A DNA stretch of 64,000 nt from Bolinopsis microptera (Eukaryota; Ctenophora; Tentaculata; Lobata; Bolinopsidae). The stretch is from NCBI RefSeq assembly GCF_026151205.1, contig NC_087073.1, positions 1,366,001 through 1,430,000 of the forward strand. The letters are read 5' to 3'. Below are positions 1-64,000 of this stretch, in pieces; position 1 is the first letter of the stretch; each line of letters begins with the position of its first letter. The notes below the pieces were generated by a model that had not been told where the DNA came from, searched no databases, and saw nothing but the letters and a program-made list of their open reading frames with translations. Position numbers and translations under genes: made by a program.

Positions 1-1
1 A

Positions 2-637
2 TGTATTCTGGGTAAAATTATCTTTATCCCGGTTGTTGCGACAAGTAAAAATGCTCTTATTAGGGAAAATAGAAATAGGGAGGATAACAGAACAGTGCTT
101 AAGTTAGATTTTATCTCAGACAGTATCAGTAACAGAATTAGGAATCATATTAAACAGAACAATTTACCTATTAAAGTTATATTTTCCCCAGCTAGAAAAC
201 TAAGAAATATTGTGTGCAATAACAGACCGTATGATAAGAGAACCTGTATTATTAACTCCTGTAAAATTTGTCCTTTATTAATAACTGAAAATAAAGATTG
301 TGAGGTGAAGAACGTTGTGTATAAGATTACCTGTAAAATCTGTAATAATATTTATATTGGTGAGACGTGCAGGAGGGCACATGATAGGCTCGGAGAGCAC
401 CTAAGATATGCTAAATTTCCTTTAACTCCTTCTAACACAAGTCAAGCTTTTGCTATTCATTATAACAGTTTACATAGGGGGTCAGAACCCAATTTAGAAT
501 TTGAGATTTTAAAAACAGAAAGCAACACAGCTAGAAGAAAGATTGCAGAAGCAATGCTTATTTTGAAGTTCAAACCTAACATTAACAAGAGAGATGAGTT
601 AGAAACTATCAAACGTTTTTTAGTAACAAGTACATAA
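2..637 (+). CDS. PLE GIY-YIG endonuclease domain, 5' truncated
   Basis: C-terminal part of a Penelope-like reverse transcriptase/endonuclease polyprotein. The frame is open from base 2, so the first possible start (a GTG at 95) is not a real initiation site. In order it shows the PLE linker motif FSPARKLR, a Cys-rich knuckle (CKICPLL, then DCEVK), and the GIY-YIG core with VVYKITCKIC, IYIGET and the following R-AHDRLGEHL. GIY-YIG enzymes nick DNA, and in PLEs this primes target-primed reverse transcription. The RT domain that should precede it is absent from the window. The reading frame itself is undamaged. Confidence 0.85.
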   Translation, partial: CILGKIIFIPVVATSKNALIRENRNREDNRTVLKLDFISDSISNRIRNHIKQNNLPIKVIFSPARKLRNIVCNNRPYDKRTCIINSCKICPLLITENKDCEVKNVVYKITCKICNNIYIGETCRRAHDRLGEHLRYAKFPLTPSNTSQAFAIHYNSLHRGSEPNLEFEILKTESNTARRKIAEAMLILKFKPNINKRDELETIKRFLVTST

Positions 638-1193
638 TAAACAGGGTGTAACATATTTTATACTTTACAGACAGGGGATTGTCTACACATCTGTAGTGAT
701 ATTTATAGGTTTTGTTTACTTTCTGAGTACAGGGACCACATCTCACACACGCACACTTCCGCCTCCTATTCAACACACTAACCCTTATAACATCAATCAA
801 ACCATATTAGGCTCCCACGTTTCACACTTCTCATTGGTCAGTACGATTCCCGCCATTTTCACTCCACACTAGATACATACCTACACACTTCACATCATGC
901 ACCTGTTCACCGTTGTAGCACTCCATGCTTCTGTATCATGTGTAGTATATTTAGTAGTAGTTTTAGGAATGTACAGTATTTACTATAAAAGTTTGTCGTC
1001 GTATAAACTAATTTTGTTATGAATTTTGTTATGACTTTTTTGTATCGAATTTTTGGATAAAGTTGATTGATTAAAAATAAATTAATGTACACAAATTTTG
1101 CCTCAGATATATGTTTTTTACGTTTTGAATTTTTAACACTTGTTTTTAGATCATGAATACGATGTAGTTACATTGAAACGTCGAGTAATCTCC
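638..1193 (+). other. PLE 3' untranslated region, no gene
   Basis: Non-coding sequence between the endonuclease stop and the right inverted repeat. The last part (about 1155-1193), with the motif GAAACGTCGAGTAA, is repeated in inverse orientation near 40200, which supports its membership of the element. I see no reading frame of interest on either strand. Confidence 0.5.
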
Positions 1194-1261
1194 TTTCCCT
1201 AATAAGAGCATTTTTACTTGTCGCAACAACCGGGATAAAGATAATTTTACCCAGAATACAT

Positions 1262-2152
1262 AGTGGCTTGTAGGCGGCGAAGAGTACCCCGCCTGAACAC
1301 CACTGAAAATAACCTGGCCCGCTGGTGGAATTATAAAGTATGATAACTGTATTAACTGAAGGAACTCTAGACTTGTGGTACGTGCGAATGTGTATACATA
1401 ATAGTCATTATTTGGCCGCGGGGTGTGTCAGCCCTCTAAATGGCTAAGAACTGTCACGGGTCATACCACGTGACAGTACCTCGTGACTTTGTCACTCGAT
1501 CGGATACCAGGCGTATAGACACACCGGAGCCGTGCTGTAAATTATTATAAAGAACGGCAAATGAGCGGTAGGGTATAAGACTATAAGAAAGTGGATGAGG
1601 ACCCAAAGGTAGGGTTCCAGCTGTATAGAATTGTATCTAACTTTAAAGACCTCTCCAAGACCGAGACTAATGTTAGAATTGTATCTAACTTTAAAGACCG
1701 AGACGAATGTTCTGAAGTTACTGATCCAGGTGTCACACAGTAGCCCCTGTCTTTTTTATTGTGGCCATTATATATAAGGTATATAACCTCACTTTGTTGA
1801 CACCAATTCCGCTTCTCAGCTGGTGGATGGTTATTAGGCACCAGTTGTGTAGTTAACCTTACCACAGTTAGGACAAGAGGGGGGGGGGGGGGGGTATGGC
1901 GGTAAGCCGAAACTAGTCGAGACTCTACGGATCATCCCGACTTACTATATTAGTACTCAATGAAACTACTATACCCGACTCTATACAATAGTTTGATCTG
2001 AATAAGCAGTGAGCTTATCTTCTAGTTCGGCTCGGGAGGATTATATCTTCCAGCCCAATTGGGCTCTAAGTCTACATTATCTTACAAAGCATTTCAAGAT
2101 TGATTTGGGGGATTTCAGTATTGATTGGGCGCAACTGTCGTATCTGATCAAC
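1262..2152. other. Unassigned sequence with a G16 run
   Basis: No gene is supported. It holds a short local duplication (about 1622-1650 and 1674-1702 share TTGTATCTAACTTTAAAGAC) and a 16-G run at 1879-1894. The open frame on the minus strand at 1581-1865 has no recognisable motif. Confidence 0.5.
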
Positions 2153-3576
2153 TGTCCGGTTACAGTGAGTACTGTCCGGTTACAGTGAGTACTGTCCGGT
2201 TACAGTGAGTAATGTCCGGTTACAGTGAGTAACAACTATCCGGTTACAGTGAGTAACTACTGTCCGGTTACAGTGAGTACTGTCCGGTTACAGTGAGTAA
2301 CTACTGTCCGGTTACAGTGAGTACTGTCCGGTTACAGTGAGTACTGTCCGGTTACAGTGAGTACTGTCCGGTTACAGTGAGTACTGTCCGGTTACAGTGA
2401 GTACTGTCCGGTTACAGTGAGTACTGTCCGGTTACAGTGAGTACTGTCCGGTTACAGTGAGTACTGTCCGGTTACAGTGAGTACTGTCCGGTTACAGTGA
2501 GTAACTACTGTCCGGTTACAGTGAGTAATGTCCGGTTACAGTGAGTAACAACTGTCCGGTTACAGTGAGTACTGTCCGGTTACAGTGAGTACTGTCCGGT
2601 TACAGTGAGTACTGTCCGGTTACAGTGAGTACTGTCCGGTTACAGTGAGTAACTACTGTCCGGTTACAGTGAGTACTGTCCGGTTACAGTGAGTACTGTC
2701 CGGTTACAGTGAGTAACTACTGTCCGGTTACAGTGAGTACTGTCCGGTTACAGTGAGTAACTACTGCCTGGTTACAGTGAGTACTGTCCGGTTACAGTGA
2801 GTAACAACTGTCCGGTTACAGTGAGTACTGTCCGGTTACAGTGAGTACTGTCCGGTTACAGTGAGTACTGTCCGGTTACAGTGAGTACTGTCCGGTTACA
2901 GTGAGTACTGTCCGGTTACAGTGAGTACTGTCCGGTTACAGTGAGTACTGTCCGGTTACAGTGAGTACTGTCCGGTTACAGTGAGTACTGTCCGGTTACA
3001 GTGAGTACTGTCCGGTTACAGTGAGTACTGTCCGGTTACAGTGAGTACTGTCCGGTTACAGTGAGTAACTACTGTCCGGTTACAGTGAGTAATGTCCGGT
3101 TACAGTGAGTAACAACTGTCCGGTTACAGTGAGTACTGTCCGGTTACAGTGAGTACTGTCCGGTTACAGTGAGTACTGTCCGGTTACAGTGAGTAACAAC
3201 TGTCCGGTTACAGTGAGTACTGTCCGGTTACAGTGAGTAACAACTGTCCGGTTACAGTGAGTACTGTCCGGTTACAGTGAGAACTGTCCGGTTACAGTGA
3301 GTACTGTCCGGTTACAGTGAGTACTGTCCGGTTACAGTGAGTACTGTCCGGTTACAGTGAGTACTGTCCGGTTACAGTGAGTAACAACTGTCCGGTTACA
3401 GTGAGTACTGTCCGGTTACAGTGAGAACTGTCCGGTTACAGTGAGTACTGTCCGGTTACAGTGAGTACTGTCCGGTTACAGTGAGTACTGTCCGGTTACA
3501 GTGAGTACTGTCCGGTTACAGTGAGTACTGTCCGGTAACAGTGAGTACTGTCCGGTTACAGTGAGTACTGTCCGGT
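2153..3576. repeat. 20-bp minisatellite array (about 70 copies)
   Basis: Head-to-tail array of a 20-bp unit, TGTCCGGTTACAGTGAGTAC. Most copies look identical. A minority carry a 4-bp expansion at the junction (TAACTAC or TAACAAC) or a single change (TAATGTCC). The block TAACTAC, TAATG, TAACAAC recurs near 2505-2555 and 3062-3120, which suggests higher-order amplification. Every frame I read through the unit meets stops, so the array is not coding. It ends abruptly against a gypsy pol fragment. Confidence 0.97.
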
Positions 3577-3593
3577 CATGGATAAGCCAATAG

Positions 3594-4577
3594 CCATTCA
3601 CCTTAGTAACGGACTGTAGTCAGATGGCAGCGGGAGCCATGCTGGCACAGAAGTGCATGGAAGCACCGGATACCTTGAAGCCTGTGGCATTCTACCACCA
3701 CGCGTTATCCAAAGCAGAACAGGGATACTCAGCTACTGAGAAGGAGTTGTTGGCGATGGTTAAGGCGGTAGTGAAGTTCAGAGTGTATCTAGGCAAGCAG
3801 CTCAACCTTATTACGGACCACCTATCACTGAGTTGGCTTCGTTCACTTGAACCTGAGAATGAGACGGGGAGAAGGGGACGTTGGCTAGACCTGATTCAGC
3901 AGTTTGATATGAAAGTCACTCATAAGAAAGGGAAAAGCCCATAGATGAGAATAGCTGATTACCTTTCACGGGTCAAATGTGACGGAAATGTAGCTGTGAA
4001 AGACCGTAGCGAAGTATTTGTCGTGATGACCGCTGGAGGCGAGGAGGCGATAACTGTCAGTCGAGAACAGATCCTGAGCGAGCAGAGCAATGACGCAACA
4101 GTACAGATGATGCGTAAGGCGGTATTGAAAGGAACAGATCTGAACCCCGGGAATAGCGAATCAGATTCGTGGAGGAAGCCCAGCGAGAGCAACGACGAGG
4201 AAGTCAAAGCGATGTGGAAGCATAAGGACAGGATTTTTCATCGACTCAGAGGGGATACTAAGATTACGGTTCAACGGGGGAAAAAGCGGGATAGCAACCC
4301 TTTCAGTGGTGGAGAGATGGATGAGTCTTTTCGGGAAAAGAGGACATCGGATAGAGGTCCACATTTTATTGCGGAGGTGTTCGAGGAACTATGTAAAAGA
4401 GTGGGTATCAGACACAAGTTGGGTTCACCGGGACACCCCCAGAGCCAGGGGCAAGTAGAGAGGCAGAACCAGCTAATGAACCAGATCAGATGCCTCTGCG
4501 AGAACGATGGGGAGAAGTGGCCGGAGGCATTATACCTGGTACAAGGGAGCCACAACAACTCGATCGAGATAAATTGA
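3594..4577 (+). pseudogene. Ty3/gypsy pol remnant: RNase H to integrase, deleted and stopped
   Basis: Degenerate pol fragment of a Ty3/gypsy retrotransposon in one continuing frame. It starts just after the minisatellite with PFTLVTDCS, then GAMLAQ, SATEKELLAMV and LITDHLSLSWL (RNase H). An in-frame TAG at 3942-3944 interrupts the conserved linker before MRIADYLSRV. Downstream the zinc-binding domain and the first catalytic part of the integrase are missing. The sequence jumps to SDRGPHFIAEVFEEL, then GSPGHPQSQGQVERQNQ with the last catalytic Glu, then stops at 4577. The stop plus the internal deletion make it non-functional. No LTR is visible beside it. Confidence 0.85.
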
Positions 4578-4861
4578 TAACTTAGGACCGAGAGTTGGTT
4601 TAAACATATAAGTAATACGACATGTTTTATTTAGCAGAATTATATATTAATATGCATATGTAATCGTCTTTAATTGGGGATGATGGGACGAAGACGTGAT
4701 TATATATGATAAAGTGCCAGGTGGTGACAATAATTGAGGGCGTGTAAGTGTGAGGATGAAGAATCAGCCTTGATGCAGCTAGGAGGGTGAAGGAGGTAAA
4801 AATATGTACAGTACAATATCATAGAAACTAAGAACAAAAATCCTCTTACATCAGTAAAAAC
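4578..4861. other. Unassigned sequence
   Basis: AT-rich sequence between the gypsy remnant and the MITE. I see no coding or structural signal in it. Confidence 0.4.
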
Positions 4862-5300
4862 CATAGTTGGTTCGTGCGTCAATTTTTCGGGAAAAGTACG
4901 TAAAGTGCGTTTGAATTATTTCGTGCGTTAAAAGTGCGTTTAAGTACGTTTACCGTTGAATTCACCAGCATTTTCTGTAGACTGTAGAGACAAACAATTA
5001 AAACACATGAATAACGTTCTTAAAGATTACATAGCGAATAAATTACATGTATTTCTCTTACATTTTATAGTTTCACGCACACTGGCATTCCAAAAATAGC
5101 TACTGTAAGGCTCACCAATGACAGTTTATGTGAAATCTTGGAAATAACACTGTCTGATGTTTTGAACTGTGTATTCAAAAATGAAAAAAACCGCAAATGG
5201 CCCAGCGAGGGTAGGTAAAAGTGCGTTTTACGTTTTTCGTACGTTAAGTGCGTTATGTTTTAAAAGTACGATAAGATTAAGTGCGCACGAACCAACTATG
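4862..5300. mobile_element. MITE-like element, 17-bp terminal inverted repeats, TA ends
   Basis: A 439-bp non-coding segment whose left end CATAGTTGGTTCGTGCG is the exact reverse complement of its right end. A TA lies two bases inside each end, so a Tc1/mariner-type TA target duplication with repeats starting GTTGGTTCGTGCG is plausible. Both subterminal regions hold repeated GTGCGTTTA/GTACGTTTA motifs in opposite orientations. No transposase frame is present, so it would need a transposase supplied elsewhere. Confidence 0.7.
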
Positions 5301-6107
5301 CTATACCCTAATACCCTACTATTTCGGATATCCTGATGATAATCATATTACGCTCCTTACATATACCACGTATAGTGTATACCACAAGTTAAGGGGTATG
5401 AAGTATTGGACAGTATCTGCAAGGAGCTAGATCTACCGGTTAAAGGGATGGAACAGATGGCTGCACAGACTGCAGGACGAGTGAAGAGAAGGACGAAGAG
5501 TAAGGAAACTGCTGCTGTGACGTATGCATCCCTGTCTTTTTGTCCATTTTGTCCTTTTGTCCCCGTCTTTTTTGTCTTTTTTGTCCCAATTATCTTTTTT
5601 TGTCCCTTTTGTCCCTCTTGTCCCTTTTGTCCCTTCTGTCTTTGTCTTTTTTCAGTTTTTTTTGTGCAGGGATAAAATGGACAGTGATACCCCCCCCCCC
5701 CCCCCCAGTATAGCATGGTGGCCCACTGTGCAGTTTAAATATTATATTACAGTCATAGACATAAATTTTATGATTTATGATAGATATTACTACAGTTTAT
5801 TTTTAGATTATTGTTATGTAATAAACATTGTTTTTGAAGCCTGTAGTGGTGCCCCTCGGGGCCCGGGGGTTTCAAACAAAAAAGGGGCTTTTACATGAAG
5901 AAAATGAAGGATTTATGCTTACCCCCATTAAACAAGTCAAAAGATATTTGTATATAATAATATAATCCAGTTTTTTTATGAGATATATGAATGTAATGAA
6001 TAATATCTATAGACACGTGAAAAATGTCAAACAGTATTATATATAATACAATAAATTAAATCAAGTGATGCAATTGGCAGAGCACAATCGTAAATCCTGA
6101 GCAATAG
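5301..6107. repeat. Pyrimidine-rich TTTTGTCCC simple repeat, C17 run and unassigned flanks
   Basis: Bases about 5537-5660 are a degenerate array of TTTTGTCCC-type units followed by a 17-C run at 5690-5706. The open frames here, read as CPFCPFVPV-like repeats, come from the simple sequence and are not genes. Nothing else is recognised up to 6107. Confidence 0.6.
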
Positions 6108-6110
6108 ATA

Positions 6111-6990
6111 TCATCTATCTTCGTAGCTCTTCTCCTCAGGTATCAGGTTGAAGGAGACATTGGATATAGGGGCGGTCCATGCCTTCTTTGCCTTTCCAGG
6201 TACACCTCTAACTGCTACTAGCACACTCCTCATTATATCCATGCTCAGGCGTGTCCTGATGTTACACATCACCTGGCTGTAGTCCTCCTTGGTTTTGGTG
6301 GCTATCAACATAGCAAGTCTCCTTATGAAACGCTTGGCCTCAGGAGCCATTCCTCCTGTAGTGGTAAATACAAGGGGGACGAATGACCCTTTCTTCAATT
6401 GTAGCACACGGTTCATGTACTGGTTTTTTTCTCATTCTCGTGCAGAGTGTAGAGCTGTGGCATGGTCTTTCCTTGATATGTAGGCGATTTAGGATTGAAA
6501 ATGCGCACATCAAAGAAAGTCCTCTCAGATGTGCTCCACACGGCACACTCCTCTTGCTGATATATCGAGCCTAACCTTATCAGCATTGTAGCCCTTTAGT
6601 TGGAAGTTGGCTGATTCTATAGGTGTTAAAAGGGGCTCAATCCTAACATCCTTGGTCACCAGCCTAAGGTATTCAGCAACAGAGTCTTTCACGTTGTTAT
6701 GACGGTAGTTCACATACTCTTACAGTTGAGGATATGATTGTGATCATTCTTGGCTCCACAATCGCAGGATCTAGGGGTGTTAGGGATGTCCCCACCATAC
6801 CGGAGAAGTCTTGCTTGCTGTGAGCATACCCTAGCTGTTGAATGGGGAGACATGTTAGCCAAGCTCCTGACACATGCTCTTGTACCAGCTGCAGTGACTC
6901 CCTGGTGTTCTCATCCACTTCACTCATTATCTCAGCAAGCTCCTTCTTCAAGCGTAATTTTTTCCATTTCACCCTTTTGTAAAAAGGCAA
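6111..6990 (-). pseudogene. Retroelement C-terminal region, frameshifted
   Basis: Read on the minus strand through three frames, this gives one continuous protein similarity. It runs AWLTCLPIQQLGY, a Cys/His cluster (CDCGAKNDHNHILNC), HNNVKDSVAEYL, VRLDISARG, and finally FVPLVFTTTGGMAPEAKRF with IRTRLSMDIMRS. From memory, this order matches the region that follows the reverse transcriptase in a retroelement family common in invertebrate genomes. The RT itself is absent. Frame changes near 6700 and 6540 break it, so it is a dead 3' fragment. The family assignment is from recollection only. Confidence 0.65.
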
Positions 6991-7463
6991 TAGTGAAAGG
7001 TTACGAATGGAGGTTTTTGCAGAAAAACGTGGATTTTGGAGATTGCGGTAGGTGGGTCAAATATATGTCGTGTTCCTTGCTTACTTCCGTTCGTTACCTA
7101 GCAACGAAAAAGTTGCGCGCGTGCGAGAATTGCTTGCGGAGATGTGATGTATAGATAGCCTGTGATCTATGAATGCGCGGCGCGACTGTGTTTTAATGTA
7201 TATGATGCATGTAATTTGTATAATAGTACTATTAGGTAATACACCCAATTTGTACGTGGCACGTGTAGTGTATTGATGTGTATACACTATACACGAGTAT
7301 AGTTTACCTTTGCTGATAATTTCTTGAATTACAGATACAAGTTAAGTTCTACGGCAATTGAACTGAATTTCAAGTGTTTCCCGTATTTGATGCATAATTT
7401 ATCAATATTATTATCATGACGATTGAAGTGAGCTGATCGGAGCTTATACTTAAATTTATAGTA
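6991..7463. other. Unassigned sequence
   Basis: I see no supported gene or repeat here. The open frames on both strands lack recognisable motifs. Confidence 0.35.
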
Positions 7464-8283
7464 AATGTGGAATGGAAATCTAGCGTCCGCCAAAACGAAA
7501 CAACGGGCGCAATTCTTGTTTAACTAACTTGAGGCTGTCTACTCTGCCCTTTATCTTAACTAACGTTTTTGACACCACTTGGGGTACCAAATTTTGGGCT
7601 CTAAAACTCCTATTTCTTGGCCTATTTTTAATTTTTTCATGCTGATTTGGAGGCCATTAAAGCATTTGACCCAGTCAAAAAAGATTCAGTTGTATATCTT
7701 TGACGGTTTTTGAAGAAATTCGCGTTAAAGTTGATGCCGTGGTGTCAGTAAAATGGCACAGATAAATATATATATATCGTCTCGCTTTATATATAGTAAG
7801 ATTTTATCCAACTTCATCAGGGATGTCTCCTGGTGATAGATAAGATCGGACAGATGTCTTTTTTTCTGGTAACATATTGAGTCGGACAAGAGTCGCTGTC
7901 GGACAGATGTCCTTTTAACTGCATCATGCATATCACCGCACAGGCTGCGCTACGGTGTCCGGTCGTTTAACTTTCGATTCAAATAATTGACAACGGCATC
8001 GTTAATTGTAATTAATTACGGTCGATGGAAATCTAGCGTCCGCTAACCGGCGCAATTCTTGTTTATTTTTTTATGCTGATTTGGAGGCCATTAAAGCATT
8101 TGACCCAGTCAAAAAAGATTCAGTTGTATATCTTTGACGGTTTTTGAAGAAATTCGCGTTAAAGTTGATGCCGTGGTGTCAGTAAAATGGCACAGATAAA
8201 TATATATATATCGTCTCGCTTTATATATAGTAAGATTTTATCCAACTTCATCAGGGATGTCTCCTGGTGATAGATAAGGTCGG
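7464..8283 (+). repeat. Direct duplication (434-bp offset) with a MULE-family motif
   Basis: Bases about 7635-7850 recur nearly exactly at about 8069-8283 (434-bp offset). A second shared block, GGAAATCTAGCGTCCGC, lies upstream of each copy at about 7475 and 8028, but with a shorter interval in the second copy, so about 120 bp were lost there. The first copy ends in TCGGACAGATGTC motifs (about 7848-7915). These are the same motifs found at the ends of the FLYWCH/MULE remnant at 38907-39994, which suggests a relic of that family. Confidence 0.7.
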
Positions 8284-10624
8284 TGTTAGGGACGTGTGTA
8301 GCATCTCAGAACTAGAAGTTAAAGTGAACCCCAGTATGCTGTTTCAGTTGTAATTAGATTGGTTAATATGTGGATTAATATGGTAGATAAACCATGTAAA
8401 TTTGCAAATATTCACCTTGAATTAAGTGATCACTTATATGATTAAGATCTGATTCGAGAGGTTTGCAGAGCCATGCAGCCATTGGTCAGAAGGACATTTA
8501 CTGTTATTAGAATTATTTATAAAGAAATTATTGGATTAATAGAGTTATTGAATTCATCAATTAGTGGAACGATATTTTAACCAGTTTTAAAAACCTGTAT
8601 TTGTATTATTAAACCTGTTTGTTTGCAATAACCTGTTTGCAATAACCTGTTTGTTTGCAACTCTCCTGGATAACGCGTGGACCGCCTCTTCCACTGGAGC
8701 TCCTCTTCCACAGAACACCTAGACTACAAAAGATGAACACACAAGATTCTCACTGCCTTTAGCCTTTTCCCGAACGCCTCTCCTATGATTGGTTTTCCTT
8801 ACACGGCCCGGGGTGTTAGTATGCTGCGCTCTCTCCCACGTCACTAGTTTCATAAATAGGTTTGTAATCCTTTATTTTAAATCATTGACCTTAGTATTTT
8901 GTTCCTAAGACTGTATCAATATCATGCATAATTAGGTTAAGATTAAATCCATGAGTTCAAGTTCTGTGTATAATATGCGGGTAAACTACTTATCCGTTGT
9001 TCTCACCAGATTTTCCTAACGTCATGCCAGATCATTGCAATTGGTTCCCGTCGCTTCTGTTGAATTCCTAATAGGCTAGGAAGTTTGTTCCTCGAGGTAG
9101 AGCGTTTATAATTATTAAACTATTAATAAGATGTTGTTCATTGCAATGTTATTTCCAATTATTGATTCACATTGTTCGTAATACTAAAGTCATTCCCGAT
9201 AGGTTAGTAATTAAATTCTAATAGGTTTATACCTTTCCTAGGTAATATTGTGGTGAGCCTATCCTACCTGTTTGCTTGTCCTAACCTTAGCAGTACCTAC
9301 ATTATTACCTCGTAAGTCATTTGAGCATTTATTGATAAGTTCTTACATATTTCGTATTCTACAGTTCACTCTATTTTAACTTTATCTTGTTTAATTTTAT
9401 CCTAGTTAGTATATTATTGTCATTAATTAATCCGTCATTTGCTAATAATTTGTCCCTTTCTAGGACATTCCCCTCCCACGGATTCTGCCCTCGTTGGCAG
9501 CATTGAAGGAACGTAGCCATGATATAGCAGCTACCCGTCCACTGTACTAGAGAGAGAGAGGGAGCCAGCCATCCCGTTATAATACACACCAGTTCCCATT
9601 GATCACCCAGCTACCCAACTGATTTAGGGTAACGGACTTTACCATGAGATTGAACACTTATTTTATGTACTATTGGATTGGTCTTGCATTATTTTACAAT
9701 CCTTATTCACTTGTTTTAATTGGTTATCTTCCAGATATAAATTCATCTAAAAATTCGAAGTTAAAACTCTAGACATAAATTAACCTGAAAGTTCGAAGTC
9801 CATAGTTATAACATAAATTCCTGTCATAATCTACACTTATACACATGAGAGTTTGGGTTTGAACTGTGCCCTGAGTGAGTCTCAAACCGGGAGGTATTCC
9901 ATAATATCGGAACCTGAATATCCATACTCTAGTTAAAAGGAGCCCATTATACGTAGTTAAATTAATACCATCACAATTTAATGAAATATAATAAATAAAT
10001 AATCTCTAGAAGTCATGGAAAATTAGAGCATTAAATAGGCTGTTAAGTAAGTTGTCGTGCTGAAATCCGAGTACGCCTCTTAACAATGTAGCCCTAATGC
10101 GGCTCTCTCTGTACAAATTTTGGTAGCAAAATTTCAAAAAATCTGGAAGAGACGCCAAACTTTAGTTTGCTTGTTTTTTGTTGTTATTGCACCGTTAGTG
10201 CAATTTGTTTATTTACATTGATAGTAGTTGTTGCAGCCATCACCATAAAATGATGAAGCCACAACTGAGAAGTTTTGAAGTGGAGATAATGGTTTAGTGT
10301 AGAAGTGGAAAAGAATAAATATAAGATATTGTGGGGTAGATATGATGAGGATATTTGGGCAAGAGGGATGAAGTGGAGATTTGGGAAGAGATTTGGTAAA
10401 TGAGATGACGATGTGATGAGGATGTGAAAGGGAATTGTGATGAGAAATATCATAGGTAATATACGGCCGTATAATTGGGTAAATATGGGAATGATGAGAG
10501 GAGATGTATGATAAAGTTGAGAAGATTACGGGATATTATGAGATGTTGAAATGTGAGACAAGTATATTATGGGGAGATATATTAAACTGCAGTATAAACT
10601 ATTAGCCGGCTAAAGGGATACGGG
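8284..10624. other. 2.3 kb without a recognisable gene
   Basis: AT-rich sequence with minor simple repeats: three AACCTGTTTGCAA-like units near 8615-8660, a GA run near 9550, and purine-rich GATGAGG sequence at 10260-10560. The minus-strand frames at 9371-9589 and 10184-10453 show no motif I recognise. Confidence 0.4.
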
Positions 10625-10939
10625 GTTCAGAGGATGTTGTGAAACCACCGCCATCGCTGAGGCTTGAGCTCGTCTTGACCACAAGTTCGATCTTATGTAT
10701 GCCAAGAGAGCCTTACGTAGGAGAAGGTATGGAAGAGCGGGAGTTCTCTGAGGTTAGGGAGGATCTGGTTACCTGGGGACCTCAGGCTATTATATTTATG
10801 TTCATAATCATAGAGATTCGGCGGAATGACAGGCTGAGCGCGGCCCAGTAAGGATCTGGCTGCTCTGGAGAAAGACTACGAAGAGGTTGGAGTCGACTCT
10901 GTTGACGGTGAAGGTGAAGAAGAAGGTGGAGAGTACTAA
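10625..10939 (+). pseudogene. Processed alpha-tubulin pseudogene, 3' end
   Basis: The sequence decodes as the last 75 or so residues of alpha-tubulin without an intron: VQR, ML, then NTTAIAEA, ARLDHKFDLMYAKRA, YVGEGMEE, EFSE-REDL, and finally [16 protein letters not shown] followed by an acidic tail ending EY and a TAA at 10937-10939. Damage is clear. Nine bases are missing where AVC should follow VQR, the conserved AEAW Trp codon is TGA, there is a frameshift after AKRA, and an 83-bp insertion splits the REDL-AALEK region. Alpha-tubulin is the highly conserved microtubule subunit; this copy cannot encode it. The intron-free 5'-truncated form suggests LINE-mediated retroposition. Confidence 0.9.
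10769..10851. mobile_element. 83-bp insertion in the tubulin pseudogene with 8-bp target duplication
   Basis: The alpha-tubulin reading is interrupted exactly between two copies of GGATCTGG (10761-10768 and 10852-10859). The inserted 83 bp begins TTACCTGGG and ends CCCAGTAA, an imperfect terminal inverted repeat. An 8-bp duplication with short inverted ends fits a very small hAT-like MITE. The element family is inference, but the insertion is certain because the tubulin sequence gives the empty site. Confidence 0.7.
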
Positions 10940-11179
10940 AAACCCTGAAGAACTTTTGAACCACTTTTTCTAAAAAGAAATCTGTAAAAATTTCTGTAAA
11001 ATTGTTATGAATTGATACTAATACTAATATGGTTGATTCAAATCAATTAATATCATTCTTAATCAATAATCATGATACTAGTGTTTTACTTTGCTTCAAA
11101 TCAATTAATCATCATTCGATATTTTTTCCTCGAGTTGGAAACTTTAATCTTTTGTGTCGGTTAATTTGGTGACGGTTCA
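10940..11179. other. AT-rich sequence, possibly retroposed tubulin 3' UTR
   Basis: Follows the tubulin stop codon directly and may be retroposed 3' UTR. I see no gene. Confidence 0.3.
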
Positions 11180-11265
11180 GATTGGTCCATGGCTCAGTGG
11201 TTGATGATTTGTTGTAGGTTTATAACCTACCAGGACGCGCGCCGAGTTGGACTCGTCGACGGTCC
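11180..11265 (+). repeat. tRNA-derived (SINE-like) sequence, diverged
   Basis: Contains an A-box-like CATGGCTCAGTGGTT and, about 45 bp later, a degenerate B-box-like GAGTTGGACTC. It does not fold into a credible tRNA, so it is read as the head of an old tRNA-derived SINE. Confidence 0.45.
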
Positions 11266-11355
11266 CTATTATTTGAAACAAATATTTTACGAGCATCACC
11301 CGTTAAATGATTTGGTGTAACTGTAAGCTACAGTCAGATTTGTAGTTATTCACGT

Positions 11356-12000
11356 ATGATATTTAAAGTTACGGGTATTAAACGTAATTGGATTATCAAT
11401 AATAATGAGCCTATACTAGAATTTTTTAATGATTATCTAGAGTCTGATAGGGCTCGTAAAATTCAGACTTATGATTTTTCTACTCTCTACACTAATCTTA
11501 AACATGATGAAATTAAGACTGCTCTTAAAGATGTTGTTAAATTAGCGTATAAACATAGCAAATGTAACTATATTTCTATATATAACAGTGGCTTTGCGTG
11601 GGTTAAGAATCCTCGTGAAAGTACCTTTTGATTTAATGTTGATTCATTGATTGAAAGTATTGATTTTATTTTAGATAATGCTTACTTTAGTATGGGGAAT
11701 AAGATATTCAAACAGATCATTGGAGTACCTATCGGGGTGAACCCTGGGCCCTTCATTGCTAACTTAACACTATTTTATTATGAGTATAAATATTTAGATA
11801 AGCTGTATAAGACGGATTATTTTAGTGCTAAGCGACTTAATAATACGTTTAGATTAATAGATGTTATCACTATTGTTAATTCTGACGGCGTTTTCCAGGA
11901 ACACGTTAATACGATTTATCCTGATAGTTTGAAATTAAATAAGGAAAATGAGGTTGATACCAAGGCTCATGTTTTAGATTTGGATATATCAGCAAAATGA
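11356..12000 (+). pseudogene. PLE-like reverse transcriptase fragment, one stop and a changed catalytic site
   Basis: Part of a Penelope-like RT in one frame, broken by a TGA at 11629-11631. The upstream part has the palm motif YDFSTLYTNLKHDEI, equivalent to RT motif A (FSTLYTN). Downstream are IIGVPIGVNPGPFIANLTLF (motif B), then FRLIDVIT at the catalytic motif where related RTs keep two adjacent Asp. The second Asp is Val here. LDLDIS near the end matches the motif D/E side. RT copies RNA into DNA; the stop and the lost Asp make this copy inactive. No endonuclease follows before the frame ends at 12000. Confidence 0.8.
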
Positions 12001-12498
12001 AAACATCGAAGACGAATGGCCTAATTTTATGTTATTTTGTATAACAGGACTAAGAAAATCAAAGCGTAACATAAACCAAAATGCCGATAATAACCTTGTC
12101 TCTACATCTTAGATTATATGCACACACTTATGCATCACTCAATAAACATCGCATATCTCATAAATTACACTGCCAACATTGGACATTTTTTATTATCGCC
12201 GCGTATTTCAAATCAAGTTACAAATTCTACAAATTTTGAAGTGCTCAGTCTTGTTTTACTTTTTTAATCATTACCTATTAACCATTGGAAAATAAAACTT
12301 TAAGTTATAAACCTTCCTTGCATACTTTACCGGTAGAGTCTAAATTGAATACTTTATCGAGATGGGTGGTATGGTAGAAGGTATCGTAGCTGACATAAGC
12401 CACCGAAGGTCGCCTATATACCAAGTGGGGGGGGGGGGGGGGGGGGCTAGAGATAAATCTTAAGCTGTACTTTAGGCATTCAAGTATCTCTCTAGTAG
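12001..12498. other. Unassigned sequence with a G20 run
   Basis: No gene is supported. The only notable structure is the 20-G run at 12427-12446, one of several long G or C runs in the window. Confidence 0.4.
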
Positions 12499-12590
12499 AG
12501 CAGTTGAGATCGTTCATTGCCCGGTACGACTACGAGTTGGACAGACAACCAGTTGTAAAAGAAAATGTGGAGGTAGAAGAAGACGATTAG
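12499..12590 (+). CDS. Possible terminal exon with an acidic C-terminus (uncertain)
   Basis: A pyrimidine-rich stretch ending TCTCTCTAGTAG precedes an open frame reading FIARYDYELDRQPVV and then the acidic ending NVEVEEDD with a TAG at 12588-12590. The codons look protein-like and the frame would enter after an AG acceptor. I recognise no family and no upstream exon, so this may be a gene fragment or chance. Confidence 0.25.
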
Positions 12591-13161
12591 ATTACTGCTG
12601 GTACCTTCGTTTTGGCAAGTCCGGTGTAACGTTACACTGGTGTGGTATTACATCATGCTAGATGCTGGGGTGAAGAGCTTTATTGTTATTCTTATTTGGC
12701 CTGTTTCACTCTGTTATGTTTATGCCCTACATTTTGTACCTTGTATTAGTAGTGGGCATTGGTTTGGTTGTACGCTATTTCAGTTGTTTTAGTTTCTATA
12801 AAGTTATAGCTAACGTCTCATATTTTTACTTTTTACTTAACTTTAAATTATTTTTATTAGGAAAAAGCTTGAGGAAAGATGACAGTTGCATGCATAAAAC
12901 TAGTTTAAGTCACCAATGCACAATCTGAAGTTTGTGCACCTCAACTAAGCCTTTCACTTGTTATAACTGTGATGGAGACACATCTCATAACAATGCATAA
13001 CAATTTAACTTGGTCCAAATAAAAAAAAGCTTCGTTCACGTTCCTAGTCCTGACACAAAAGTCATGGATCGGGGAAAAAATGTATATTACAATAAATGTA
13101 AAAAGTATTCTGAAAAAACATACAATGAATATCAATAATTACTGAATCGCAGTCTCTTTCT
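12591..13161. other. Unassigned sequence downstream of the thrombospondin-repeat gene
   Basis: No supported gene. The plus-strand frame at 12683-12928 is hydrophobic, but its codons come from T-rich DNA and carry no family motif. Confidence 0.35.
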
Positions 13162-13167
13162 TTTATT
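13162..13167 (-). promoter_or_regulatory. AATAAA polyadenylation signal
   Basis: AATAAA on the minus strand, about 185 nt beyond the stop codon of the thrombospondin-repeat gene. The position fits its 3' end. Confidence 0.5.
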
Positions 13168-13351
13168 TTTTATTAAAACATTGAAAGTTGTTTAGAACAT
13201 TGAAATTTTAAATATCAAAAGTTTAATTATAGATTGTAAATTTATAGATTCGTCCGGGTTTTTGAGTTGTTATTTTTTCTATCACATCCCGATAAAACAC
13301 CATGTTAAGATAGTGTTTTGTACCGTAGAACCATTCCAGTCCACAACAAGT

Positions 13352-13482
13352 TTAGATGCTCATATTAACAGCAAACAGGAGAACGACGAGGAAAATTAAG
13401 CTGACTTTCAGGGCTGCTGCATCAGAGTAGTTCTGGTTGTCTCCCTGTTCACTTTCATCATCTTCTTCACTTGTCTCTTCTT
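13352..13482 (-). CDS. Terminal exon: acidic stalk and GPI-type/TM C-terminus
   Basis: Last exon of the minus-strand thrombospondin-repeat gene. The acceptor is CCCCTTCAG and the exon enters in phase 1, matching the phase-1 donor of the TSP1 exon. It encodes a very acidic stretch (EEETSEEDDESEQGD), a possible N-glycosylation sequon NYS, small residues (SDAAA), then a hydrophobic tail (LIFLVVLLFAV) ending MSI and TAA at 13352-13354. A short hydrophobic end with no basic cytoplasmic tail is typical of a GPI-anchor signal. A single transmembrane helix is the alternative. The product would be displayed on the cell surface. The gene model was joined by eye, and an extra exon in the 1.2-kb intron cannot be excluded. 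Confidence 0.75.
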
Positions 13483-14587
13483 CTGAAGGGGAAATTTAAT
13501 TTAGTAAAAGATACCTTCATTCTGGAAAGATATCGGCATGATCTATTTTATATGGCTTTGACTAATCATTGCAAGACCACGAACAGACACAAATCTTATA
13601 TTTATTTTTAGGAACTATAAACAAGTAATTACAACTATTCGATTATCCTAGTTCGCTTGACTCCCGTACGTTAAACAGTTCATTTTTCTTTCAATGTTAA
13701 AAAATTTAATTAAATGGGTAAGATAAAATCGAATGCAACCGACAAAATACTGGCACTGAAAAATTATTCATCATCCTGATGGACGATTCTTCTATTCAAA
13801 GGTGGAGCCTGATATAATAAAGTTTTTAGGACACACGTAGAAAATAGGTATCATTATTCTGAGTCACTCAGAATCTGAGTGTGCGACAAAGTTTACCAAA
13901 TCTCGCCTTATAACCGTCGAATCCCTGCTCTTTAACCAATGATGTTTTATGATTGTTAGATTGATCTAATTAGTAATCTACTACATTTCAGAATAAGGAA
14001 TACTATACTGTTAACTATAGGCAGCTATAGTTAACAGATTCACAAAAATGTAAACTTGTAGTTGTAACATTATAGCGCATAACAACAATAAAGTTTCTGT
14101 GTTGAGAACTTCTGAACATGCTTGGTTGATATTTTTGTATGTGTACAAATAATCTCAACTTCCAATGAACATGTCCATTAATATAAATAGAAAGTCCTGG
14201 CTACCCGACAGTTTTGCACGAAACTACCGACAATCCCCCCTCCATCCGTCGATGAACGTCATAACTTATTTGGTATAATATCTACTCGACTGAAAAATTG
14301 TCTTTGGCGAGTATGATCCGTGTTTCCAGTGTCAGATGTAGCGATGTCATTATGTCATAGTATTATGTTGCAAACAGTAAATTAAATAATTAATAATAAC
14401 AAAGAAACATGTTCTAGTATTGTACAGGAACTGAATGATTGAACTTTCTAAACTAAATTCACTGGATCCTATGATAAGTTTAATTTTGTTTTAACAGAAG
14501 GATGTAGCAAGTTATCTTAGATATAAAGTTAAAACAGCAGAGCATCATTTATGGGCAGTTATAAATACCCACCAAGTCCTAAGAAAC

Positions 14588-15130
14588 CGCATCAGAACAT
14601 CTAGATTAATCCATGTTAACTGTCGTAGTAATTTAAGCAGTGTGTTTTACCCATTATAATTTTTGTTATTTTATTAACAGACCCGATCTCGTTAAAACAA
14701 ATGAAAACTGATCGAATTACCTGGACAGCTTTGGGTGTTGCAACTCTGAGATTCTGAAGATTCTCCTGAACAACTAGCACCTCCGTGTGCAGGAGAAGGA
14801 TTTGTACAAGTCCTGCTTCTTGTTTGTGTTCCTCCCTCGCAAGTCTTTGAGCAGGTAGACCATGAGCCGTCTGAACTCCAACCTCCGTTAATTGCTTCTA
14901 GTTCAAGAGAAATGTAATAACAAAATTATCCACAATCTCAATTATAACTTGGTATAAGGCACGTATTTTATTATTTATGCACTGTTTCTACGTTTAATCC
15001 CGGGTTACCACATATTTCGATTTGCGTGATTGATCATCATGATGCATCAAAACATCTAGATTAATCCATGATAACTGTCGTAGTAATATGAGCAGTGTGT
15101 TTTACTCATTATCATTTCTTTATTTATTGT
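14588..15130. repeat. Direct repeat pair flanking the TSP1 exon
   Basis: A segment of about 85 bp at 14588-14680 (with CATCTAGATTAATCCATG and ACTGTCGTAGTAAT) recurs in the same orientation at about 15043-15130 with a few changes. The pair lies about 460 bp apart, one on each side of the TSP1 exon, in the two introns. Confidence 0.75.
14721..14897 (-). CDS. Thrombospondin type-1 repeat exon
   Basis: A 177-bp exon encoding one complete TSP1 repeat: [19 protein letters not shown] (the W-x-W-type core and first cysteines), [11 protein letters not shown], then [17 protein letters not shown], giving six cysteines. TSP1 repeats are extracellular adhesion modules that bind glycosaminoglycans and proteins. 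The exon is symmetrical: an AG acceptor just upstream and a phase-1 start, with a phase-1 end at CCAG followed by GTAATT. Phase 1-1 is the usual form for shuffled extracellular modules. It joins in frame to the exons at 15964-16416 and 13352-13482. It is absent from simple ORF lists because it has no start or stop codon. Confidence 0.9.
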
Positions 15131-15963
15131 TCTGAGATGAAATTGGACATTTGATTTTTACGATTCTATATAGTATAACAGATCAAGTCTGTTACGATCC
15201 TATTTACGACTAGCCAGGTGTGGCTAGGGTGAAGGCGATATAAATATCCTGGTCCACGAGATAATAATAGAACTATTTCACGGCCTACAAGCTACGGCAC
15301 AGGTCACGTGGTGTGCTTTCATCATGACAAAAGGAGAGAAGGAACTCATAAAGCGGAAAATAGAGTGTACTGTGTAGAGACGATAAATATATAGGCCTTA
15401 TCAGGAACATGGATGCTGAAAGTCCTTCTGGTAACAACTATCGAGAAATAACCAGAGCAATCACAGGAATTACTATCTCATGTTCGAGAAAAGGAATATC
15501 AACCAGATGAAGGAGACAATTCACCGAGCTGAGGCAGAAAGGAACACATGATATCGATTGTCGAGGGAGGAGCTGATTGGAGAGAGAACAGGAGTGATAA
15601 CTATGGGCCTAACCGAAAGACATGGATGATTTAAGACCTTCAGTCACCAGGGTTAACGCTAAAAATACGCCTTATCAACAAACTATGAAGCACAATGCAC
15701 ATGCTTTTATACTGTGTAAACTCTGCAAAATAAATCAGTAATTGATAAAATTATGACCACTTTATTAGGTTATAAATAACAATATGCCAACTAGCCTATA
15801 TCCCATATCCTATATATGTTTTATGTTATGTTAAATAGCACACTTGAAATTTAGACAGAAAACACGTAATCAAGAGCTTACGAGAGAATATCAGCAAGTT
15901 GGCTTATTTATGAATTAAAGTTAGTGTTGCTTTGTTAAACCAATGCTTGTTGTTATTAGTCAC

Positions 15964-16416
15964 CTGGTTGTGGTCCGTAGTAATCAGATGCCGTGTCATA
16001 GGAAGTGAACTCTATCTTTGCTACGTCTCTGTTCCAGTACGTGCTCCAGTAATTGGCGTTACCACACGTTGAATCAGAGAGCAGTATGTTGAGCACCTCT
16101 ACCTCGTTACAGTGTATCACTACTCTGACATCTGCAGTTTTGGTTAGAGTGATACGCCACACAGCTGCAGTGATACGCCACACAGCTGCAGAGTGGGGAT
16201 TAACAGAGAAGTAAGCGTAGGATGAGCTGCAGTAGTTGAGTAAGTATCGTGCAGCGTTGAAGTAGATCATGACTCCTCCTGCTCCCTCTCCCCCAGCAGA
16301 GTAGAAGTTAACCATCACGATATCTTGACTCCCACGCTCACTATCAGTCCTAATTTCTAAAGGTGTCGACTCAAGATCCCACTCTATTTCCACGTCACGT
16401 ACGACTGGTAACTCAC
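15964..16416 (-). CDS. 151-residue domain exon of the TSP1 gene, family not recognised
   Basis: A 453-bp symmetrical phase 1-1 exon: acceptor ACAATTAACAG, donor CAG/GTGACT. The frame opens GELPVVRDVEIEWDL and continues IVMVNFYSAGGEGAGG, then WRITLTKTADVRVVIHCNEV, ending WNRDVAKIEFTSYDTASD. The regular alternation of hydrophobic residues suggests a beta-rich extracellular domain. The two cysteines late in the exon may pair. A 21-bp duplication repeats AAVWRIT once in frame. An ATG at 16502-16504 is in frame upstream, but I judge it intronic. A signal-peptide exon further upstream (above 16416) is expected and was not found. I cannot name the domain with confidence. Confidence 0.75.
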
Positions 16417-17255
16417 CTGTTAATTGTATGTTTAACTCATGACTATAAAGTAATTGTAAGAATGTCGCCCATAGTTTTTTCTCAGAATTTAAGGGCCCGA
16501 CCATACTATGACTGTTTTCACCATGACTGTTGTCATGGTGCGGTCAGATGTAATGACCATAGGTACGTAGTGTGTTTATAGGGCGTGCCAAGGATACGTG
16601 ACAACTCCTCAGGCACGTCACGCGTGGCTTTTCAAAAGCCGTGCCTAGCCAAAAATCCGTGCCTGACGTGACTGCAGCTCTGCAGGCACAGTCTATTCAG
16701 TACTCTTGCCAACTGTCATGGATAACGTGACGTCACGATTACCTAATAAGGTCAATATTTTGCGTGATATGGACATTGGCAGCGCAGAGTGCAAAGATAG
16801 TACTATAGTACAGCTACAGATCGTCTGAAAAATCGATCTACGGACACAAAAAGCTTCCAAAGGATTTATGACGTTATTAGGCTGACTAACTGTTCCAAAA
16901 TTTTCCACATGTCTTAAAGCCACTTTTGCTACTTTTGCCACTTTTTACCACCTTTCTTGTTTGTCAAATATCTTCAGCTATGAACATCGTAGAAGGTTAC
17001 AAATTAATCGAGGGTGTTTATCTTATCGACGAGAAGAACTTTTGTCCGAAAAATGTTCACGTCAGACAATCAGATAATTTGATAATTACTAATTAGCTAA
17101 TTATCTAATTACCAAAAATTATATAAATGTTTACGTATTGGCTCGAGAATTTTTTGAGACTTGACAAAATTTTGAAAATTTGAAAATATAATTTTTTTAT
17201 AAGTTTTTTTGAAGCTCAGACCATGGTTTGGTTGCCGAACCGCATCATACCGAAT
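16417..17255. other. Upstream flank of the TSP1 gene, no exon found
   Basis: An expected signal-peptide exon could lie here or beyond, but I could not identify one. A GTGCCTG-type motif repeats at 16590-16690. The minus-strand frame at 16693-16941 has no motif. Confidence 0.35.
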
Positions 17256-17332
17256 TGGTCCCCATTGGGAATCAAACCCCAGTCGTCCGCGTGAGAAGCA
17301 AATGTATTAAAACCACTAAACCACCCGGCCGA
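17256..17332 (-). repeat. tRNA-derived SINE head
   Basis: On the minus strand an A box (GGTGGTTTAGTGG) and a B box (GGGTTTGATTCCC) lie about 45 bp apart, as in a tRNA. The arms that should form the acceptor stem do not pair, so this is a tRNA-like promoter of a SINE or a tRNA pseudogene rather than a working tRNA. Confidence 0.6.
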
Positions 17333-18360
17333 CGTGACAGCACTCACTTTTAAGCTTTTTACTATTTTATCCCAATTGTCAAAGTATGTTTACTTGATAA
17401 ACAGGAATTAACCATTAAACAGGAATTAAACAGGAATTAAACATGAAATGACCAAAGAGAACACTAACGAACTCGTCTTGAATATCTCAATCATTAGAGT
17501 ATAATTTGACTTGATCCAATTATTTCGAATAAGTAATAACTAAAATATGCGATATTGAACGTTGATTCGAAAAAAATTGAAATAATTTAATTAAATTTGA
17601 TGTACACGCCGATAAAGTTATGACAGTAAGTCGTTTTCATAAAAAGTGGGGAAATTTGGTTTTCATGAATACCAACTAGTAATTAATAATTTTGATACAT
17701 CTCCAGTTGTGAGTATGGTAGGAGGTTTCATTTTTATTATAATCGAAAAATTGGTTGCTACTTGGATAATAAGCAAATTAATCAATTAGCTTATTATTCA
17801 ATCAGTACAGTGGTTGTACTTTTATAGCAATTGCTTAGTAATCGATTAGTAAGTCATATCAGAAAAAGTATTTAAATAATAAATCAATTGTTAACTGAAA
17901 CGTTTGGGTGGTAACGTTTAGCCTCCCGTGTCCATAATTATAATATGACTAGTAAAGATTTTACCATATAAAATGTTACCATAGACTGATGACCACAGTA
18001 GGATCGTCAAAATGATGATCGTTATCATCATGACGTTTTACCACTCACTTACAACTTGATAAAAATGAAACAACTAATATTTGATCATCATTTATCATTT
18101 ATAATGTACTTATTATTTTATACACTAGTATAAGAATAATAAAAAGTTATATCAGGGAAATCTTAACATATTTCTGGAAATTTTAGTATATTTTAAGTCG
18201 ATTCTCCCGTTCAATTTCGGGTCTAAGATCGTCAAACTAGTGCAGATTGCAGAATCAAGCAAGTTAAGTAATTTTGTATATGTATTAAATTGAATGTGCT
18301 TTTTATAAAAAGTAAATATACTTAAAATGTGTGCCTATTTTGATATTTCATCCCTAGCTT
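17333..18360. other. AT-rich intergenic or intronic sequence
   Basis: No gene is recognised. The segment 17400-17480, with ATTAAACA and GAGAACACTAACG, is shared with 22290-22350 beside a PLE, so it belongs to a dispersed repeat. Confidence 0.4.
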
Positions 18361-18810
18361 AGCAGACGTAAATAAAACAACGTAAATAAAACAACGTAAA
18401 TAAAACAACGTAAATAAAACAACGTAAATAAAACTTCGTAAATAAAACAACGTAAATAAAACAAAGTAAATAAAACAACGTAAATAAAACAAAATAAATA
18501 AAACAACGTAAATAAAACAGCGTAAATAAAACAACGTAAATAAAACAACGTATATAAAACAACGTAAATAAAATAAAATAAAGAAAAAAAACAAAGATAA
18601 AACAACGTAAATAAAACAACGTAAATAATAACAACGTAAATAAAAAAACGTAAATAAAACAACGTAAATAAAACAATGTAAATAAAACAACGTAAATAAA
18701 ACAACGTAAATAAAACAACGTAAATAAAACAACGTAAATAAAATAACGTAAATAAAACAACGTAAATAAAAAAACGTAAATAAAACAATGTAAATAAAAC
18801 AATGTAAATA
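18361..18810. repeat. 14-bp minisatellite (about 31 copies)
   Basis: Array of AACGTAAATAAAAC-type units with scattered substitutions. The unit length is not a multiple of three and the minus-strand reading lacks stops in all frames, so three overlapping open frames of 136-147 codons appear. They encode the same FYLRCFIYVVLFTL-like periodicity and are a by-product of the repeat, not genes. Confidence 0.9.
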
Positions 18811-18828
18811 TAGGAGGCCCAGCTGCAG

Positions 18829-18881
18829 AAAATCCTGTCTATGTCGAGTCAGATCATATTTTCAAGCCAAATGATCTATAA
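18829..18881 (+). CDS. Candidate terminal exon with an NPVY tail motif
   Basis: After the acceptor-like CCCAGCTGCAG the frame reads ENPVYVESDHIFKPNDL and stops at TAA (18879-18881). A canonical AATAAA follows 86 nt later. NPxY motifs in cytoplasmic tails bind PTB-domain adaptors, so the parent protein could be a receptor. The 14-bp minisatellite would lie in the preceding intron. No upstream exon was identified, and a 17-residue exon is weak evidence. Confidence 0.35.
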
Positions 18882-18966
18882 GGTGGAATTTGTGAAAACG
18901 ATTTTATGGTTAATGTCAGTCTGCGATCCAAGACATTTATACTGGACCTCCAGGGATCATTATTTC

Positions 18967-18972
18967 AATAAA
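18967..18972 (+). promoter_or_regulatory. AATAAA polyadenylation signal
   Basis: Lies 86 nt after the stop of the candidate NPVY exon. This spacing is normal for an animal 3' end. Confidence 0.4.
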
Positions 18973-19454
18973 GCACCGCCATCATTCAATTTGATAATTG
19001 GAGAAGCAAGAAATAGATAAACAAACTCGGTCTTAACCTCAATGATTAGTTTGTGCAAGGGCCGTCAATAATAATAATAGAGTGGAAAATGAACATATAT
19101 GCAACGATAAAAATGCAAATTCGATAAATCTTGGAATTTTTATCTAAAAATAAAGTTGCGACGAATTACTCATTATAATTGTTAGGCTGCAGGCTTGGCT
19201 ACCCTGTTCTCATAGAATAATCCATATCCATAACCTTCTAGAATATTCTGAAATATTTATTTTACTTTTAGTTCAGGAACGGTCATCAAAATTAGTTTTT
19301 AACAAGGTCGATTATATTTTGTTAAATTTCTAGCTTACTCTCAGAAAATTAATCTGGCTTTCTATGGGAGGTAATTAGAATTACACTTACATTCACATTC
19401 TCAGATTCAAATAAAAAGCATGCGAGATCACCTGGTCAAATGAGCGGGAAACGG

Positions 19455-19540
19455 AGAACATGAAGCTCTGGTGACGTTATAGTCACGTGACCTCAGGCTC
19501 ATAATCACGTGACCTCCGACCCGATGAATTGGGTTTTGTC
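19455..19540 (-). repeat. Isolated copy of the CACGTGA-containing repeat segment
   Basis: The reverse complement carries AGGTCACGTGATTATGAGCC and a second TCACGTGA. It matches the head of the 1.41-kb tandem units at 24665, 26378 and 27790. It abuts the 3' end of the minus-strand PLE. Confidence 0.7.
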
Positions 19541-19854
19541 TTGGTCAGCTCCCTCTTACTGATATCTGGATAATATCCGGTTGGAAGAGACAAGGACAAA
19601 TGAAACAAGGAAGTTAGGAGTAAGGGCAGATTTTCGGCGTCAACGCCATCTTCAGGCTAAAATTGGTATAAATGTTAGTATATAATTATAAATGCTTCTA
19701 TACTAGTTAAAATGCTAAATTGAAATTACATACACTGAATACAGGTTACATCAAATGGTATTATATAATACATTGAAAATGGTGATGTACACACGTTTTA
19801 CACTCTGTCCAAGTACATAATATCTACTGAACATAAGGGTCGTGTGCTATTTGT

Positions 19855-20613
19855 TTAAATTTGTCTCTGAATATGTTGTAAAAGAAATCCCTTAAGCTTC
19901 TCGCACTCTTCTTTGTTATTGATACTAGGTTTAAATAAATTAATGTAGTAAGCTTCTGTCACTTTTCGTTTAATGGTGCTATATAAGTTAATTTCTAAAA
20001 TATCGAAAGAAATGTCTGGTTCTAAGTTATTGTGAAACTCTGAATAATGAGCAGCCAACGCATTATCAGGATAGGTTAAAGGCCTGTTGACTGCTCTTCG
20101 ATGCTCTGAAAATCTATCGTGTGCTGTTCTACTCGTTTCCCCTATATATAGCTCTTGACATAATTTACACGTGACTTTGTATATGACACATTTTGGTTTG
20201 CAGTCGTGATTTGTTGTGATGAGTGGACATATGACACAGTTTGGTATGGTGCAGTGTGGTTTGTCGTGTGGTCGTGATGAACATAAGATATCTGAGAGTT
20301 TCTTACCAGGTGAGAGGGCAAATTGAGTGACTTCTTTGGAAAATGGCTCGTTGATGAATGGTAGAGTGCATGTTACGTGATCGGTATCTTGTATGTGCGA
20401 TGATGAAGGGTTGTGTCGTGTTGAAGGTGAGAGAGGGTGAAGTCGTCCTGTTTGGTTTATACGTCGTGGGTCTTGGTAACCGTTGTTGACCAACAAGTTG
20501 TCTACTATCTTCATGGACTCTTCTTTATACTCTGGTGTTGATGAGCAATAAGCAGCCGTTTTGTAGAAGTTCTTGATGGTGGCTACTTTTGTTCCCTCAT
20601 TGTGGTGGCTGTT
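19855..20613 (-). CDS. PLE GIY-YIG endonuclease part
   Basis: C-terminal half of a PLE polyprotein. It starts just after the X insertion with SHHNEGTKVATIKNF, which continues LHAN at the end of the RT part. It then shows ALSPGKKLSDIL, a Cys knuckle (CTIPNCVICP), and the GIY-YIG core (CVIYKVTCKLC, LYIGETSRTAHDRFSEH). The stop is at 19855. The frame is intact from the insertion point. GIY-YIG nicking primes retroposition in PLEs. The apparent upstream start at 20658 lies inside element X and is artificial. Confidence 0.85.
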   Translation of the reverse strand, partial: NSHHNEGTKVATIKNFYKTAAYCSSTPEYKEESMKIVDNLLVNNGYQDPRRINQTGRLHPLSPSTRHNPSSSHIQDTDHVTCTLPFINEPFSKEVTQFALSPGKKLSDILCSSRPHDKPHCTIPNCVICPLITTNHDCKPKCVIYKVTCKLCQELYIGETSRTAHDRFSEHRRAVNRPLTYPDNALAAHYSEFHNNLEPDISFDILEINLYSTIKRKVTEAYYINLFKPSINNKEECEKLKGFLLQHIQRQI

Positions 20614-21911
20614 TAATAAAACAAAAGTTAATAAAACAAAAGTTAAATTTATTACCAATTATTCAATCAATACATATCATAAATTCTAATATTGGAAACA
20701 CAATGCAAAATGGATGTCTTAAACTATAATTTCGTTGTGACTAATAATCTATTGACTTTCAAAGTTGAATTTTAGTTAGGTATGAAATGCCACCACATCA
20801 TAGTTAGGGTAAAATGTTATTTTTAAATTTTAAAATTGAGAAGATTGCTCTATGGCTTAAAATTTAAAATTCTAGCAAAAGATATCTTATTTTTAAATAG
20901 TTGGTTACATTTTATGACAGTACTGGCATGACTAGTTTTATTGTGGCTGGTAAAAGGACCCAGTTGCCTGTAAGGGCTTTACTGAACCCCAGGGGACCAC
21001 AATGTGATAAGATCAGGCCAGATGTTTCTATGTAGAGCAATTTATTTATTTTGGAGCTATGGTTATATGATATTGCTGGTGGTCATGTTTAAAGGTCAGT
21101 TTATCCTTGTGTGCTAATTATCCATCCAGATGGTTAGTGATGTGGGTAAATCATGCCCTTCTACGATATATAATGTTTGACCATAAATTTGTTTTTACCA
21201 CATAAACTGTGGCACTAATGTCAATTAACAATATTTACATTCATTGATATTTAAAGCGTGTTTTTCCCCAGCACTACTACACAACAAAAACCTGTCGGCC
21301 CACCGAGGAAACACGGTCGCAGAACAAAGAGCCCAATTGTGCTCTTCTATTCTGTGATCGTGTGTATCTACTATAAACTAGCTAAATATACTAAGAAAAT
21401 TTAATGGAATCATTACAGTCGTTTGATAAGTTCACGTGTCAAAGTAATGTTCATGGTGATCATATTTTTGGATCCCCGGTGGGCAAACACTCGTCCGAAA
21501 GGTCAAGGCAAACCTGTCGATGTTTCACCATACGAAGTAAGGCGATTTGAACATAAACTCAGCTTACAACTCAACCCATGGGACGAGACGTCGTGAGCCT
21601 CAAAATTCTTCAAAATATATAGCACATACCTAGTTAGCAAACACTAAACACAACATACATACATACGATACCAAATAATGTATAATGCCATTACTACATT
21701 CGAAAGAAAAATATCTGCTATCTAATTTAAAAAATTGAAGAATAAACCTGAAGAAAGTAGAAGGAGAGGGGTTTGGGAGAGGCAGAGTAGGAAAACAACA
21801 GGATCCTGTGCCGCAGGATTTTAAAATTTGTTGTATGATGATTCGTTTTGTTTTGTCTCTTAGATTAATATAGGTCTGATACCCTTGTCATGGTTCTTTG
21901 CAATAACACCG
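20614..21911 (-). mobile_element. Element X (1,298 bp), inserted in the PLE with TGTT duplications
   Basis: Separates the conserved PLE residues LHAN and SHHN. Its flanks carry TGTT on both sides (20610-20613 and 21912-21915), a 4-bp target duplication. In element orientation it begins CGGTGTTATTGC and ends with two copies of an ACTTTTGTTTTATTA-like unit, a tail reminiscent of LINE/SINE 3' ends. A second copy spans 47923-55319 with other elements nested in it. It has no coding potential that I can recognise and no terminal inverted repeat. Confidence 0.75.
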
Positions 21912-22287
21912 TGTTGGCGTGCAGTGTGATATTATTTTTCTGCTTCTTTCTGTAGAATTTGTGGTGTAGTGTTCCCTGCTCGTCTATCTTTATCTGGGTG
22001 TCGAGGAATGGGGTGAAATCCTGACGGCTTTCCGGATAGTCAATTTCCCACTTGAGCAACTGGTCTGGGTCCTCGTTTGAAATGGACTCCATTATCCTCA
22101 GAGCTTCTTCTTTGGAGCTAGCTAGACTCCCGGCATCATCCACGTATCTCCGGTAGAATGAGATGTGTAAATCAGTGTAAATCGATCTTCTTTCGAACAT
22201 ATATACTCGCACTATCGCTCCAATTGGTGATGGTTGGCACCCCATGAAGAGACCAATTTTCTGGAGGTAGAGTCTTGAGTGATATGG
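21912..22287 (-). pseudogene. PLE reverse transcriptase fragment
   Basis: Minus-strand RT segment: IGLFMGCQPSPIGAIV (motif B), FYRRYVDDAG (catalytic YVDD, both Asp kept), FTPFLDTQIKIDEQG and FYRKKQKNNITLHAN. It ends where element X interrupts the coding sequence, so the apparent C-terminus TVLLQR and onward is encoded by X. Motif A and everything upstream is missing, so this is a truncated, dead copy. Confidence 0.8.
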
Positions 22288-22339
22288 ATTTTTAAACAGG
22301 ATTAAACATAAAATTACCAGAGAGAACACTAACGGACTC

Positions 22340-22743
22340 GTCTTGGCTATACAAGAATGAATAAATGAATAAATAAAATTATCAAAACTGAATCATTTAA
22401 AAATAGTAAAATTTAACCGTTTACAATTTCACGAAAATAAAAGAAGATCGTCTATAATAATTTAAGGTAATACAATAAATAAAGTTCGAGTACTACATCT
22501 GTTTGCGAGGGTTAAGGGACGTTTTAGGAGGATTACGTAGATTTGAGGAGTCTGTAAGGTACTTCCCGAACTCTTTTATATGGGGTGAGTTCATTATTGC
22601 TCCATATTCTTTTAGCATCAACAGGCTTTTGAGGTTGTCAGAGAGGTTGGACCTGAGTTGATGGTAGTAGGGGCACTCAGTTAAGATGTGGTCTTCGGTT
22701 TCTAGAATAGGAGTTTCAAAGAAAGGGAGCTTCATATTCACAC
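22340..22743 (-). pseudogene. LINE 3' end (RT C-terminus and AT-rich tail)
   Basis: The minus-strand frame ending at 22493 contains ILETEDHILTECPYYHQLRS, the H-x-L-x-x-CP-x-Y pattern that closes many LINE reverse transcriptases, then an AT-rich tail with TTTATTCATTTATTCATT. It is cut off at 22743 where an oppositely oriented PLE begins. Only the last 80 or so residues remain. Confidence 0.6.
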
Positions 22744-22744
22744 C

Positions 22745-23500
22745 TGGTAAGAAACTCTCAGATATCTTATGTTCATCACGACCACACGACAAACCACACT
22801 GCACCATACCAAACTGTGTTATATGTCCACTCATCACAACAAATCACGACTGCAAACCAAAATCAAAAATGTGTCATATACAAAGTCACGTGTAAATTAT
22901 GTCAAGAGCTATATATAGGGGAAACGAGTAGAACAGCACACGATAGATTTTCAGAGCATCGAAGAGCAGTCAACAGGCCTTTAACCTATCCTGATAATGC
23001 GTTGGCTGCTCATTATTCAGAGTTTCACAATAACTTAGAACCAGACATTTCTTTCGATATTTTAGAAATTAACTTATATAGCACCATTAAACGAAAAGTG
23101 ACAGAAGCTTACTACATTAATTTATTTAAACCTAGTATCAATAACAAAGAAGAGTGCGAGAAGCTTAAGGGATTTCTTTTACAACATATTCAGAGACAAA
23201 TTTAAACAAATAGCACACGGCCCTTATGTTCAGTAGATATTATGTACTTGGACAGAGTGTAAAACGTGTGTACATCACCATTTTCAATGTATTATATAAT
23301 ACCATTTGATGTAACCTGTATTCAGTGTATGTAATTTCAATTTAGCATTTTAACTAGTATAGAAGCATTTATAATTATATACTAACATTTATACCAATTT
23401 TAGCCTGAAGATGGCGTTGACGCCGAAAATTTGCCCTTACTCCTAACTTTCTTGTTTCATTTGTCCTTGTCTCTTCCAACCGGATATTATCCAGATATCA
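22745..23500 (+). pseudogene. PLE endonuclease 3' end, inverted copy with a 7-bp frameshift
   Basis: Near-identical inverted copy of the PLE 3' end at 19560-20330. The translation runs TPGKKLSDIL to TTNHDCKPK, where 7 extra bases (relative to the other copy) shift the frame. The GIY-YIG core then continues (IYKVTCKLC, YIGETSRTAHDRF) to the stop at 23205. The 3' UTR with the GGCGT-TG-ACGCC hairpin lies at 23403-23425. Truncated at its 5' end against a LINE fragment, so non-functional. Confidence 0.85.
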
Positions 23501-23552
23501 GTATTTCAATCATGAGACTAATAAACAGCGAACTACTCCGATATTTGAAGCT

Positions 23553-24640
23553 CCCTCTTACCTGACCTTAATTGAGGTGACGAACGACACCTCGTTAATT
23601 CTATAAATGTCTGGAAAGCTGCAAATTTTCACATTCCCAGCACTTAAGATTCTTAAGGAGTTGTGCAAGATAACGATACATAGAGGCCGCAGAATTACGA
23701 GGACTACCAGATCCTCGTGGAACTTTCTAGAACTTAAGCGATCCATGATATCACGACAGGCCATACTATAATACAAGTACTACTGGCATCTGTTGATTTT
23801 AGATTTTAGGTTTCAGATTTCAGATTTCAGATTTTATAGATTTCAGATTTCAGATTTCAGATTTCAGATATCAGATTTCAGATTTCAGATTTCAGATTTC
23901 AGATTTCAGATTTCAGATTTCAGATGGCTGCATCATGCATCAGGTATTTACTCTCATTGCAACTTCTTTTTCTTTTCTTCTTATTCAGGGATGTTAGATA
24001 GTGATGTTATTTATTATCTCGCAACATTATGGTTGTGTACTGACAGCTGATCAACTCACCTACTTATCAATCCAACTCTGTATATTATTCGTCACTGATT
24101 GGGTGACGTGATCTGCAGATCACCGTGAGACCCCGTATCTCATGGGACCTAGTGGTTAGTGTTAAGCACACGTGTAGCATTTAGAAGTTAATTGGAAGTA
24201 AAAATTATATTCTTATAGCTTCCAGATCAAAGTTAAATTTATAATATCTGTGCACGAGACCGACTGGTGTGCGACTAGAATTTTTATTGATAACAGTAAA
24301 TTATTTGCAAATAAACTCAGCTGACCCAGAATTCTCGCGCACTAAATTAGATTTATCAGAGGCATGAAGTCTCCGGAAAAATTTCTTAAGTCGATAATTG
24401 CAAGAGAATATCCTGTCCTAAAATGTATCTTGTACTATAGGGCCTGTCATGATATCATGGATCGCTTAAGTTCCACGAGGATCTTGTAGTCCTCATAATT
24501 CTGCGGCCTCTATGGATCGTCATCTTGCACAAATCTTTAAGACCCTTGTGAGTTTGGCATGTGAAAATTAGCAGCCTTCAAGACATGAATTGGGCTAGCA
24601 AGGTGTCGTACGTCACCTCAAGATCGGGTGACAGGGGGCT
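23553..24640. repeat. Inverted repeat pair (about 220-bp arms) around an AT-rich core
   Basis: Bases about 23553-23778 match the reverse complement of about 24415-24640 (shared: GAGGCCGCAGAATTA, AAGCGATCCATGATATCA). Arms are perhaps 80 percent alike. The core holds a TTTCAGAT array at 23796-23925. The structure resembles an old foldback element. The outer edge of the right arm is also the start of the 1.41-kb tandem units. Confidence 0.6.
23796..23925. repeat. TTTCAGAT microsatellite
   Basis: About 15 near-perfect 8-bp units. The open frame across it reads FQISDFRFQISDFR-like repeats and is not a gene. Confidence 0.9.
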
Positions 24641-25811
24641 GACCAGGCCAGAACCCAGTTGATTGGGTCTGAGGTCAAGTGATTATGAGCCTGAGGTCAC
24701 GTGACTATGATGTCACCAGAGCTTTCAAGCTCTCTTTGACTTTGTTCCATATCCAATATTTAATGCTTACTTTATGCTTACAAGCACTAACTGATGTTTG
24801 TCGCCAATCTACTTTAAGTTCATACCAACGATCAAATTTTAAACATTTTAAAAAAAATGACAATGACTAGTGTATGTAGTACAAAGATGCTGATATCCTG
24901 GTACGCACAAAAAATCTACTTTGGCAATAGTTTCAGATACATTTCTATTTGATCTTCACAGTTTGAAGCTTTTGCGACTAGCGATGTAGCAGGACTAGCG
25001 ATGTAGTAATTATTCTACTAATAATATTCATCCTGTTTATTTAAATATAATTTGTCTCAAGAAATAATATTTAGACATTAAACGGAGAATTTTTTGATAC
25101 TAAGGGGCTGAGTCAGAGCCTAGAGGTTCACTGGGACCGGGGGAGAGAAAGCCTTGTGCAAAATGATCTAACATTGTGGGTGGATATCTTCATGGCTATT
25201 GTGAATAAGGTAATTCTTGTATAGTAGCTGTGCAACTGATTACTGTCTGATGGAGGGTGAGGGGGTCTTAAACGGCTGAAAGTTGGGTTATATTGAAACG
25301 TCGATGACCGCATCAGCCAACTCATATTATTATTTCGATCGTCCAAAAGACTCAAAAAAAAGGTTTTAAATAAACATTTGGGGGGGGGGGGGGGGGGGGG
25401 CGAACACTTATACCCAACCATAACCCGGCTGGGGCTAACTATGACTCTGACTTCAATCCTAGCCCTGTTGTAAATCATAAACTTCTCCAACTTGACCAGG
25501 ATTCTTTTTTAACCGTGGCTTAAGTGTCCCTAGGTTCCCTTCATGAAAATGGCAAATATACCTGAGATCCTGATCGCCTCTATATCTCCTGTTGAATGTG
25601 TTGTTTGGGTTTTGGAGTGGTCACCATTGCTAGGAGCTTTACCCTCATGACTATTGATGGGCACTGTGCTCTTCTCTTTTCATCTATAAGTATAATCATA
25701 TTATCTTCGACTTAAGTATTAACTATATAGTTAGTGTTACAAGGGGTGAAGCGCCTTGTTATTTTTTTTATTTTTTATTATTTGAAAATTCAATTAATCA
25801 TTATATATATA

Positions 25812-26108
25812 AACTAGAAAACCCGTGGTCACAGGGAGGAAGCTAATAGTATTTTTTGTTAGTAAGTTTAAATCGTGTCAAAAAGTATTCATCCCCACCG
25901 AAGATACAGCCAAATAAAATGTTGCTCGTACTAAACACAGCGTAATATCAACAAAACCGATTAAAATGACGTTAAAACAATCATTGCACGTGCACGTGCG
26001 TGTAACAATCCTCGTTACTATGGTTACTACGCAACTTCCTATTTCTCGTCTGATTTGCACGTGGGCGGTCGTACAGACATACAGACAGAAACAATTCTTT
26101 GAATTATA
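25812..26108. mobile_element. Roughly 297-bp insertion present only in tandem unit 1
   Basis: Sequence starting AACTAGAAAACCCGTGG and ending near TTATAGTAGAG lies between TATATATAAA and TTAAGCG, which are directly joined in units 2 and 3. Sister units therefore give the empty site. I recognise no family, and loss from the other units is equally possible. Confidence 0.55.
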
Positions 26109-26148
26109 GTAGAGATTAAGCGTTACATTTCAGCCATGCAAAATTACA

Positions 26149-26349
26149 ATGACATATTTTGATATACTAATTGATAAATGGTACTGCAATATAAGTTGCT
26201 TAATGTTTGGCCGGATGACAACTAACGAGAAAAATAAACTTGATTACATAATAAATAATTCGGCTGAACTAACACATAGCAAGAGCCACATTAACGTTGG
26301 GTTAGCAAGGTGTCGTACGTCACCTCAAGATCGGGTGACAGGGGGCTGA
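26149..26349 (+). pseudogene. LINE-like C-terminal fragment in tandem unit 1
   Basis: The frame reads DILIDKWYCNISCLMF, then NEKNKLDYII. This resembles the tail of some LINE ORF2 proteins (a WYG/N-N-L block followed by R-x-K-L-x-x-I-I). No upstream RT is present. Equivalent frames start at 27564 and 28976 in the next two units with only a few changes, so the fragment has been amplified with the satellite unit. Confidence 0.35.
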
Positions 26350-27563
26350 CCAGGCCAGAACCCAATTGATTGGGTCTGAGGTCACGTGATCTATGATTAT
26401 GAGCCTGAGGTCACGTGACTATGACGTCACCAGAGCTTTCAAGCTCTCTTTTACTTTGTTCCATATCCAATATTTAATGCTTACTTTATGCTTACAAGCA
26501 CTAACTGATGTTTATCGCCAATCTACTTTAAGTTCATACCAACGATCAAATTTTAAACATTTAAAAAAAAATGACAATGACTAGTGTATGTAGTACAAAG
26601 ATGCTGATATCCTGGTACGCACAAAAAATCTACTTTGGCAATAGTTTCAGATACATTTCTATTTGATCTTCACAGTTTGAAGCTTTTGCGACTAGCGATG
26701 TAGCAGGACTAACGATGTAGTAATTATTCTACTAATAATATTCATCCTGTTTATTTCAATATAATTTGTCCCAAGAAATAATATTTAGACATTAAACGGA
26801 GAATTTTTTGATGCTAAGGGGCTGAGTCAGAGCCTAGAGGTTCACTGGGACCGGGGGAGAGAAAGCCTTGTGCAAAATGATCTAACACCGTGGGTGGATA
26901 TCTTCATAGCTATTGTGAATAAGGTAAACTAATTCTTGTATAGTAGCTGTGCAACTGATTACTATCTGATGGAGGGTGAGGGGGTCTTAAACGGCTGAAA
27001 GTTGGGTTATATTGAAACGTCGATGACCGCATCAGCCAACTCATATTATTATTTCGATCGTCCAAAAGACTCAAAAAAAAGGTTTTAAATAAACACTTGG
27101 GGGGGGGGGGGGGGGGGCCGAACACTTATCCCCAACCATAACCCGGCCGGGGCTAACTATGACTCTGACTTCAATCCTAGCCCTGTTGTAAATCATAAAC
27201 TTCTCCAACTTGACCAGGATTCTTTTTTAACCGTGGCTTAAGTGTCCCTAGGTTCCCTTCATGAAAATCGCAAATATACCTGAGATCCTGATCGCCTCTA
27301 TATCGCCTGTTGAATGTGTTGTTTGGGTTTTGGAGTGGTCACCATTGCTAGGAGCTTTACCCTCATGACTATTGATGGGCACTGTGCTCTTCTCTTTTCA
27401 TCTATAAGTATAATCATATTATCTTCGACTTAAGTATTAACTATATAGTTAGTGTTACAAGGGGTGAAGCGCCTTGTTACTTTTTTTATTTTTTTTATTT
27501 GAAAATTCAATTAATCATTATATATATAAATTAAGCGTTACATTTCAGCCATGCAAAATTACA

Positions 27564-27764
27564 ATGACATATTTTAATATACTAATTGATAAATGGTACT
27601 GCAATATAATTTGCTTAATGTTTGGCCGGATGACAACTAACGAGAAAAATAAACTTGATTACATAATAATTAATTCGGCTGAACTAACACATAGCAAGAG
27701 CCACATTAACGTTGGGTTAGCAAGGTGTCGTACGTCACCTCAAGATCGGGTGACAGGGGGCTGA
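27564..27764 (+). pseudogene. LINE-like C-terminal fragment in tandem unit 2
   Basis: Copy of the fragment at 26149. It differs by a few residues and is open to the same stop beside the CACGTGA segment. The longer open frame from 27474 extends into T-rich sequence and is not extra protein evidence. Confidence 0.35.
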
Positions 27765-28975
27765 CCAGGCCAGAACCCAACTGATTGGGTCTGAGGTCAC
27801 GTGATTATGAGCCTGAGGTCACGTGACTATGACGTCACCAGAGCTTTCAAGCTCTCTTTGACTTTGTTCCATATCCAATATTTAATGCTTACTTTATGCT
27901 TACAAGCACTAACTGATGTTTGTCGCATATCTACTTTAAGTTCATACCAACGATCAAATTTTAAACATTTTTAAAAAAATGACAATGACTAGTGTATGTA
28001 GTACAAAGATGCTGATATCCTGGTACGCACAAAAAATCTACTTTGGCAATAGTTTCAGATACATTTCTATTTGATCTTCACAGTTTGAAGCTTTTGCGAC
28101 TAGCGATGTAGCAGGACTAACGATGTAGTAATTATTCTACTAATAATATTCATCCTGTTTATTTCAATATAATTTGTCTCAAGAAATAATATTTAGACAT
28201 TAAACGGAGAATTTTTTGATGCTAAGGGGCTGAGTCAGAGCCTAGAGGTCACTGGGACCGGGGGAGAGAAAGCCCTGTGCAAAATGATCTAACACTGTGG
28301 GTGGATATCTTCATAGCTATTGTGAATAAGGTAATTCTTGTATAGTAGCTGTGCAACTGATTACTGTCTGATGGAGGGTGAGGGGGTCTTAAACGGCTGA
28401 AAGTTGGGTTATATTGAAACGTCGATGACCGCATCAGCCAACTCATATTATTATTTCGATCGTCCAAAAGACTAAAAAAAAGAAGGTTTTAAATAAACAC
28501 TTGGGGGGGGGGGGGGGGGGGGGGGAGGGGCGAACACTTATCCCCAACCATAACCCGGCCGGGGCTAACTATGACTCTGACTTCAATCCTAGCCCTGTTG
28601 TAAATCATAAACTTCTCCAACTTGACCAGGATTCTTTTTTAACCGTGGCTTAAGTGTCCCTAGGTTCCCTTCATGAAAATCGCAAATATACCTGAGATCC
28701 TGATCGCCTCTATATCTCCTGTTGAATGTGTTGTTTGGGTTTTGGAGTGGTCACCATTGCTAGGAGCTTTACCCTCATGACTATTGATGGGCACTGTGCT
28801 CTTCTCTTTTCATCTATAAGTATAATCATATTATCTTCGACTTAAGTATTAACTATATAGTTAGTGTTACAAGGGGTGAAGCGCCTTGTTACTTTTTTTA
28901 TTTTTTTTATTTGAAAATTCAATTAATCATTATATATATAAATTAAGAGTCACATTTCAGCCATGCAAAATTACA

Positions 28976-29176
28976 ATGACATATTTTGATATACTAATTG
29001 ATAAATGGTACTGCAATATAAGTTGCTTAATGTTTGGCCGGATGACAACTAACGAGAAAAATAAACTTGATTACATAATAATTAATTCGGCTGAACTAAC
29101 ACATAGCAAGAGCCACATTAACGTTGGGTTAGCAAGGTGTCGTACGTCACCTCAAGATCGGGTGACAGGGGGCTGA
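28976..29176 (+). pseudogene. LINE-like C-terminal fragment in tandem unit 3
   Basis: Third copy of the fragment at 26149. It lies only about 40 bp from the insertion point of the long-inverted-repeat element. Confidence 0.35.
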
Positions 29177-29207
29177 CCAGGCCAAACCCAATTGATTGGG
29201 TCTGAGG

Positions 29208-29215
29208 TCACGTGA
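29208..29215. repeat. Left 8-bp target duplication TCACGTGA
   Basis: Matches 38827-38834. The uninterrupted site, one copy of TCACGTGA followed by TTATGAGCC, is present in the sister unit near 27795. The motif is its own reverse complement. Confidence 0.85.
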
Positions 29216-29580
29216 GTAGATGGGAATGTATGAAGGCCAGTCATCAAGTAGCCCCCAGCCACTCACAGCACGCCCTCAGGTCACGTGACAGCACGTCACA
29301 AGGGTCACGTGACAGATCACATGTCATGTAACCACGTGACAAGCTCGTCAATCAAATGTCAAGGTCACGTGACATTTGATTGACCAATGAGGAGCCAGAA
29401 CGTCATGACGAATCAATCAATAATCCCGACTAAAGGATCTAAAGTCTGATTAAACGGTTGCCAAGCAGGTTCCTGTCACTTGATTACCAGTCACGTGTTT
29501 AGCTTAAGCATCATGTGACATGAATGTTATTGAACCTCGAGATCACGTGACAGGAGTCACTTGATTACCCGTCAGAACGT
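29208..29580. promoter_or_regulatory. Cluster of TCACGTGA/CACGTG motifs in the left subterminal region
   Basis: At least seven CACGTG cores within 370 bp (near 29210, 29282, 29306, 29333, 29366, 29492 and 29545), several as full TCACGTGA. Dense subterminal motifs are typical transposase-binding sites. CACGTG is also the E-box bound by bHLH factors. The mirror cluster lies at about 38460-38834. Confidence 0.55.
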
Positions 29581-29860
29581 CATGATGAATAATTCAATAA
29601 TCCTGTCTAAAGGATCTAAAGTCAGATTAAACGGTTGCCAAGCAGGTTCCAGTTATTTGATTACTGGTCAAATGATTCTTCACGATTTACCCCGGTCCAG
29701 TCACCACTCCAAATAAGCAGAGGGTGACATAACGAAATGTGGTGTAGGGTTACCATCGCTCGAACTCCTGGAAATTACAAGTCTTATCATCAATTTTCTG
29801 ACATTTAAGCAATAGCTACAGTATCTGAACCACATTTTCACCCTTTAAGATATAACAACT

Positions 29861-29932
29861 GTTAGGTAGCCTAGTGGTTAGAACATCCGTCTTCTGCACA
29901 AAAGGTTCAGGGTTCAAAGTCGAGTCTAGGGA
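29861..29932 (+). repeat. tRNA-derived sequence in the left arm
   Basis: Good A box (TAGCCTAGTGGTTAG) and a B-box-like GGGTTCAAAGTC 40 bp on. The expected stem pairing is poor, so it is a SINE head rather than a tRNA gene. The mirror copy is at 38110-38181. Confidence 0.6.
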
Positions 29933-30156
29933 GTAGCTAAGGCTCCATACCATTCACTATTATTAACTATTAAATTTGCTTGTTATAAATTTGATAAATT
30001 TCGAGAGACAAATAAAACTACCGTTTAATTGATAATTTGTTGTTGTCAACATTATAATCATAAATTGAAATCATCAAGAGTAAGATTGGGTACATAAATC
30101 ATTGTATAACAGTTGCACGTTAATGGTGTTCTAGTACAGGTAGTTAGTTCCACCAA

Positions 30157-30846
30157 CTACTTATTCAGATAAAGTTTGAGAATCTTATCGACAATAGTTG
30201 TGTTTTCGTTCATAAGTTTGTTTACATCAGATAGACTTGTAGTGGTGATAACTGCATCCAATAGAGATCGTTCTTCCAAACTTAAAATATCTGTTAGGTC
30301 TTCTCCGCTGTCAATTAAACGCTGCTTCAAGACAACAAACAATTCGGTTTTCATCATGTATGAGAATAAAATGTCAAAACATTTATTTTGCTCTTTACAC
30401 AATTTACTTTGTAACAGGACGTCTAGAGATTTAAGTAAACTCGATATCTTTTTACTGTTTGGTTGTTTGATTGGTACTCCTTTCCGCTTGCCTACGTGTT
30501 GCCAGTCAGTATCAGATTCTAACTCTTTAGCACTATATTCTTTGTTGGACTCATCATCGCTACTTGTTACACCACTAAATTCATCATCACCACTACCTGG
30601 TACATCAGAGTTAGAACCACCTTGCTGAGATTCTTCAGAAACTATTGTATCAGCATCTGAACATACAGAATCAGGACCCTCCATTTTGACATCAGTCACA
30701 TCTGAGTTAGCTTTTGACAGCGGCAGTAGAATTGCAGAACTTTCATCTGACTCTCGGTTCTCTCGATGATACCTACTAATGTGTGAGGACAGACTATATT
30801 TATTGGCAAAAGACTTGTCACAGAATGAGCAGGTTACAGAATTCAT
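30157..30846 (-). CDS. C2H2 zinc-finger/acidic protein, left-arm copy
   Basis: A complete 229-residue frame. Residues 6-28 form one C2H2 finger (CSFCDKSFANKYSLSSHISR, then YH; spacing C-x2-C-x12-H-x4-H). The middle, about 33-120, is strongly acidic and Ser-rich. It is followed by a basic KRKGVPIKQPNSKK segment that could be a nuclear signal, then a predicted helical C-terminus (SLLKSLDVLL, ILSLEERSLLDAV, IVDKILKLYL). A single finger plus acidic region suggests a DNA-binding regulator. Its place in both arms of the element suggests a role in its biology, though a captured host gene is possible. I recognise no family. It is identical to the right-arm protein and is transcribed toward the left end. 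Confidence 0.75.
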   Translation of the reverse strand: MNSVTCSFCDKSFANKYSLSSHISRYHRENRESDESSAILLPLSKANSDVTDVKMEGPDSVCSDADTIVSEESQQGGSNSDVPGSGDDEFSGVTSSDDESNKEYSAKELESDTDWQHVGKRKGVPIKQPNSKKISSLLKSLDVLLQSKLCKEQNKCFDILFSYMMKTELFVVLKQRLIDSGEDLTDILSLEERSLLDAVITTTSLSDVNKLMNENTTIVDKILKLYLNK

Positions 30847-30864
30847 AACTGCAGTACAAACGTT

Positions 30865-31200
30865 TTATAATGCTATGCAACAACCATTATATAGCAATAA
30901 TCGCATAAAATCGCAAATAATCGCAAAATAATCGCATATAATCGCATATAATAGCATATAATAGCATATAATGGCATAAAATTGCAAATAATCGCATATA
31001 ATTGCAAAATAATTCCACAAAATAGCATATAATAGCATATAATCGCATATAATCGCATATAATAGCATATAATAGCATATAATCACATTTAATCACATAT
31101 ATAATCACGTATATTATCTCTTAAAATCACATTTTATTATTTATACTCGCAAATAATTGCATATAATTGCAAATAATCGCATATAGTAGCAGGGTGAATA
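30865..31200. repeat. AT-rich 10-bp repeat (TAGCATATAA type), left arm
   Basis: Degenerate array of TAATCGCATA/TAATAGCATA units lying directly upstream of the zinc-finger gene. Overlapping open frames reading LLYAIICYYM-type repeats are products of the 10-bp period (30 bp gives 10 codons). The mirror copy is at 36842-37177. Confidence 0.85.
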
Positions 31201-31319
31201 TGATCCAACGTATGCATTCAACCTATTAAAGATCTTTTCAAAGATTTATTTTCATGCTGATTGCCAAGCATCATCCTGGAGATGGAACTGTAACTCTTGA
31301 GTCTACCAAAGACTGCACC

Positions 31320-34300
31320 TTGTGTAGGAATACTTCCTAGTGGGGACTTTAAAGGACCACACCAGACAGGACAAGGAGATCATGGTAAATTCTACGTCAA
31401 CTAGTCAGACGGAGATCATCTTCGAGATCTATCACTTTCTGGATTATCATTCATAACCAGTAGTCGGCGCACCATTGATTTCTGCTTTCAAATGATAACT
31501 GCTAATACTCTTGTCGATTTTATTGCACAGAAACCAGCATTTGACCGGGACCGGGATCGGGAATAGCTCAAAATTGTCAATCCCAGTACCGGGATTCCCG
31601 GTGCCGGGAATCCCGGTCGATTACTGGTGCATGCAACTGGCCAGGTTTAGGTATCAGGTGATTTTTCCTGCAATTTGGTAGTTGTGAAATATCACCTTGG
31701 ATTTCTGTTGTCACAAAACGTACCTTTTTAGACCTTTTCTCAAAGCATATAATAGCATATAATAGCATATAATCACATATAATAGCATATAATAGCATAT
31801 AATAGCATATAATAGCATATAATCGCATATAATCGCATGTAATATCATTCGATCACATATATAATCCATTGGGTGGGCGAAAATTGTCCCCCGACAATTG
31901 ACCCCCCGATAATTGACCCCCGACAATGTAACTCAATACAACATCACCACATACCATACTCCTCACGGTTCTCTTGATCTAGGAAGAATGCACCTTTGTT
32001 GTGGTGTGCCACACTCCACATGGACAAATCTCACGATACTCTTGATTTAAGAAGTAGGTACTTTTGTTGTGATGTGCCACACTCCACATGAACAAATCCG
32101 CTAAATACTGAATAAATGCCGAATACTGAATGAATACTGAATGAATACTAAATGAATACTAAATGAATACTGAATGTATACTGAATGAATACTGAATGAA
32201 TACTGAATGAATACTGAATGAATACTGAATGAATACTGAATGAATACTGAATGAATACTGAATGAATACTGAATGAATACTGAATGAATACTGAACGATT
32301 ACTGAATGAATACTGAATGAATACTGAATGAATACTGAAAATAATCGCAAATAATAGCATATAATATCATATAATATCATATAATAGCATATAATAGCAT
32401 ATAATAGCATATAATTGCATATAATAGCATATAATAATAACATACGATCGCATTCGGTAGACTCAAGAATTACAGTTCAATCGCCAGCATATAATTGCAT
32501 ATAATAGCATATAATATCATATAATCGCATATAATAGCATTATATAATATCATATAATCGCATATATGATAGCTTATAATAGCATATAATAGCATATATA
32601 ATCGCATTCGGTAGACTCAAGAGTTATAGTTCCATCTCCAACATATATTCAATAATCGCATATAATAGCATATAATATTTTATAATCGCATTTAAATGAA
32701 TACCAATGGTCGTTACGTTTAAATAGATAAAATTAAATGTTTTAAAAGAGCGATCCATCTGAAGAAGTAGGCTAGGCGGGATTACCCAACATGTAGGAAT
32801 ACTTCCTAGTGGGGACATTAAAGAACCACACCAGACAGGACAAGGAGATCATGGTGAATTCTACGTCAACTAGCCAGACGGAGATCATCTTCGAGATCTA
32901 TCACTTTCTGGATTATCATTCATAACCAGTAGTCAGCGCACCATTGATTTCTGCTTTCAAATGATAACTGCTAATACTCTTGTCGATTTTAATGCACAGA
33001 AACCAGCATTTGACCGGGACCGGGGCCGGGATAGCTCAAAAATTGCCAAACCCGGTACCGGGAATCCCGGTCGATTACTGGTGCATGCAACTGACCAGGT
33101 TTAGGTATCAGGTGATTCTGCAATTTGGTAGTTGTGAAACATCACCTTGGATTTCTGTTGTCACAAAACGTACCTTTTTAGACCTTTTCTCAAAGCATAT
33201 AATAGCATATAATAGCATATAATCACATATAATAGCATATAATAGCATATAATAGCATATAATAGCATATAATCGCATATAATCGCATGTAATATCATTC
33301 GATCACATATATAATCCATTGGGTGGGCGAAAATTGTCCCCCGACAATTGACCCCCCGATAATTGACCCCCGACAATGTAACTCAATACAACATCACCAC
33401 ATACCATACTCCTCACGGTTCTCTTGATCTAGAAAGAATGCACCTTTGTTGTGGTGTGCCGCACTCCACATGGACAAATCTCACGATACTCTTGATCTAG
33501 GAAGGAGGTACTTTTGTTGTGATGTGCCACACTCCACATGAACAAATCCGCTAAATACTGAATAAATGTCGAATACTGAATGAATACTGAATGAATACTA
33601 AATGAATACTGAATGTATACTGAATGAATACTGAATGAATACTGAATGAATACTGAATGAATACTGAATGAATACTGAATGAATACTGAATGAATACTGA
33701 ATGAATACTGAATGAATACTGAATGAATACTGAACGATTACTGAATGAATACTGAATGAATACTGAATGAATACTGAAAATAATCGCAAATAATAGCATA
33801 TAATATCATATAATATCATATAATAGCATATAATAGCATATAATAGCATATAATTGCATATAATAGCATATAATAATAACATACGATCGCATTCGGTAGA
33901 CTCAAGAATTACAGTTCAATCGCCAGCATATAATTGCATATAATAGCATATAATATCATATAATCGCATATAATAGCATTATATAATATCATATAATCGC
34001 ATATATGATAGCTTATAATAGCATATAATAGCATATATAATCGCATTCGGTAGACTCAAGAGTTATAGTTCCATCTCCAACATATATTCAATAATCGCAT
34101 ATAATAGCATATAATATTTTATAATCGCATTTAAATGAATACCAATGGTCGTTACGTTTAAATAGATAAAATTAAATGTTTTAAAAGAGCGATCCATCTG
34201 AAGAAGTAGGCTAGGCGGGATTACCCAACATGTAGGAATACTTCCTAGTGGGGACATTAAAGAACCACACCAGACAGGACAAGGAGATCATGGTGAATTC

Positions 34301-35650
34301 TACGTCAACTAGCCAGACGGAGATCATCTTCGAGATCTATCACTTTCTGGATTATCATTCATAACCAGTAGTCAGCGCACCATTGATTTCTGCTTTCAAA
34401 TGATAACTGCTAATACTCTTGTCGATTTTAATGCACAGAAACCAGCATTTGACCGGGACCGGGGCCGGGATAGCTCAAAAATTGCCAAACCCGGTACCGG
34501 GAATCCCGGTCGATTACTGGTGCATGCAACTGACCAGGTTTAGGTATCAGGTGATTCTGCAATTTGGTAGTTGTGAAACATCACCTTGGATTTCTGTTGT
34601 CACAAAACGTACCTTTTTAGACCTTTTCTCAAAGCATATAATAGCATATAATAGCATATAATCACATATAATAGCATATAATAGCATATAATAGCATATA
34701 ATAGCATATAATCGCATATAATCGCATGTAATATCATTCGATCACATATATAATCCATTGGGTGGGCGAAAATTGTCCCCCGACAATTGACCCCCCGATA
34801 ATTGACCCCCGACAATGTAACTCAATACAACATCACCACATACCATACTCCTCACGGTTCTCTTGATCTAGAAAGAATGCACCTTTGTTGTGGTGTGCCG
34901 CACTCCACATGGACAAATCTCACGATACTCTTGATCTAGGAAGGAGGTACTTTTGTTGTGATGTGCCACACTCCACATGAACAAATCCGCTAAATACTGA
35001 ATAAATGTCGAATACTGAATGAATACTGAATGAATACTAAATGAATACTGAATGTATACTGAATGAATACTGAATGAATACTGAATGAATACTGAATGAA
35101 TACTGAATGAATACTGAATGAATACTGAATGAATACTGAATGAATACTGAATGAATACTGAATGATTACTGAATGAATACTGAATGAATACTGAATGAAT
35201 ACTGAAAATAATCGCAAATAATAGCATATAATATCATATAATATCATATAATAGCATATAATAGCATATAATAGCATATAATTGCATATAATAGCATATA
35301 ATAATAACATACAATCGCATTCGGTAGACTCAAGAATTACAGTTCAATCGCCAGCATATAATTGCATATAATAGCATATAATATCATATAATCGCATATA
35401 ATAGCATTATATAATATCATATAATCGCATATATGATAGCTTATAATAGCATATAATAGCATATATAATCGCATTCGGTAGACTCAAGAGTTATAGTTCC
35501 ATCTCCAACATATATTCAATAATCGCATATAATAGCATATAATATTTTATAATCGCATTTAAATGAATACCAATGGTCGTTACGTTTAAATAGATAAAAT
35601 TAAATGTTTTAAAAGAGCGATCCATCTGAAGAAGTAGGCTAGGCGGGATT
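31320..35650. repeat. Internal tandem array, unit 1,439 bp, three copies
   Basis: Landmarks recur at a fixed spacing: TGTAGGAATACTTCCTAGTG at about 31323, 32792 and 34231, and the frames at 33161 and 34600 exactly 1,439 bp apart. Units 2 and 3 look almost identical; unit 1 differs by about 11 bp in length. Each unit holds a CCGGGA-rich segment, a TAGCATATAA array, CCCCCGACAATTGAC motifs, an 11-bp TGAATGAATAC array, and a second 10-bp array. Unit 1 overlaps the inner end of the left inverted repeat. The junction of units 1/2 and 2/3 lies in a truncated tRNA-like sequence. Confidence 0.9.
32100..32340. repeat. 11-bp TGAATGAATAC minisatellite (unit 1; also in units 2 and 3)
   Basis: Near-perfect 11-bp repeats, repeated at about 33560-33780 and 35000-35210. 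The frames reading FSIHSVFIQYS repeats on the minus strand are by-products of the period (33 bp gives 11 codons). Confidence 0.9.
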
Positions 35651-35722
35651 TGAACCCGCATTGTCCTGCATAGGAAAGTTGCCGTTAACTCACTAACCTG
35701 AGGCTCCAGATGGACCGCTGTT
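35636..35722 (-). repeat. tRNA-like sequence at the end of the tandem array
   Basis: The minus strand carries a B box (GCGGGTTCAAATCCCGC, a perfect T-arm hairpin) and an A-box-like GAGCCTCAGGTTAGTG. It is flanked by AGCGATCCATCT and its near reverse complement, an outer stem. Units 1 and 2 retain only its 3' end as far as GGCGGGATT, so this is the only full copy. It is likely a SINE head rather than a working tRNA. Confidence 0.6.
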
Positions 35723-35887
35723 AAAATGAAAATATGAACATGTTTAACAAGATCGTTACGAATATCACGTGACGGATGCTATTATAACGTACTTGCTTCT
35801 TATTGGTCAATTAACTTGTCACGTAACCTTGACATTTCATTTACGAGCTTGTCAGTTTAAAATAATACATTATAGTTATAAATGGCT

Positions 35888-35970
35888 ATGTGGCACAGTT
35901 CGTTAGTCTGCCTGCTTGTGAAATGTCTCGCATTCACAGGGTCCCGGGTTCGATTCCCGTCTGTGCCACT
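35888..35970 (+). repeat. tRNA-like SINE head beside the right arm
   Basis: GGCACAG at the 5' end pairs with CTGTGCC at the 3' end (a 7-bp acceptor-like stem). A T-arm (CGGGTTCGATTCCCG) is present and TGTGAA/TTCACA can form an anticodon-like stem, but with a 10-nt loop. The oversized loop and unusual D-region argue for a SINE or tRNA pseudogene. Its downstream body (ATGTGGAGTGTGGC) runs into the right inverted repeat. Confidence 0.55.
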
Positions 35971-37195
35971 AGCTATGGGGAGAGCATCTGAATTTTCCAA
36001 GAATCTATTCATGTGGAGTGTGGCAAACCACAACAAAGGTGCATTCTTCCTAGATCAAGAGAACCGTGAGGAGTATGGTATGTGGTGATGTTGTATTGAG
36101 TTACATTGTCGGGGGTCAATTATCGGGGGGTCAATTGTCGGGGGACAATTTTCGCCCACCCAATGGATTATATATGTGATCGAATGATATTACATGCGAT
36201 TATATGCGATTATATGCTATTATATGCTATTATATGCTATTATATGCTATTATATGCTATTATATGCTATTATATGCGATTATATGCTATTATATGCTTT
36301 GAGAAAAGGTCTAAAAAGGTACGTTTTGTGACAACAGAAATCCAAGGTGATATTTCACAACTACCAAATTGCAGGAAAAATCACCTGATACCTAAACCTG
36401 GCCAGTTGCATGCACCAGTAATCGACCGGGATTCCCGGCACCGGGAATCCCGGTACTGGGATTGACAATTTTGAGCTATTCCCGATCCCGGTCCCGGTCA
36501 AATGCTGGTTTCTGTGCAATAAAATCGACAAGAGTATTAGCAGTTATCATTTGAAAGCAGAAATCAATGGTGCGCCGACTACTGGTTATGAATGATAATC
36601 CAGAAAGTGATAGATCTCGAAGATGATCTCCGTCTGACTAGTTGACGTAGAATTTACCATGATCTCCTTGTCCTGTCTGGTGTGGTCCTTTAAAGTCCCC
36701 ACTAGGAAGTATTCCTACACAAGGTGCAGTCTTTGGTAGACTCAAGAGTTACAGTTCCATCTCCAGGATGATGCTTGGCAATCAGCATGAAAATAAATCT
36801 TTGAAAAGATCTTTAATAGGTTGAATGCATACGTTGGATCATATTCACCCTGCTACTATATGCGATTATTTGCAATTATATGCAATTATTTGCGAGTATA
36901 AATAATAAAATGTGATTTTAAGAGATAATATACGTGATTATATATGTGATTAAATGTGATTATATGCTATTATATGCTATTATATGCGATTATATGCGAT
37001 TATATGCTATTATATGCTATTTTGTGGAATTATTTTGCAATTATATGCGATTATTTGCAATTTTATGCCATTATATGCTATTATATGCTATTATATGCGA
37101 TTATATGCGATTATTTTGCGATTATTTGCGATTTTATGCGATTATTGCTATATAATGGTTGTTGCATAGCATTATAAAACGTTTGTACTGCAGTT

Positions 37196-37885
37196 ATGAA
37201 TTCTGTAACCTGCTCATTCTGTGACAAGTCTTTTGCCAATAAATATAGTCTGTCCTCACACATTAGTAGGTATCATCGAGAGAACCGAGAGTCAGATGAA
37301 AGTTCTGCAATTCTACTGCCGCTGTCAAAAGCTAACTCAGATGTGACTGATGTCAAAATGGAGGGTCCTGATTCTGTATGTTCAGATGCTGATACAATAG
37401 TTTCTGAAGAATCTCAGCAAGGTGGTTCTAACTCTGATGTACCAGGTAGTGGTGATGATGAATTTAGTGGTGTAACAAGTAGCGATGATGAGTCCAACAA
37501 AGAATATAGTGCTAAAGAGTTAGAATCTGATACTGACTGGCAACACGTAGGCAAGCGGAAAGGAGTACCAATCAAACAACCAAACAGTAAAAAGATATCG
37601 AGTTTACTTAAATCTCTAGACGTCCTGTTACAAAGTAAATTGTGTAAAGAGCAAAATAAATGTTTTGACATTTTATTCTCATACATGATGAAAACCGAAT
37701 TGTTTGTTGTCTTGAAGCAGCGTTTAATTGACAGCGGAGAAGACCTAACAGATATTTTAAGTTTGGAAGAACGATCTCTATTGGATGCAGTTATCACCAC
37801 TACAAGTCTATCTGATGTAAACAAACTTATGAACGAAAACACAACTATTGTCGATAAGATTCTCAAACTTTATCTGAATAAGTAG
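37196..37885 (+). CDS. C2H2 zinc-finger/acidic protein, right-arm copy
   Basis: Exact mirror of the gene at 30157-30846: same 229 residues, same C2H2 finger at 6-28, acidic Ser-rich middle and helical C-terminus. It is transcribed toward the right end of the element, so the two copies diverge from the array in the centre. Identity of both copies means either very recent formation of the arms or ongoing gene conversion between them. The start is the first ATG after the AT-rich repeat, and no longer in-frame start exists because of upstream stops. Confidence 0.75.
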   Translation: MNSVTCSFCDKSFANKYSLSSHISRYHRENRESDESSAILLPLSKANSDVTDVKMEGPDSVCSDADTIVSEESQQGGSNSDVPGSGDDEFSGVTSSDDESNKEYSAKELESDTDWQHVGKRKGVPIKQPNSKKISSLLKSLDVLLQSKLCKEQNKCFDILFSYMMKTELFVVLKQRLIDSGEDLTDILSLEERSLLDAVITTTSLSDVNKLMNENTTIVDKILKLYLNK

Positions 37886-38109
37886 TTGGTGGAACTAACT
37901 ACCTGTACTAGAACACCATTAACGTGCAACTGTTATACAATGATTTATGTACCCAATCTTACTCTTGATGATTTCAATTTATGATTATAATGTTGACAAC
38001 AACAAATTATCAATTAAACGGTAGTTTTATTTGTCTCTCGAAATTTATCAAATTTATAACAAGCAAATTTAATAGTTAATAATAGTGAATGGTATGGAGC
38101 CTTAGCTAC

Positions 38110-38181
38110 TCCCTAGACTCGACTTTGAACCCTGAACCTTTTGTGCAGAAGACGGATGTTCTAACCACTAGGCTACCTAAC
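38110..38181 (-). repeat. tRNA-derived sequence in the right arm
   Basis: Mirror copy of the SINE head at 29861-29932. Confidence 0.6.
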
Positions 38182-38826
38182 AGTTGTTATATCTTAAAGG
38201 GTGAAAATGTGGTTCAGATACTGTAGCTATTGCTTAAATGTCAGAAAATTGATGATAAGACTTGTAATTTCCAGGAGTTCGAGCGATGGTAACCCTACAC
38301 CACATTTCGTTATGTCACCCTCTGCTTATTTGGAGTGGTGACTGGACCGGGGTAAATCGTGAAGAATCATTTGACCAGTAATCAAATAACTGGAACCTGC
38401 TTGGCAACCGTTTAATCTGACTTTAGATCCTTTAGACAGGATTATTGAATTATTCATCATGACGTTCTGACGGGTAATCAAGTGACTCCTGTCACGTGAT
38501 CTCGAGGTTCAATAACATTCATGTCACATGATGCTTAAGCTAAACACGTGACTGGTAATCAAGTGACAGGAACCTGCTTGGCAACCGTTTAATCAGACTT
38601 TAGATCCTTTAGTCGGGATTATTGATTGATTCGTCATGACGTTCTGGCTCCTCATTGGTCAATCAAATGTCACGTGACCTTGACATTTGATTGACGAGCT
38701 TGTCACGTGGTTACATGACATGTGATCTGTCACGTGACCCTTGTGACGTGCTGTCACGTGACCTGAGGGCGTGCTGTGAGTGGCTGGGGGCTACTTGATG
38801 ACTGGCCTTCATACATTCCCATCTAC

Positions 38827-38834
38827 TCACGTGA
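38827..38834. repeat. Right 8-bp target duplication TCACGTGA
   Basis: Directly followed by TTATGAGCCTGAGG, the continuation of the interrupted satellite unit. Confidence 0.85.
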
Positions 38835-39242
38835 TTATGAGCCTGAGGTCACGTGACTATGACGTCACCAGAGCTTTCAAGCTCTCTTTGACTTTGTTCC
38901 ATATCCAGATTGGGCGACATCTGTCCGAAAGCGACATCTGTCCGAAAGCTGAATTAGGGATTTCGGACAGATGTCGCTGTCGGACAGGAGTCGTTTTTGG
39001 CGACATCTGTCCGAATTTCGGATCATATTGTAATTTCGGTTCACATTCGCATTTCACAAGCTCACAGGTAATCTCGTGACGTTCTAAAGCTGATGTGATC
39101 CCTTAAGATCTGATCCATCGATACGTGATTGACTAGTTGAGAACAGGATCGTGCTAGCCGTACCCTAACAAGCTGTCGATCACATCACAGGACATGAGCA
39201 CATATAGGACAGCAGTATGGAGATCACTTATCGCAATCCACA

Positions 39243-39509
39243 ATGGCAACCAATCTTCAGTTTATCCCTGGACGCAAAAAAGGCTCGGAGAACCCTATCC
39301 TAAATGGCTTCAGATACGTCTTCGACAAGCGAAGTAACGACACCTCCTACTGGAAATGTTCGGAATTCCGAAAGGGTTGCAGAGCCCGCATCCGTACCGT
39401 GGACAGACAACTGATCACTCCTACTCCTGACCACACTCACCCTGTCCACCATGCTGAAACAACCGTCCACGTCATTCCTGCAAACTACATCCTCTCAACG
39501 AACCAATGA
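39243..39509 (+). CDS. FLYWCH-type zinc finger of the MULE
   Basis: Starts MATNLQFIPGRKKGSENPIL, then GFRYVFDK, SYWKCSEFRKGCRARIRT and finally HTHPVHHAE. This is the FLYWCH pattern: aromatic Y-x-F, W-x-C, C-R-A-R and the closing H-x-H. FLYWCH fingers bind DNA and commonly precede MULE transposase domains in animals. A TGA ends the frame at 39509, only 88 codons in, where the transposase should continue. Confidence 0.8.
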   Translation: MATNLQFIPGRKKGSENPILNGFRYVFDKRSNDTSYWKCSEFRKGCRARIRTVDRQLITPTPDHTHPVHHAETTVHVIPANYILSTNQ

Positions 39510-39703
39510 TGCTCTGGGACTCTGGATGGGACGAACGGACTCGTCGATCTTTCCTTTGGGGGACTCCTAAGAACGCAGATCATATGGTGGACGCGGAGCA
39601 TTGGGTAGTCGACGGTACCTTCAAATCCGCACCTAATCTCTTCCATCAGCTCTTAACAGTCCATGGCCTCTTCCCTGACGGCTGGCACCTCCCCCTCTTC
39701 TAA
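39506..39703 (+). pseudogene. MULE transposase core, truncated and out of frame
   Basis: Reads HWVVDGTFKSAPNLFHQLL then VHGLFPDG. This is the signature around the first catalytic Asp (DGTFK) of MULE DDE transposases. It lies in a different frame from the FLYWCH part, and the linker of about 100 residues normally between them is lost. The frame stops at 39703, before the other catalytic residues, so there is no active enzyme. Confidence 0.8.
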
Positions 39704-40127
39704 TTATATTGAATTAATTTATAACATTTAAATAACATTGAAACTATTGTCCAATTTATCGACATCAAATTAAAATAAACTGTGGTAGTAAACTATGGCT
39801 CAGATCATATCTCAAATTGGACATGTTACGTATACAATTTAGCAAGTAACAGTTTAGATCATGTCTCTAATTGGAAATGTGTCGTATTGAAATCAGGTCA
39901 CAATTTCGGACAGATGTCGTTTTTTTCTGGTACCCTGATTCGGACAGATGTCGCTTTCGGACAGATGTCGCTGTCGGACAGGAGTCGTGTTACCCCATAT
40001 CCAATATTTAATGCTTACTTTATGCTTACAAGCACTAACTGATGTTTGTCACCAAATTACTTGAAGTTCATACCAACGATCAAATTTTAAACATTAAAAA
40101 AAAAAAGACAATGACTAGTGTATGTGT

Positions 40128-40231
40128 ATGTATTCTGTGTAAAATTATCTTTATCCCGGTTGTTGCGACAAGTAAAAATGCTCTTATTAGGGAAAGGAGA
40201 TTACTCGACGTTTCAATGTAACTACATCGTA
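40128..40231 (-). mobile_element. PLE 3'-end fragment
   Basis: About 104 bp matching the reverse complement of 1158-1261 with a few changes. The open frame and endonuclease are absent. Confidence 0.75.
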
Positions 40232-41446
40232 TTACGTTCGTTTATTCTTGGCCGTTAATCAGACCCATGACATAACGCTATAGTCGGCAGTGACTGCAAT
40301 TTTCTTCAACAATTACTGAATTATCCATCCATAAAGTGATTTACAAAATGACACCTAAACCTCGTGTTTCGGTGTTCACTTAAACGGTACTTGGCGGCTG
40401 AACTGTGGTGTCTGACGTTTGCAGCTAGATCGGACTCTGCATGATATTGTATTAGCAAATTTGTATAGTGTATAATTGTTTAGTGTTTATGATACTCTGC
40501 AACCTGGTAGCACGGCTGACACAAAAACAAAATGTTGGCCTGGCTTGTGCATAACCAAGTAAATAACACGCACTCCGATAAAAGCCGTCTGGAGAACCTC
40601 CGCAAAATGTTCATTGTAGTCAACGGGCACAAAGAAGCACTACTAGCAATTGTGTCCTTTACCCTCCTACATAATTTGAACATTTTTGTGGCAAACTCAT
40701 TGAACAACATCTGAATTAAAATGTGTCTAGTATTAAAAGATTCAGTAAGTAATTTTTTCATGTACGCTGTACACTGTAGTTAGTAAATGCAAATCAAACT
40801 TTTTCGATCAGCCGCGCGCTGAACCAGTGTTGCACTAGGTAAAAATTGTGTATATTTTGTTCATTTTTGAGTGTAAATTAATTTATTAATTTATCACAAA
40901 TTATTTTATTATAATATAACCACTTATGTGAAATGGTTATTTTGACTTTAATTATTTGAACTAAATATGAATTGATTGTGGGTATAAAATAAAATTTGTT
41001 TTACTAAAATTTGTTTTACTAAAAAAAAAATCGATCAAATTTGGTGCGTATGCCCAAATATGGTCATATGGTTTTTGGCTCATAACTCAGTCATTTTTTG
41101 CCCAATCTTGATGAAAATTCATATACTTATTCAGGGGACCACTAGCTACAAGTAGAGCACATTAAATCTGGGTTTTGGGCATGTTCAGGGTATTTGGCTA
41201 AATTGGGCCTAATTTGAACCAAATATGGGCGTGGCTGCCCCGCGGGCACCGTTTGGCGGTTGGGGTCGGGGACCCCCTCAAAAGTTCGGTCACCAGTCCT
41301 AGTTTGTTGGTCAACTGCTATCTCGAAACCAAGTTTCACAAAAAAATCAGGGTGAACCCCCCCCCCCCCCTTAAAGATAGCATTATGTCATCAAATATGT
41401 TTATCAAGTAGCTGAATGTGATCATCCGGGATTTACACTAAAGGTC
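40232..41446. other. 1.2 kb without a recognisable gene
   Basis: Frames on both strands at 40480-40761 and 41142-41411 have no recognisable motif. A 14-C run lies at 41357-41370. Confidence 0.4.
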
Positions 41447-41474
41447 ATGAAAGTACGGTTTCCTAGTTCAGTTA

Positions 41475-41488
41475 CCCCCCCCCCCCCC
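41475..41488. repeat. C14 run
   Basis: Second poly-C tract, 104 bp after the one at 41357. It lies just before the SGNH-like fragment. Confidence 0.9.
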
Positions 41489-41509
41489 ACTCCGTCAGTT
41501 ATATCTTTT

Positions 41510-41644
41510 GTTAGCCTTCGAGAAGCCATGTTTATGAAAGGTACTGTGAAGGACTTATTTGGCGGACATTTGGAATTGGATGGGCTTCATTTAAGTAAAA
41601 TTGGGAATGATTGGCTTGATAGTATCCTTACAGACTGTATTTGA
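41510..41644 (+). pseudogene. SGNH hydrolase-like C-terminal fragment
   Basis: The frame ends REAMFMKGTVKDLFGGHLEL, then DGLHLSKIGNDWLDSIL and TGA. D-x-x-H followed by L-S-x-x-G-N is block V of SGNH-type hydrolase folds, as seen in ORF1-type proteins of some retroelements. Blocks I to III are not beside it; a fragment with those blocks lies downstream at 42740-43270 and may be of the same family. Confidence 0.4.
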
Positions 41645-42358
41645 ATTGAGAAGAAGCTATTTCGGCCTGCAAACATATGTATACCTAATTTAAATACAAA
41701 AACGCTTTTTCAATATAAAGTTTCACTGGTAGTGGTTTGGCATTATACTTTTAGTAAGAGCCAGGCTGTTTTGGGTCCGCCATACTTGAGCATCAAGCAT
41801 TTGTCAGATCTATCAAAAACCGTTTTATATTTTAGTACAATTTCTTGTTAAAAATATTGTTAATTGTAAGTCTTATTAGGTCGCCCTATTTTTTATAATA
41901 GTTATCTACATGTAGCTGTTACAAATTGTTGTAAACCTAAGTAACTGTGGACACTGTTTGGAATCAGCTACCATGTGATTTACGATTAAAAATAAACATA
42001 CATTTTTAAATGTATTGAATGATTTTTCTCAATGGAGTTTCGTAAGAGTAACGTGGATGGCAGACGGCAGTCCTGCTAAGAAGAAGAATAGATTTCTGTG
42101 CGAAGAGAGGAAGAGGCAATGAATTTAATCAGCGATTAGAAGACACTTGAGCCTGGTTTCTCACACCCCAAACTTTTGTTGGATCTTGACCTGGACAACT
42201 TAAAACTCACAGAAACAGACTAGCTGACAGTTCATGATATCATCCGAAGTTTGTCACCACCAGGGGCTAAACTCCATGTAAGTTAACAGGTACAGCACCA
42301 ATGTATGTCATCTTCCTCCTCATAAAGATGATGAATCATGCCTTGATTCAGACGCACT
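41645..42358. other. Unassigned sequence
   Basis: No supported gene. A short ATG frame of 22 codons near 42056 is lysine-rich but too short to judge. Confidence 0.35.
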
Positions 42359-42700
42359 GTTGTAGGATTATATTTATATATATAATTATACTTAATCTAA
42401 ACCTAACCTCTGTCGTTACTCTGTACTCTCGCGTTACACTTTAATCATCCAAAAAGAGTAATGGATAAGGTATTAAGACCGGAAAAACTCGAACTCGACC
42501 TGGGGACATCCGCGGATGGAGGAAATGTGAACAAGTTCCTGCACTGGAAGACGACGATGGAAAATTTTATATCCCTGTTTTATGGATTTTGTGATGTCAT
42601 GAGAGATTTAATTTATTTTAATAAACTATATAAGGTGTGATCTGATTTTTCAGCCGGGGAGAATGTTGTAGGATTATATTTATACTAATATATGCTCCCT
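42359..42700 (+). mobile_element. LTR-retrotransposon remnant with gag start and 3' LTR edge
   Basis: TGTTGTAGGATTATATTTAT occurs at 42359 and again at 42664, the second time directly after a purine-rich GGGGAGAA that looks like a polypurine tract. Between them is the start of a gag gene. This is the form expected of an LTR element with nearly all of its interior deleted. The 3' LTR diverges after about 25 bp. Confidence 0.6.
42461..42640 (+). pseudogene. Truncated gag, same family as the gene at 63475
   Basis: Begins MDKVLRPEKLELDL, then NVNKFLHWKTTMENFI. This is clearly the same protein start as the gag at 63475 (MDKVLRPDRLELDL). The similarity ends after about 40 residues, and the rest to the TGA at 42640 is unrelated. 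Gag would form the particle coat. This one is a fragment. Confidence 0.75.
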
Positions 42701-42739
42701 GGCTTCCAGCAAATATATTACCACGAAATACATGCTGGA

Positions 42740-43270
42740 GACAAATAAGTAAAGAATGAAAAAGGAGTCAGGTACAGTGTCACATTCCGACCAAAAGATG
42801 TCCCTATCGCCAAACCTGCTGTTATCTCTTATCCTTCATTTACCTCTCTTCCTCTCCCACAACCTTCTAACTTTCTAAAGAACCTCATACCCCCTTGAAG
42901 CCATCATTAACAAAAGATGACACATTTGTGTTTGGCAGCTCTCTACTCAAGAGCCAGAAAATAGACACACTTTCCAAGCGTATAAGAAACTTTAAAGTAG
43001 TCTGCCGGCCTGGGGCACGGTTTAAACTATTCGCAACAACCGACCGGGTATCATAGTAAGTTTTTAAAAAATTTCAAATTCATTTGCGAGCTGATATATA
43101 CAATGAAGTCGAAAAGACTGCCAAACAGTACAACACCTCAAGTGTCTCAACTGTTTTTCTTCAAGTTGGGGGAAATGATGTCGAAATATGCTTCCAGATT
43201 CAGATATCAAATGTATATTTGAAGATATTAGTGATCTTTTAATCGGTTACAAAACAGATTTTTCCTGTTG
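42740..43270 (+). pseudogene. SGNH-like domain fragment with frameshifts
   Basis: Three pieces read in order: SVTFRPKDVPIAKPAVISYP, then DTFVFGSSLLKSQKIDTLSK (a GDS-like nucleophile block with Ser), NFKVVCRPGARF, then SVSTVFLQVGGNDV (block III G-x-N-D), and after another frame change DSDIKCIFEDISDLLIGY. These blocks mark an SGNH/GDSL-type fold. At least two frameshifts make it a pseudogene. Whether it came from a retroelement ORF is inference. Confidence 0.5.
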
Positions 43271-43719
43271 CTAAGAATAAGATATAAATTTCTTCTCACC
43301 TATTCCTAGAAAGGCAAGTAATCTTACACATATTAGGAATATGCACAAGTTTAATTATTTATTAGGTGAAATGTGTAAGAAAGAATGTATTAGATTTGTT
43401 GACATTTTCTTCTAATAAGACCACTGCTATACTATGGTGCTTTTAGATTTTAATTTGTTTAACAGTTATTAATAGTTAATCTCTGTGTTAGTCAGCTGTG
43501 TATGTGAGAAAGAGCGTTAGCATTGTGACCTAAGCAGACTAATATCTAGATAAACTCAGTTGTTCCCAGTTGTTGATTGACTGTATTGATTGATTATATA
43601 TTTACTATCATTTGTAGATTGTGTGTATCCATTGTTCTCGTGTCTAATAATAATCAGTTTATCAATGGTATCCATCTGCAACAAATTATGTTATGCGATG
43701 CATTTCAAATTTAGTTTTA

Positions 43720-43905
43720 AAATTGCTCTCAACAAAAATATCAAAACTGTTTTAATACTTTCAACACTACTATATAACAAATAATTTGAGCCTGAAGATG
43801 GCGTTGACGCCGAAAATTTTCCCTTACTCCTAACTTCCTTGTTTCACTTGTCCTTGTCTCTTCCAACCGGATAATATCCAGATATCAGTATTTCAACAAA
43901 AATAC
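43720..43905 (+). mobile_element. PLE 3'-end copy
   Basis: Sequence from GCCTGAAGATGGCG through CCGGATAATATCCAGATATC matches the 3' ends at 19556-19665 (inverted) and 23400-23500. The bases just before it (ACTATATAACAAATAATTTG) recur alone at about 44540. No coding sequence remains. Confidence 0.7.
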
Positions 43906-44722
43906 ATCAATCGAAAGTTCTCTAAAAACTGTATTTTGCTCTATATTGCGATGAAAGCAGCGATAGACTCGGACAACTTCAAATAATTAAAGAACCAGTT
44001 GCTGCCACAGAAAGAGAAAGGGTTAAGGAGGCTGTGCGAGAATAAGAGGAGAAGACTGCTAAAGATAGATACAGAAGAGCAGAGAAAGCATAGTTAGCAG
44101 ATAATGCAGAGGAGGTACCCACTCAGGGGCCCTTGGAGAAGTTGTTAAAACCTCTAGTTTTAAGGCAACCAAGTGCAACTACAACCACTCACTGAAGTTG
44201 TACCTACTACCTGGCTGCAACTTTCTTTAAAGAAAGAAATTTAATATTCTTAAATTCAATATTTTCTCATGCATCTATTTTATATTCGCACCATTTTACC
44301 TTCTTAACTTTAGTTCTTCGGTCTATTTTATATTTATCCCTCCAGTAACGTTTTTTGATTTTACGAGCTTTTTGATTTTAAGAGATAAGGTTTTTGGGGA
44401 AATTTAGATCACTTCTGAAATTGTCACCCAGTATTGGTCGAAATTCGATGCTCTTCTCGAATACGTAGCTTGTTTCAGACAGTTACGTTTATTTGTTAGC
44501 TCCTCGTTTATCAGGAGCATCCATAATACTTTCAGCGCTGCTATATAACAAATAATTTGAGTTCAGGAATAGCATGTACTAGTACCCCCAAAGGGGAGCC
44601 GTGAGTAATTCGTTGTTTGTTTGCTGTGCTGTCTTTATTAGCTGTGTGTTGCTTGGCTGTGCAATGTCAGGTACAGGTATAAAAACACCATCTACCGGAA
44701 ATAGACGTGGCTCTGTGACAGT
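43906..44722. other. Unassigned sequence
   Basis: No supported gene. It contains a second partial copy of the ACTATATAACAAATAATTTG block near 44540. Confidence 0.35.
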
Positions 44723-45176
44723 ATGAATGTTCTTAAAAAAGAGGTCTGTGCCCACTGTTTAAAAAGTATCTATTTAGGCCAATCTATATTTGAATGCTAC
44801 AACTGTAACTGTCCCATTCACTCTAGATGCTATAACACCAGTGACAAACAAAATCAAAAAGTTGACTAGTACTGCAATAATTGTCTCCACCTAGCAGTAA
44901 TCCGTTATAACCCATTCAAGCTTCTGAATGATGACAATGATGATAACACTGATGCAGATGATGTTACACGTAAAATCTCTGAGGTACTTGAAAGCTGTGA
45001 CTCATATTCTGTAAAAGACATAAACCACACCTTTGCTCACGAATTACAAGTGCAAAACTCACTAATATTTCAAAATCTTGATGGCAACAAATCAAACTTT
45101 GACTCGCTGGCAATTGAAATAGCTAGATTTACTAACAAATTCTCTGTAATTGGTCTTGCTGAAACAATATTATGAC
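44723..45176 (+). pseudogene. LINE ORF2 N-terminus: PHD-like finger and endonuclease start
   Basis: Begins MNVLKKEVCAHCLKSIYLG, then FECYNCNCPIHSRC, an in-frame TAG at 44867-44869, and YCNNCLHLAV. The C-x2-C...C-x2-C-x3-H-x2-C...C-x2-C order is a PHD-like finger as found at the start of some LINE ORF2 proteins. Further on, LIFQNLDGNKSNFDSL and FSVIGLAET are the first motifs of the AP-endonuclease-like domain. A TGA then ends it. The rest of the endonuclease is deleted; the next LINE similarity begins at about 45165 in another frame. Confidence 0.7.
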
Positions 45177-45356
45177 TATTGTAAGTCAAACACTGATAAA
45201 TTTGCTGAAGTCTTGGGTAATAAACTAGATAATGAACCAATTATAGATTTTACCAACTTTCATGATATCTTTAAAAACAGCATTGACGAAACCTGCAAAC
45301 TAGCTGTAAGCAGTCATCACTTGCTTCAGATTCGTAGATTATTTGTAGTAATTTAG
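45165..45356 (+). pseudogene. LINE ORF2 linker fragment
   Basis: The frame reads QYYDYCKSNTDKFAEVLGN, then FTNFHDIFKNSIDETCKL. This is the part that usually lies between endonuclease and RT in this LINE type. It joins the endonuclease start by a deletion and is separated from the RT by about 1.1 kb of unrelated sequence. Confidence 0.5.
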
Positions 45357-46448
45357 GTTACGAACAACAAAAACGAAAGTAATAATGATGGTTACAAGAT
45401 ATTAAACTATAAAACAACACAATGAATAATCCGACAAACTTCCACTTCAAATCCTAATTACTCTGACTTATAACGCCCTACATCTACTGTAAAACACACG
45501 TCCTTACTCTACCCTTACCTATCACGGTTAACTCTCGTTAACCGTCTCTAACGGAGTCTTACCCTTAAACTAAACTTACATAACACTTTCAGCCCTCGCT
45601 GACCGTCCTTATATATCAGGCCCAAATCCACTATAGTTCATTCTCGCTCTACCTGAGCCCGATTGTTGTTGACACGAACCCACTCGTGTTGGATTAACCC
45701 GTGTTAACCCTGGCTACAACACAGCCTATTCCTGCTCTCCTGAGTTAACCAATTATGTTGACTCTCCCTACGCTTAAGCCAGACTGCTCATGTCCTCCGC
45801 ACAGTTCCACTAACTACAGTCCACGATAATGCTCTCTCCAGGATCCTAACGTAACAGGTCCTGGCTCCAAAGTGTCCTACATCAATGGCCCTCGATTCGG
45901 GCAAACTCAATCTCCTTTTCTGACCTTTCCACCGGACCTTATATAATGTCCTGTCCGTGGTTTTTCACCCGACCTCTCTAACCAGACTCACGTGCCCCTG
46001 CTCACACCTTTGGCAGCTGGTCTTATCCCCCACTAAAGCTTCATTGTCCCGAGTCCAGGTGTTACGACTATTCATCTTTTTACCAAAGCTTCCTGTCTGA
46101 TGACCTCTGAATCCATAGTTTGTTAGAACTCGCATCTTCTAGGAGCTATCTTTGACTCTCTATCTACACAAAGGCTTTACGTCTGAGGTTTCCTAAATTC
46201 ATTGTCTCTCCTCTAGAGGGTGATATATTTCTCGCCTGCCCAGGTGAGGTTCCACCCATTATCGCCATTGTCTTCTCTTTCCCTAACTTTCCCTAACCAC
46301 AGACCAGAACTGGATGTTCCACTTCCACTGCCTTATTACACAATACTGCCTTATTACACAATACTGCCTTATTACACAATACTATCTAAAATCTATCAAA
46401 TAATCTAGATCAAATAATCACGGCTTACCCAAAACCACTAAGCGCACT
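45357..46448. other. 1.1-kb insertion between LINE parts, with an 18-bp repeat
   Basis: Pyrimidine-rich, non-coding. It separates LINE sequence ending near CKLAVSSHH from sequence resuming near PKTTKRTMQNNPWI, so it is probably an inserted element. Near its end CTGCCTTATTACACAATA repeats three times (about 46329-46382). I could not define target duplications. Confidence 0.45.
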
Positions 46449-47759
46449 ATGCAGAACAACCCCTGGATTACTGGCGGGATTATAGCCTCAGTAAACCACT
46501 GCCATGGACTGTATGATGCCTGGGCGAAAGTCAGGAAAGTTAAGTGTAAACATGGCGAAACTGACACAAAAGGGGGCACATGCCTGTGTTCTATCTGCTG
46601 TAATAAAAGAAACCGTTATGATGACTACAAAGAATATAGAAAGGCTCTAAAAAAGGTTCGTAAAAAGGCTGTATCTGAATATTATTCTGACAAGTTTCTT
46701 GAAACTCAGGGAAACTCCAAGAAAACCTGGGAACTTATAAATAAAATTCGTGGCAAACAGAAACGTGATATCAGACCTATATTTACCATAGACAATGAAA
46801 AGATAACTAATCGCAGAGTTATAGCGAATGAATTCAATAAGTATTTTGTATCCCTAGCATCTAACCTTAATGCAGCCTACACAGAACTAGGAGAAATACA
46901 AATTAATCAGCTTCCAAGTTTCTGTGACCTCTTACCTAAATCGAATACAGCTAATATATATCTACATGACTGCTCACCTGAAGAGGTGGCTAAGATCATA
47001 TCGGAACTTAAGAATGGCAAGGCTAGTGATATACCAGTACATATAGTAAAGGCAGTATCAGGTATAATTAGTCCACTACTATCGGTATTGTATAACGAAT
47101 GTATGCAACAGGGAGTTTTTCCAGACGACCTAAAAGTAGGTAAAATAAGTCCAATATATAAGAAAGAAAATGCTGAGCTTCTTGAAAATTACAGGCCTAT
47201 CTCAACCTTAGCGATATTTGGTAAAATACTTGAGAAGATCATATTCTCCAGGCTGTACAGTTTCTTTCAGTCGCAAGGATTATTATATGAAAATCAATAT
47301 GGCTTCAGAAAAAATCATTCCACAAGCCATGCACTTAACTTCTCTGTCGACTACATTGAAAAATCACTAAGAGATAAAAATCATGTACTAGGCATCTTCA
47401 TTGATTTAAGTAAAGCTTTTGATACAATCTGTCATGATAAACTGCTTAAAAAACTGAATGATTATGGAATTCGAGGGACTGCAAATAAATTAATAGCCAG
47501 TTACCTCTCTAATAGACAGCAATATGTTTCAGTACTTGGAGAAGAATCCGAAAAACTGTCTGTAATATTTGGTGTGCCTCAGGGGTCAGTATTAGGTCCC
47601 TTGCTTTTCATTATCTACATTCACCAGTCTCAATGTTCTCTTTATTCAACAGGTCACCAAGACGAGACAACTACTTCATCCCACCCACTCCGTCCTCACT
47701 ATTCATCTACCAATCAACCAGTATTTGGAATCACTGCCGTAAGTCAACGAGTGAAATAG
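46449..47759 (+). pseudogene. LINE reverse transcriptase, internally deleted
   Basis: Open for 436 codons. It begins MQNNPWITGG, then a Cys cluster (CLCSICC), KTWELINKIRG, and the RT fingers and palm: KIISELKNGKASDIP, VGKISPIYKKE, NYRPISTLAIFGKILEKI, QYGFRKNHSTSHAL, LGIFIDLSKAFDTICH (motif A with catalytic Asp) and GVPQGSVLGPLLFIIYI (motif B). The catalytic FADD motif that should follow is gone. A deletion joins directly to the C-terminal tail, so the last 45 codons are out of frame. RT would prime DNA synthesis at a nicked target, but this copy cannot. Confidence 0.85.
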
Positions 47760-47887
47760 ACTTCTCCACTCCTATCAGTATATTCAAGAATAATCTTAAG
47801 AAAGCTTTGTTAGAACTACAATCTAAATATGACAGACAACTATGGTGCAGTTACAACTTTGATGCAAATGAATTATCATTGAAATAG
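47633..47887 (+). pseudogene. LINE ORF2 C-terminal tail after the deletion
   Basis: Reads SPRRDNYFIPPTPSSLFIYQ, STSIWN, then ISIFKNNLKKALLE. This is the usual closing segment of this LINE class (FIYQ-x-x-x-IWN). It ends with TAG at 47887 and is followed by the start of element X at 47923. Confidence 0.65.
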
Positions 47888-49271
47888 GTTAATTAACTAA
47901 ACTTAATCATATGAGTAAACCACGGTGTTATTGCAAAGAACCATGACAAGGGTATCAGACCTATATTAATCTAAGAGACGAAACCAAACGAATCATCATA
48001 CAACAAATTTTAAAATCCTGCGGCACAGGATCCTGTTGTTTTCCTACTCTGCCTCTCCCAAACCCCTCTCTCCTTCTCCTTCTTCAGGTTTATTCTACAA
48101 TTTTTAAAATTAGATAGCAGATATATTTTCTTTCGAATGTAGTAATGGCATTATACATTATTTGGTATCGTATGTATGTTGTGTTTAGTGTTTGCTAACT
48201 AGGTATGTGCTATATATTTTGAAGAATTTTGAGGCTCACGACGTCTCGTCCCATGGGTTGAGTTGCAGGCTGAGTATATGTTCAAATCGCCTTACTTCGT
48301 ATGGTGAAACATCGACAGGTTTGCCTTGACTTTTCGGACGAGTGTTTGCCCACCGGGGATCCAAAAATATGATCACCATGAACATTACTTTGACACGTGA
48401 ACTTATCAAACGACTGTAATGATTCCATTAAATTTTCTTAGTACATTTAGCTAGTTTATAGTAGATACACACTATCACAGAATAGAGGAGCACAATTGGG
48501 CTCTTTGTTCTGCGACCGTGTTTCCTCGGTGGGCCGACAGGTTTTTGTTGTGTAGTAGTGCTGGGGAAAAACCACGCTTTAAATATCAATGAATGTAAAT
48601 ATTGTTAATTGACATTAGTGCCACAGTTTATGTTGTAAAAACAAATTTATGGTCAAACATTATATATCGTAGAAGGGCATGATTTACCCACATCACTAAG
48701 CATCTGGATGGATAATTAGCACACAAGGATAAACTGACCTTTAAACATGACCACCAGCAATAGCATATAACCATAGCTCCAAAATAAATAAATTGCTCTA
48801 CATAGAAACATCTGGCCTGATCTTATCACATTGTGGTCCCCTGGGGTTCGGTAAAGCCCTTACAGGCAACTGGGTCCTTTTACCAGCCACAATAAAACTC
48901 AATGAAACAAGAAATTTCAATGAAACAAGAAATTTAATTTTAGCACATTTTACAGAATAAAAAGATGTAAAACAATTCATAAAATATAATGCCCATTTGG
49001 TGTATGACTTTTTGTCCTTGACTGCTAGTTTGGTTTTGGAAGGACAGGTAACTAACGGGGCAAGGAATGCGCGTGCCTGAAAGCTTTTGCACACACCGAA
49101 ACGCTAGTTCAGTTAGGTTTTTAGAGACAGGGCTCATTTTAGGACTAGAAGAAATTTGTTAGTAGACATTAGGGGTTCTGTTTATAGTTGTTACTATAGG
49201 TTGCAGTCTTGTTGTGACAAAAAGTCTACACTAAAACATGCTTTAGTTTATATTGTGTGGATCAAGGATAT

Positions 49272-49400
49272 TGTTATATATTCTAGTAATTTATTGTATG
49301 ATTAACCGATATACTATTCAGGATGACTACCTGGGTTTTGGTTTTGGTTTAGCTTTTAGCTTTAAGTCTTGCGTTTACCTTGTCACAACGATTCATAACA
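49272..49400 (+). repeat. 5' LTR of intact gypsy element
   Basis: 129 bp, TGTTATATATTC at the start and CATAACA at the end. It appears identical to 54090-54218. Preceded by GATAT, the 5-bp target duplication. Confidence 0.95.
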
Positions 49401-52400
49401 ATGGCGACGAGTCTGGTTTCGAACTTACGCTTATCCAAGGAAACTGATTGTGTCAGAGAGTGGCTGGAAATCTTTGAAAACGCCGCTTCTGTGTTCATTT
49501 TCGCACACGAAGATAAGTTACCAGATGACGCAAACGAGAAAACTGCTAAAAAAGCAGAACTCATGAGAACACTGTTAACAGTCAATCTGGGGCCTGACGC
49601 GTTGAAGAAGTTGCGTGCATTTACGTTTCCAGATGAAATTAAAGACACTACCTACGCTACCCTGAGAAAAACTCTTGTTGATCGGTTATCACCCAAAACA
49701 AACATTGTAGCTCAACAGCAGAAGTTTATGACGTTGAATCAGATTGCTGGTGAATCCTTATGTACTTTTATGTCACGATTGAAGGAAGCTGCTAATGTTT
49801 GTCAGTTCGGTGATTTGTTTGATTTAATGGTGCGTACACGTTTTGTGGCTGGACTATCCTCTGATAGGATACGTGCTGAACTCATATCAGAATCTGCTAC
49901 CAACGACACGTCTGCCAGCCTGTTCGATAAAGCTCAGACGAAGGAGAACGCTCTGCAAAGTTCAATGTCAGTCACAACACACTATGTTCAAAAACCCGGG
50001 AAGTTTCAAAAACCTCAAAACTCTAAGTTCCATCAGAAGGCCGACCTTAGCATTGTTTGTTCACGTTGTACTGTTCGTGGTCATGTTGCGAAAAACTGCA
50101 AAGTTCGTTGCAGAAACTGTCGCAAACCCGGACATATCGCGAAGAACTGTCGTTCTGCTAAGAAGCAATCCCATTGTGTTGAAGGGATTGGTGATCATGA
50201 TGATGGCAACGCTTGCGCTGCTGATTATGGGTACACACATCAAGAGTTGGAGAACACGTTGTACTGCGTGGAGACGGCTGATCCTGTCCAGATTCCAGTA
50301 CAGACTCCTGTTCCCGATGGTACTCTTCCTGCATCAGTTGTTAGTAATTTATCCAGTTGTATTGATTGTAATCAGAAACCATTTCTTAAAGTTAAGATTA
50401 ATGATAAGATTTTGAAAATGGAGTTAGATACTGGTTCATCTTTAAGCTGTATAAGTAAGTCTGATATTGCTAGACTAGGACTAACTGATTGCCAGATTGT
50501 TCCATGTTCCCAGAAATTGCGAGTAGCTAATTTTAATTGTGAAAGCATTGACTGCAAGGCCCTTGTAAACGTTGAATTTAAAGGCAAGAAATGGATTTTA
50601 CCACTATATGTTGTCGATTGTCGGTTTCCCACACTCCTAGGTCGAGAGTGGATCATCCAGATGTTTGGTAAAGACTGGTTGGATCATATGATAGGACTTG
50701 TTGATGTTGAGCAATCTTACGCTGTCTCCAAGCTTCAGAGAGATGAATTTGTTAGTGAGATACTCCGCAGTCCTGTGTTCGATCCTGGTGTTGGAACTGT
50801 TAAAGGATTCGAAGCTTGTCTACAATTTAAGCCTGATGCGAGAGCAAAGTTTTGCAAGGCAAGGCAGGTCCCATTTGCCATCGTAGACAAGGTTGGGAAA
50901 GCCATAGACGAGTTAGTGAAGAATGGACAGCTGATTCCAACAGAGCACTCAGACTGGGCTTCACCCATAGTTCCTGTCATGAAAGCGGATGGTACGATTC
51001 GCATATGTGGTGACTACAAGACTACCGTAAATCCTAATCTTGACACAGCTATTTACCCACTTCCTACGATAGAAGATTGCTTGAGTAAGATTGTCGGAGG
51101 TAAACTGTTTACTAAGCTGGATATCAGAGCCGCTTATAATAGTTTGAAGTTGAGAGAATGTGACCAAAAGATTGTGACTTTGAACACACACAAAGGATTG
51201 TTCAGTCCTACTTCTCTACCATTCGGTATTTCATCTGCCGGACCGATATTTGAACGCAAGATGGATGATACCTTGAGAAAGACAGAGAACACAGCATGGC
51301 GTGTTGACGACATTCTAATAACTGGACCTGATGATGAGAGTCACATGAAGAACGTGAGAACGGTGATTACAGCACTAGAGAATGAAGGCTACAAATGCCG
51401 GCTAGACAAGTGTGTTTTCATGGAGCCTAAGGTGACATTTCTTGGCCATGAAGTATCTGCTGACGGGATAAGACCGCTGAGTTCGAAAGTTGAAACGATA
51501 GTGAGAGCACCGTATCCTACTACTAGAGCGGAGATGATATTATTTCTTGGTGGTGCACAGTACTATTCACGTTTTATTCCCAACATGTCAACAGTTGTTG
51601 AACCACTTAACCGTTTAAGACCCGCTGACAGTATTTTCCACTTTGGAGATAGAGAAAAGAGAGCTTTTGATGAGTTAAAAGCACTGTTATCGTCTGACTT
51701 GGTTCTAACAGTCTACAACCCTGAGCTGGAGTTAAAGCTTGACACGGACGCTTCATCCGTTGGTTTAGGAGCTGTTATGTCACATATTGATGAAAATGGG
51801 ACAGAGCGACCGATCGAGTATATATCTCGAACACTGACGAAATCTGAGAGAAACTATTCCATGATAGAAAAAGAAGCATTGGCAATAGTTTGGGCGACTA
51901 AGAGACTGCACCGTTATCTTTTTGGACGACCATTTACCCTAGTTACAGACCACAAGCCGCTGGAATCTATCTTTCACCCTAGTCGTGGGATTCCTAGCAT
52001 GGTGGCAGGTCGTTTACAACGATGGTCATTGTTCCTAAGCGGTTACACTTACAAGATCCAGTTTCGACCCACTGGTAAACATTGTAATGCTGATCTATGT
52101 TCCCGTTTTCCACTGCCTTTAGACACATCGGCAGAGACGAGAGAGTTTGATGACGAGTTAACAGAGGAGTTTGAAATGAAACCTCTAGATACTGTTTTCA
52201 GCGTGCACTACTTCGGTGATGACAAACCTTTGATTGACGCTGAGTTAATAGCTAGTCACACAAGAAGAGACAAGACACTTGGTCGAGTGTTACAGTTTGT
52301 TAAAGACGGCTGGAACGAGAAACCCCCTGTTGATGTCGAGCTGAAACCGTTTTACACACGTCGAAACGAGTTGTCAGTAGACCAGAACTGTATTGTCTGG

Positions 52401-53720
52401 GGATCTCGAGTTGTTATTCCAGAGAGTATGAGAAAGAGCGTGCTTTCAATGCTTCATGCAACACACATGGGCATTTCACAGACCAAAGCACTAGCGAGAG
52501 GCTATGTTTATTGGCCAAACATGGATGCTGAGATCGAGAAAATGGTTAAACTATGTGAACCATGTCAACTAAACCAGAAGAAACCCGCTAGATCTACACC
52601 ACACCCATGGGCTAAAACTATGGAGGCTTGGGAGCGGATTCATCTAGATTTCTGTGGACCCTTTCTTGGATCTATGTGGCTGATAGTTATCTGTTCGTAT
52701 TCAAAATGGTTAGAAGTTGTTAGAATGACGAACATTACAAGTAAGAGAGTGATTCAAGAGTTACGAGACATCTTTAGCCGTTGGGGACTACCCAAGATAC
52801 TAGTATCAGACAATGGATCGAGTTTAACTTCAGAAGAGTTTAAAGTATTCACGAACAATAACCAGATTCGACACGTGCTTATTCCTGCTTACTCACCTGC
52901 AAGTAATGGACAAGCAGAAGTTGCAGTCGGACTGTTTAAAAGAGCTATGAAACGGATGATCTTGAAAAACCCTGACGTTATGTGTAACCTGGCTGATTGG
53001 CTGCTAAACTACCGCAACACACCACACACCACTACCGGAGTAGAGCCTGCAGTTGCGATGATGAAACGACGGACGAGAAACGCCTTGAGTTTTCTACACC
53101 CGAGTTCGAGTAGTAAGTTTGCCAAAGTTGCTTTAAACGATCAGAACACGATTGCTGAATCGAGACTTCGTGATCTGAAGATTGATGACACTATATCGTT
53201 CTATGATGAGAACAAGAAGTGCTGGAGAAACGGTGTTATCGAGGGTAAGGAAGGTACCAAAGTGCTACTGATCAAGACACCTGATGGAGTCTACCGCAAG
53301 CATTTGGACCAGGTAATCAAGAGATCTGTTGTGTCAGAACCGTTGCAACAAACAGATCCGGATACACCACGAGTTGAGCTGGAGATAAGAGATGAGCAGA
53401 GTTCTACAGCTACTGATGGTGATTTCGAGAAGACAGCTAGCTTACCTGAGAGTACAGAGCCGGAAACTTCGATTATAGTTGGTAATAATCCAAATCTACC
53501 CGCTGAGCCTGACCATAAGGCAGCCGTTGAACCTATAATCACTGCACAACCTGTACTTAAACCACGTGAGCTTGCCATAGAAATTAACCGTAGCACTATA
53601 AAACCTAATATTGTTAGAGAGCATGAATTGCAACAACCTAATTTGCTTCTGCCAGCAAACTTTGCACGTGATAGTAAACCACCAGACAGGCTAAGTTACC
53701 GCAAACTGGGAGGAACATAA
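49401..53720 (+). CDS. Gag-Pol polyprotein of gypsy element
   Basis: 1,439 codons from the ATG that abuts the 5' LTR. The frame is also open slightly upstream into the LTR, but MATSLVSNLRL is the first Met-started reading. Gag occupies about residues 1-215, then two CCHC knuckles (CSRCTVRGHVAKNC, CRNCRKPGHIAKNC), protease (LDTGSS near 345), RT (TKLDIRAAYNS, LPFGISSAGPIF, VDDILITG), RNase H (LDTDASSVGLGAVM, SMIEKEALAIVW, LVTDHKPL), then integrase with an H-H-C-C finger (H-x-T-H, CEPCQLN) and a D-D-E core (HLDFCGPF, VSDNGSS, NGQAEVAVGL). All key catalytic residues are present. An acidic, Pro-rich tail closes it. Confidence 0.95.
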   Translation: MATSLVSNLRLSKETDCVREWLEIFENAASVFIFAHEDKLPDDANEKTAKKAELMRTLLTVNLGPDALKKLRAFTFPDEIKDTTYATLRKTLVDRLSPKTNIVAQQQKFMTLNQIAGESLCTFMSRLKEAANVCQFGDLFDLMVRTRFVAGLSSDRIRAELISESATNDTSASLFDKAQTKENALQSSMSVTTHYVQKPGKFQKPQNSKFHQKADLSIVCSRCTVRGHVAKNCKVRCRNCRKPGHIAKNCRSAKKQSHCVEGIGDHDDGNACAADYGYTHQELENTLYCVETADPVQIPVQTPVPDGTLPASVVSNLSSCIDCNQKPFLKVKINDKILKMELDTGSSLSCISKSDIARLGLTDCQIVPCSQKLRVANFNCESIDCKALVNVEFKGKKWILPLYVVDCRFPTLLGREWIIQMFGKDWLDHMIGLVDVEQSYAVSKLQRDEFVSEILRSPVFDPGVGTVKGFEACLQFKPDARAKFCKARQVPFAIVDKVGKAIDELVKNGQLIPTEHSDWASPIVPVMKADGTIRICGDYKTTVNPNLDTAIYPLPTIEDCLSKIVGGKLFTKLDIRAAYNSLKLRECDQKIVTLNTHKGLFSPTSLPFGISSAGPIFERKMDDTLRKTENTAWRVDDILITGPDDESHMKNVRTVITALENEGYKCRLDKCVFMEPKVTFLGHEVSADGIRPLSSKVETIVRAPYPTTRAEMILFLGGAQYYSRFIPNMSTVVEPLNRLRPADSIFHFGDREKRAFDELKALLSSDLVLTVYNPELELKLDTDASSVGLGAVMSHIDENGTERPIEYISRTLTKSERNYSMIEKEALAIVWATKRLHRYLFGRPFTLVTDHKPLESIFHPSRGIPSMVAGRLQRWSLFLSGYTYKIQFRPTGKHCNADLCSRFPLPLDTSAETREFDDELTEEFEMKPLDTVFSVHYFGDDKPLIDAELIASHTRRDKTLGRVLQFVKDGWNEKPPVDVELKPFYTRRNELSVDQNCIVWGSRVVIPESMRKSVLSMLHATHMGISQTKALARGYVYWPNMDAEIEKMVKLCEPCQLNQKKPARSTPHPWAKTMEAWERIHLDFCGPFLGSMWLIVICSYSKWLEVVRMTNITSKRVIQELRDIFSRWGLPKILVSDNGSSLTSEEFKVFTNNNQIRHVLIPAYSPASNGQAEVAVGLFKRAMKRMILKNPDVMCNLADWLLNYRNTPHTTTGVEPAVAMMKRRTRNALSFLHPSSSSKFAKVALNDQNTIAESRLRDLKIDDTISFYDENKKCWRNGVIEGKEGTKVLLIKTPDGVYRKHLDQVIKRSVVSEPLQQTDPDTPRVELEIRDEQSSTATDGDFEKTASLPESTEPETSIIVGNNPNLPAEPDHKAAVEPIITAQPVLKPRELAIEINRSTIKPNIVREHELQQPNLLLPANFARDSKPPDRLSYRKLGGT
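49402..49411 (+). promoter_or_regulatory. Candidate primer-binding site TGGCGACGAG
   Basis: Lies just inside the 5' LTR. The same TGGCGACGAG follows the LTR of two other elements here (near 55505 and 57662), which supports its use as the tRNA primer site. It overlaps the first codons of gag. Confidence 0.6.
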
Positions 53721-54089
53721 AACACGTTTCATTATCACATTTTATGACAGTTGTTTTATTTTGAATGTGTAAATCTAACCACACATTAATCCAGTTAAAT
53801 TATCCAGATCAAACATAAAGTTATAAATATTCCCTGTCACGTTTAAGTTTTGAAGAATAACACGTTATTTTTTGTTTTAAACGGAATGCGCTAAGTTTTA
53901 AATCGTGTAGCGAGCGCAACACGTTTCAGTATTTTCACGTGAGTTCACTTAACAATTTTGTAGATTTCATTTTGACCACGTTTTCAAACATTTTAAATTT
54001 TGTACGAAAGATTTATATCACATTTTTTTTACGAATTCAGTTAAATTATTAAATCTATATTGTTTTTAACACTTTTTAGTTGAACGGGA

Positions 54090-54218
54090 TGTTATATATT
54101 CTAGTAATTTATTGTATGATTAACCGATATACTATTCAGGATGACTACCTGGGTTTTGGTTTTGGTTTAGCTTTTAGCTTTAAGTCTTGCGTTTACCTTG
54201 TCACAACGATTCATAACA
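54090..54218 (+). repeat. 3' LTR of intact gypsy element
   Basis: 129 bp, apparently identical to the 5' LTR. Followed by GATAT. About 370 bp of AT-rich non-coding sequence separates it from the gag-pol stop. Confidence 0.95.
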
Positions 54219-55353
54219 GATATAAAATGTGGCTTCAAGGTGGATATTAAAGAGCTTGCGAAAGATTATGGCCTTTGTATCAATGGTTATAATAAGCTAT
54301 AAATATCTTAAACTATACAGTGCTAATTAAAAATTTCTTTATACTTCATTCTCAGATTAGATTTAAAAATTCAAAAAATATACATTTATTTTATTAATAC
54401 CTTCTCACACATTCTTTACTCACAGGACAAGACTTGGAAAACAGTAGCCTAGAGGAATTTAATTGAGATGTGTGTGAACAGCCAGTTATAAAGTTTGGAA
54501 AATAATATTTGTGCAGTCAAAATCTTTTACGGTCCAATCAAGCAGGGCGTGGTTATGCTGATTGGCTAATAGCGCACTTTTAAGTTTTCCTCGCAAGCAC
54601 ATTACACTAGTAGTAAAGTCAGTCATTCTGAACTTTGGGGTTAAAATGTTAAAAATTTTGGTTGACCTAGTGTTGTGGTTGTCAGGTGGGTCTACCTGAC
54701 AGATAAGAAGGCAGGGTTTCCTCGACGAACATGTGTAACCCTCATATAGGGATATTGGAGCACGGAATTTCATTATCTTGTAGAGCTCGAGGTAACTGTG
54801 GTATGTATAGAGATTTTGTATAGCTAGAATATTATTATGCTTGAATATCGGTTTGGTGTGTTCTTTTATGAAAAATTTTTGGTCAAGTTTCTGGTGTCCT
54901 ATAGGCCTAGTACGTGCACAAGTCTTAAACTTATCAAGGTACGCCAGCCTATCACCAAATAGTACTCTGAGACAGTACTTCTGAGCAGTAAATATTGAGC
55001 TTATACGTTGCTTGTCATGCCAGTACTGTCATAAACTGTAACCAACTATTTAAAAATAAGATATCTTTTGCTAGAATTTTAAATTTTAAGCCATAGAGCA
55101 ATCTTCTCAATTTTAAAATTTAAAAATAACATTTTACCCTAACTATGATGTGGTGGCATTTCATACTTAACTAAAATTCAACTTTGAAAGTCAATAGATT
55201 ATTAGTCACAACAAAATTATAGTTTAAGACATCCATTTTGCATTGTGTTTCCATTATTAGAATTTATGATATGTATTGATTGAATAATTGGTAATAAATT
55301 TAACTTTTGTTTTATTAAAGTAGGTTTTAGACTTTGCTTGATACAGGTCCATT

Positions 55354-55502
55354 TGAGCTCTTAGTTTTATCTCCTTGTTTATCGGGAGCCGCGTATGTTA
55401 TATTGTTGATTTATGTTACTAACCAAATGCTACTATTTTAGCCTTTCATGTTTCACCAATAAAGTGTATCTCTTGTCCTGTCCCTCTCAAAGAGATTTAA
55501 CA
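55354..55502 (+). repeat. 5' LTR of deleted gypsy-like element
   Basis: 149 bp. It ends TTTAACA and is followed by AATGGCGACGAG, the same primer-site motif as at 49402. Confidence 0.85.
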
Positions 55503-55503
55503 A

Positions 55504-56944
55504 ATGGCGACGAGCAGTAAGTGCGAACCTTTAACCGCAAACTCGTGTATTCATTCATGGTTCGAACGATACGAGTTTTTCCTAGCAGCAGGAGATCGTT
55601 CAACAGTGATTCCAGTGTTAGCGGAGGATAATAGCAATGCGGCAGTCAGAAATGCAGCAATTTACAAGAACTTATCTTTGTTTATTTCAAAGTTAGACGA
55701 ACACATGTACAAGCTATTGAAATCACTAGTTATGAAGAGTGCAAGACTGTAATAATAAATCACCTCTGTCCCGCTCCAACGAAGTTTGCGCAGCGATTCA
55801 AACTTAGAAGTTGTACACAGGAAGAAAATGAAGGTACAGCTACATACATCTCCCGGTTGAGGACTATTGCAAACGAATGTGATTTCGCAAACTATAATGA
55901 ATCGTTGCTGGATCAGCTGTTGGCTGGCTTGAAGGACCAAAGAGTTGTGTCAGATTTACTGGCGAGAGAAAACCTGACTTTGGCTATTGCAGTGAAAGAA
56001 GCTTTGAGCAAAGAGCAGGCTAACAGAGAGGCTCAATTTATGTCTGGCGGAGAGTCATCCAGAACTGTGAACTATGTCAAAAATCAAACCGTTTTCAGAA
56101 GGACGATGTCCAAAAATCCTTATAATAAAGAGGATTCATCAAACAAAGACTCTGGTAAATAGAAGCAGAAAGGAACTAAATGTGGTCGGTGCGGTCTGCG
56201 TGGACATAAATCAGAGAAGTGTACCGTTCGGTGTAACAAATGTGACAAGATAGGTCACATAGCAAAGAAATGTAGGCAGAAGGGAGTGCACAATGTCGAG
56301 GATTCGAGAGCCGAGGATTCGAGAGCTGAGGGAGAGTACGACATGGATGAGAGTTGCGAGAGAGTATTAGATGATGAGCTCTACTCTGAGTATTACGATA
56401 ATTGTAATTTAGTGGAGACCGTTCTGGAAAATGGTGAATCTAATACTAATTGTTCTTTTCCATGTGCTGATATTCCAAATTGTGTGCATGTAACCGAGAT
56501 GAAATCCATGCATGTTGCTCGTGATGTGTTAAATTCTGTTGATTTAAGTGAAGCACCGAATTCTTCTGTTGAAATATCGAATAATTTTGATTGTGTTGCC
56601 GACAATTTAAGTTTAACTAATCTATTTTTGATGTGTTAAATAGGAAAGATTCTGATTTTGATATTACCACTGATAAGTTGAAGTCTGAGTTAAGTCTGAT
56701 ATTCGATGAATTGTGTTCTGACATAAATGTTACTGATTTGAGTAAACCGTATGTTGAAGTTAGAATCAATGGGAAACTTCTGTGTATGGAGTTTGATTCT
56801 GGGTCTGCGGTTTCAGTTGTAAGTAAACGTGCCTTGATGTTCTGTGGTTTATCCAACTTAACACTTACCCCCAGCAGTGTGCTCTTAGTTTTATCTCCTT
56901 GTTTATCGGGAGCCGCGTATTATATTGTTGATTTATGTTACTAA
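55504..56944 (+). pseudogene. Gag and protease remnant
   Basis: Read with frame breaks: MATSSKCEPLTANSCIHSWF (gag start), a stop at 55752, then NYNESLLDQLLAGLKDQRVV (gag C-terminus), a TAG at 56160-56162, two CCHC knuckles (CGRCGLRGHKSEKC, CNKCDKIGHIAKKC), a tandem EDSRAEDSRAE, and after a further frame change EVRINGKLLCMEFDSGSAVS. That is the protease active site, with DSG where the intact element has DTG. Pol beyond this is absent. Several stops make the copy dead, though its LTRs remain similar. Confidence 0.8.
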
Positions 56945-56957
56945 CCAAATGCTACTA

Positions 56958-57326
56958 CAGGGTGGCCCATAAGTGACTACCCACACGCAACCTCTTAATA
57001 ACTCACGTAATTCGTCTCCAAATTGCACCAAAATTTCAGAGATTATAGATATGGGTCAAACTTAGATTTCCTGAAAGTTTCGTAAGCCACGCCCAATTAC
57101 AGTGGGCGTGGCGTGACACTCCCTCTTTTTCACTATTGTCTTCATAAAATGAGAACGCTTTAAGCTAAGAACTCAAAATTTTTTGCACACATTTGGCTTG
57201 ATAATTGAAAACCTTTCCCAAAGTTTCAAGTTCATTGGTTAAAATATGGCTAAGTTATGACCATTTCAAAACTCATCGGATACGTGATCCGAGCACTCAG
57301 TCAGTGATCACTTATGGGCCACCCTG
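56958..57326. mobile_element. 369-bp MITE in the 3' LTR, TA target duplication
   Basis: Ends CAGGGTGGCCCATAAGTGA are exact inverted repeats, flanked by TA on both sides (56956-56957, 57327-57328). The 5' LTR gives the empty site, CTACTATTTTAGCC. This is a textbook Tc1/mariner-type non-autonomous element. Interior non-coding. Confidence 0.92.
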
Positions 57327-57395
57327 TATTTTAGCCTTTCATGTTTCACCAATAAAGTGTATCTCTTGTCCTGTCCCTCTCAAAGAGATTTAACA

Positions 57396-57551
57396 GCGTA
57401 CATAAGTTGTTTAGAAGTAGTTTGTTCGTTACTGTTGCCCTTTCCTTTGACCAGGGAGCGCCCCGTAGAGACCAGTCAAGACGGTCTCCGTATTATAGCA
57501 GTTTTCTATTTTACACCATCTGGAGGCCACAGTGGGATATAGATACCAACC
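57396..57551. other. Short spacer between LTR elements
   Basis: No gene. It may be part of a longer LTR that ends at 57659. Confidence 0.3.
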
Positions 57552-57776
57552 TGTTATATATTGTATTATTACTATAATTGATATTGTTATATTTACTAAT
57601 CAATGAAATTCCCTAGCCTCTTATGGCTAGTTCCAAATAGACTGTTCCTTGTTATATCAACTGGCGACGAGATGGCAAACAAGTTGGAGAACCTGTCACT
57701 AATGGCCCGGAGGACCAGTGCCTCAAACTGGTTTGAAGATGCGATAGATGTAGAGAAGGATTGGAGAAGGATTTAG
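57552..57776 (+). mobile_element. Third gypsy-like LTR edge with gag start
   Basis: TGTTATATATTG to TTATATCA (57552-57659) looks like the end part of an LTR. It is followed by ACTGGCGACGAG, the primer-site motif shared with two other elements here, and by a gag start MANKLENLSLMARRTSASNW that stops at 57776. Only this 5' end remains. Confidence 0.6.
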
Positions 57777-57788
57777 AGATGGTGAGGG

Positions 57789-58376
57789 GTGAGCTGGTGG
57801 AGAACAAGTGAGGGGTTAGTGGAGGAGGATGAAGAGGATAGGAGGGAGTTTAGAAGAGTTAGAGCGAGGAGAACAGCAGAAGACAGAGTAAGGAGCGTGG
57901 TCGTAGTACCATGCTCCCAAGAGAGAACAGTAAGGGTGGCATCACCACCCCCAAGATCCAGATCCAGAACGCTGCCACCTCCCCCGCCCAGGTATTTTTC
58001 GGAAGAGGACAGAAGGAGGGTACAGAGGGGTGAATGGGAGCTCCAAGGTGCCGAAAGGACGATCGGACCCTGGATGCGTTGGGATATAGTAGGGAGAGGT
58101 AGGACGACCCTGGCTCTAGAGTGTAAGTGGTAAAGTGGAAGGACTTCACTGAGGTTTTTTTGAAAAAGGATGTACCGAACTGATACCAGAGCAAGGCATC
58201 TCCGTAGCTCAGAACGTTTCAGTAAAGTCTTTATCAGTCCAGATAGGTCTCCAGAGGAACGTGCCGAACAGCAAAAGCTTGTTTTAGAACTCAAGAAGAG
58301 ATCAAACGACGAGCCAGATAAGAGACACTTCATAAAAGGAGGCAAAGTATGTAGTGTGGACAAAATTGTTGTTTGA
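57789..58376 (+). pseudogene. Degenerate retroelement-like ORF pieces
   Basis: Two open pieces: one Arg-rich (57789-58133), and one at 58170-58376 reading ISPDRSPEERAEQQKLVLEL, then KRHFIKGGKVCSV. The latter resembles the end of ORF1-type proteins of invertebrate retroelements (a DRTPEER-like block with a closing I-K/R-x-G). The link between the two pieces is unclear. I would not assign a function. Confidence 0.35.
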
Positions 58377-58894
58377 AATGTGTTAAGACCGAGTTTTGCT
58401 TGGATTTATGGATTCCTGGTTCGCTAAGATTTTAATTTTTTTTGATAAGCTTCTAAATCATATTCGTCTTTCAACACAAGACTGTCAGTCTTCTAGAATT
58501 TTGTTTTGATTTGTGTATTAAGCTGATGTATTTAATCTTACTTCCAGGTCCATAATTTCGTGTGGAGTATATTTTTAGAGTTATTTAGGTTTTATATTAG
58601 CAGATTTAGGTATATAATTATTGTATATTATTGTATGTATAAATTCTTGAGTAAACATTAACCAGTAAACAAAGCTGGTTCCCAAACAAAAACAAACCAG
58701 AAGCAAGTCATAGCTTATATTTGGTTGATTGTAATGTTGTGATATTGCATAATTTATTGTAAATGTAATATATGTTTCAGAATTATGTAATGTAACGCGA
58801 TGGAAGTATTTTAAGCGGGCATATCCTATCCAAACCCAGGATACATGACATAAAAGATTCGTTTTCACTTGTTTGCATGAAAAGCATTAACTAG
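58377..58894. other. Unassigned AT-rich sequence, possible intron
   Basis: No supported gene. It ends with a plausible splice acceptor (TTAACTAG) at 58894. Confidence 0.35.
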
Positions 58895-59101
58895 TATGAA
58901 AAAGCTTCGGGACTAGAAGCCGGGGACACGGTGATGATAGCGGGCTGGTTAGACAGCAACAGGATGTTTGCAGGATTTGTGAAACGTGGAACAAAACGAG
59001 TTTTGGTGAAAGAATTTGACAGTGAATCGAGTGATAGTAGCGATTTCGAGGAAAAACCTTTCACAAAAGCAAGAAAGTTTAAGTCTGCAGATGATCACCA
59101 G
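58895..59101 (+). CDS. Exon with Tudor-like domain
   Basis: A 207-bp phase 0-0 exon candidate: YEKASGLEAGDTVMIAGWLD, SNRMFAGFVKRGTKRVLVKE, then an acidic Ser run (FDSESSDSSDFEE) and a basic end. The G-D-x-V-x-x-G-W-L-D ... G-x-V pattern with a following F-D resembles a Tudor-type fold, which binds methylated peptides. The donor CAG/GTTCGT is non-ideal. The stronger GTGAGT four bases on would shift the frame into a stop in the next exon, so I prefer the former. It joins in frame to 59320-59532. Confidence 0.5.
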
Positions 59102-59319
59102 GTTCGTGAGTTATTTCCAATGTAAAATATAATATTAGTTTAACATTGAATCTTAGTTAAGCTGCTTAGCGGTTCTTCGTTCTAGGCGTAGGAATAATGA
59201 CATGAAATGACAAAGAATTACAAACTGTATCACTGTATTTCACGTTAATTTAGTATACATCTATCTTATCATTCACCATTTCATCTATCACCCTATCACA
59301 GACATTATTCCATTTTCAG

Positions 59320-59532
59320 AAATGCCACTGTCCTAATGGCCGGAAAGGCAGTTCAAAGCGTGCTCACTTTCACTGCAAAACATGCACAAAGATATTTGAC
59401 CGACCTGAAAGAATGAAAAAGCATGAAGACAAGCACAACAGCGCTCCTATCAAAAGAAGGTCAGACAAGGACCCAACACGGAATACATACGACGAACTTC
59501 CTTTTGCTAAGGTTGACAATCATCTACCCTAA
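59320..59532 (+). CDS. Terminal exon with C2H2 zinc finger
   Basis: After the acceptor CCATTTTCAG the frame reads KCHCPNGRKGSSKRAHFHCK, with a C2H2 finger (CKTCTKIFDRPERMKKH, then EDKH; C-x2-C-x12-H-x3-H). It continues RRSDKDPTRNTYDELPFAK to TAA at 59530-59532. Phase 0 entry fits the Tudor-like exon upstream. Together they would encode a small chromatin- or DNA-binding protein. It could be part of a host gene or of a transposon; no 5' exons were found. Confidence 0.6.
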   Translation, partial: KCHCPNGRKGSSKRAHFHCKTCTKIFDRPERMKKHEDKHNSAPIKRRSDKDPTRNTYDELPFAKVDNHLP

Positions 59533-59574
59533 CTTGAACAAGTTCAATGTAATACTAAGTGTGTATTAAAGGAA

Positions 59575-59875
59575 TATTTTTTCTTTTAATTACCTTTCTT
59601 TCATATCTATCATACATCTTTTATCTTTTATCTTTTATATCTAATATCTATGTATGTCTATCATATCCATCATATATCTTTAGTTTATCTATCTTTTATC
59701 TTCTTTATTTATCTTTTATCTTCTTGATCTAGATCTTTTATATCTATCATATATTTTTCGTTTATCTATCTTTTATCTTTTTTATCTATCTTTTTTATCT
59801 ATCTTTCATATTATCATATATCTTTCGTTTATCTATCTTTTATCTTTTCACTATATCTTTTAGGTCAAGAATCAG
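59575..59875. repeat. TATCTTTTATC simple repeat array
   Basis: Degenerate TATC/TTTTATC repeats. It ends in AGGTCAAGAATCAGGTCACC, the same tail found after a similar array at 61615. Confidence 0.9.
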
Positions 59876-59882
59876 GTCACCT

Positions 59883-59944
59883 GTATAGCTAGTATAATGT
59901 TGTAAGCCAGCTTCAGCTGGCTTACAACATTATACTAGCTATAC
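59883..59944. repeat. Perfect palindrome, 30-bp arms, 2-bp spacer
   Basis: Left arm 59883-59912 is the exact reverse complement of 59915-59944 around TC. It lies just after the AGGTCACCTGTA tail of the simple repeat. Confidence 0.97.
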
Positions 59945-59961
59945 GACATACAATATACGTA

Positions 59962-60155
59962 ATGTGGTTCAAAAGGAGTTTCTCTGATGGCGAATTTTCT
60001 TCTGCTGACTTTCTTATAAAAAGAGTCTTGAAACCTCAGCTAAACCAAGACCGTCAGAATACGGAGGAATTTCGGAATCCAGAAAGAAGGGGATAATCGA
60101 CACATTGTATCCATTAATGCCCACCATAAAGAGAGTATTTTGGGACAATTTGTAA
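59962..60155 (+). pseudogene. Unrecognised coding-like fragment with a frameshift
   Basis: Starts MWFKRSFSDGEFSSADFLIK and after a frame change near 60085 continues GIIDTLYPLMPTIKRVFWDN before a stop at 60155. The codon pattern looks protein-like in both pieces. It could belong to the same relic gene as the exons at 58895-59532. No family recognised. Confidence 0.3.
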
Positions 60156-61360
60156 ACTTGAACTTGTGAACTTGAACTGATAAAATTTAACTTTTTCTAC
60201 TGTTCATTCTATTATATTTCAGAGTTTCATTGTCTGATATTTTCATAATTATGGACTGAAAAACCATTATTTTCAACACGAATTAAGCATGCATAATGAC
60301 ACAAAATAGTGTATTATGTAGGGAAGCATCTACATAGTTGAATACCAAAACACTGCAAAAAGGAAGTAAGTAGTCGAAAATCTGCAAAAAGGAAGTATCT
60401 CGCTTTAGCAGTCAAATTTTTTCTGGCAGTGAAAACGGAACCCGTTTTCATGAAAAATTGGTTCAAATAATCGGAATAAAATTGTTCAGAAAAGTTACCC
60501 TAGACGATTCTAAATGTATTCAAACAAAAATTAAAAGCATGATGCAGTCAGCTGAATGTCAGAAACGGGTCTAGTTTACATGCTTTTATCTCAAAACGAT
60601 GGTTTTTCAGATACTTCTTTCTTGCAAAAAGGGGCAGCATAGAACAGACATTGATTCAAAGTCGCTAGCAATCCCTAAATCGAGTTGTTCTGAATATAAA
60701 CAAAGGTTGTTTGTCGCAGATGGCAGTTCCAACCAAACTACTGCAGCTTAAGTCTTGAAGTTGGAGCAGAGAAGGCATTAATCTGCTTGGCTGGTATTGT
60801 CCAAGCTGAATCAGCTTGCAATCGAGAGTGGGGATTCAGGTAACACCTACAACCCATAACACAGGATCGCTCAGAGCATTTTAACTGAGCCAGAACAGTT
60901 TGATTCCTTGAGGCTTAAGGAACATTTGTCATCGATGTAGAAGGGTTTCGGAGGTTGGGAAAGAAGGAACGGGTATTTAGGTTACTGGAGCAGAAAGACA
61001 CTGTAACGAGTAACAGCGACCGATAAATACTCCCCTCGACCATCGTGGTCAGATTCTACAGGAGCTGGAGAAGTAGAAACTAGAGATACTATCTCAATAG
61101 AAGGAGAGGAAAATGGGGATAAAGACGGAGGAATATACTATAGACTACTTGAGAAATAGAAAGAAACTGTACGAAATATAAACTTGTAAACGTGAATAAT
61201 GTTTTAGTAAATGTGTTTATCATTGACTCTGACATCAGGTATGGTCGTGGTTTAATTGATGCACCAACTTGGTGCACGCCTGAATATAATGGATCCAGCT
61301 GTCAATAACTATGACCAACGCGAACGATGCTAACGGAGTTGCAGCCATAAGATTATCATT
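60156..61360. other. 1.2 kb without a recognisable gene
   Basis: Purine-rich in part (60940-61130). The minus-strand frame at 61089-61277 has no motif. Nothing supported. Confidence 0.4.
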
Positions 61361-61612
61361 TATCTATCTTTTATCTATCTATTATATATCTTCTATCTAT
61401 ATTTTATCTATCTTTTATTTCTATCTTTTATTTATCTTTTAGATCTAATATCTTTTATCTAATATCTTTTATCTAATATCTTTTATCTAATATCTTTTAT
61501 CTAATATCTTTTATCTAATATCTTTTATCTAATATCTTTTATCTAATATCTTTTATCTAATATCTTTTATCTAATATCTTTTATCTTTCTTTTTTATCTA
61601 TCTTTTATCTAT
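61361..61612. repeat. 14-bp TATCTTTTATCTAA array
   Basis: About ten near-perfect 14-bp units in the middle with TATCTTTT-type flanks. Followed at 61613 by AGGTCAAGAGTCAGGTCACC, as at 59862. Confidence 0.92.
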
Positions 61613-61962
61613 TTTAGGTCAAGAGTCAGGTCACCTGTAAAGTCACGGGATTAACAGCATAAGCTACAGTGAGTTGGAGCAAGGGAAACCAAACAACAAA
61701 CGGATCAGCTGAAGCGGATCAGAGCGGTAATACTATAAAGCTATAAATGCTGTACAAACAATTTTAAATCTTACTGCTTATAGATTTTTCGATATCAAAT
61801 CTTTAACGACCTGCTCTTCAGGAGTTATTCGCTTAGAGAGTTATTCGTCATCATCTACTAAGGAAGCAGCTTTTGCAGTTGATGGTGCACTTAATGTTGA
61901 CATCAGTTTCGTGGTGATTCTTCTTGGAGCTGCCGGAAAATATGTGAACTTCTACGGCTTCT

Positions 61963-62595
61963 GTGGAGCTATCTGGAACTATATTACCCATATTTGTGTG
62001 CGACAATTATTCTGACAGAAATTTTCTCAAAGAGAAAACACGGAGTTCACGGGGTTCTGGAAGTGATATTAATTTTTCATTACAATCACCGTTCCCCAAG
62101 GACTTCGTGAAAGATTTTATGAAAAACATTAAAAACAAAGATAAGTTTTATGACTTATTAATTTCCTTTCTCTACGAGAAATAATAATTATTAAACAGAA
62201 AGTATGTTTTCACGAACCGCCGAAAGGTTACTTCAAATCATATCTCAGAAATGGAAGATTGTAGTAACCTTGAGGCGGATTCCCGAATCGTACTTCATAC
62301 TGTTAGTGCGATTCGGAAAGAACTGAAGAGAGTTGTTGTTAGGAGTAATGACACGGACGTTTTAATCATATTGATTCAGTATTATAATCACTTCTGTGAA
62401 GTGGCCAAAACCGACAATTTTAACATCATATTGATGTCTGGGAAATCCACATCTGCTACTGGAATCCTCTTCATCAACATTAACTTGGCATCCAAGTCGT
62501 TTACTTCACATCAGCTACGAGGATTACCCCTGCTATTTACAATGGCAGGGTGTGACTATGTGGAGTCATTTTATGACGTTGGACAGCTGTCATAG
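61963..62595 (+). pseudogene. EAD/GCD-family protein remnant (nuclease-like), two stops
   Basis: One frame broken by TAATAA near 62183. The upstream part has IFVCDNYSDRNFLKEKTRSS and SSRGSGSDI. The downstream part has NLEADSRIVLHTVSAIRKEL, VVRSNDTDVLIILI, and LLFTMAGCDYVESFYDVGQ. Acidic residues in E-A-D-x-R, D-T-D-V and G-C-D are spaced as in PIN/FEN-type nucleases. From memory this is an uncharacterised family repeated in many invertebrate genomes, probably transposon-linked. The stops and missing N-terminus make this copy non-functional. Confidence 0.6.
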
Positions 62596-63474
62596 CTCAA
62601 CATCTATTTAAAAGATGATATCATTCTGAATGTGTTTGTCTCAGAATGAAAAATGGCTACTACTCTAAAGAACATGGAGCATTTGCTGACATGTAAGGTC
62701 AGTATTGTGCGAAGCATATTTTATACCAGATTTTGTTGATCGATGCTGGTTGTTCTTAAAATAAAATATTACTGTCCTATTAGAAGAACCACAGGGGGTT
62801 TTAATTAATGCAATAACAATTTAAAATGCATAACTTTCCTTCTCACCAAACGTGAAACGAAGGCAAATCTCATGATGTGAAATATTTTCAGGATTGTACT
62901 GATTCGGTGAACAGATGTCAGGGTAGGATTGAGTTGACAAAGCTCAAGATGAAAAGGTAATTCAATATCAGATAATTATTATCTGATATTGAGATAATAG
63001 TGATTTGTTACATTTACCTAGAAGTTAATTGTTTTGGAAATATACTGTGTAATAATGGTTAGTAAGTTCTAAAAACAGTGAATTAAAGTAGACGCCATCC
63101 TTTGAATAAATGTCAAGAACCCACTTCACCAGATAACGCTCCAGACCCTCTACCCCGCTGCTAAGGATATCTGCAACCGCAAGCTTGATGCCCTGAGACC
63201 TCTCCACTCCCAAGGAGAAGTATTTAGATTTCTCAAGATGTTTTAAAGATTTCTCAAGTTGTTTTAAAGTTTTCAAATAATCCAAAGATTTCTCTCAAAA
63301 AGCTTTTTGTAGACAAAAGTGTTAGAAATAAAAAAGCAGTCTGTCGTGAGATTTATTATTACTAATATGTACTATTTACAGGATGTTTCATATTTAATGT
63401 AACTCTGTTAACAACTGTATCATTTGGTAACTCTCGACACACAACACTTTAAACATCCTCAACTAAACAAAAGT
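62596..63474. other. Unassigned sequence before the gag gene, probably including an LTR end
   Basis: Contains a palindrome at 62963-62991 (13-bp arms, TTA spacer) and a degenerate AGATTTCTCAAG repeat near 63230-63290. The minus-strand frame at 63025-63285 reads plausibly (GVERSQGIKLAVADILSSG) but I recognise no family. The bases before 63475 resemble those before 42461 and may be the LTR end. Confidence 0.4.
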
Positions 63475-64000
63475 ATGGATAAAGTATTGAGACCGGACAG
63501 ACTTGAACTGGACCTAGCTACATCAACTCAAGGAGGAAACGCAAACAAATTCACACATTGGAGCACTACGATGGACAACTTCATCGAGACACTGAAAGAC
63601 ACCGTAACTAGTGACGAAGCTAAATACAAGGTTCAAATAAACTTTATTAGCCCCGATATCTTCCTGCACATATCGGGGCTAACTAAATACACTGAAGCCA
63701 GCGCCGTCTTACAGGCTCTATTCGTAAAAACGAAAAACCCAAATTATGCTCGTCACTGCCTGGCCATGAGAACCCAGAAGGAAGGAGAATCCATCGAATT
63801 ATACTTGTTGGCACTAGAAAAACTAGCTAAAGAGTGTGACTTCAAGGATGTAACTGCTGCAGCGCACCAAGAGGAATGTATCATAACGGCATTCATATCA
63901 GGATTGAGCTCACATCAGATCCGCCAACGGCTACTTGAGGATACTAAACCCTTATCTGACACAACTAAGGCAGCTACCACACTTGAGCAAGCCCTCAGGG
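63475..64000 (+). CDS. LTR-retrotransposon Gag, runs off the window
   Basis: An open frame of 175 codons with no stop before the window end. It begins MDKVLRPDRLELDLATSTQ, then NKFTHWSTTMDNFIETL, with the gag-core signature RTQKEGESIELYLLALEKLA, ECDF, and IITAFISGLSSHQIRQRLL. The Q-x-x-G-E-S-I...L...L...C-x-F...F-I-x-G-L order is that of Ty3/gypsy-type Gag, the particle protein. A truncated relative is at 42461. Undamaged so far as visible, so the element may be intact downstream. Confidence 0.85.
   Translation, partial: MDKVLRPDRLELDLATSTQGGNANKFTHWSTTMDNFIETLKDTVTSDEAKYKVQINFISPDIFLHISGLTKYTEASAVLQALFVKTKNPNYARHCLAMRTQKEGESIELYLLALEKLAKECDFKDVTAAAHQEECIITAFISGLSSHQIRQRLLEDTKPLSDTTKAATTLEQALR
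63647..63682. repeat. Hairpin inside the gag coding sequence
   Basis: TTAGCCCCGATAT (63647-63659) pairs exactly with ATATCGGGGCTAA (63670-63682) around a 10-nt loop, without breaking the reading frame. Confidence 0.9.

What the first reader, a model, noticed from the sequence alone, without database searches (positions are those of the whole stretch)
29216..38826. A 9.6-kb element with 2.8-kb, near-identical terminal inverted repeats and its empty site in the same window
The inverted arms pair about a single centre (coordinate sum 68042) and are bounded by GTAGATGGG ends and TCACGTGA duplications. Neighbouring satellite units at about 26380 and 27795 show the unoccupied site. The element carries a zinc-finger gene in each arm and a satellite-like core but no recognisable transposase. 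This combination does not match a family I can name and is the best candidate for an undescribed mobile system in the window.
Basis: partly seen in the sequence, partly recalled or inferred. Interest (0 to 1): 0.92.

Follow-up and report, generated by a model that had tools for sequence, protein, structure and literature searches.

The report
Twin-armed satellite of Maverick viruses
A 9.6-kb DNA element, probably from a comb jelly, looks like a mirror-image, gene-carrying hitchhiker of Maverick virus-transposons: it shares their ends and insertion mark, lacks their enzymes, and carries one conserved gene twice.

Summary
The inverted structure is real: 2.8-kb arms, 99.6% identical, with a precise empty site in a neighbouring repeat unit. 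The boundaries need a small correction: the element is 29215-38827, its ends read AGTAGATGGG, and the target duplication is 6 bp (CACGTG), not 8. A genome-wide scan found 49 such ends; 44 form 22 inverted pairs. Of 17 twin-armed copies read, 16 have exact 6-bp duplications.
Two of the 22 pairs are long Mavericks/Polintons (18.4 and 12.0 kb) with integrase, double-jelly-roll capsid, and ATPase- and protease-like genes. They share only the terminal ~0.45 kb with the window element. The other 20 are short; 19 of 20 have zinc-finger gene matches in both arms. (AGT)2 ends and 6-bp duplications are published Maverick features (PMC8097293).
So this is not an unknown transposon class but a non-autonomous Maverick derivative with an unusual architecture: one accessory-gene end duplicated as a palindrome, arms kept alike, gene under mild purifying selection. 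The layout recurs with two other end types. Most likely it arose like the symmetric defective genomes of protein-primed viruses (inferred).

The parts
29209..29214 (.). target-site duplication, left copy (CACGTG)
29215..38827 (.). whole element (9613 bp), ends AGTAGATGGG...CCCATCTACT
29215..32022 (+). left arm of the long terminal inverted repeat
   Evidence: 99.6% identical to the right arm
29215..29664 (+). terminal segment shared with full-size Mavericks (93.8% to the C1 copy over ~450 bp)
30157..30846 (-). C2H2 zinc-finger gene, left copy, 229 aa plus stop, transcribed outward
32023..36009 (+). core; in this copy apparently inflated by ~1.44-kb tandem units derived from the inner arm (repeat starts near 31313, 32792, 34231)
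35601..36010 (+). asymmetric core segment found, whole or in part, in 15 of 17 family copies read (this one included), about 95-100% identical where aligned
35635..35699 (-). tRNA-like sequence in the core (Rfam RF00005, 37.2 bits, gathering score 29; ARAGORN finds no tRNA)
35892..35971 (+). second tRNA-like sequence in the core (weak tmRNA-model match, below gathering score)
36010..38827 (-). right arm of the long terminal inverted repeat
37196..37885 (+). C2H2 zinc-finger gene, right copy, 229 aa plus stop, transcribed outward
38378..38827 (-). terminal segment shared with full-size Mavericks, right copy
38828..38833 (.). target-site duplication, right copy (CACGTG)
27703..27863 (+). empty site in a neighbouring host repeat unit (98.8% to the joined flanks)

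Best explanation
The element is a non-autonomous derivative (satellite) of a Maverick/Polinton. SHOWN: it shares its terminal ~0.45 kb, end motif and 6-bp target duplication with full-size Mavericks of the same genome, shows no recognisable integrase, polymerase or capsid gene, and keeps a zinc-finger gene in each of two near-identical 2.8-kb arms. The same layout occurs with two other Maverick-like end types. In one of these (D) the twin arm matches, in order, the zinc-finger-bearing end of three 13.7-14.5-kb elements that carry a pol-like exon, while at their other ends I saw matches only to the first ~130-190 bases of the arm. INFERRED: (1) a Maverick end carrying the accessory gene was duplicated in inverted orientation during protein-primed, strand-displacement replication (snap-back or inter-arm template switch), deleting the rest and giving a palindromic genome like the symmetric defective genomes of adenoviruses; (2) it is replicated and integrated in trans by Maverick polymerase and integrase; (3) the displaced strand folds into a long hairpin whose stem is mismatch-corrected, so both arms become alike in each cycle; (4) the zinc-finger protein is kept because it helps replication or expression, possibly by binding Maverick ends.
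For: Ends and duplications: 49 A-type ends genome-wide, 0 for the reversed control, 22 inverted pairs; exact 6-bp TSD in 16 of 17 twin A copies, 1 of 1 family C and 1 of 1 family D copies, and 2 of 2 full-size A Mavericks (read by eye). Helper genes: rve (E 3.6e-5), two DNA_pol_B_2 pieces (about 3e-4), weak ATPase and protease matches, all below Pfam's curated cut-offs; capsid protein modelled at pLDDT 88 with PBCV-1, iridovirus, mavirus and Sputnik double-jelly-roll capsids among the best folds. Literature: 6-bp TSD (passages), (AGT)2 ends and accessory ORFs flanking the modules (PMC8097293 section 7). Arm origin: D-arm positions 1-750 and 767-2390 lie in order at one end of 3 of 4 full-size D elements (C13, C7, C12). 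Their other ends matched only 1-131 or 1-187 of a 201-base query (two of them with a second short piece), and a query of positions 190-750 matched one end of each and not the other (40 of 84 candidates scored). All 4 carry the pol-like exon. Twin layout: 43 inverted against 4 direct zinc-finger pairs within 12 kb, 80 of 110 places paired; integrase 0 of 30, capsid 2 of 39, pol-like exon 2 of 22, DNA_pol_B_2 8 of 20. Arms kept alike: in 13 of 17 A elements (14 of 17 if gaps are not counted) both arms are closer to each other than to any other copy's arm aligned over at least 1000 columns. Selection: dN/dS 0.32-0.52 between families, median 0.39 within A (96 of 190 pairs, those with dS above 0.02); the coding part is more conserved (98.5%) than most of the arm outside it (94-97%) between A copies.
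Against: No full-size Maverick with A-type ends AND the zinc-finger gene was seen, so the A parent is inferred by analogy with D; one candidate (C7, near 5418217) has a largely withheld interior (L028: 5431 of 8000 bases). Full-size D interiors were read only in part (3 kb of one, 1238 bases of it withheld), and no capsid or integrase match fell in them. The fourth full-size D element (C4:8557351-8578534) has a rearranged arm and matches positions 1-750 at both ends, so it does not fit the simple picture. The A helpers look damaged: the 12-kb copy lacks most of the pol region and the 18.4-kb copy's pol is in pieces. Pooled pN/pS within A is 0.76, so selection on recent copies is weak. The 200 bases just upstream of the gene (98.8%) are as conserved as the coding part. 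C4a and C4b fail the arm test, C8 fails it when gaps count, and C6 cannot be judged beyond 463 bp. Replication mode, mobilisation and protein function were not tested.
Confidence: 0.82

Rival explanations
1. An independent DNA transposon family whose zinc-finger protein is itself the mobilising protein; the resemblance of the ends to Mavericks comes from Mavericks having captured or shared ends.
For: The zinc-finger protein is the only recognisable protein of the window element and is matched in all 20 short A pairs, in one arm or both; a relative persists at about 30% identity.
Against: No catalytic domain: Pfam sees only a weak C2H2 finger; the model is poor, mostly disordered with a small helical C-terminus and no significant PDB match. 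Both long elements with the same ends encode an rve-like integrase and gave no zinc-finger match. Ends and TSD match the published Maverick pattern.
Confidence: 0.07
2. A foldback- or MULE-like transposon with long inverted repeats and 8-bp duplications, unrelated to Mavericks.
For: Long inverted arms; an apparent 8-bp duplication at this single site.
Against: Duplication is 6 bp in 16 of 17 copies; ends shared with Mavericks.
Confidence: 0.02
3. Passive wreckage: ordinary internally deleted Mavericks whose arms became inverted after insertion, with the gene no longer functional.
For: Non-autonomous deletion derivatives are common for transposons in general (recalled); pooled pN/pS within A is 0.76.
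Against: 20 short inverted pairs at different places, 16 of the 17 read with an exact TSD of their own, mean the layout itself multiplies; the gene is open over all 229 codons in 34 of 40 arms (rows); coding sequence is among the best conserved parts of the arm; three end types show the layout.
Confidence: 0.08
4. Assembly artefact (false inverted duplication).
For: Long, near-identical arms are hard to assemble, and the tandem core of this copy may be mis-sized.
Against: 22 inverted end pairs at different sites, with asymmetric cores and arm differences in several copies.
Confidence: 0.01

Closest known systems
Maverick/Polinton (adintovirus-like) elements
   Same: 5'-AGTAG(T/A) ends, 6-bp duplication, terminal ~0.45 kb shared with full copies in the same genome, accessory-type ORF near an end
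   Different: no recognisable integrase, polymerase, ATPase, protease or capsid gene; 5.6-9.6 kb instead of 12.7-24.6 kb; arms 2.8 kb against 46-1447-bp TIRs in intact vertebrate Mavericks (PMC8097293, section 7); one gene present twice
Symmetric (palindromic) defective adenovirus genomes such as the Ad12 symmetric recombinant (recalled; two searches found no paper)
   Same: one end of a linear, protein-primed genome duplicated in inverted orientation with a rearranged or foreign middle
   Different: those are passage products (recalled); here the form is integrated in a genome, multiplied, diversified and keeps an open gene
Virophages/Mavirus as satellites of larger viruses
   Same: dependence on another virus for functions (inferred here)
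   Different: virophages encode capsid and replication genes (recalled); none was recognised in this element
MITEs and other non-autonomous DNA transposons
   Same: share only the ends with the autonomous partner
   Different: large, gene-bearing, with arms kept alike within each copy

Membership tests
Maverick/Polinton (as non-autonomous derivative) | 6-bp target-site duplication | tested here: met
   16 of 17 twin A copies exact, one differs at 2 of 6; 2 of 2 full-size A copies
Maverick/Polinton (as non-autonomous derivative) | end motif (AGT)2 or similar | tested here: met
   families C and D AGTAGT exactly; A AGTAGA, one base off
Maverick/Polinton (as non-autonomous derivative) | terminal sequence shared with an autonomous-type copy | tested here: met
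   ~450 bp at 93.8% with C1, 362 bp at 91.4% with C7
Maverick/Polinton, autonomous | integrase, protein-primed PolB, ATPase, protease, capsid genes | tested here: not met
   of the ORFs of 70 aa or more in the element the zinc-finger ORF has only zinc-finger matches and 9 of the 25 others were scanned, without a Pfam match up to E 0.1; the integrase and capsid searches gave no match in the window's stretch
Maverick/Polinton (the helper copies C1 and C7) | integrase and double-jelly-roll capsid genes | tested here: met
   rve E 3.6e-5 and 0.011 for two ORFs, below Pfam's cut-off; capsid fold; both genes present in both copies
Palindromic defective genome of a protein-primed virus | arms derived from one end of the parent | tested here: inconclusive
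   family D: supported in 3 of 4 full-size elements by search rows, interiors mostly unread; family A: parent not found
Palindromic defective genome of a protein-primed virus | replication by protein priming with helper polymerase | not testable with these tools
   needs experiment
MULE / foldback | 8-9-bp duplication | tested here: not met
   duplication is 6 bp
Virophage / satellite virus | own capsid gene | tested here: not met
   no capsid-like ORF recognised in the element (9 of 25 other ORFs scanned)

The most novel reading that the evidence does not exclude
A self-perpetuating lineage of palindromic satellite Mavericks in an animal germ line. Each satellite carries a doubled regulatory gene, re-copies one arm onto the other in every replication cycle, and has formed or been rebuilt around at least three Maverick end types. 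The zinc-finger protein would be the satellite's own tool for capturing, or damping, the helper virus, making these elements possible heritable anti-Maverick agents.
Probability: 0.25. Interest if true: 0.8.

Novelty: new variant of a known kind. Interest (0 to 1): 0.6.

Why it matters
Mavericks are held to be integrated DNA viruses, yet their particles had not been observed (abstract of PMC8097293 in the listing). Defective palindromic copies that transpose leave a readable record of how such genomes replicate: arms that stay alike point to a hairpin or panhandle intermediate. If the twin gene is a satellite function, this would be a helper-satellite system between DNA virus-transposons in an animal, and arm-to-arm identity could date insertions as LTRs do for retroviruses.

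Tried and rejected
Rejected: an 8-bp duplication and GTAGATGGG boundary (one search showed a consistent one-base shift and 6 bp). Rejected: MULE/foldback and assembly error. Rejected: zinc-finger protein as a recognisable transposase.

Led nowhere: searches of viral contigs with the zinc-finger alignment and with the helper capsid protein found no relative (both answers warn that records near this genome may be left out). The zinc-finger model is poor (mean pLDDT 53.7) and the best of its Foldseek hits has E 0.84. PDB profile searches gave a CTCF finger (E 4.8e-4) for the zinc-finger alignment and one hit at E 0.46 for the capsid. The best BFVD hit of the capsid model is an uncharacterised bracovirus protein with a low TM-score (0.39); adomavirus LO7 and virophage capsid proteins follow from rank 2. 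The pol-like exon in L057 has no Pfam match up to E 0.1 and no tblastn match in the A helper pieces. I call it polymerase-like because relatives of it lie beside both capsid and integrase matches in 5 other places (C9, C1, C10 twice, C2; compare) and by a resemblance recalled from memory, so this label is inference. The one listing for 'polinton' with 'defective interfering' was unrelated; two adenovirus queries returned none.

Choices and dropped rows: gene places were merged from same-strand matches starting within 1.5 kb (128 rows to 110 places for the zinc finger), pairs counted up to 12 kb. The twin-arm tables hold 17 of the 20 short A elements; C2:16917236, C3:5321661 and C13:4353898 were not fetched. 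One search ranked other arms by bit score (14 of 17 by that reading); one search repeats the test by identity and gives 13 of 17 (14 without gaps). C6 arms align over only 463 bp because the copy is rearranged. 'Full-size D' means the four D-end pairs longer than 13 kb; a 12.0-kb pair (C11:10825957-10838131) with two close zinc-finger matches and no pol-like match was set aside. In some searches only 40 of 58, 169 and 84 candidates were scored, so missing rows are weak evidence. In one search the A set is 20 distinct coding sequences picked by a short motif, so copies without it (C7a, C4b) are left out. Identities leave out gaps.
Full report
WHAT IS THERE. The two arms of the reported element align at 99.6% over 2825 columns, each holds an identical 229-aa C2H2 zinc-finger ORF, and a clean empty site lies in the neighbouring host repeat: the joined flanks match 27703-27863 at 98.8%. 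The window lies in a 264.65-Mb genome of 232 contigs. The host is probably a comb jelly, perhaps Bolinopsis microptera. This is inference: contigs C1 to C13 hold nearly all matches and the 12 whose length was shown are 16-26 Mb, a capsid relative is named from Mnemiopsis leidyi (P0038, 75% identity over 80% of the query), and a published Bolinopsis assembly has 13 chromosome-scale scaffolds and about 254 Mbp (PMC10232365, passages).

BOUNDARIES. With 16 other twin-armed copies in hand, left flanks end in a 6-mer plus A and right flanks begin with T plus the same 6-mer. Moving the boundary by one base gives exact 6-bp duplications in 16 of 17 twin-armed A copies, the exception differing at 2 of 6 positions (C1b), and element ends AGTAGATGGG, AGTAGAAGGG, AGTAGATGGT or AGTAGATAGG. 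In the window the duplication is CACGTG, which with the terminal A/T looked like an 8-bp palindrome.

FAMILY SIZE. A 24-base end pattern with up to 2 mismatches finds 49 ends and none for the reversed control; 44 of the 49 form 22 inverted pairs within 25 kb. Lengths are 5.6-9.6 kb for 20 pairs and 12.0 and 18.4 kb for two. Compared, 19 of the 20 short pairs have zinc-finger matches in both arms (some damaged) and 1 has one (C2:16917236). The two long ones have none. The ORF is open over all 229 codons in 34 of these 40 arms (rows). The window copy is the longest short one, apparently because its core holds extra ~1.44-kb units copied from the inner arm.

THE LONG COPIES ARE MAVERICKS. ORFs of the C7 copy match rve (3.6e-5 and, for a second ORF, 0.011), and weakly FtsK/A32-type ATPases and Ulp1-type proteases; two ORFs of the C1 copy match DNA_pol_B_2 (about 3e-4). 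All are below Pfam's curated cut-offs. Integrase and capsid genes lie in both copies. The 431-aa capsid candidate, modelled from 36 sequences (pLDDT 88.1, pTM 0.86), matches double-jelly-roll capsids of PBCV-1, iridovirus, mavirus and Sputnik (best E 1.1e-17) and, after an uncharacterised bracovirus protein of low TM-score, adomavirus, virophage and MELD-virus proteins in BFVD. Their TIRs are 537 bp (99.8%, C1) and 1198 bp (99.9%, C7). They share about 450 bp (93.8%, C1) or 362 bp (91.4%, C7) with the window element's end; beyond that only short copies of end-repeat pieces were seen. PMC8097293 (passages; section 7 read) describes vertebrate Mavericks with (AGT)2//(ACT)2 ends, 6-bp duplications, TIRs of 46-1447 bp, sizes of 12.7-24.6 kb and accessory ORFs flanking the core modules. 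The window element fits the end motif (one base off) and the duplication, and exceeds the TIR range.

THE LAYOUT RECURS. A zinc-finger search gives 128 matches. After merging they form 110 places, of which 80 lie in 43 inverted pairs within 12 kb, against 4 direct pairs. By the same count integrase has 0 of 30 places in inverted pairs, capsid 2 of 39, the pol-like exon 2 of 22 and DNA_pol_B_2 8 of 20. Two further end types carry twin elements: family C (L054, ends AGTAGTATAT, TSD CATCTC, arms 3720 bp at 99.7%, gene pointing inward, core with two other ORFs, one of which is 38.5% identical to an ORF near the A helpers' ends) and family D (L055, ends AGTAGTGTAA, TSD CTGACC, arms 2390 bp at 99.9%, gene pointing outward).

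WHERE THE ARMS COME FROM. The 2390-bp D arm, searched in the genome, matches one end of the elements C13:3767549-3781938, C7:14206006-14219758 and C12:9923590-9938116 in order: positions 1-750 at 76%, then 767-2390 at 83-84%, with 1.1 kb (C13, C7) or 1.6 kb (C12) between. Their other ends matched only positions 1-131 (with a second short piece in C13 and C12) or 1-187 of a 201-base query, and positions 190-750 matched one end of each and not the other. These searches scored only 40 of their candidates, so the missing rows are not proof. Each of the three has one zinc-finger gene, about 2-2.6 kb from that end. A fourth long element (C4:8557351-8578534) has a rearranged arm and matches 1-750 at both ends. 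All four carry a pol-like exon, read directly in L057, whose first part is withheld. The reading is that twin D elements are inverted duplications of the gene-bearing end of a pol-bearing Maverick. For family A the equivalent parent was not found.

ARMS KEPT ALIKE, AND SELECTION. In 13 of 17 A elements both arms are closer to each other than to any other copy's arm aligned over at least 1000 columns; 14 of 17 if gaps are not counted (a first test by bit score gave 14). For the window it is 99.9% over 2600 columns against 98.7%. C4a and C4b fail, C8 fails only through gaps, and C6 cannot be judged beyond 463 bp. In C4a the two arms have different nearest relatives along much of their length, and in C4b the left arm matches other copies better than the right does in most stretches, which suggests occasional exchange between elements. 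The simplest reading is that both arms are made from one template, or corrected against each other, as expected for a hairpin or panhandle intermediate. Between elements the coding part of the arm is 98.5% identical, against 95.3% for positions 1-450, 97.1% for 500-945 and 94.2% for 1633-2500, although positions 1601-1800, directly upstream of the gene, reach 98.8%. dN/dS is 0.32-0.52 between families and 0.39 (median of 96 pairs) within A, while the pooled pN/pS within A is 0.76. So selection is present but mild, and recent copies look nearly neutral, as expected for integrated copies.

THE PROTEIN. It has one N-terminal C2H2 finger (Pfam E 1.1e-4, below the cut-off), an acidic middle and a conserved C-terminus with an invariant LSDVNKLMNEN stretch in 14 of 14 aligned sequences. 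The model is confident only for part of the C-terminal helices and has no significant PDB match. A DNA-binding regulator is the obvious guess, unproved. A distant relative (about 30%) with a likely intron lies about 3 kb beyond a 1253-aa DNA_pol_B_2 frame at C9 and, by coordinates, 2-3 kb beyond one at C3; two other such relatives (C7, C1) have no DNA_pol_B_2 match near them. This suggests that the gene was a Maverick accessory gene from early on.

THE CORE. A 410-bp asymmetric segment with two tRNA-like sequences is found, whole or in part, in 15 of 17 A elements; C1b and C4c lack it, and the second tRNA-like sequence is absent in four. It contains a short fragment of the terminal repeat. Rfam scores one as tRNA above its gathering score and the other only weakly; ARAGORN finds none.

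COMPARISON AND NOVELTY. It works like a non-autonomous transposon or defective viral genome; by ends, duplication and shared terminal sequence it belongs to the Maverick/Polinton group as a derivative, not as an autonomous element. Beyond the zinc finger, 9 of its 25 other ORFs of 70 aa or more were scanned and none has a Pfam match up to E 0.1; many of the rest are repeats of these or low-complexity frames. I found no description of twin-armed, gene-bearing Maverick derivatives in the listings or passages seen; most subscription papers are outside that library, so 'undescribed' is not proved. I rate it a new variant of a known kind.

Noticed in passing
G000 C7:6691702-6704377, C9:6595755-6607507, C9:663553-672993, C8:6278714-6287052: Four inverted pairs of DNA_pol_B_2 genes 7.6-11.3 kb apart, six of the eight genes in stop-free frames of 1261 aa: perhaps other palindromic Maverick-like elements that keep the polymerase instead of the zinc-finger gene.
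   Followed up: partly
G000 C9:8584616-8593032: Inverted pair of capsid-protein genes with an integrase match between them.
   Followed up: no
window 38907-39994: Small element with GCGACATCTGTCCGAAAG-type inverted ends and a FLYWCH/MULE-like ORF fragment, inserted in the same host repeat unit just right of the main element; a 9-bp duplication (CCATATCCA) is seen by eye. Family name recalled, not tested.
   Followed up: partly
window 24590-29215 and 38828-40128: Host repeat of about 1.4 kb in tandem with CACGTG sites; by eye, the left flank of a family-D twin element elsewhere (L055) is the same kind of sequence.
   Followed up: partly
window 19557-23503: 766-bp inverted repeats at 98.4% around ORFs that look like reverse transcriptase and GIY-YIG endonuclease pieces, perhaps two Penelope-like copies head to head (labels recalled).
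   Followed up: partly
window 20934-21913 and 47921-48899: A 984-bp inverted repeat pair (97.5%) 26 kb apart.
   Followed up: no
L053 (G000 C1:3740300-3746000): Zinc-finger twin locus with a nested, nearly perfect palindrome of about 1.4 kb (97.8%) inside its left part.
   Followed up: no
L058 (G000 C9:2283700-2286900): Distant zinc-finger relative with an apparent intron; 24 bases upstream of the gene match a stretch upstream of the gene in the window element at 95.8%.
   Followed up: partly
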